Source: Campylobacterales bacterium (GTDB lineage: Bacteria > Campylobacterota > Campylobacteria > Campylobacterales > JAOZPA01). Taken from it: DNA of 34,118 bases. The notes below the pieces were generated by a model that saw nothing but the letters and a program-made list of their open reading frames with translations, made no database searches and was not told the origin of the DNA. A program made the position numbers and the translations under genes. The stretch lies in contig JAOZPA010000007.1 of the NCBI GenBank assembly GCA_029932985.1, positions 1 through 34,118 of the forward strand. The letters run 5' to 3'. Below are positions 1-34,118 of this stretch, one piece after another (position 1 is the first letter of the stretch; every line of letters starts with the position of its first letter).

Positions 1-1
1 T

Positions 2-613
2 CAAAATTTTATTAATCAATCATTAGTAGCAGTAACAAATATATATGATTTAAAGGATATTAAAAGTTTTGATACTAACTCTTCTAAATTTAAAAAATTT
101 AATACTTGGGTTATTAGTTCATTGGTAGATATTAAAATATTAGATAGAGATAATAATAAAAATATTTCTATAAATAAAGATATTAGAGATTATATTAAAA
201 ATCTATATAAAAATTTAACTTATGAAGATTGTTTTTTTGAAAATACAATTTGTGAAGTAAATCAAAAAGTAGCAAAAGAGAGATATAAACGAAATCCAAA
301 ATTTATCTCAGAAGCTAAAATTAGAGATAATTTTCAATGTAAAATAAATAATCAACATTTAACATTTATTTCAAAAGGTGTAAATTATGTCGAGGGTCAT
401 CATATAGTTCCTATGTTTCAACAAAAAAATTATAATTTTCAACTAGACGATGTAGATAATATTATCTCTTTATGCCCAACTTGCCACAGAGAGATACATT
501 CAGCAGATAATAAAACTGATATTTTAAGAGATTTATATTCTTTAAATCAAAATTATATGCAACATCATAATATTAATTTAATTGATTTTCATAAAATGTA
601 TCTGTGTATATAA
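2..613 (+). CDS. HNH endonuclease-like protein, 5' truncated by window edge
   Basis: Frame is open from base 2 (QNFINQSLVAVTNIYDLKDIKS...) through the listed TTG at 122; HNH motif YVEGHHIVPM...LDDVDNIISLCPTCHREIH. Confidence 0.75.
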   Translation, partial: QNFINQSLVAVTNIYDLKDIKSFDTNSSKFKKFNTWVISSLVDIKILDRDNNKNISINKDIRDYIKNLYKNLTYEDCFFENTICEVNQKVAKERYKRNPKFISEAKIRDNFQCKINNQHLTFISKGVNYVEGHHIVPMFQQKNYNFQLDDVDNIISLCPTCHREIHSADNKTDILRDLYSLNQNYMQHHNINLIDFHKMYLCI

Positions 614-623
614 AAGAGATAAT

Positions 624-1703
624 ATGAAAGTAGCGATAATTCATGATTGGCTTGATACAAATAGTGGGGCGGAGCGGGTTTTGAAATCGATTGTGGGTTT
701 ATTTCCCCGAGCCGATGTTTTTGTTTTGGTTGATTTTTTTTCAGATGAGGATAAAAAGAAGGTTTTCAAAAAAAATAAGATAACTTCATCTTTTATCCAA
801 AAATTACCTTATGCAAAAAAACATTTTAGAAATTATCTACCACTTTTTCCCTTAGCGATTGAGAGTTTTGATTTATCAAAATATGATTTGATAATCTCTA
901 GTTCGTGGGCATTTGCAAAAAGTGTAAAAAAGCACAAAAATCAGATTCACATCTGTTATTGCCACACACCAATCCGTTATGCTTGGGATTTGTACGATGA
1001 ATACACCAAAGATTTGCCATTTTTCAAAAAAATTATTGTAAAATTAACTCTAAAATATATACGAAAATTTGATTTAAAAACTCAGTCGAGAGTGGATTAT
1101 TTCATTGCAAATTCCCATTTTGTAGCAAATCGGATAAAAAAAACTTACGGCAGAGATTCCACTGTTATCTATCCTCCAATTGATACCGAACTATTTCAAC
1201 CTCATTTTAAAAAAGAGAATTTTTATTTGACAGCTTGTCGATTGGTTAAATATAAAAAAACAAAACTGATAGTAGAGGCATTTAATAAAAATGGCAAAAA
1301 TTTGGTCGTAATTGGCGATGGTGAAGAGTTTGAGACCATAAAAAAAATCGCGCTGCCAAACATTAAACCTTTGGGTTATCAATCAAATGAAGTTTTGCTA
1401 GATTATATGCAACGGGCAAAAGCTTTTATCTATATGGCGGTTGAGGATTTTGGAATTGTGCCGATTGAGGCGATGTCGTGTGGAACTCCTGTGATTGCTC
1501 TAAATGATGGGGGGACGAAAGAGAGTGTGGTCGATGGGGTGACGGGGGTGAAGTTTGAAACTCAATCGATGGAAAGTTTAAATAAATCGCTTGAGGAGTT
1601 TGAAAAAATGCACTTTGAACCTCAAAAAATTAGAGACCATAGCTTAAATTTCTCTCAGCAAGTTTTTGAACAAAAATTCTCAAACTTTATTAAATCACTT
1701 TAA
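624..1703 (+). CDS. GT4-family glycosyltransferase (WbaZ-like)
   Basis: MKVAIIHDWLDTNSGAERVL start at internal ATG 624 rather than 582; GT-B C-terminal motif AEDFGIVPIEAMSCGTPVIALNDGGTKESV-like. Confidence 0.85.
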   Translation: MKVAIIHDWLDTNSGAERVLKSIVGLFPRADVFVLVDFFSDEDKKKVFKKNKITSSFIQKLPYAKKHFRNYLPLFPLAIESFDLSKYDLIISSSWAFAKSVKKHKNQIHICYCHTPIRYAWDLYDEYTKDLPFFKKIIVKLTLKYIRKFDLKTQSRVDYFIANSHFVANRIKKTYGRDSTVIYPPIDTELFQPHFKKENFYLTACRLVKYKKTKLIVEAFNKNGKNLVVIGDGEEFETIKKIALPNIKPLGYQSNEVLLDYMQRAKAFIYMAVEDFGIVPIEAMSCGTPVIALNDGGTKESVVDGVTGVKFETQSMESLNKSLEEFEKMHFEPQKIRDHSLNFSQQVFEQKFSNFIKSL

Positions 1704-1832
1704 AACCCCTTTTTTTATTCTAAGCTTTAATTTACTACAATTCTTTTGCTATTTGTAAGATAATTTAAAGTTATTTTTGATATGCTACTTTTTAGTAAAT
1801 AAAAAATCGGGGCTTAAGAAGGAATAAATTTA

Positions 1833-2918
1833 ATGGATAGATTATATTTTTTGAATCACACAAAAATTGATGTGATATTTAATAAAAATTCGAGAGATTT
1901 TGTGGTAGATGAAGTGCCACTTTATGAAAATAGTGGAGAGGGTGAGCATCTGGTTTTGAAGGTGCGGAAAAAAGATATGACCACTTGGGATATGTTGCAG
2001 GTGATGAGTGAGCATCTGGGTGTGAGGGTGCGAGATATTGGATATGCGGGGTTGAAAGATAAAGATGGTATGACGATTCAGTCGATTTCGATGATAAAAA
2101 GAGGGGTGGAGGAGAAGGTGGCAAATTTTTCTCACGATAAAATCAAGATTTTGGAAACTGCTTATCACAAAAATAAACTTCGGATTGGTCATCTAAAGGG
2201 AAACAGATTTTTTATTCGGCTCAAAAAAGTTTCAAAAACTGATGCTGTAATCTTGAGTAATATTTTGGAAAAAATCAAAGATACGGGGATTCCTAACTAT
2301 TTTGGTTATCAACGGTTTGGTCGAGACAAAGCAAATCACCAGACGGGTCGAGATATTTTGAAGGGTAAGAGAACTGAACGGCGAAAAAAGATGAAAAATT
2401 TTTTTATAAGTGCTTATCAAAGTCATCTTTTTAATCTTTGGCTCTCAAAACGGGTAGAGATTAGCAAACTTTTTAACTCATTTACAGTTGAGGAGCTGGG
2501 AGGGATTTTTAATTGGTCAAAGGAGACTATCACTCAAATCAAAAGTCAAGAGAGTTTTTGCAAAATTCTTCCTGGAGATATTATGCATCATTACCCTCAC
2601 GGAAAAGCATTTATGATAAATGAAGTGACTGAAGAGGTGAAAAGATTTGAAAAAAAAGAGATAACTCTAGCTGGACTTTTGGTAGGCAAAAAACCAATAA
2701 AAGCGGATGGAATTGCTGGAAATATTGAACGAGATTTTTTCGCTGAGTGTGAACCATTTATCGATAAAATGCAGGGAAGTAGAAGATTGGCTTGGATTTT
2801 TCCCACCCATATAGAGTATAATTACAAAGAGGAACAAGCTTGGATGGAGCTTAATTTTTTTCTGCCAAAAGGAAGTTACGCCACAGTATTTTTAGAGGAA
2901 CTATTGCATACAAATTAA
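1833..2918 (+). CDS. truD: tRNA pseudouridine(13) synthase TruD
   Basis: FVVDEVPLYENSGEGEHLVLKVRKKDMTTWDML, GYAGLKDKDGMTIQSISM, PNYFGYQRFGRD motifs. Confidence 0.95.
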   Translation: MDRLYFLNHTKIDVIFNKNSRDFVVDEVPLYENSGEGEHLVLKVRKKDMTTWDMLQVMSEHLGVRVRDIGYAGLKDKDGMTIQSISMIKRGVEEKVANFSHDKIKILETAYHKNKLRIGHLKGNRFFIRLKKVSKTDAVILSNILEKIKDTGIPNYFGYQRFGRDKANHQTGRDILKGKRTERRKKMKNFFISAYQSHLFNLWLSKRVEISKLFNSFTVEELGGIFNWSKETITQIKSQESFCKILPGDIMHHYPHGKAFMINEVTEEVKRFEKKEITLAGLLVGKKPIKADGIAGNIERDFFAECEPFIDKMQGSRRLAWIFPTHIEYNYKEEQAWMELNFFLPKGSYATVFLEELLHTN

Positions 2919-2933
2919 AAAACAGGGAAAAAT

Positions 2934-3284
2934 ATGAAAGTTAATGATAATGAAATTAGAAAAACTTTAATCAAAGAGTATATCAAGCGAAATTGGCAAA
3001 ATTTTATTATGGTGATTTTTATCATCACTTTTTTAACCACCGTCATACTTTATATGTCAACCGCTTCGATGCAAACTTTTTATTATGGAAAAGTGACAAG
3101 CCTCACAACTAATGGTGAAAATGAACTATTTTTAGAGGTGATACTCGATAGTGGCAAAAATGCAAAAGTACCAATCCAAAGCAAGGTTGACTACAAAAAA
3201 GGTAAAAGGGTAAAACTAAAATTTATTCAAAATGAGATGTTACAAGTCAAAGATTATCGGCTTGAAGAATATATAGAAAAATAG
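2934..3284 (+). CDS. small membrane-anchored hypothetical protein
   Basis: Single TM-like segment NFIMVIFIITFLTTVILYM followed by a small probable beta domain. Confidence 0.6.
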   Translation: MKVNDNEIRKTLIKEYIKRNWQNFIMVIFIITFLTTVILYMSTASMQTFYYGKVTSLTTNGENELFLEVILDSGKNAKVPIQSKVDYKKGKRVKLKFIQNEMLQVKDYRLEEYIEK

Positions 3285-3292
3285 GAGATAAG

Positions 3293-3844
3293 ATGGGATT
3301 GATATATTTAATAAATAGTTCTAAGGATGATGAGGTTCTTTTTTCACACGATGGTGCAATTTCACAGGAGTTTATCACAGAAATTTCCTCCATTATCGAG
3401 GTGACACTAAATAAACACGATATTGAGATGAAAGATAAGGTGAAAATTATGAGAAATCTTTTTGGGGTGGCAGTGGAGCAACTTCAAAATATTATGAGTT
3501 ATTCAAAAGATAGTAGGCAAAAAAATAAATCTGCTAGGGAAAGTGATGGAATTTGTATGCTTGGATATTTTACAAATAAGGAAAAATATTTCATCAAAAC
3601 TTTAAATCATATTGAAACAGAGGATAAAGATAGATTGATAGAAAAAATAGATAAAATAAACTCTATGGATAAAATAGCTCAACGAAAATACTTAAGACAA
3701 CTTTTGCGAAGTGGAGAAAATACTCATTCAAGAGGTGCTGGACTTGGATTTTTGGAGATTGCCAAACGGTCAAGTGAAAAGATAAATTACGAGTTTAAAG
3801 ATACCCCAGATGGTCTCTATTTTGAGCTTACAATATCTGTATAA
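3293..3844 (+). CDS. siaB: SiaB family protein kinase (DUF6272-like)
   Basis: ISSIIEVTLNKHDIEMKDKVKIMRNLFGVAVEQLQNIMSYS and GHKL-like C-terminus HSRGAGLGFLEIAKRSSEKINYEF; neighbours SiaA- and SiaC-like genes. Confidence 0.8.
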   Translation: MGLIYLINSSKDDEVLFSHDGAISQEFITEISSIIEVTLNKHDIEMKDKVKIMRNLFGVAVEQLQNIMSYSKDSRQKNKSARESDGICMLGYFTNKEKYFIKTLNHIETEDKDRLIEKIDKINSMDKIAQRKYLRQLLRSGENTHSRGAGLGFLEIAKRSSEKINYEFKDTPDGLYFELTISV

Positions 3845-3908
3845 AATAGATTTGTAGGTCTATTATTTGGCAAAGCTACCCTGAATTATTTGATTTTAAT
3901 TAGGTAGC
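3845..3908 (+). promoter_or_regulatory. structured siaB-siaA intergenic region with two predicted hairpins
   Basis: AATAGA(3845-3850)/TCTATT(3859-3864) stem; GCTACC..AATTA/TAATT..GGTAGC stem ending at 3908. Confidence 0.45.
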
Positions 3909-3946
3909 GGTGAGGGGACTTTTAGAAAAATAGCAAAAGGATAATT

Positions 3947-6223
3947 GTGTTTAAAATTAAAGCGAAATATAAGAAATTTTCATATTTTATGACTTTGGTG
4001 ATTTTTGTCATCACATTAAGTATTATTGTGAGTTTTATTTTTTATAATAATAATGTACGGATTAAAAAAGAGATTTTTTTCATTCAACAACAGGGGCTTT
4101 TGGTGATTAAATCTCAGATGAATCTAATAAATGACAGACTTTCTATTATCAAAAATTATTCAAATAGTTTAGCTGATATGTCTAGTGATTTGGTGGAGTA
4201 CAATGAGAAGAGTATGGAGAAGATTTTGGAATCGCATTTTTTGAGAGAGATTGGGATTTTTCAGTTGAGGTTGCTTGATAGTAGTGGGATTGAGGTTATT
4301 CGGTATGATTTAAATAAAGATTCGCAGATAATTAAACGTGAGCATAATAAATTGCAAGATAAATCTGATAGATATTATTATATGGAGGCGGAAAATATCG
4401 CTTTTGATGAAATCTATTTTTCTAAGTTTGATTTAAATATGGAAAATGGGAAGATTGAGCTACCATATAAAAATACTACACGGGTGATTAAAAAGATTAA
4501 GATAGGGGTAGATATTTTTTATATTGTGATAAATTATAATATTACCGATATATTTAAAAATGTGCTTGATACAACACTTTATGACCTATTTTTAATTGAG
4601 GAGGATAAGCAGATAAATATACATTTAAATGATAAATTCTCTTTTTCAAAGCAGAAACATTTGGATATTTATTTGAATGATTTGCTAGATTATGACAATC
4701 AGTATATTACAGAAAAACCGTTAGAGGGGTTTGGATATAGGGTTGTGATAAATATTAAAAAGTCGATAATTGATTCTGCCCAACAATATAAAGAGGATGA
4801 GATTAAGAATTCGGTTATAATTGTAGCATTTATCTCATTGATTTTGTCTTTGATTATCTCATCAATTTTGGCTAGAGTTCTAACACAATTTAATAAAAAA
4901 GCAGTGAAGATAATAGAAACTGGCAAATATATTCATGGAGGTGAGTTTTATGAGTTTATGAATATTCTGAATAATTTGGAGATTCAATATAGCAAGATAG
5001 AGATTGCAAATAGAGAGTTGAAAAATTTGCTTCATTCATTTAGCCTACATGTCATCGCTAGTAAGATGGATTTAAAGGGAAAAATTACTTATGTAAGTGA
5101 TGCTTTTTGTGAAGTTTCTGGTTATCCTAGAGAGGAACTTATTGGTAAAATTCATAAAACAATGGTACATCCTGATATGCCTAAAGATTCTTTCAAAGAT
5201 TTGTGGGAAACCATAAAGACTGGTAAAAATTGGCAAGGTGATATTAAGAATATTACAAAAGATGGAAATTTTTATTGGGTAAATGCGATTATCTCTCCCT
5301 ATTATGATGAATATAATACTATTATAGGATTTAATACAATAAGACACAATATCACTGCTAGAAAAGAGGTTGAATATTTGAGTGAAAACCTTGAAAAAGA
5401 GGTGGCTCAAAGGACACAAGAGCTTCAAGAGGCAAACACACAAATTTCAAAATCACTTAATTTCGCATCCTTAATTCAAGAAACTTTTAATTATGATAAA
5501 GATATAATACAAAATGTTTTTGAGGATAGTTTTGTGGTTTTAAAGCAAAGAGATGCGGTAGGGGGCGATATAGTCTTGTTTGAGAGATTAACACCAGAAG
5601 ATGAGTATCTGGTTTTTATTATAGATTGTACCAGCCACGGAGTTCCAGGGGCTTTTGTGACGATGATTGTGAAGACTTTGCAAAGACAAATTGTCTATGA
5701 TATTATTAAGTATAATCAAACGATAAGTCCTGCTAAAATTTTGTCAATTTTCAATAAAGAGATAAAAGATTTACTGAATCAAAATAGAGAGGATTCGCTG
5801 TCAAATGTGGGTTTTGATGGGCAAATATTGTACTATAATAAAAATGATAATTTGATAAAATTTGCAAGTGCGAGAAATGATATTTTGATATATCAAGATG
5901 ATACTCTAAAGAGATTTAGAGGAGACCGACATTCTGTGGGCTACAAAGATAGTGATGAGAATTTTAAGTTTAAGGAACACACCATAGAGATAAAAGATGA
6001 GATGAGTATATATCTGTATAGTGATGGATATACCGACCAACTAAGTGATTCTCAAAGACCTATGCCTTATGGGACAAAAAAACTTATTAGAAAAATCCAG
6101 CAGATAAAAGATGAATCTATGGAAAGGCAAAGAGAGATTTTATTTGATGAGCTAGATATTCATCAAGGAGATTATGAGCAAAATGATGATATATCATTTG
6201 TTGGTTTAAAGATTAAAAAATGA
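3947..6223 (+). CDS. siaA: membrane PAS-SpoIIE (PP2C) phosphatase, SiaA-like
   Basis: N-terminal TM, extracytoplasmic domain, second TM (IIVAFISLILSLIISSIL), Aer-like PAS, SpoIIE motifs VGGDIVLFERL, IIDCTSHGVPGAFVTMI, SDGYTDQ, NDDISFVGLKI. Confidence 0.85.
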   Translation: MFKIKAKYKKFSYFMTLVIFVITLSIIVSFIFYNNNVRIKKEIFFIQQQGLLVIKSQMNLINDRLSIIKNYSNSLADMSSDLVEYNEKSMEKILESHFLREIGIFQLRLLDSSGIEVIRYDLNKDSQIIKREHNKLQDKSDRYYYMEAENIAFDEIYFSKFDLNMENGKIELPYKNTTRVIKKIKIGVDIFYIVINYNITDIFKNVLDTTLYDLFLIEEDKQINIHLNDKFSFSKQKHLDIYLNDLLDYDNQYITEKPLEGFGYRVVINIKKSIIDSAQQYKEDEIKNSVIIVAFISLILSLIISSILARVLTQFNKKAVKIIETGKYIHGGEFYEFMNILNNLEIQYSKIEIANRELKNLLHSFSLHVIASKMDLKGKITYVSDAFCEVSGYPREELIGKIHKTMVHPDMPKDSFKDLWETIKTGKNWQGDIKNITKDGNFYWVNAIISPYYDEYNTIIGFNTIRHNITARKEVEYLSENLEKEVAQRTQELQEANTQISKSLNFASLIQETFNYDKDIIQNVFEDSFVVLKQRDAVGGDIVLFERLTPEDEYLVFIIDCTSHGVPGAFVTMIVKTLQRQIVYDIIKYNQTISPAKILSIFNKEIKDLLNQNREDSLSNVGFDGQILYYNKNDNLIKFASARNDILIYQDDTLKRFRGDRHSVGYKDSDENFKFKEHTIEIKDEMSIYLYSDGYTDQLSDSQRPMPYGTKKLIRKIQQIKDESMERQREILFDELDIHQGDYEQNDDISFVGLKIKK

Positions 6224-6573
6224 GGTATTTAAAAGATATAGATAAAGATAAAAAATCTCTTATCTCTATAAAATATGAAATATCTTCAAGATTAAAAGTT
6301 ATAAATCCATTAAAAATAATTTTATTTGGTAGTTATGTGTATGGCACACCATCAGATGAAAGCGACCTTGATATATGTATTATAAAAAATAATATAAAAT
6401 CAAGAATTAATGAAAAGAGAGAGATTAGAAAACTATTAAGTGGTATTAAAATTGCAAAAGATATACTACTTGTAGATAATAATTATTTCTTATCCCATAG
6501 TGATAAAAATTGGCTAAATACCGCACTTTATGATGCTAGGCACAAGGGGGAGATTTTATATGAAAAGAGATAA
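6220..6573 (+). CDS. MNT-type nucleotidyltransferase domain protein
   Basis: IILFGSYVYGTPSDESDLDICII (GSxxxG...SDxD); ATGA overlap with the upstream phosphatase gene. Confidence 0.85.
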   Translation: MRYLKDIDKDKKSLISIKYEISSRLKVINPLKIILFGSYVYGTPSDESDLDICIIKNNIKSRINEKREIRKLLSGIKIAKDILLVDNNYFLSHSDKNWLNTALYDARHKGEILYEKR

Positions 6574-6640
6574 AATAAGTGATGAATACTTAGATAAACT
6601 TATTATTTTTGTTACAAAACAATTAAAACAGGAGAGATAA
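6560..6640 (+). pseudogene. 26-codon ORF downstream of MNT; possible truncated HEPN partner
   Basis: Overlaps MNT 3' end by 14 nt in another frame: MKRDKISDEYLDKLIIFVTKQLKQER*; position matches where HEPN partners usually start. Confidence 0.3.
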
Positions 6641-6641
6641 A

Positions 6642-7028
6642 ATGGAAAATTTACTGTATGCACAGACTCAACACACACCACAGATAGAGTTTAACGAAAA
6701 AGAGAAAACTATATCTATAACGGGAAATAGTTACCCTGAAGATTCGTTTAGTTTCTATCAGCCAATTATTCAATGGCTAAAGGAGTTTATGGGCAACTGC
6801 TCACAAAACGATACAGTCAAAGTCATTATTTTTATTGATTATATGAATTCAAGTAGCCTAAAGGTTTATTTTGAATTTTTTGATATACTCGAAGAGGGAA
6901 ATGATAAAGGTGTCAAGATAGATATTGATTGGTATTATCAAATAGATAATGATATAGCAGAGGAGACGGGAGAGGATTTTGCTTTGGATTTTGAGACACT
7001 AAATATTAAACTTATTAGTAGAAACTAG
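6642..7028 (+). CDS. siaC: SiaC family regulatory phosphoprotein (DUF1987)
   Basis: TPQIEFNEKEKTISITGNSYPEDSFSFYQPIIQWL and YMNSSSLKVYFEFFDIL signature; good RBS (caggagag). Confidence 0.88.
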   Translation: MENLLYAQTQHTPQIEFNEKEKTISITGNSYPEDSFSFYQPIIQWLKEFMGNCSQNDTVKVIIFIDYMNSSSLKVYFEFFDILEEGNDKGVKIDIDWYYQIDNDIAEETGEDFALDFETLNIKLISRN

Positions 7029-7121
7029 TGGGGTTAGTATTTGCCAAAAGTAAGATATCAAAAAAACTAAATAATAGGTATAAAATTAGGGATTTGTGCT
7101 TAATATTAAGAGGGGAATTAA

Positions 7122-7928
7122 ATGAGAAATATAGATAAGGACAATATTACACTTGAAGAACTTTATAGATTATATACAAAACAAAATAATAGATTGAATA
7201 TAATTATAAAAAGAAGTGATAAGCAAGAGTTAAAATTTAGAGAATTAAATCAAGAGTTAAATGAATATAAAAATAATCTTGAAGAAAAGGTTAAAATTGC
7301 CACAAAAGAGATAGTGGAGTTGAATCTGGAGATTGAGGAAACTCAACGGGAAGTTATTTTTACTATGGGGGCGATTGGTGAAAATCGAAGTAAAGAGACT
7401 GGAAATCATGTCAAAAGAGTAGCGGAGTATTCTAAGCTTTTAGCTTTGTTTTATGGATTAGATGAGGAGGAGGCGGAGCTTTTAAGAAAAGCAAGTCCAA
7501 TGCATGATATTGGCAAAATTGCTATTCCTGATGCTATTTTAAATAAAAAAGGGCAATTTACCGATGAAGAGTTTGAGCTGATGAAGGCACATTCTCAAAT
7601 TGGCTATGATATGATAAATCAGTCAAATAGACCATTGCTAAAAACGGCGGCGATTTTGGCTTTTCAGCACCATGAGAGATTTGATGGAGATGGTTATCCA
7701 CAGGGATTAAAGGGGGAAGAGATACATATTTATGGCAGGATTACTGCCCTTGCTGATGTTTTTGATGCTTTAGGTAGTGATAGATGTTATAAAAAAGCTT
7801 GGAATGATAATCGAATATTTGATTTTTTTAAGCAGGAAAAGGGTGGCTATTTTGACCCCAGATTAGTTGATATATTTTTTGAAAATTTAGATAAATTTTT
7901 GGAAATCAGAGATAATATGAGGGATTAA
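7122..7928 (+). CDS. HD-GYP domain c-di-GMP phosphodiesterase with N-terminal coiled coil
   Basis: MHDIGKIAIPDAILNKKG, HHERFDGDGYPQGLKGEEI, RITALADVFDALGSDRCYKKAW. Confidence 0.9.
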   Translation: MRNIDKDNITLEELYRLYTKQNNRLNIIIKRSDKQELKFRELNQELNEYKNNLEEKVKIATKEIVELNLEIEETQREVIFTMGAIGENRSKETGNHVKRVAEYSKLLALFYGLDEEEAELLRKASPMHDIGKIAIPDAILNKKGQFTDEEFELMKAHSQIGYDMINQSNRPLLKTAAILAFQHHERFDGDGYPQGLKGEEIHIYGRITALADVFDALGSDRCYKKAWNDNRIFDFFKQEKGGYFDPRLVDIFFENLDKFLEIRDNMRD

Positions 7929-7957
7929 AGATTCAAATATCAATTTTAGGAGATGAA

Positions 7958-8884
7958 ATGATAAAAAGAATAGAGGAAATTTTAAATGATGAAAGATTGG
8001 ATGAAGATTTAAAAATCAAAATGAAATTTCTGCGAAATTCTGCAATTAGACAAAAACAAAGAGTTAATATAATAGTAGAGTTAAGTGATAAGTATCAAAA
8101 TAGGTTAAAAAAAGCAAATGAAGAGCTTGATGAGTATAAAAATAATCTTGAACAGCGAGTCAAAGAGGAGATTCAAAAAAATAAAGAACAGCAACTTATG
8201 ATGTTTCAACAATCTAAACTAGCTCAAATGGGTGAAATGATAACTATGATAGCCCATCAATGGCGACAACCACTAAACAGTATTAGTGCCACAAGTATAT
8301 CTGTAATTATCAAGGCAAATTTCAATCAACTAGATAGTCAAAAAATCATAAACCAGATGGAGTATATATCTAACTGTACTTCTCATTTAAGTTCTACAAT
8401 TGATGATTTTAGAAATTTTTTCAAACAAAATAAAAATAAAGAGAAAATTAATTTTTGCAATCTCATAGAGGATGTTTTAAAAATTTCACAAACCTCTATA
8501 ACTCATCACAAAATAGAAATAATCAAAGATTTACACTGCAAAGAGAGCTTTCAAACTTATGAAAATGAGCTGAAACAGGTAATCTTAAATATTATCAAAA
8601 ATGCAGAAGATGCTCTTGTAGAGAATAAAATTAAAAATCCATTTATAAAACTCAGCACCTACAACGAAAAAAATAGTTATATTTTAGAGATAAGTGATAA
8701 TGGCGGTGGCATTCCCGTAGATATAATCGATAAAGTTTTTGACTCTCATTTTAGCACAAAACTAGAAAAAGATGGTACAGGTTTGGGACTTTATATGAGC
8801 AAAACTATCATAGAGGAGCATTGTAACGGTGAACTCACCGTAACTAATAATCCAGAGGGAGCAGTGTTTAAAATTACTTTGTAG
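7958..8884 (+). CDS. soluble sensor histidine kinase (coiled coil-HisKA-HATPase)
   Basis: H-box MIAHQWRQPLNSIS; N-box IIKNAEDAL; DNGGGIP; GTGLGLYMSKTIIEEH; no TM segment. Confidence 0.9.
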   Translation: MIKRIEEILNDERLDEDLKIKMKFLRNSAIRQKQRVNIIVELSDKYQNRLKKANEELDEYKNNLEQRVKEEIQKNKEQQLMMFQQSKLAQMGEMITMIAHQWRQPLNSISATSISVIIKANFNQLDSQKIINQMEYISNCTSHLSSTIDDFRNFFKQNKNKEKINFCNLIEDVLKISQTSITHHKIEIIKDLHCKESFQTYENELKQVILNIIKNAEDALVENKIKNPFIKLSTYNEKNSYILEISDNGGGIPVDIIDKVFDSHFSTKLEKDGTGLGLYMSKTIIEEHCNGELTVTNNPEGAVFKITL

Positions 8885-8950
8885 GTTTATTATTTGACAA
8901 AATGACTATCAAAGATAATTTCAAGTGATATAAATTTATAAGGGGAATTT

Positions 8951-9502
8951 TTGAAAATCTTAATACTAGGAATTGGTAATATTTTATTTGGCGATGAGGG
9001 GATTGGAGTGCATTTGGCAAATTTTTTAAAGGCAAAATATCAATTTTCGTCTGATAAACACACAGTTGATATTATCGATGGGGGAACTTTGGCTCATCAG
9101 CTCATCTCCATCATTATCGATTATAATTATGTTTTTATTTTGGATTGTGTAGATACAGATGATGGAAAAATTGGGGATGTTTATTTCTTTGATTTTGAAG
9201 ATATTCCAGATTCTATAACTTGGCAAGGTTCAGCTCACGAAGTCGAAATGCTTCAAACTTTGCAGATGATTGAGCTTATGGAAAAGTTACCAACCATTAA
9301 AATAGTTGGAGCAATTCCCCACAATATCTCCCAAAACAGCACTTTTAATCTCACAGATAAAGTCGTAAATGCCAGTTTGGCTATGGAAAATATTATCATA
9401 AAAGAGTTAAAAAATCTTTCCATTAGTGTTTTGAAATTAAAAGATGTAAAAATCAACGAAATTGCCCAAAAATCATATCTCGGTGAGGGGATTAATAGAT
9501 GA
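8951..9502 (+). CDS. hyaD: hydrogenase maturation protease (HyaD/HupD family)
   Basis: MKILILGIGNILFGDEGIGVHLANFL, IIDGGTLAHQL, FILDCVDTDD; TTG start. Confidence 0.88.
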   Translation: MKILILGIGNILFGDEGIGVHLANFLKAKYQFSSDKHTVDIIDGGTLAHQLISIIIDYNYVFILDCVDTDDGKIGDVYFFDFEDIPDSITWQGSAHEVEMLQTLQMIELMEKLPTIKIVGAIPHNISQNSTFNLTDKVVNASLAMENIIIKELKNLSISVLKLKDVKINEIAQKSYLGEGINR

Positions 9503-11703
9503 GAATCAATCTCAAAATTACGGGGCAGGTTCAAGGGGTGGGATTTCGACCCTTTATCTACAAAATTGCAAATGATTTAAAGCTTGGTGGATTTGTGAAA
9601 AACAGCTCTTTTGGGGTGGAGATTGAGATTGAGGGAGATAAAAAAAAAATTGATAAATTTGAAAAGATTCTAAATAGTTCACTGCCCCCTTTGGCAAAAA
9701 TTGATAAATACAGAAAAAAAAAAATTACCCCAGATTTAGGTACAAAATTTGAAATTCTTAAAACAACTGGGGCTTTAAGTCCCCTCACCGTTTTGGTTTC
9801 TCCCGATGTGGCGGTGTGTAAATCTTGTTTAAAAGATATAAAAAATCAAAAAAAATATTTAAACTATTTTGCTACAAATTGTACAAATTGTGGAGCTAGA
9901 TATAGCATAATTAAAACTCTGCCTTATGATAGAAAAAATACATCGATGGCAAAATTTAAGATGTGTGAAAGTTGCAAAGATGAATATGAAAATCCAACAG
10001 ATAGGAGATTTCATACTCAGCCGATTGGTTGTAATAGTTGTGGAGCAAAATTAAAATTAATAGTGAAAAATGAAGAGTTAAAAATAGAGGAGAAAGAAAT
10101 TTATAAAAAAATCTCTTTTTTGATAAAACAAGGAAAAATTGGAGCGATTAAAGGGATTGGTGGATTTCACTTAGTTTGTGATGGGAAAAATGATGAAGTG
10201 GTAAAAAAATTAAGAGAGTTTAAAAACCGACCAACTAAACCATTTGCAATTATGTGTAAAAATTTAAAACAGATAAAAAAAATCACCAAAGTTAATAAAA
10301 AAGAGAGAGAGATTTTGATTTCAAAAGAATCTCCAATAGTTATTTTAAAAAAACGAAATAGAAAAAAAATTAGTAATTTTGTAGCTCCAAATATTGGTAA
10401 GATTGGTTGCTTTTTGCCCTATACTCCTCTCCATCATCTGCTTTTTAAATATCTGAAAAATCCTATAATTGCCACAAGTGCAAATCTCTCAAGTGAGCCG
10501 ATAATAACAAATAAAGATGAGATTTTAGAAAAGTTGCCGTTTGTAGATTTTGTAATTGATTTTAATCGGGATATTGTAAATGCAGTCGATGATAGTTTAG
10601 TTCAAGTGATAGATAATAAAATTCAAACTTTAAGACTTTCTAGGGGATTTGCCCCTAAAGTTATCAAATTACCATTTAAAATTGATAAAAAGATTTTAGC
10701 GGTTGGGGGACAAAAGAAAAATTCTTTATCTCTAGCTTATGATGATACTATTATTATTTCACCACATATTGGAGATTTGGGTAGCTTAAAATCTTTTAAT
10801 TTTTTTTTGAGAACATTAGAAACTTTTAAAAATTTTTATGATTTTCAGCCAAAGATTATTGTTTGTGATAAACATCCCTTTTATGAAACTTCAAAGTGGG
10901 CAAAAGAGTTAAAAAAGCAAAATCCAAAATTAAAAATTGTAGAGGTTCAACATCATCTAGCTCATATTTATAGTTGCAAGGCGGAGTTTAATTTGAGTGG
11001 AAAATATACAGGTTTTAGTTTTGATGGGACAGGTTTTGGGGATGATGAGACTTTGTGGGGTGGTGAAGTTTTTGTGGGGGATGAGCGGAGATATTTTTTT
11101 AAACCAATTAAACTGCTTGGGGGTGAAAAGGCGATAAAAGAGCCACGGCGAATCGCTTTGAGTTTGCTTTTTGAAAAATATACACTAACACAAGTTTTGA
11201 ATTTTAATTTGAAATCTTTTACAAAGCAAGAGATAAAAACTCTTCATCAAAGTTATCAAAAAAATTTAAACTCTCCACTTTCTAGCTCTGTTGGTCGCCT
11301 TTTTGATGGGGTTGCTAGTTTGGCAAATCTGATTCAAATTCAAAGCTATGAGGGTGAAGCTGGTCTGTTATGTGAAGAAAATTTTAATTCTAAAATCAGT
11401 AAAACTTTTGAGTATTCTATAAAAGCTGGGGAGATAGAGATAAAATTTGATTTTTTTGAAAAAAATATTGTGACTATTTTCATAAATACACTAGCGAAAA
11501 TTATTGTAGATATTGCAAAAATAGAAAAAAAAGAGGTAATTTTGAGTGGTGGTGTATTTCAAAATAAAACTTTGCTAGAATTAGTTATGAGAAAACTTAA
11601 AAGAGAGAATATCATATTTTACTATAATCAAAAAACTCCAATTAATGATGGTGGAATTTCATTGGGACAAATCTATTATTTTATCTCTAAAGGAAAGAAA
11701 TAA
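9499..11703 (+). CDS. hypF: carbamoyltransferase HypF
   Basis: Acylphosphatase GQVQGVGFRPF; two zinc-finger regions; YrdC-like domain; Kae1-like VQHHLAHIYS and FDGTGFGDDETLWGGE; ATGA overlap with hyaD. Confidence 0.95.
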   Translation: MRINLKITGQVQGVGFRPFIYKIANDLKLGGFVKNSSFGVEIEIEGDKKKIDKFEKILNSSLPPLAKIDKYRKKKITPDLGTKFEILKTTGALSPLTVLVSPDVAVCKSCLKDIKNQKKYLNYFATNCTNCGARYSIIKTLPYDRKNTSMAKFKMCESCKDEYENPTDRRFHTQPIGCNSCGAKLKLIVKNEELKIEEKEIYKKISFLIKQGKIGAIKGIGGFHLVCDGKNDEVVKKLREFKNRPTKPFAIMCKNLKQIKKITKVNKKEREILISKESPIVILKKRNRKKISNFVAPNIGKIGCFLPYTPLHHLLFKYLKNPIIATSANLSSEPIITNKDEILEKLPFVDFVIDFNRDIVNAVDDSLVQVIDNKIQTLRLSRGFAPKVIKLPFKIDKKILAVGGQKKNSLSLAYDDTIIISPHIGDLGSLKSFNFFLRTLETFKNFYDFQPKIIVCDKHPFYETSKWAKELKKQNPKLKIVEVQHHLAHIYSCKAEFNLSGKYTGFSFDGTGFGDDETLWGGEVFVGDERRYFFKPIKLLGGEKAIKEPRRIALSLLFEKYTLTQVLNFNLKSFTKQEIKTLHQSYQKNLNSPLSSSVGRLFDGVASLANLIQIQSYEGEAGLLCEENFNSKISKTFEYSIKAGEIEIKFDFFEKNIVTIFINTLAKIIVDIAKIEKKEVILSGGVFQNKTLLELVMRKLKRENIIFYYNQKTPINDGGISLGQIYYFISKGKK

Positions 11704-11714
11704 AATATTTTTTT

Positions 11715-11744
11715 TTGCATAAATAAAGTAAAAAAGAGTATAAT
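11715..11744 (+). promoter_or_regulatory. candidate sigma70 promoter for the kinase array
   Basis: TTGCAT (11715-11720), 18-nt spacer, TATAAT (11739-11744), upstream of ATG 11801. Confidence 0.5.
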
Positions 11745-11800
11745 ATGAAATTGTAAAATAAAAATTCAATGGGTAACCTTGTGTGTACTGAGGTCTTAAA

Positions 11801-13651
11801 ATGCAAACAAAAAGAGAGTTTATGAGATTAAAGATTATTTTACCTATTAGTTTTATACTGATTTATGGTATGTTTGTTTTCACAAAAGCAAATATTAAAA
11901 ACAATAGAATAGAGTTAGAATTATCTGAGCAGGTTAAAAATTTAGAAACTCATTATCTTATGATAAAAGATTATTTTTTAACTGATGCTAGAAGTATTAG
12001 AGATAGAGTTAGGTTGAAATCTAATGTTATCGAACTATTTTCACAAGCACAAGATGCCACAGATGAGGAAAAAATAGTTTTGCGAAATAGATTATATAAT
12101 ATTGTAAAACCACTTTATGATAGAATTCATAGCAGGGGAATTTTGCAATTTCAATTTGTTTTACCAAATAATGAAAGTTTTCTAAGAGTTCATAAGCCAA
12201 CTAAATATGGTGATGATTTAACTGATATTAGGTATAGTTTCAAATATGCAAATGAGCAAAAAAAAGAGATAGAGGGGTTTGAGCAGGGGCGGACAGCTCA
12301 TGGGTTTAGATATGTATTTCCGTTTTATGATAAAAAAAACAGCCATTTAGGTTCAACTGAAATTTCTCTCTCCTCTAACTCTATTGAAAATAAATTATTA
12401 AATGTAAATAAGATTCATTCCCATTTTTTGGTTAACAAATCTATATTTTCAGTCAAAGCGTGGGAAACTAAAGATTTAATTACTAAGTATATCCCAAGTA
12501 TTGAACACAAAGATTATATGTTCACTTTGACAAATCATTCAGATATAAAAAAATTACAAGATAGTGAAAAATCTATTATTGCCCCTCTCAAAGATGAAAT
12601 TTATCGTAAAATGCCTTTGGGGAAATCATTTGCTTTATATATAGAATATAAAAATAGTGTAAAAGTGGTGACATTTTTGCCTATTAAAAATGCACAAAAA
12701 GATAAAGTTGTGGCTTATATAGTGGCTTATACGGATAATCATAATATCTATAATATCTGCAAAAATTATCGATATTCAAATATTTTTGTTTTTTTAGGAA
12801 TGTTGGTTTTGTTTTATTTTGTCTATAAAGATTTAAATTATAAGCAATTTCTAAAGAGCGAAATAGATAAAAAAACAAAAGTTTTAAATGAGTTAAATAG
12901 TAATTTGGAGTTAAAAATTAAAGATGAAGTGGATAAAAACAGACAGCAACAACTTCTAATGATGAGGCAAAATAGATTAGCCCAGATGGGTGAAATGATA
13001 AGTATGATTGCCCATCAATGGCGACAGCCCCTGAATAATTTAACTTTTTTAAATCAACTGATAGCCTTTACATATAGGAGAGGAAACTTAAATGATGAGA
13101 ATATGGAGGATTTTAATCAAAATGCGAAAAAACAGATAGAAGATATGTCTCAAACTATTAAAGATTTTAGTAATTTTTTTAAACCTCAAAAAGAGATGAG
13201 AAATTTTTGTATAAATAAAGTAATTAATAGTATAATAGAGATTTTAAATCCACTTTTCAGTAAGTACAACCTGTCGATAGAATTTATCAATATTAAAGAT
13301 ACTTTTGAGACTAATGGATTTGAAAATGAATTAAGACAAGCTTTAATAAATATTATAAATAATTCAAAAGATGCTTTGATAGAAAATGGTGTGGAAGATA
13401 AGAAAATTAAAATACAATTAAAAGAGATTGAAGGCAAGGTTATTATAAGTATTAGTGATAATGGTGGTGGGATTGATGAAGAGATAATGAATAAAATTTT
13501 TGACCCCTATTTTACAACTAAAGGGGAAAAGAATGGTACGGGGCTAGGTTTGTATATGGCAAAATTAATCATAGAGGACCACATGGATGGCAAGATTGTA
13601 GTGATAAATAGAAAAAATGGTGTGGTTTTTGATATAAGTTTAAAAATTTAA
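11801..13651 (+). CDS. membrane sensor histidine kinase with dCache_3-like periplasmic domain
   Basis: LPNNESFLRVHKPTKYGDDLTDIR sensor motif; two TM segments; MIAHQWRQPLNNL; GTGLGLYMAKLIIEDH. Confidence 0.88.
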   Translation: MQTKREFMRLKIILPISFILIYGMFVFTKANIKNNRIELELSEQVKNLETHYLMIKDYFLTDARSIRDRVRLKSNVIELFSQAQDATDEEKIVLRNRLYNIVKPLYDRIHSRGILQFQFVLPNNESFLRVHKPTKYGDDLTDIRYSFKYANEQKKEIEGFEQGRTAHGFRYVFPFYDKKNSHLGSTEISLSSNSIENKLLNVNKIHSHFLVNKSIFSVKAWETKDLITKYIPSIEHKDYMFTLTNHSDIKKLQDSEKSIIAPLKDEIYRKMPLGKSFALYIEYKNSVKVVTFLPIKNAQKDKVVAYIVAYTDNHNIYNICKNYRYSNIFVFLGMLVLFYFVYKDLNYKQFLKSEIDKKTKVLNELNSNLELKIKDEVDKNRQQQLLMMRQNRLAQMGEMISMIAHQWRQPLNNLTFLNQLIAFTYRRGNLNDENMEDFNQNAKKQIEDMSQTIKDFSNFFKPQKEMRNFCINKVINSIIEILNPLFSKYNLSIEFINIKDTFETNGFENELRQALINIINNSKDALIENGVEDKKIKIQLKEIEGKVIISISDNGGGIDEEIMNKIFDPYFTTKGEKNGTGLGLYMAKLIIEDHMDGKIVVINRKNGVVFDISLKI

Positions 13652-13652
13652 T

Positions 13653-13672
13653 ATTAGGCAAGGCGACCTAAT
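13653..13672. other. small perfect inverted repeat
   Basis: ATTAGG-CAAGGCGA-CCTAAT immediately after the upstream HK stop. Confidence 0.5.
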
Positions 13673-13699
13673 AAAAATAGTTTAGAAATGGAGTAGGAG

Positions 13700-14941
13700 A
13701 TGTTGTTAAAAAATTTTACATTACTGTATGTAGAAGATAATAATGATATGCAAAATTATATGAAATCTTTTTTGCAAAGTGAGGTGAAAGAGTTTTATCA
13801 AGCTTTTAATGGTCAACAAGGGCTTGAGATTTATAGAGACAAAAAACCTAATATTATATTAAGTGATATTAGTATGCCATTGTTGGATGGTCTGGAGATG
13901 GCTGAGGAGATTAAAAAAGATAATCGAAGGCAACCTATCTTATTAATATCAGCATTTCAAGATATGGAGACATTGAAAAAAGCGATAAATATAGGGATTG
14001 ATGGCTTTATCTCTAAGCCAATTAAGGAGCTTGAACATCTATTGGATATGATTGAGGATATTGCTCGTCATCTGCAAAATGAGATAGATGTTAAGAATCT
14101 CAAAAAAGAGGAGCAGAAAACTTGTGAGTTGAAATTTTTAAATTTAACTCTTAATAAAAAAGTAAAAGAGAAAACTCAAGAGTTAGAGGATATAAATAAA
14201 AATCTAAAAGATATTATAAAAACAGAGGTTGATAAAAATAGGGATAAAGATAAATGGTTATTGCATCAAGCAAGGCTGGTTCAGATGGGGGAGATGATAA
14301 GTATGATTGCCCATCAATGGCGACAACCGTTAAATGCAATTAGTGCAAGAAGTGCAAATATGCTCATAAAAGCACAGCTTGGTAAGCTCGATAGAGAATT
14401 AGTCATTGAGGAATCTATTAAAATAGATGAATATTCTCAAGATTTAAGCAAAACAATCAATGATTTTCGAGATTTTTTTAAACCAAATTCGATGAGAGAG
14501 CATATTGATTTTTGCTCTTTGATAAAATCGGTTTTGGGGATTTTAGAGACCTCCATCACTAGTAAAAATATTGAATTGATTTTGGATCTAAATTGTGATG
14601 ATAAATTTAATGTTTATCCAAACGAGATTCGACAAGTTATTCTAAATTTAGTTAAAAATGCAGAGGATGCACTTATTGTAAATAAAATCAAAACCCCCTT
14701 TATCAAAATTATAACTTATGTAGAAAAGGGTAAATATATTTTAGAGGTGAGTGATAATGGTGGTGGAATTTCACAAAAGATAGTTAATAAAATTTTTGAC
14801 CCCTATTTTAGTACCAAAAGTCAAAAAAATGGTACAGGCTTGGGGCTATATATGAGTAAAATTATTATTGAAGAGCATTGTAATGGTGAGATTGCTTTTT
14901 TTAATAATAAAGATGGAGCGGTATTTAAAATAATTTTGTAG
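13700..14941 (+). CDS. REC-histidine kinase hybrid
   Basis: LLYVEDNND...ILSDISMPLLDGL receiver; MIAHQWRQPLNAIS; GTGLGLYMSKIIIEEH. Confidence 0.88.
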   Translation: MLLKNFTLLYVEDNNDMQNYMKSFLQSEVKEFYQAFNGQQGLEIYRDKKPNIILSDISMPLLDGLEMAEEIKKDNRRQPILLISAFQDMETLKKAINIGIDGFISKPIKELEHLLDMIEDIARHLQNEIDVKNLKKEEQKTCELKFLNLTLNKKVKEKTQELEDINKNLKDIIKTEVDKNRDKDKWLLHQARLVQMGEMISMIAHQWRQPLNAISARSANMLIKAQLGKLDRELVIEESIKIDEYSQDLSKTINDFRDFFKPNSMREHIDFCSLIKSVLGILETSITSKNIELILDLNCDDKFNVYPNEIRQVILNLVKNAEDALIVNKIKTPFIKIITYVEKGKYILEVSDNGGGISQKIVNKIFDPYFSTKSQKNGTGLGLYMSKIIIEEHCNGEIAFFNNKDGAVFKIIL

Positions 14942-15046
14942 GTTTAGTGTTTCGCAATTGTACCCTATCAATTGAGAAATAATATGGTATTTGTGCCAAA
15001 TAGCAGGAATATATGATATTCTATTTGTAAAAGAGGGGATTAAATT

Positions 15047-17029
15047 TTGGATGAGTTACAGGAAATTATTAATTATAGTTTTGGATTAAGCTTATTATAT
15101 GTAGAGGATAATGAGTTTTCAAGAGAGGCGACTATTCCAATTTTGGAAGAGTTTTTTGGTCATATTACAGTGGCGGTTGATGGTCAAGATGGATTTGAAA
15201 AGTTTCAAAAAAAAGCTTATGATATTGTAATTTCAGATATAAATATGCCAAAACTAGATGGTCTGCAGATGACAAAAAAGATAAAAGAGGGTGGATGTGA
15301 TATTCCTGTTTTGATTCTTTCATCTTATAATGAGTCTAAATATTTTAAAGATAGTATTAAATTGGGTGTGGATGGCTATCTTCATAAACCTATTGAGATA
15401 AAACAATTTATGGATGTTTTGGGTGAAATCATAGGAAAATTGAAAAAAAGAGATAAAACTAGAAGAGATTTAGATTTTTTGTCTCAATATCAAGAAGCTA
15501 TTGACAAAAGTTCAATCGTTTCAAAAACAGATTTACAGGGGTTGATTACCTATGTTAATAGCGAGTTTTGCAAAATCTCTGAATATACTGAAGAGGAGCT
15601 TATAGGCAAAAATCATAATATTATAAGACATCCTAGCAACTCATATAGAATGTATAAAGAGCTTTGGGATACGATTAAAAATAAAAAAAAGACTTGGCAA
15701 GGGATTATGAAAAGTAGGTCAAAGAGTGGGAAAAGCTATTATGTAAAAACAGTAGTTAAACCAATTTTTGATGAAAAGGGCGAGGTGGTTGAGTATATAG
15801 CTTTGCGAAATGATATAACAAATATTATGAACCCCAGACGCCAACTTAATGATTTCATACATCCTAATGAGGAATATATGGTGATATTTATCAAAATTGC
15901 TGGTTTTGATGATATTGAAAGATTTTATGGAAACAGATTGACAGCTTTGATTGAAGATAAATTTTCTGAGAGACTTTTTGAGATTATGCCTAATAAATAT
16001 AAATTTGAAAGAATATTTCCGTTGGGGGACGGTGAATTTGTATTTATTAAAAACAGAAAAGAGATTGATTTAAGTATTAGAAATTCCATTAGAAAATTAC
16101 GACTTTTTCAAGAAATTGTAAATGACACAACTATTGAGATAGATGATGTTGATTGTGATTTGTCTATTATTATCAGTTTTGCTTGTGGCAAGGGGGCTTT
16201 GGATAATGCCAAATATGGGTTAAAAGAGTTGATTCATTCTAAGCAAAGTTTTATTGTGGCAAATGATTTTGTGAGTGAAGAGTATGATAAAGCAAAGCAA
16301 AATTTGAAAACTTTAAAGATGATTAAAAAAGCGATTGATGATTTTAGAATTGTCTCCTATTTTCAGCCAATTATCAATAATAAGACAAAAAAAGTGGCAA
16401 AATATGAGTCATTGGTGAGGTTGATTGATGAAGATGGTAAAGTTTTGACTCCATATCATTTTTTAGATGTTGCAAAAAAGGGGCAATATTACACTAAAAT
16501 AACCTCGATTGTGCTTGAAAATTCTTTTAATGCCCTTAAATATACAGATATGGACATATCTATAAATTTATCTGCATTGGATATAGAGAAAAAATCGACG
16601 AGGGATAAGCTTTATAAATTATTGGAGATTTATCGAAAAGATAACTCTCGTGTGGTGTTTGAGCTTTTGGAGGATGAGGATATAAAAGATTTTAATTTAA
16701 TAAAAAAGTTTATCAAATCTGTTAAAAATATGGGAGTGAAGATAGCGATTGATGATTTTGGCACGGGGTATTCTAATTTTGAAAGATTGCTAGATTATCA
16801 ACCAGATATTTTAAAAATAGATGGGTCTTTGATAAAAAATATAGAAAATGATAAATTTTCACTCTCGGTGGTCAAGACGATTGTAGCTTTTGCAAAGGAG
16901 CAAAATATTAAGATAGTAGCAGAGTTTGTAGAAAATGAGAAAATTTTTAATATTTTAAATGTTTTTGGAATTGATTATTCACAAGGTTATTATTTTGGTA
17001 AACCTGAAGCTTTGAAAATGATTAAGTAG
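15047..17029 (+). CDS. REC-PAS-(degenerate GGDEF)-EAL protein, candidate c-di-GMP phosphodiesterase
   Basis: REC LLYVEDNEF...VISDINMPKLDGL; Aer-like PAS; GDGEF in place of GGDEF; ESLVR in place of EALVR; IAIDDFGTGYSNFERL; ILKIDGSLI; AEFVEN; QGYYFGKP; TTG start. Confidence 0.88.
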   Translation: MDELQEIINYSFGLSLLYVEDNEFSREATIPILEEFFGHITVAVDGQDGFEKFQKKAYDIVISDINMPKLDGLQMTKKIKEGGCDIPVLILSSYNESKYFKDSIKLGVDGYLHKPIEIKQFMDVLGEIIGKLKKRDKTRRDLDFLSQYQEAIDKSSIVSKTDLQGLITYVNSEFCKISEYTEEELIGKNHNIIRHPSNSYRMYKELWDTIKNKKKTWQGIMKSRSKSGKSYYVKTVVKPIFDEKGEVVEYIALRNDITNIMNPRRQLNDFIHPNEEYMVIFIKIAGFDDIERFYGNRLTALIEDKFSERLFEIMPNKYKFERIFPLGDGEFVFIKNRKEIDLSIRNSIRKLRLFQEIVNDTTIEIDDVDCDLSIIISFACGKGALDNAKYGLKELIHSKQSFIVANDFVSEEYDKAKQNLKTLKMIKKAIDDFRIVSYFQPIINNKTKKVAKYESLVRLIDEDGKVLTPYHFLDVAKKGQYYTKITSIVLENSFNALKYTDMDISINLSALDIEKKSTRDKLYKLLEIYRKDNSRVVFELLEDEDIKDFNLIKKFIKSVKNMGVKIAIDDFGTGYSNFERLLDYQPDILKIDGSLIKNIENDKFSLSVVKTIVAFAKEQNIKIVAEFVENEKIFNILNVFGIDYSQGYYFGKPEALKMIK

Positions 17030-17050
17030 AAAAGAGGAAATAGGAAATTT

Positions 17051-19204
17051 ATGAAAATTGATGATTTAGAGAAACTAAAAAAACAAACTATCATAGGTGT
17101 TGTTTGCCTCTTTATGTTTATTATGATATATAAAATTTATTCAACTATCAATGAGTTTAATCAAAATAAAAATAGGCAAAAAACTCTGATTTTTAAGCAG
17201 ACAGATTATATTTATAATAGCAAAATTGAGTTTATTAGCAAAACATTTTTAAATAGACTTCAAAATATTATATCTGGGCAACATATCAAAGATTGTATCA
17301 AAAATAGAGATAGAGAGGCATTGTATAAATTTTCTATAGATAGATTTATGACCTTGAAAAAAGATTTTTCATCATTAAAGCAGATGCATTATCACTTGCC
17401 AAATCATACCTCTTTTTTGAGAATCCATAAACCTAAAATTTTTGGGGATAATTTGAAGGAGAAACGACCCCTCATCGCAGAAACAATTAAGAGTAAAAGT
17501 ATGCAAAAAGGGTTTGAATCTGGAATTTATGACAAAAAAAGTATCACTTATCGAATAGCTATCCCAATTATGGAGGATGAAAAATTACTTAGTGTAGTTG
17601 AGCTGGGTATCGACATAAAAGGGATTTTGGCACAGATAAATAGTTTTCTAAATGCTAGTTACAATAAAGAGATTTATATAGGTTCTCTACTTTTAAAAGA
17701 TACTAAATTTTTAAAAAACAAAAAAGATAGGATAGATTTTAGCAATTATAAATTAATCTCCTCTCATCTAATTATCAAAGAGATTTTGAGAAAAATTAAT
17801 CCTGCAAAAAATAAGCAAAATATAGAACTTAATGGTAGGGATTATTTTATTTTTTGGAATCAAGAAAAATTAGAAAATTTTAAAAATCAAGAGGTTGGTA
17901 CATTTATTTATGCTTTTGACATAACTGATATAAAAAATAATTTCAGATTAAAGATGTTATTTGCAATAATTCACCCACTTGGTATGATGTTTCTTTTTCT
18001 TTTTATCCTTTTAATTGTCTTTAGATATATAAAAAAGCAAATCAAATTAAATACTATAAAGATTAAAAAAATTGTAAATAACCAAAAATCAATAGTTATC
18101 ATAACTGATGGTAAAAAAATAATTCAAGCAAATAGTAGTTTTTGCAAATTTCTAAAATGTAAAAGTTTAGCTATGTTTTTAAGCAAATATGATTGTATCT
18201 CTGATAAATTTGAAAATATTGAAGGTTATTTGCAAAAAGATAATGATGGTCAGAATTGGTTGGAATTTATGAGAACTCATAAAAACATAAACCATATAGT
18301 TAAAATTATAGACAATGAAAATAATACTCATATTTTTTCTGTAAATTTAGATAATTTTAAACAAGAGAAAGGGATGGAGTTTGTAGTCTCTTTTGAAGAT
18401 ATTACACAAGCAAAAGTGCTATATAAAAAAAATAAAGAGTTAAATGAGCTAAATGAGTTAAATGAAAATCTTGAAAAAAATCTTATGGAAAAAGATAAAC
18501 AACTTCTTCAGCAATCAAGATTTGCTCAAATGGGTGAGATGCTGAGTATGATAGCCCATCAATGGCGACAACCTCTAAATGCGATTAGTGCGACAAGTAT
18601 ATCTGTAAATCTTAAGTCAAAACTTGGCAAATTAAAACCTGAAGACTTAGTGAACTATATGGAAAATATATCTAATTATTCTCAACACTTAAGCCAAACT
18701 ATTAATGATTTTCGAGATTTTTTTAAATCAAATAAAGATATTAAAGAGGTTAGTTTTTGTCAACTTATAGAATCGGTTTTGGGGATTATTGAAATATCAA
18801 TTGAAACTAAAGGTATAAAATTAATCAAAGAGCTTGAATCTAAAGAGAAATTTAATACTTATCCAAATGAGATAAAGCAAGTGATTTTGAATTTAGTAAA
18901 AAATGCGGAGGATATACTTTTAGAAAAAAATATCAAAAATCCATTTATTAAAATCAAAACTTATAAAATTGAAGATAACCATATTTTGGAAGTTGGAGAT
19001 AATGGTGGTGGTGTGCCTGAAAAGATAATAGACCATATTTTTGACCCCTATTTTAGCACAAAGGGAGATAAAGATGGTACTGGACTGGGGCTTTATATGA
19101 GTAAAACTATTATAGAAAAACATTGTGGTGGAAAGCTTAGTGTTTTTAATGATAATAATGGTGCTGTATTTAGAATAAAATTATTCAATATAAGGGAAAA
19201 TTAG
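17051..19204 (+). CDS. membrane sensor histidine kinase with dCache_3-like sensor
   Basis: LPNHTSFLRIHKPKIFGDNLKEKRP; TM segments; MIAHQWRQPLNAISATSIS; GTGLGLYMSKTIIEKH. Confidence 0.88.
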   Translation: MKIDDLEKLKKQTIIGVVCLFMFIMIYKIYSTINEFNQNKNRQKTLIFKQTDYIYNSKIEFISKTFLNRLQNIISGQHIKDCIKNRDREALYKFSIDRFMTLKKDFSSLKQMHYHLPNHTSFLRIHKPKIFGDNLKEKRPLIAETIKSKSMQKGFESGIYDKKSITYRIAIPIMEDEKLLSVVELGIDIKGILAQINSFLNASYNKEIYIGSLLLKDTKFLKNKKDRIDFSNYKLISSHLIIKEILRKINPAKNKQNIELNGRDYFIFWNQEKLENFKNQEVGTFIYAFDITDIKNNFRLKMLFAIIHPLGMMFLFLFILLIVFRYIKKQIKLNTIKIKKIVNNQKSIVIITDGKKIIQANSSFCKFLKCKSLAMFLSKYDCISDKFENIEGYLQKDNDGQNWLEFMRTHKNINHIVKIIDNENNTHIFSVNLDNFKQEKGMEFVVSFEDITQAKVLYKKNKELNELNELNENLEKNLMEKDKQLLQQSRFAQMGEMLSMIAHQWRQPLNAISATSISVNLKSKLGKLKPEDLVNYMENISNYSQHLSQTINDFRDFFKSNKDIKEVSFCQLIESVLGIIEISIETKGIKLIKELESKEKFNTYPNEIKQVILNLVKNAEDILLEKNIKNPFIKIKTYKIEDNHILEVGDNGGGVPEKIIDHIFDPYFSTKGDKDGTGLGLYMSKTIIEKHCGGKLSVFNDNNGAVFRIKLFNIREN

Positions 19205-21400
19205 ATGAGTAGAAACATATTTTATAGTACAAAAGAGTGGATTAGGGAAAAAATAAAGATAAATACCTCTTTTTTTATTAATTTATTTGTAATTATTTCA
19301 ATTCTTATATTTTCAGTTTTGTGGTATGAAAAAACTAATAAGTTATCAGACCACTTAGTAAGTAGAACCAATCAGAATATTGGAAAATATAATGCTTTAT
19401 ATAAAACTCATATTAAATTAGCCCGATTGATATTTCAAACGCAGATAAATACAAAAGAGGTTAAAGATATATTTAAGTTTGCAGAATTATCCTCTAATGA
19501 GGATAAGCAGATTATTCGAGATAGATTATATAATAAACTAGAAGAAAAATTTATTTTGTTAAAAAGAGATAATAAAATTAGGCAATTAAATTTTTATTTA
19601 CCAAATAAAGAGATGTTTTTGAGATTTAATAAACCAACCCAATATGGAGATGTTTTGAGAAGTCATCAAATATTTAGAGAGCCTCTTAATAAATGTGAAA
19701 AAAATGAGGCATGTATCTCTTCTCGTTTTATATTTTCACTTTTTGCAGAGAATAGAGAGATAGGTAGTGTGGAGGTTTCATTTATTTCATCCTCTATGAG
19801 TTTAGATTTTATGGATACTTATCAACTTCCTGCAGTTTTTCTGATTTTAAAAGATAATATAGATGAAAAAGAGTTTTTAAATTCAGGCAGAAAATTTTCT
19901 AAAACTGTTTTTAAAGATTTTTATTTAAATAATGTTGTGATAAAACAGGAGATTAAAGGTCTTAAAATTTTAAAACTTCTATCTGAAGATACTATAAAAA
20001 TTGTTAATAAAAAAGCTTTTGATAAAAAATCTTTCTCAATTTATGCTAATGAAAATGGGATTATGACTTTTATAAAAATTAAAGATTTTTCAACTGATAA
20101 AGTAACTGGTATGCTTGTAATTAGAGATAATGCAAATTACTATCGTGAAAAAATTAATCTTACCTATATTATTATCTTTATTTCTATATGCGTTTATGGA
20201 ATGTTTATTTATTTTTTACATTATCGAAATAATCTAGAGATAAAAATGAAACAAAATAATAAAAAACTAGAATCTATCTTCAAGGAAGCTCATAGTGGAA
20301 TTGCATTAGTTGATTTAAATGGTAAAATTTTAGAGATGAACAATTCTTATAGTAAATTATTGGGCTATTCAGAAAAGGAGTTATTAGAATTAAATTTTCA
20401 AGATATTAGAACCTCCCAAGAAGATGAAGCAAAAGAGATTTTGAGAAAAGCTAAAATTTATCACACTCTTTCAAAGGTGGAGAAAACTTGCAAAACCAAA
20501 GATAATAGAGAGATTCATTTGGAATTTTCACTAACTCTTCTCCCCTCTAAAGATGCTTTTATTACAGTTATAAACTCTTTGGAGGATAAGTTTAAATTAA
20601 AAAAATTAAATGATGAGTTGAAAAATTTCAATGATACTTTAAAAGAAAAAGTTAAAGATGAGGTGGAAAAAAATCGGGAAAAAGATAAGCAAATGTTTCA
20701 TCAATCTCGATTAGCTCAGATGGGAGAGATGATAAGTATGATTGCCCATCAGTGGAGGCAACCGCTAAATGCAATTAGTGCTACAAGTACAAATTTGAAC
20801 TTTAAAGCTCGACTTAATAAGATAAATAATGAGATAGTTTTAAATGAAACTGTAAATATCAATAAATATTCACAATATTTAAGTGCAACAATTGATGATT
20901 TTAGAAATTTTTTTAAACCCAATAAAAATAAAGAGGAGATAACTTTTTGCAAGTTAATAGATTCGGTTTTGGGAATTATTGAAATCTCGATAGAAAACAA
21001 AAAGATAAAACTGATACAAAATCTAAAATGTAAGGGTACATTTATAACCTATCCAAATGAGTTAAAACAGGTGATTTTAAATTTGATTAAAAATGCTGAA
21101 GATGTTCTTTTGGATAAAGATATAGAAAACCCATTTATCAAAATTTCGACCTATACATATCAGGATACCTATATTTTAGAGGTTGAAGATAATGGCGGTG
21201 GTGTGCCTTATGAAATTATGGATAAGATTTTTGACCCATATTTTAGTACAAAAATGCAAAAAGATGGAACAGGTTTGGGACTTTATATGTCTAAAACAAT
21301 TGTAGAGGAGCATTGTGGGGGAGAACTTACTCTTTCTAATAGTTCAAATGGAGCAATATTTAAAATTAAATTAAAAAAAGGAGTTTTAGAAAATGATTAA
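19205..21400 (+). CDS. membrane dCache_3-like-PAS-histidine kinase
   Basis: LPNKEMFLRFNKPTQYGDVL; PAS GIALVDLNGKILEMNNSYSKLLGYSEKEL; MIAHQWRQPLNAIS. Confidence 0.88.
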   Translation: MSRNIFYSTKEWIREKIKINTSFFINLFVIISILIFSVLWYEKTNKLSDHLVSRTNQNIGKYNALYKTHIKLARLIFQTQINTKEVKDIFKFAELSSNEDKQIIRDRLYNKLEEKFILLKRDNKIRQLNFYLPNKEMFLRFNKPTQYGDVLRSHQIFREPLNKCEKNEACISSRFIFSLFAENREIGSVEVSFISSSMSLDFMDTYQLPAVFLILKDNIDEKEFLNSGRKFSKTVFKDFYLNNVVIKQEIKGLKILKLLSEDTIKIVNKKAFDKKSFSIYANENGIMTFIKIKDFSTDKVTGMLVIRDNANYYREKINLTYIIIFISICVYGMFIYFLHYRNNLEIKMKQNNKKLESIFKEAHSGIALVDLNGKILEMNNSYSKLLGYSEKELLELNFQDIRTSQEDEAKEILRKAKIYHTLSKVEKTCKTKDNREIHLEFSLTLLPSKDAFITVINSLEDKFKLKKLNDELKNFNDTLKEKVKDEVEKNREKDKQMFHQSRLAQMGEMISMIAHQWRQPLNAISATSTNLNFKARLNKINNEIVLNETVNINKYSQYLSATIDDFRNFFKPNKNKEEITFCKLIDSVLGIIEISIENKKIKLIQNLKCKGTFITYPNELKQVILNLIKNAEDVLLDKDIENPFIKISTYTYQDTYILEVEDNGGGVPYEIMDKIFDPYFSTKMQKDGTGLGLYMSKTIVEEHCGGELTLSNSSNGAIFKIKLKKGVLEND

Positions 21401-22568
21401 TTTAGAAAAATTGGTCTCAGAGAGTCAAAAATTAATATTACTATATGTAGAAGATAATGCGGATGCTAGAGAATCTTCTATGAATATGTTTGAGGATTTG
21501 TTCCCAAATATTATAATTGGAGTTGATGGTGAGGATGGTCTGGAAAAATTTAAAGAGAACAAGATAGATTTAATTATCACAGATATTCAGATGCCTAAAA
21601 TGAATGGTTTTGAGATGGTTAGAGAGATTAAAAAGCTAGATAATAAAGTTCCTATTTTGGTTTTATCAGCCTTTAATGAGAGTGATTATTTTTTAGATAG
21701 CATTCGGCTAGGGGTGGAGGGGTATCTTTTTAAACCTATTGACCTTGACCAATTTTTGGAAACAGTTTCTAAAACTATCGATAATATTAAGCTGAAAAAA
21801 GAGGTGGCTGAGTATCAACATTCTTTAGAAAAAAAAGTAGATAAGCAACTTCGCTATTTAAGAGAAAAAGATAAAATTCTTTTACAGCAATCAAAAATGG
21901 CAACAATGGGTGAAATGATAGATGTAATTGCCCACCAATGGAAACAGCCTCTAAATATTATATCAATGAATAATGAGATATTGATGATGAATGAGATGAT
22001 GGGAAAATCAGTTAAACCAGAAACTACTCTAAGTTACAATGAAAAAATTCAAAATCAGATAGAACATTTAGTTAGTACGATTGATGAATTTAGAACTTTT
22101 TTCCGCCCAAATCAAAATTTTGAAAAAATTAATATAAAAAATATTTTACAATCAACTATTCTTTTGATAGAGGATGAATTAACCCATCACTCTATCGAGA
22201 CTGAAATTTTATGTGAAGATACTATTTTTATAAAAACAAATGCAAATGATATAAAGCATTATATTTTAAATATGATTAATAATGCCATTGACAAAATGGA
22301 TGAAGACAATATAAAAAATAAAAAGATTTTATTGACTTGTAGCGAAAAAGATGATAAAATTAGCTTAAAAATTAAAGATAATGGCAACGGAATACCTGAA
22401 AACATAATAGGTGAAATTTTTAAATCTCATTTTACGACAAAAAGTAAAACTGGTGGTACGGGAATGGGGCTTTATATGTGTAATTTAATTGCCAATAAAT
22501 ATGATACTAAATTGGAAGTATATAATGATAATGGAGCTGTTTTTGAAATTAAATTGCCTAAGTTATAA
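21393..22568 (+). CDS. REC-histidine kinase hybrid
   Basis: LLYVEDNADARESS...IITDIQMPKMNGF; VIAHQWKQPLNII; GTGMGLYMCNLIANKY; starts 8 nt inside the preceding gene. Confidence 0.88.
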   Translation: MINLEKLVSESQKLILLYVEDNADARESSMNMFEDLFPNIIIGVDGEDGLEKFKENKIDLIITDIQMPKMNGFEMVREIKKLDNKVPILVLSAFNESDYFLDSIRLGVEGYLFKPIDLDQFLETVSKTIDNIKLKKEVAEYQHSLEKKVDKQLRYLREKDKILLQQSKMATMGEMIDVIAHQWKQPLNIISMNNEILMMNEMMGKSVKPETTLSYNEKIQNQIEHLVSTIDEFRTFFRPNQNFEKINIKNILQSTILLIEDELTHHSIETEILCEDTIFIKTNANDIKHYILNMINNAIDKMDEDNIKNKKILLTCSEKDDKISLKIKDNGNGIPENIIGEIFKSHFTTKSKTGGTGMGLYMCNLIANKYDTKLEVYNDNGAVFEIKLPKL

Positions 22569-22571
22569 ATA

Positions 22572-24224
22572 TTGAAGTTTATATCTCTAGTTTTGCTATT
22601 TATCATAAATTTATCTTCTGCTGAATCTAATAATATGATTTTTACAATGCAGGAGAAAAATTATTTAAATAATATCAAAATAGTGAAAATGTGCAATAAT
22701 CCCAATTGGCCCCCCATCGAGTTTGCTCAAGATGATAATTTAAATAAGATGAATGGAATCGCTATTGATGTACTCAAGGAGATTGAGCAGAAATTAAATA
22801 TAAAATTTCAAAATGTAGCGACCAAAAACTGGAGTGAGTCTCAAAAATATCTTAAAGAGAAAAGATGTGATATATTGCCCTGTGCGATTGAGACTCAAAG
22901 CAGAAAAAAATATGCAAATTTTACACAACCATATCTAAGTTTGCCTCTTGCAATTTTTACCACAAAAGATAAACCATTAATCTCAAGTTTAGATGAAATT
23001 ATAGATAAGACTTGGACACGAAAAAAAGGCTCAGGGCTTATATCTCAAATTCAAGAATCATATCCAAAGATGAAAGTTTTTGAAACTATTGATAATACAG
23101 AAGCCCTAAAATTGGTAAATGATGGTGAATATTATTTCACAATTGCCACTATTCCTGTCGCCTCCCATATAATTTCAAAATATATGTTAAGCAATCTTCA
23201 AATTAGTGGCTATACAGATATGAAATTTGACCTTTCAATTGCAGTAAGAGATGATGATATTTTACTCTTGTCTATTTTAAATAAAACATTAAGTGATACC
23301 TCTAATCAAAAACTAAAAGATATTTTAAAAAAATGGGTTTCATCTCCTATAAAAGAGCCTATAACTGATTATATATTTATTGGTCAAATATTTCTGATAT
23401 TTACGCTAATTGTCTTAATTCTTCTATTTTTTCTTTTACGAGAATCAAAACTCAAAAAGGAAATTTTAGAACTAAATACTTTTTTAGAACAAAGAATTGA
23501 AGATGAAGTTATTAAAAATCAAGAACAGCAAGTTATGATGCTTCAACAATCCCGTCTAGCTCAAATTGGAGAGATGCTAAGTATGATAGCCCACCAATGG
23601 CGACAACCACTAAATATATTATCGGTAAATGCCTCTCTTTTAGAGCTTAGAATCCAACGAAATAAAATTGATAATGAGTTTTTTAAAGGAAAATTAAAGA
23701 TAATTATTGCCAATTCCGAGCATCTAAGTTCCACTATTGATGATTTTAGAGATTTCTTCAAACCCAATAAAATAGAAAAAGAGATAACTTATTGTGAAAT
23801 AATAAAGAATGTTTTAGATATAATAAAAGAATCTATAATTCAGAAAAATATTATACTTAAAGAAGATTTAAATTGCAATACCGTTTTTAAAGCCTATTCA
23901 AATGAAATTAAGCAAGTAATTTTAAATTTAATTAAAAATTCAGAAGATATTTTGCTAGATAAAGAGATTAAAAATAGATATATAAAAATTAAAACTTATA
24001 AAGAGTCAGATGAATTTATACTAGAGATAAGTGATAATGGTGGTGGAATTGATGAAAAGATTATAGACAAAATATTTGACCCATACTTTAGCACAAAAAG
24101 TCAAAAAGATGGTACGGGATTAGGGCTTTATATGTCCAAAATAATTATAGAAAATCACTGTGGTGGTAAATTAACTGTATCTAATCAAAAAGATGGTGCT
24201 GTGTTTCAAATAAGATTAAAATAA
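22572..24224 (+). CDS. SBP_bac_3 (periplasmic solute-binding)-TM-histidine kinase
   Basis: Signal peptide; VKMCNNPNWPPIEFAQ...GIAIDVLKEIEQKL; TM FIGQIFLIFTLIVLILLFFLL; MIAHQWRQPLNIL; TTG start. Confidence 0.88.
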   Translation: MKFISLVLLFIINLSSAESNNMIFTMQEKNYLNNIKIVKMCNNPNWPPIEFAQDDNLNKMNGIAIDVLKEIEQKLNIKFQNVATKNWSESQKYLKEKRCDILPCAIETQSRKKYANFTQPYLSLPLAIFTTKDKPLISSLDEIIDKTWTRKKGSGLISQIQESYPKMKVFETIDNTEALKLVNDGEYYFTIATIPVASHIISKYMLSNLQISGYTDMKFDLSIAVRDDDILLLSILNKTLSDTSNQKLKDILKKWVSSPIKEPITDYIFIGQIFLIFTLIVLILLFFLLRESKLKKEILELNTFLEQRIEDEVIKNQEQQVMMLQQSRLAQIGEMLSMIAHQWRQPLNILSVNASLLELRIQRNKIDNEFFKGKLKIIIANSEHLSSTIDDFRDFFKPNKIEKEITYCEIIKNVLDIIKESIIQKNIILKEDLNCNTVFKAYSNEIKQVILNLIKNSEDILLDKEIKNRYIKIKTYKESDEFILEISDNGGGIDEKIIDKIFDPYFSTKSQKDGTGLGLYMSKIIIENHCGGKLTVSNQKDGAVFQIRLK

Positions 24225-24258
24225 TTACATTGAGAGAATTTTAAAAGGATAATGAATA

Positions 24259-25428
24259 ATGAAGAACTTGGAAAAAACAATAAAAGAGAGTTTTAACCTA
24301 AAGCTATTGTATGTGGAGGATAATGCTGAGGCAAGAGAGACTTCTTTGGATATTTTTGAAGAGTTTTTTGATAATATCGTAGTGGCAGTTGATGGTGAAG
24401 ATGGGTTGGAAAAATTTAAGAATAATGATATTGATTTGATTATTACAGATATTTATATGCCAAAAATGAGTGGACTAGAGATGACAGAAGAGATACGAAA
24501 ATTTGATGAAAATATTACAATTTTGGTTTTATCCGCATATACTCAAACCGATTATTTTCTTAAAAGTATCAAGCTAGGAGTTAGTGGCTATCTTTTTAAG
24601 CCCCTAAATCTCAAACAATTTACGACAAGTATCTATAAATCTGTACAAAATATCAATCTCAAAAAAGAGAATATTGCATATAAAAATTCGCTAGAGGAGA
24701 AGATTCAAGAACAAGTTGAGATTTTAAGAGAGAAAGATAATCTGCTTTTACAACAATCCAAAATGGCAGCAATGGGGGAGATGATTGATATAATAGCCCA
24801 CCAATGGCGACAACCGCTAGGGTTAATTTTGTTAAATGCAGACCTTTTGTATATGAATGCTGAAGATAATAAAAAAATAGCTCAGCAAGATATTTTTAAC
24901 CACTGCAATAAAACATCAGAACATATCAAGTTTTTATCTTCCACCCTTAACGAATTTAGAAATTTCTTTAGGTCTGATTTGAATATTAAAGAAATATCTA
25001 TAAAATCCCTTTTTGAGTCAATCACAGTTTTACTTCACGATGCTTTGGTTGAGGATCAGATAGAGATTGAAATTATGGCTGAAGATGATATTTTGATAGA
25101 TGCAAATGCAAATGATATAAAACATTTAATTATAAATTTAATTAGCAATGCTAAAGATAAATTAAAAAGTAATAATGTTAGAAATCGAAAAATTTGGTTA
25201 AAATCTTGGCAGAAAAATGGTAAAACTACCATAGAAGTTAGAGATAATGGTGGTGGAATTCCTGAAGAGATAATAGACAAAATCTTTAAATTAAATTTCA
25301 CTACAAAATCTGATAATGGCGGAACTGGAGTGGGGCTATATATGTGTAAATTAATAGCCAATAAATATCATGCTCTTTTAAGTGTTTCAAATGACAATGG
25401 AGCTGTATTTAAAATTACTTTTGGCTAA
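24259..25428 (+). CDS. REC-histidine kinase hybrid
   Basis: LLYVEDNAEARETS...IITDIYMPKMSGL; IIAHQWRQPLGLI; GTGVGLYMCKLIANKY. Confidence 0.88.
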   Translation: MKNLEKTIKESFNLKLLYVEDNAEARETSLDIFEEFFDNIVVAVDGEDGLEKFKNNDIDLIITDIYMPKMSGLEMTEEIRKFDENITILVLSAYTQTDYFLKSIKLGVSGYLFKPLNLKQFTTSIYKSVQNINLKKENIAYKNSLEEKIQEQVEILREKDNLLLQQSKMAAMGEMIDIIAHQWRQPLGLILLNADLLYMNAEDNKKIAQQDIFNHCNKTSEHIKFLSSTLNEFRNFFRSDLNIKEISIKSLFESITVLLHDALVEDQIEIEIMAEDDILIDANANDIKHLIINLISNAKDKLKSNNVRNRKIWLKSWQKNGKTTIEVRDNGGGIPEEIIDKIFKLNFTTKSDNGGTGVGLYMCKLIANKYHALLSVSNDNGAVFKITFG

Positions 25429-25442
25429 AGCAAAATGAGAAA

Positions 25443-25477
25443 TAAGGCAATGAATAGTTTAAATTTTTAATGCCTTA
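25443..25477. terminator. candidate bidirectional terminator between convergent genes
   Basis: Inverted repeat TAAGGCA(25443-25449)/TGCCTTA(25471-25477) between convergent CDSs. Confidence 0.5.
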
Positions 25478-25504
25478 GACCTCATCACCTCAATCCTCTT
25501 TTAC

Positions 25505-27454
25505 CTATTTTTTACTGTATGGTAATTTCAACATTTTTCTATCAATCTTAAAAAGTGTATTATCCAACTCTTTCTCAAATGAGAAACAACTCTTATTATC
25601 ACACCCTATAAACTTCTCAATCTCCTCACTATTCATATAAACATAGGGATAATGCACCCGTTTAATTTCAGCGATATTATCTTTGAGCTTTTGAGCTTTA
25701 GACTTCAAAATAATATCCCCGTGCTTCACTCGAATAAGAGCTTTTAAAGCTTCAGGGGACTTAAAAAAATCTTTGACTATCGACTCTCTCTCATCCTTTA
25801 GCAACTCACGAGTATTATAAAGTGAAACTTTACTATAATTCAAAGAGGACATCGTCAACAAATTATGAAAATGTTTAGAAAGTGCCGTCGTATAATAACG
25901 ATTTTGATATTTAGAATTTTTTCGGGACTTTGGATTATCCTTGTACCAAATCATATTAATGTAAAACTTCTTTTTTGCCTTTGCACTAAGAACAGTCGCA
26001 AAATCCATATAACTTTCATCAAAAGTATATTGATAAATCTCCAAAAGTGCATCAATATAAAGGCTATAATCCTCAAACAAAGCACCCTCTGTCGGATTTG
26101 CTGTACCTACTGAATGGTTGTACAATTTATCTTTAATATAGAATTTTTTCTTAATCATAAAAAGAGATTTTTTAGCATCTTCAAGATATTTTTTATCCAA
26201 TACCGAAGCGATAATTTTTGCTTTCATCATCAAAGCATTCCACGAAAGTATCACCGTCTCATCAACTTTTGGAAACTTACGAGTGGACCTTATATCTTTG
26301 AATATTTGAATAACTTGCTTATACTTTTTTGGTTTTTTGATTTTTTTATTTACAAAAAGATTATTTTTTCCATCAACTATCCCAAAATAGTTAAAAATAT
26401 GTTTAATCTCACCACTTGTAAATTTTTCCTGCTTAAAAGAGTTTTTTAGCTCCCTTTGAGAATAGGTAAAATACCCCCCCTCAAATCCCCCACTATAAGC
26501 ATCACTCGCTGCAAAATACAACCCACCCTTCAAAAATCGCTTATCTGTCTCTTCAATTGTATCAAGCACAACCTTTTTATAAAGTGGATTTTTCGTAATC
26601 AAAAACATTTTGACATACAGCGGAATCATCAATGCAGAGGTATAAAGAGTCTTCTCAAAATTTGGAGTTGTCCAGTTTTTATTTGTAGAATACCTAAAAA
26701 ATCCCCCATCAATTTGGTCATAAATCCCTCCATTTGCCATCGCCTTTAGGGACTCATCAATCATCATAAAAGCATCTTTATCCCCCGTCAAAAGATAAAT
26801 ATCAAAAAGCAGATTCAGATGCGACGAAAGCGGATATTTCCTATCCTTCCCAAACCCTTTATATTTTTTATCATATTTTGTCAACATCAACTTCACAAAA
26901 TCTCTCTCCAAATTATCATCTTTAATTGGCTTTTTAACCTTTAAATTATCCTTTATCAACTTTTTGATTTTAGCTTTATCACTCCTATAAAGTTTGCTCA
27001 TTTTCAGCAATACAGACTCCATCCCCTCCGCTCCATAACCATCAGACCGAGGAACATAATTCTTCAAAAACAAAATCTCCTTCTTCGGAGTCAAAATCAT
27101 ATTAATAGGATAAGTCTGCTTCAACCCAGCAAGTGAATTCATCACCGCCCCAAAACCCTCAGCCATATTCTCAATATCTTCACGATTAACCGTAATAGCC
27201 ATATAATCCTGATTTAAAATCGTAGAAATCTTCTTATCCTCAAAAGACTCCTCTTGCATAGAATAACTCCAATGACAATCCACATCATCAATAGAAAGAA
27301 ATATCAATTTATCATCCAACCCCGCATTATCAAACACCTCTTCACTCCACGCAAACCAATTCACACTATTTTCATTTGTCGTACCCTCATCCCCACTAAA
27401 AAGTAATGAATTTACTATTACAATCAAAAACAGAAACCTTATCATCATATCCAA
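25505..27454 (-). CDS. DUF255/thioredoxin-fold (YyaL/SPATA20-like) protein with signal peptide and degenerate CxxC
   Basis: VNWFAWSEEVFDNAGLDDKLIFLSIDDVDCHWSYSMQEESFEDKKISTILNQDYMAITVNREDIEN; C-terminal helical (alpha/alpha toroid-like) region. Confidence 0.85.
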   Translation of the reverse strand: MDMMIRFLFLIVIVNSLLFSGDEGTTNENSVNWFAWSEEVFDNAGLDDKLIFLSIDDVDCHWSYSMQEESFEDKKISTILNQDYMAITVNREDIENMAEGFGAVMNSLAGLKQTYPINMILTPKKEILFLKNYVPRSDGYGAEGMESVLLKMSKLYRSDKAKIKKLIKDNLKVKKPIKDDNLERDFVKLMLTKYDKKYKGFGKDRKYPLSSHLNLLFDIYLLTGDKDAFMMIDESLKAMANGGIYDQIDGGFFRYSTNKNWTTPNFEKTLYTSALMIPLYVKMFLITKNPLYKKVVLDTIEETDKRFLKGGLYFAASDAYSGGFEGGYFTYSQRELKNSFKQEKFTSGEIKHIFNYFGIVDGKNNLFVNKKIKKPKKYKQVIQIFKDIRSTRKFPKVDETVILSWNALMMKAKIIASVLDKKYLEDAKKSLFMIKKKFYIKDKLYNHSVGTANPTEGALFEDYSLYIDALLEIYQYTFDESYMDFATVLSAKAKKKFYINMIWYKDNPKSRKNSKYQNRYYTTALSKHFHNLLTMSSLNYSKVSLYNTRELLKDERESIVKDFFKSPEALKALIRVKHGDIILKSKAQKLKDNIAEIKRVHYPYVYMNSEEIEKFIGCDNKSCFSFEKELDNTLFKIDRKMLKLPYSKK

Positions 27455-27781
27455 CCTTTTTTTAAATTATAACTATTGTACTATAATAAAACTTTGAAGT
27501 TTTTTTAATTTTAAGTAGTTCTTTTATAACTATTTTAAATACGATAATAATTTACATATTTCTAAAAATAAAAGATATAGTGTATTATATTCCAGTCCCC
27601 AAACGAAAATGTTATTTTGAATTAAAAAATATGGGTGAAGCAAAAATCCTAAAAGCCAAAAAGAATAAAATTTAGTGTATAATTTATAATGAGAATTAAA
27701 ATCCTACAAAAAGTAACTAAAACAAAACATCGGTGAGGGGTTCTTAATCCAAATAATTTAAATAGAGAAGAGGAAGATAGA

Positions 27782-28480
27782 TTGAGTTTTATTTGTAAGT
27801 CGTTGACTATAAAAGATGGTGAGAAGATTTTGGTAGATGATATCTCATTTGCCATTGAGGATTCGTTTGCTTTGGTGGGTGAGAGTGGGAGTGGAAAGAG
27901 TTTGACTTTGAAAGCGATTTTGGGGATGTTACCACAAAATTTGACCTCATCATTTGATTATGATTCGCCATTTGAGCTTAAAAGAGGTGCTAGTGTGTCG
28001 ATTGTGGTTCAAAACCCCTTCACCGCTCTTTCACCTTTGACAAAAATCAAAAATCAGTTTTTGATAGATGAGCAGAAAGCTAGAGAGTATATGGAGATGG
28101 TGGAGTTGGATGAGAATTTTTTGGAGAGGTATCCGCCTGAGCTTAGTGGAGGACAACTTCAACGAGTCACAATCGCCTTTGCTCTTAGTTGTAATCCGAA
28201 AATTCTCTTGCTTGATGAACCCACGACGGCACTTGATAGTGGTAGTAAAGATGGGATTTTGGATTTGATAAACTCTTTGCAGAAACAAAATGGCTTCAAA
28301 ACACTTTTTGTGACTCATGATATAGATTCTAGCTTGAAAATTTGTAAAAAAATTGCTATTATTCGGGATGGCAAAATTATTGAACAGGGTGATATTTTGG
28401 AGGTGGTCAAAAACCCCAAACAAAAATATACAAAAACCTTGGTCGAGTCGAGTTTTAAAAATCGAAAATTCAGAATCTAG
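27782..28480 (+). CDS. ABC transporter ATP-binding protein (NikD/DppD-like)
   Basis: Walker A GESGSGKS; LSGGQLQR; ILLLDEPTTAL; VTHD; TTG start. Confidence 0.85.
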   Translation: MSFICKSLTIKDGEKILVDDISFAIEDSFALVGESGSGKSLTLKAILGMLPQNLTSSFDYDSPFELKRGASVSIVVQNPFTALSPLTKIKNQFLIDEQKAREYMEMVELDENFLERYPPELSGGQLQRVTIAFALSCNPKILLLDEPTTALDSGSKDGILDLINSLQKQNGFKTLFVTHDIDSSLKICKKIAIIRDGKIIEQGDILEVVKNPKQKYTKTLVESSFKNRKFRI

Positions 28481-28488
28481 GAGATTTG

Positions 28489-30417
28489 ATGAGATATGTG
28501 TTATATGTTTTACTTTTTTTATTGGTAGCTGGGGCTTTAGCTTTTGGGGTTGGATTTTACTATATCTACTCAAAAGTGAGGTTTGATGCCTATCAGTTAA
28601 TCGATTATAATCCCAATTTAACCACCCAAATTTATGACAGAAATGGTGTGTTGTTGGCGAATCTTTTTAAAAAAGAGCATCGAATCTATGTAAAATATGA
28701 GGATATTCCTGCCCGAGTCATCGAGGCATTGGTGGCGATTGAGGATACTGCTTTTTTTGAACATCCGGGGGTCAATGTAGAGGCTATTACACGGGCGATT
28801 ATCAAGGCGGTTAAAGCTGGAAAGTTGACAGAGGGTGCAAGTACACTTACGCAACAATTGGTTAAAAATGAGATTTTGACCTCTCAAAAAACTTTAATCC
28901 GAAAGATAAATGAGGCGGTTATCTCTTTAAAGTTAGAAACACTTTTGACCAAAGAGGAGATTTTGGAGAGGTATCTCAATGAGGTTTATTTTGGTCACGG
29001 ATATTATGGTATCAAAACCGCCGCTCAGGGGTATTTTCGTAAAAATTTGGATGAGTTGAATTTAAAAGAGATTTCAATGCTTGTAGGTGCTCCTCGTTCG
29101 CCAAACTTTTATAACCCCACACGAAATTATGAATTTTCACTTAGTCGGGCAAATATTGTGTTGAATCGTATGCACACTTTGGGGTGGATAAATGACAATG
29201 AATATCTCAAATCTCAAAATATTCGACCTACCGTTTATGATGATACTTTGACTAAAAATATCGCTCCATATATTGTGGATGAGGTTTTGAAGCGAGGGAG
29301 AAAGGAGTTTGAGGATATTCAATATGGGGGCTATCAGATTCATTTGACTTTGGATTATGAGCTACAAAAACTTGGAACAGAGGCTATAAATTTTGGTTAC
29401 AGAAGACTTGTAAATGAAAAAAAATTAAGAGGAAAAAGTTTAAATGGTGCGATGGTGGTCTTGAAACAGAACACAGGTGAGATTTTAGCCCTCATTGGTG
29501 GGAAAAATTATAAACAGAGTAATTTCAATCGAGCCACCCAAACGAGTAGGCAACCGGGGAGTAGTTTTAAACCATTTTTGTATCAGATTGCTTTAAATAA
29601 TGGATATAATCCCGATAGTGAAATTGCCGATATTTCGAGAGTTTATAAATATGGAAGTAAGATTTGGGCTCCAAAAAATTATGGTAGCAATTTTAAAGGG
29701 ATGGTGACACTAAAAAATGCTCTTGTACACTCACGGAACTTGGCGACTATCAATCTCGTAAATTCAGTGGGGATGGATAAGGTTTATGATGATGTGAAAA
29801 AATTTGGGTTTGAAGATATTCAGCGAAATCTCTCATTTTCCCTTGGAAGTTTTGGAATCTCACCGATGAAATTAAGTGAGCTTTATACGATTGTCTCAAA
29901 TTATGGAGTCAAAGTTAAGCCTCGTCTGATAAGCACAATCGAAAATCGTTTTGGCGAAACTAAGATTATCAGGTCAGAAAAAAATGCTTTTGTTTATCCC
30001 GAACAGAGTTATCTGCTCATTGATATTATGCGAGAAGTGGTTAATCGAGGTACGGGAAGAAGTGTGAAAACTGAGAATTGGGAATTAGCTGGAAAAACTG
30101 GAACAACTAACAATAATGTAGATGCTTGGTTTTGTGGCTTTTCACCCGAAATTCAAACTATCGTTTGGTTTGGACGAGACAATAATAAACCTCTAGGCTA
30201 CAAGGCTACGGGAGGGGCGGTTTCTGCTCCAGTATTTAAATATTTTATGGATAGATATTTGGAGAAAAATCCTCACACCACCAGAGAGTTCAAAGTCCCT
30301 CAAGGGGTTCATAGTATTGTGATAAATGGTAAGAAAAAGTTGTTCACAGATATTTCTAAACTCCCAATCAAGCGGGAATCAACAAGTGTAGATATAAATG
30401 AAGAGTTGCTTTTTTAA
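28489..30417 (+). CDS. penicillin-binding protein 1A type (transglycosylase/transpeptidase)
   Basis: AIEDTAFFEHPGVN, EGASTLTQQLVKN, RQPGSSFKPF, GKTGTTNNNVDAWF; ATG 28489 preferred over TTG 28486, with AGGAG upstream. Confidence 0.93.
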   Translation: MRYVLYVLLFLLVAGALAFGVGFYYIYSKVRFDAYQLIDYNPNLTTQIYDRNGVLLANLFKKEHRIYVKYEDIPARVIEALVAIEDTAFFEHPGVNVEAITRAIIKAVKAGKLTEGASTLTQQLVKNEILTSQKTLIRKINEAVISLKLETLLTKEEILERYLNEVYFGHGYYGIKTAAQGYFRKNLDELNLKEISMLVGAPRSPNFYNPTRNYEFSLSRANIVLNRMHTLGWINDNEYLKSQNIRPTVYDDTLTKNIAPYIVDEVLKRGRKEFEDIQYGGYQIHLTLDYELQKLGTEAINFGYRRLVNEKKLRGKSLNGAMVVLKQNTGEILALIGGKNYKQSNFNRATQTSRQPGSSFKPFLYQIALNNGYNPDSEIADISRVYKYGSKIWAPKNYGSNFKGMVTLKNALVHSRNLATINLVNSVGMDKVYDDVKKFGFEDIQRNLSFSLGSFGISPMKLSELYTIVSNYGVKVKPRLISTIENRFGETKIIRSEKNAFVYPEQSYLLIDIMREVVNRGTGRSVKTENWELAGKTGTTNNNVDAWFCGFSPEIQTIVWFGRDNNKPLGYKATGGAVSAPVFKYFMDRYLEKNPHTTREFKVPQGVHSIVINGKKKLFTDISKLPIKRESTSVDINEELLF

Positions 30418-30508
30418 AAAGTTGTAGCTTTAAAAATTTAGGATTGGGGCTTTAAGTTCCAATTCTTTTACTATATCAAAAATCCCCTCACCGATGAAAT
30501 TTTATTAT

Positions 30509-30545
30509 ACTAAATTGATACTAATAGACTAAACTTTAATGATAG
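30509..30545 (+). repeat. imperfect tandem repeat upstream of cbpA, candidate operator
   Basis: ACTAAATTGATACTAATAG / ACTAAACTTTAATGATAG immediately upstream of a TATAAT (30552-30557). Confidence 0.3.
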
Positions 30546-30551
30546 ATTTGA

Positions 30552-30557
30552 TATAAT
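30552..30557 (+). promoter_or_regulatory. candidate -10 box for cbpA-hspR
   Basis: TATAAT 29 nt upstream of ATG 30587; no clear -35. Confidence 0.4.
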
Positions 30558-30586
30558 GTTGCCTAATTTAATTGGAGTTATAGTAT

Positions 30587-31489
30587 ATGAGTAAAAGTTT
30601 ATATGAGACATTAGGGGTTAATAGCAGTGCTAGTGCTAGTGAAGTCAAAAAAAGTTATCGGCGACTTGCTAGAAAATATCATCCTGACATAAATAAAGAT
30701 GCTGGGGCAGAGGAAAAATTTAAAGAGATAAATGCAGCTTATGAGATTTTGAGTGATGAGGAGAAACGAAACCAATATGACCAATATGGTGACCAAATGT
30801 TTGGGGGACAGAATTTTCACGATTTTGCTCAACGGCAGGGTCAAGCAGATTTAGATGATATTCTTCGTTCAATTTTTGGTGGACAGATGGGCGGTGGTCA
30901 GAGTGGATTTGGCGGTTTTGGAGGTCAAAGCGGAATGGGTGGCTTTGGTGGAATGGGAGGTGGATTTGATGGATTTTCACAACCAAACTTAGATATGAGT
31001 GCCAAAATTACTATACCTTTTAATTTGGCGGTGATGGGTGGAAAGCACACTATCTCAATTACAGGTGATAGATTTGATATTAGAATTCCTACAGGAATTT
31101 CAAATGGTGATAAATTAAAAGTACGAAATAAGGGTAAAAGTTATCGAAATCAGCGAGGGGATTTGGTGCTGATTATTAGTGTTGGGGATTCGCCAGAGTA
31201 TGAGAGAGATGATGATGATTTAACCAAAAATTTAAATATCTCTTTGAAAACTGCACTTTTTGGTGGGAAGATTCAGGTAAAAACTCTATATAAAGATATT
31301 AATATTAGAATTCCTGCGGGGACTGGAAGTGGCAAAAAAATGCGAGTTCGAGACCTTGGGGTGGAAAATCGGAAAACAAAAATCAAAGGTAATCTGTATC
31401 TAAAACTTAATGTGATGTTGCCAAATGTAGAGGTGCTTGATGGGGAATTGGTAGAGATGATGAGAAAAAAATTGCCAGAGGAGGTTTAG
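30587..31489 (+). CDS. cbpA: DnaJ-family co-chaperone CbpA
   Basis: J-domain YETLGV...[16 protein letters not shown]-rich linker; no zinc-finger CxxC repeats; C-terminal substrate-binding domain. Confidence 0.9.
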
Positions 31490-31858
31490 ATGCACGGTTA
31501 TGAAGAGCCTGTTTATCTCATAAGTGTGGTGGCAAAAGTGCTAAATATTCATCCGCAAACTTTGAGGCAATATGAGCGAGAGGGGTTGGTTCATCCCTCA
31601 CGAACCGATGGCAAGATGAGACTTTATTCGCAAAAAGATATAGATAGGATTACAATGATTTTGAGATTGACTAGAGATTTAGGTGTGAATCTGGCTGGGG
31701 TGGATATTATTTTGCAATTTAAAGAGAAAGTTGAGGAGCTTGAAAGTAAAGTTGGATATTTGGAAGATGAGTTAGATAAAGTCAAAAATCCAAATAGCAA
31801 TTGTCGAAGTTTGGTAAAAACTAAAAGTGTTTATGAAATAATTTTATTTGGAGAGTAA
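31490..31858 (+). CDS. hspR: MerR-family heat shock repressor HspR
   Basis: YLISVVAKVLNIHPQTLRQYEREGLVHPSRTDGKMRLYSQKDIDRI; directly downstream of cbpA. Confidence 0.9.
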   Translation: MHGYEEPVYLISVVAKVLNIHPQTLRQYEREGLVHPSRTDGKMRLYSQKDIDRITMILRLTRDLGVNLAGVDIILQFKEKVEELESKVGYLEDELDKVKNPNSNCRSLVKTKSVYEIILFGE

Positions 31859-31860
31859 AA

Positions 31861-32454
31861 ATGAAAAGAATAGTTATACTTTTTAGTGGAAATGGCACAA
31901 ATTTAGAAAATATAATCCAGCAGTTACACAAAAAAAATTTTGATGGTATGGAGATAGAGGTAGTGGGGGCGATTTGCAATAAAAGTGATGCTTTTGGACT
32001 CAAACGAGCAGAGAAATTTGGTGTACAAACTTTTGTGATTGAGCATAAAAAATTTACTAACAGAGAAAAATTTGATGAAAAACTGGTGGAGCAGATTCAC
32101 TCATTAAATACAGATTTGGTAGTGTTAGCTGGATTTATGAGAATCCTAAGCCCCATTTTTACCCAAAATATCTCATCTGTTATAAATATTCATCCCTCAA
32201 TTTTGCCACTTTTCAAGGGTGAAAAAGCGATGGAAAAAAGTTTTGAGTCACCGATGAAAATAGCAGGGGTCACCGTACATTTTGTAAATGAGCAGTTAGA
32301 TGGTGGTGAAATTATCTCTCAGATGGCGATTGAAAAATTTGATGATGAAGAATTTGAAAGTTTTCAAAAAAGAATGCAGGAGTTGGAATATGAAATATAT
32401 CCAAAAGCGATTATAAAGGTGCTAAAAGATGGTCAAGTTTTCCATAACAAATAA
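31861..32454 (+). CDS. purN: phosphoribosylglycinamide formyltransferase
   Basis: IVILFSGNGTNLENII; LVVLAGFMRILSP; INIHPSILPLFKG; AGVTVHFVNEQLDGGEII. Confidence 0.93.
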   Translation: MKRIVILFSGNGTNLENIIQQLHKKNFDGMEIEVVGAICNKSDAFGLKRAEKFGVQTFVIEHKKFTNREKFDEKLVEQIHSLNTDLVVLAGFMRILSPIFTQNISSVINIHPSILPLFKGEKAMEKSFESPMKIAGVTVHFVNEQLDGGEIISQMAIEKFDDEEFESFQKRMQELEYEIYPKAIIKVLKDGQVFHNK

Positions 32455-33433
32455 AATTATAGAGCATATTTCAAATATTTCAGCATCAAATGCGATAATC
32501 TCCGCTTTGCCTCTTCCTCGAAATATTGAGCAGTCACTTCACCAAAAAGCGATTGTCAAATCTACCCATTATTCCACCAAAATTGAGGGGAATTTGATAA
32601 CTTTAGAAAAAGTGGAAACGATGCTCAAGGGTGAAGAGATTGTGGCAAGGCAAAAAGATATTGATGAGATTAAAAATTATAAAAAAAGTTTGGATTATAT
32701 CTCCTGTTTAAATGAAAAAATTTCGACAGAGATTATTTTTGAGATATATAATATTTTGATGAATCATATTTTGAATGAAGAATCCCATAATTTCAGAGAA
32801 TCTCAAAATACCATTTGCAGACCTACGGGCGAAGTTATCTATATGCCTCCCCGTGCTAGAGATGTCCCTAAACTTATGGATAGATTGATTTCGTGGTATC
32901 ATAGCCAAACTGTTCACCCCCTCATCAAAATTGCCGTTTTTCACTATCAATATGTCACAATTCACCCATTTTTAGATGGAAATGGCAGAAGTGCTAGAGT
33001 TATTAGTGAATATCTATTGCGACAAAATGGTTATGATACTCGTAAATTAATTGCACTCGATAACTATTATGAGGAAAACTTAAGTGAATATTACCATTTT
33101 TTAGATTTTGGTAAAGATTTTTACGACCACCGTGAGGGTTGTGATATTAGTGATTGGATAGTTTTCTATCTGCGAAGTATGGATATTGTTTATGATATTA
33201 TTCGTTTAAAAGCGATTAAGCTATTTGAATTAAATGAGTCAAAACTTGAAGAGAGAGAAAAAATTGTCAAAGATTATATCTTAGAAAATGGCACAATCAC
33301 CAGTTTGGAGTTTGCTGATATTTTAAAAATTAGTAAACGAAGAGCTAGAACTATCCTCTCAACTTTTGCTCAAAATCGATTTATCACACCAAAAGCAAAC
33401 ACAAAACCAATTAAATATACATTAACGGAATAG
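32429..33433 (+). CDS. Fic family protein with N-terminal inhibitory-helix motif
   Basis: HPFLDGNGRSAR Fic motif (32963-32998); STKIEG matches [S/T]xxxE[G/N] (32573-32590); C-terminal winged-helix-like region. Confidence 0.9.
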   Translation: MVKFSITNKIIEHISNISASNAIISALPLPRNIEQSLHQKAIVKSTHYSTKIEGNLITLEKVETMLKGEEIVARQKDIDEIKNYKKSLDYISCLNEKISTEIIFEIYNILMNHILNEESHNFRESQNTICRPTGEVIYMPPRARDVPKLMDRLISWYHSQTVHPLIKIAVFHYQYVTIHPFLDGNGRSARVISEYLLRQNGYDTRKLIALDNYYEENLSEYYHFLDFGKDFYDHREGCDISDWIVFYLRSMDIVYDIIRLKAIKLFELNESKLEEREKIVKDYILENGTITSLEFADILKISKRRARTILSTFAQNRFITPKANTKPIKYTLTE

Positions 33434-33458
33434 AAAAGGAACTAGAAAGGAACTTTTA

Positions 33459-34031
33459 ATGAAGAAAATATTTCTAATTACAATTTTGAGCCTCAAACTA
33501 TTTTCATTAGGTAGCGTTGCCCAAAATAAAGACAACTTCTCAAACATCCCAGCAGACCATAAAAGCTTAGTCAATAAAGTTATTGCAGAATTAGACCTCT
33601 CACTCGACTCAGACTTCCCAAAAGTGAGAAAAAAAATCTATACTCATATCGGATATGCAATGAAAAGTGACTGGTATGCAATGTGGCGAAGCAACATAAC
33701 TCCAAGTAAAGCAAAATTTAAAAACTCCTCCACAAGATTTATCGATTTGACAATTATCAACAAAACATTTGCACTAAATGTTACTTTTATCTACTTCAAA
33801 AATGTTCACCAAATCTATGTCTCAAGTATCGAAAACCACAGCACAACCTATCAAAATGCATTAAATAGATACGATGAATTCAAGGCAAAACCTGACCAAA
33901 AGATAAAATACAATACCAATAATTCCGCTTTGTTGAAAAAAGATGGATATATGGAGAAAATCGTGTTTTTAGTCAAAGAGCCTAGCGGATTTGTTCAGTA
34001 TATAAATTCGGATATTTTTGATACCAAATAG
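33459..34031 (+). CDS. secreted hypothetical protein
   Basis: Signal peptide-like MKKIFLITILSLKLFSLGSVAQ; no recognised domain. Confidence 0.6.
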   Translation: MKKIFLITILSLKLFSLGSVAQNKDNFSNIPADHKSLVNKVIAELDLSLDSDFPKVRKKIYTHIGYAMKSDWYAMWRSNITPSKAKFKNSSTRFIDLTIINKTFALNVTFIYFKNVHQIYVSSIENHSTTYQNALNRYDEFKAKPDQKIKYNTNNSALLKKDGYMEKIVFLVKEPSGFVQYINSDIFDTK

Positions 34032-34118
34032 CCCAAAGTTCCCGTATGAAAATTAAATAATGGGGCAAGAGATTATAATTAAAAGGAATTCTTTCAAAAA
34101 AATTTAATTTTGTCTTTA

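Follow-up and report, generated by a model that had tools for sequence, protein, structure and literature searches.

The partner-switch phosphoproteins of the SiaC (DUF1987) type have been described as widespread, and the single output given in the literature that we found is the diguanylate cyclase SiaD. The SiaABCD system of Pseudomonas aeruginosa comprises the kinase SiaB (DUF6272), the membrane PP2C phosphatase SiaA, SiaC with a phosphosite in a loop, and an output protein whose stalk carries a SiaC-binding motif (PLoS One 0241019; eLife 67289). On SiaD, the residues touched by SiaC span R74 to D91; among them, S82 and Q86 meet T68 of SiaC (eLife 67289). The locus described here shares these elements, but in this genome the stalk is carried by histidine kinases (HKs) and an HD-GYP phosphodiesterase rather than by a SiaD diguanylate cyclase, a Ser replaces T68, and the sensor part of SiaA differs (PAS). 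Two further likenesses concern the HK array of the same locus. Like the GacS/RetS hybrid network of P. aeruginosa, it has many sensor kinases with related transmitters and few outputs, but it uses REC-HK fusions where GacS/RetS has hybrid kinases and HPt, and its one response-regulator output is an EAL protein, not a transcription factor. Its EAL protein shares its architecture (41–58% identity) with other Campylobacterota REC-PAS-(GGDEF)-EAL regulators, which are paired with an upstream HK gene that often overlaps; here, by contrast, the gene directly upstream encodes a REC-HK, with another five kinase genes downstream.

The window, which is the whole stretch of DNA analyzed (34,118 nt), is contig C185 of a Campylobacterales genome (G000; 2.43 Mb, 210 contigs). 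We lean towards reading its signaling genes (Table 1) as a two-part, multi-input hub for c-di-GMP, formed by a kinase array and a SiaC switch.

Table 1. Signaling genes and predicted SiaC-docking stalks in the window.
Feature	Position	Strand	Evidence
SiaB-like protein kinase (DUF6272)	3293..3844	+	PF19788 116 bits; beside SiaC in most relatives examined
SiaA-like membrane PP2C phosphatase: sensor domain, PAS, SpoIIE	3947..6223	+	PF07228 61.5 bits, PF21623, PAS
SiaC regulatory phosphoprotein (DUF1987)	6642..7028	+	PF09345 122.7 bits; PDB 6kko/6kkp/7e6g E=1.8e-15
HD-GYP, predicted c-di-GMP phosphodiesterase, N-terminal stalk	7122..7928	+	HD_5 111 bits; PDB 4mcw E=1.6e-62; HHERFDGDGYP motif
Predicted SiaC-docking stalk on HD-GYP, LYRLYTKQNNRLNIIIKRSDKQELKFRELNQELNEYKNNLEEKVK	7161..7295	+	profile A1 E=4.3e-16 in whole genome; leave-window-out HMM 2e-11
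HK1, soluble histidine kinase, N-terminal stalk	7958..8884	+	HATPase_c 69.9 bits, HisKA
Predicted SiaC-docking stalk on HK1, LRNSAIRQKQRVNIIVELSDKYQNRLKKANEELDEYKNNLEQRVK	8030..8164	+	profile A1 E=1.8e-14 in whole genome; leave-window-out HMM 6e-6
HK2, dCache_3 membrane HK	11801..13651	+	PF14827 29.4 bits, HATPase_c 68.5 bits; specificity residues NNFL
REC-HK3	13700..14941	+	REC 82.5 bits, HATPase_c 60.4 bits; DHp NAAR; likely HK2 target
REC-PAS-degenerate GGDEF-EAL response regulator, predicted c-di-GMP phosphodiesterase	15047..17029	+	EAL 190.5 bits, REC 80.8 bits, PAS
HK4, dCache_3 membrane HK	17051..19204	+	PF14827 69.2 bits, HATPase_c 64.2 bits; NAAT
HK5, membrane HK, dCache-like + PAS	19205..21400	+	HATPase_c 68.4 bits, PAS; NAAT
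REC-HK6	21393..22568	+	REC 86.1 bits, HATPase_c 70.4 bits; NIMN
HK7, SBP_bac_3 periplasmic-binding membrane HK	22572..24224	+	PF00497 76.9 bits, HATPase_c 68.9 bits; NIVN
REC-HK8	24259..25428	+	REC 82 bits, HATPase_c 66.7 bits; GLLN

Kinase array: gene content

ORF and Pfam analysis bore out the initial annotation of positions 11801–25428 as seven HKs and one EAL protein, encoded consecutively on the same strand with no DNA-binding regulator, and likewise its pattern of membrane HK(s) followed by a REC-HK, the latter architecture being present in three of the seven kinases. Intergenic gaps along the array are, in order, 48, 105, 21, 0, -8, 3, and 34 bp, and a scan for promoters and terminators returned counts near the shuffled expectation. 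All seven kinases are intact in the HQW[RK]QPL phospho-His box, the N box, and the G boxes; the HisKA domain of REC-HK8 falls below the Pfam reporting threshold, although its HQWRQPL box is there. The acidic pocket, Asp, and Lys are kept by all four receivers, namely those of the three REC-HKs and the N-terminal REC of the EAL protein. That last receiver was overlooked in the initial annotation, which had given the array neither an HPt domain nor a transcription-factor output; the domain search indeed found no HTH domain in the array and no HPt to link its receivers as a multi-step phosphorelay would require (about five HPt domains occur elsewhere in the genome). With an N-terminal REC on the EAL protein, however, the array has a true response-regulator output, a predicted c-di-GMP phosphodiesterase.

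The catalytic Glu, Asn, Asp-Asp, Lys, and Glu of the EAL domain are conserved in this protein (sequence and alignment to 6ifq). An active cyclase was rejected for its GGDEF part, which has a degenerate motif (LGDGEF) and is probably inactive. The closest named relatives of the REC-PAS-EAL protein come from Campylobacteraceae MAGs and the Arcobacter sp. EP1 MAG (48–52%).

Kinase array: predicted wiring

In EnvZ/PhoQ-type kinases, specificity is set by the residues at H+7, +8, +11, and +12. In the window these read NAAT in HK4 and HK5, NSAT in HK1, and NAAR in HK3, versus NNFL in HK2, NIVN in HK7, NIMN in HK6, and GLLN in HK8. In nine other genomes a kinase gene directly precedes the REC-PAS-EAL orthologue, and eight of these nine kinases have A at H+8, A/S at H+11, and A/S/T at H+12, compared with 21 of the 46 HQW kinases of this genome (hand count). 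For four of the nine upstream kinases, HK5 is the best match among those 46. HK3, HK4, and HK5, with residues (NAAR, NAAT, and NAAT) like those of the kinases encoded just before REC-PAS-EAL genes elsewhere, are predicted to phosphorylate the REC domain of the REC-PAS-EAL phosphodiesterase. HK5 and HK4 may also drive REC-HK6; the alpha1 motif EDNxx[AS]RE is common to the receivers of the EAL protein, REC-HK6, and REC-HK8, and these three form a loose group on the REC tree.

For the first kinase pair, one other genome offers a parallel: at locus L035, the gene for an HK2-like kinase (56%) overlaps one encoding a REC-GGDEF protein, whose receiver matches that of REC-HK3 best (50%, next 44%); a REC-PAS-EAL gene lies in the same cluster. 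HK2 would thus phosphorylate the receiver of REC-HK3, which in turn would gate its own kinase. HK7 would drive REC-HK8, a pairing proposed from adjacency, whereas the other HK-REC pairings are proposed from adjacency together with a few specificity residues.

These observations bear on the earlier suggestion of a multi-input array converging on c-di-GMP. Part of the array probably does converge, given HK5-like kinases preceding REC-PAS-EAL elsewhere and the HK2-like/REC3-like pair in a c-di-GMP cluster. The specificity residues of HK2, HK7, HK6, and HK8 differ, so convergence of all eight is not required. It could instead be supposed that HK2-REC3, HK5-REC6, and HK7-REC8 are insulated pairs that act alone on separate, unlinked outputs, with no convergence on the EAL protein. 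The differing specificity residues of HK2, HK7, and HK4/5 would fit such insulation, as would the finding that none of the relatives examined showed the whole array, the recurring parts there being an HK with REC-PAS-EAL and, at L136, a REC-HK with an EAL gene. We nevertheless regard it as unlikely, in view of the HK4/HK5-like kinases directly preceding REC-PAS-EAL in nine other genomes, the likeness of the EAL, HK6, and HK8 receivers, and the renewed co-occurrence of REC-HKs and REC-EAL at L136.

SiaC partner-switch genes

Upstream of the array, on the same strand, the genes run in the order siaB, siaA, nucleotidyltransferase, siaC, HD-GYP, and HK1. The SiaC loop has a phosphorylatable Ser: YMNSSSLK aligns with YLNTSSIK of P. 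aeruginosa SiaC, so that NSS corresponds to N67-T68-S69 with Ser at the T68 position. A SiaB-type kinase and a PP2C-type SiaA are encoded at the same locus and on the same strand. The small gene between siaA and siaC (6220–6573) encodes an MNT-type nucleotidyltransferase, an orthologue of which (61%) lies near a SiaC locus in L150. No stalk-bearing SiaD diguanylate cyclase was found in the genome; the stalk matches in it are the HD-GYP protein, two HKs, and one hybrid HK, with none on a GGDEF protein.

HK1 had been counted in the initial annotation as an eighth HK near the array. The kinase is real, but the hydrogenase maturation genes hycI and hypF (8951–11703) stand between the SiaC operon and the array, and its link to SiaC had been missed: HK1 follows siaB-siaA-siaC and carries a SiaD-type stalk. 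The SiaC switch thus appears to have been redirected to a c-di-GMP-degrading HD-GYP protein and a histidine kinase as predicted docking partners, and we infer that it feeds both c-di-GMP breakdown and His-Asp signaling. In the proposed scheme, SiaB would phosphorylate SiaC and SiaA would dephosphorylate it; unphosphorylated SiaC would dock on the stalk helices of both HD-GYP and HK1 and alter their coiled-coil state, thereby switching c-di-GMP hydrolysis and HK1 autokinase activity. The specificity residues of HK1 are near-identical to those of HK4 and HK5, so HK1 could feed the same receivers. No paper on SiaC with an HK or HD-GYP output was found in the open-access literature.

A predicted docking stalk for SiaC

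The N-terminal helices of HK1 and HD-GYP contain a motif of the SiaC-contact type (VNIIVELSDKYQNRL in HK1, LNIIIKRSDKQELKF in HD-GYP). A 16-row stalk profile (A1), seeded near SiaC genes, had four matches in the whole genome: HD-GYP, HK1, a kinase beside a second SiaC gene (contig C51), and a hybrid kinase on contig C75. Searched against 177,635 PDB sequences, the profile placed SiaD (7e6g_A) first with E=0.0016, the next match having E=0.91, and the aligned residues were 66–100. When the window rows were left out of the profile, the array kinases HK2–HK8 gave no convincing match. An AlphaFold2 model of HK1 (six-row alignment, mean pLDDT 83) shows one helix, residues 16–121, spanning from the stalk to DHp His100. 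The C75 protein (G000 C75:15016-18153; L064:8517-11654) is a BvgS-like hybrid kinase with SBP_bac_3, HisKA, two REC domains, and HPt, encoded inside another HK array; its stalk lies between the membrane and the DHp domain, just before the latter.

The stalk was found in 10 of 12 SiaC-bearing genomes versus none of 48 others among 60 relatives, and in 9 of 13 versus none of 285 among 298 genomes of the phylum (p=1.6e-14, treating related genomes as independent). Since its seed rows came from the surroundings of SiaC genes, the profile has its fair test in the non-seed figures and in matches unlinked to SiaC. With seed genomes removed, the stalk occurs in 6 of 10 SiaC genomes versus 0 of 285 (p=2.4e-10, again treating related genomes as independent), and matches unlinked to SiaC were found at G023 C40 and C89, G029 C8, G049 C92, and G004 C129. 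Carriers in relatives include HD-GYP proteins, histidine kinases, PAS-GGDEF proteins, PP2C phosphatases, a class III cyclase, and a HATPase-CheX protein; some stalks stand alone.

The resemblance might be that of a generic coiled-coil, with HK1 and HD-GYP binding no SiaC. The stalk is a short, helical segment of 45 residues, the direct match of HK1 to SiaD is weak (E about 1.5 in a small pool), and the 35 SiaD residues searched alone against 1,312 local ORFs returned stalk proteins at the top but the HD-GYP and HK1 of the window lower, at E of about 1. We consider such a generic resemblance improbable, however, as SiaD ranks first among all PDB sequences, over its SiaC-contact residues, just four proteins match in this genome, and in both genome surveys the stalk is restricted to SiaC-bearing genomes. 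We find it reasonably probable that the SiaC-binding stalk works as a portable docking domain, by which one Ser/Thr switch would govern HKs, HD-GYP, GGDEF, class III cyclases, and PP2C, and would join partner switching to His-Asp signaling through direct SiaC-kinase contact; here it would feed a kinase whose specificity type matches that of the adjacent array. The 45-residue motif would then predict SiaC targets from sequence, with histidine kinases and the opposite class of c-di-GMP enzyme among those predicted, and cross-talk between Ser/Thr partner switches and two-component systems, if true, becomes open to direct binding assays.

In other Campylobacterales genomes, a class III nucleotide cyclase and PP2C phosphatases carry SiaC-type stalks (L174:121-1113, L168:1462-2316, L177:826-1671). 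A stalk protein with HATPase_c and CheX adjoins SiaC at L143:4069-6027 and is possibly a SiaC-controlled receiver-phosphatase protein.

Origin of the array kinases and genome context

Kinase-core trees built from this genome (46 rows in one, 56 in another) did not bring the window kinases together. REC-HK6 and REC-HK8 are sisters (100/99), their REC domains are mutually nearest (63% identity), and the next relative of the pair is the kinase at the second SiaC locus on C51 (97/93); kinases of this type are rare, being found in 3 of 119 other genomes at E<=1e-75. HK4 and HK5 share about 38% identity, aligned over most of their length, and the AU test does not reject them as a clade (p-AU 0.43). 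HK2 is placed with the tandem array on contig C118 and HK7 with a REC-HK on C152, while HK5, HK4, HK1, and HK3 are dispersed among kinases from many contigs. The origin proposed in the initial annotation, in which one ancestral kinase copied in place gave rise to all eight HKs of a phosphorelay, is very unlikely: apart from the REC-HK6/REC-HK8 and HK4/HK5 likenesses that speak for it, a single clade of window kinases is rejected (p-AU 6.8e-15), the window label changes 7 times on the tree versus 7.6–7.7 with shuffled labels (i.e., clustering is no greater), and the C118 array of the same genome does form one clade. Tandem duplication was accordingly ruled out as the general origin and survives for REC-HK6/8, the only clear duplicates, with duplication of HK4/HK5 possible. 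The array appears to have been assembled mainly by recruitment of unrelated kinases plus one duplication (REC-HK6/8), and would exemplify a kinase-rich genome building a c-di-GMP hub through recruitment rather than tandem duplication.

Genome G000 has 79 HATPase_c, 61 REC, and 7 EAL matches. The seven HKs of the window form its largest HK cluster, followed by those on C75 (five), C118 (five), and C152 (four); such arrays recur across the genome and are not unique to the window. The C118 cluster (G000 C118:2-11278; L069) has five HKs in a row, in one clade and with no receiver gene in the run, and by its phylogeny reads as a real tandem-duplication array. The 46 HQWRQPL-type kinases of the genome have very similar DHp helices, and the EDNxx[AS]RE motif is present in few receivers, suggesting that two-component signaling in this organism may operate as a many-to-few network.
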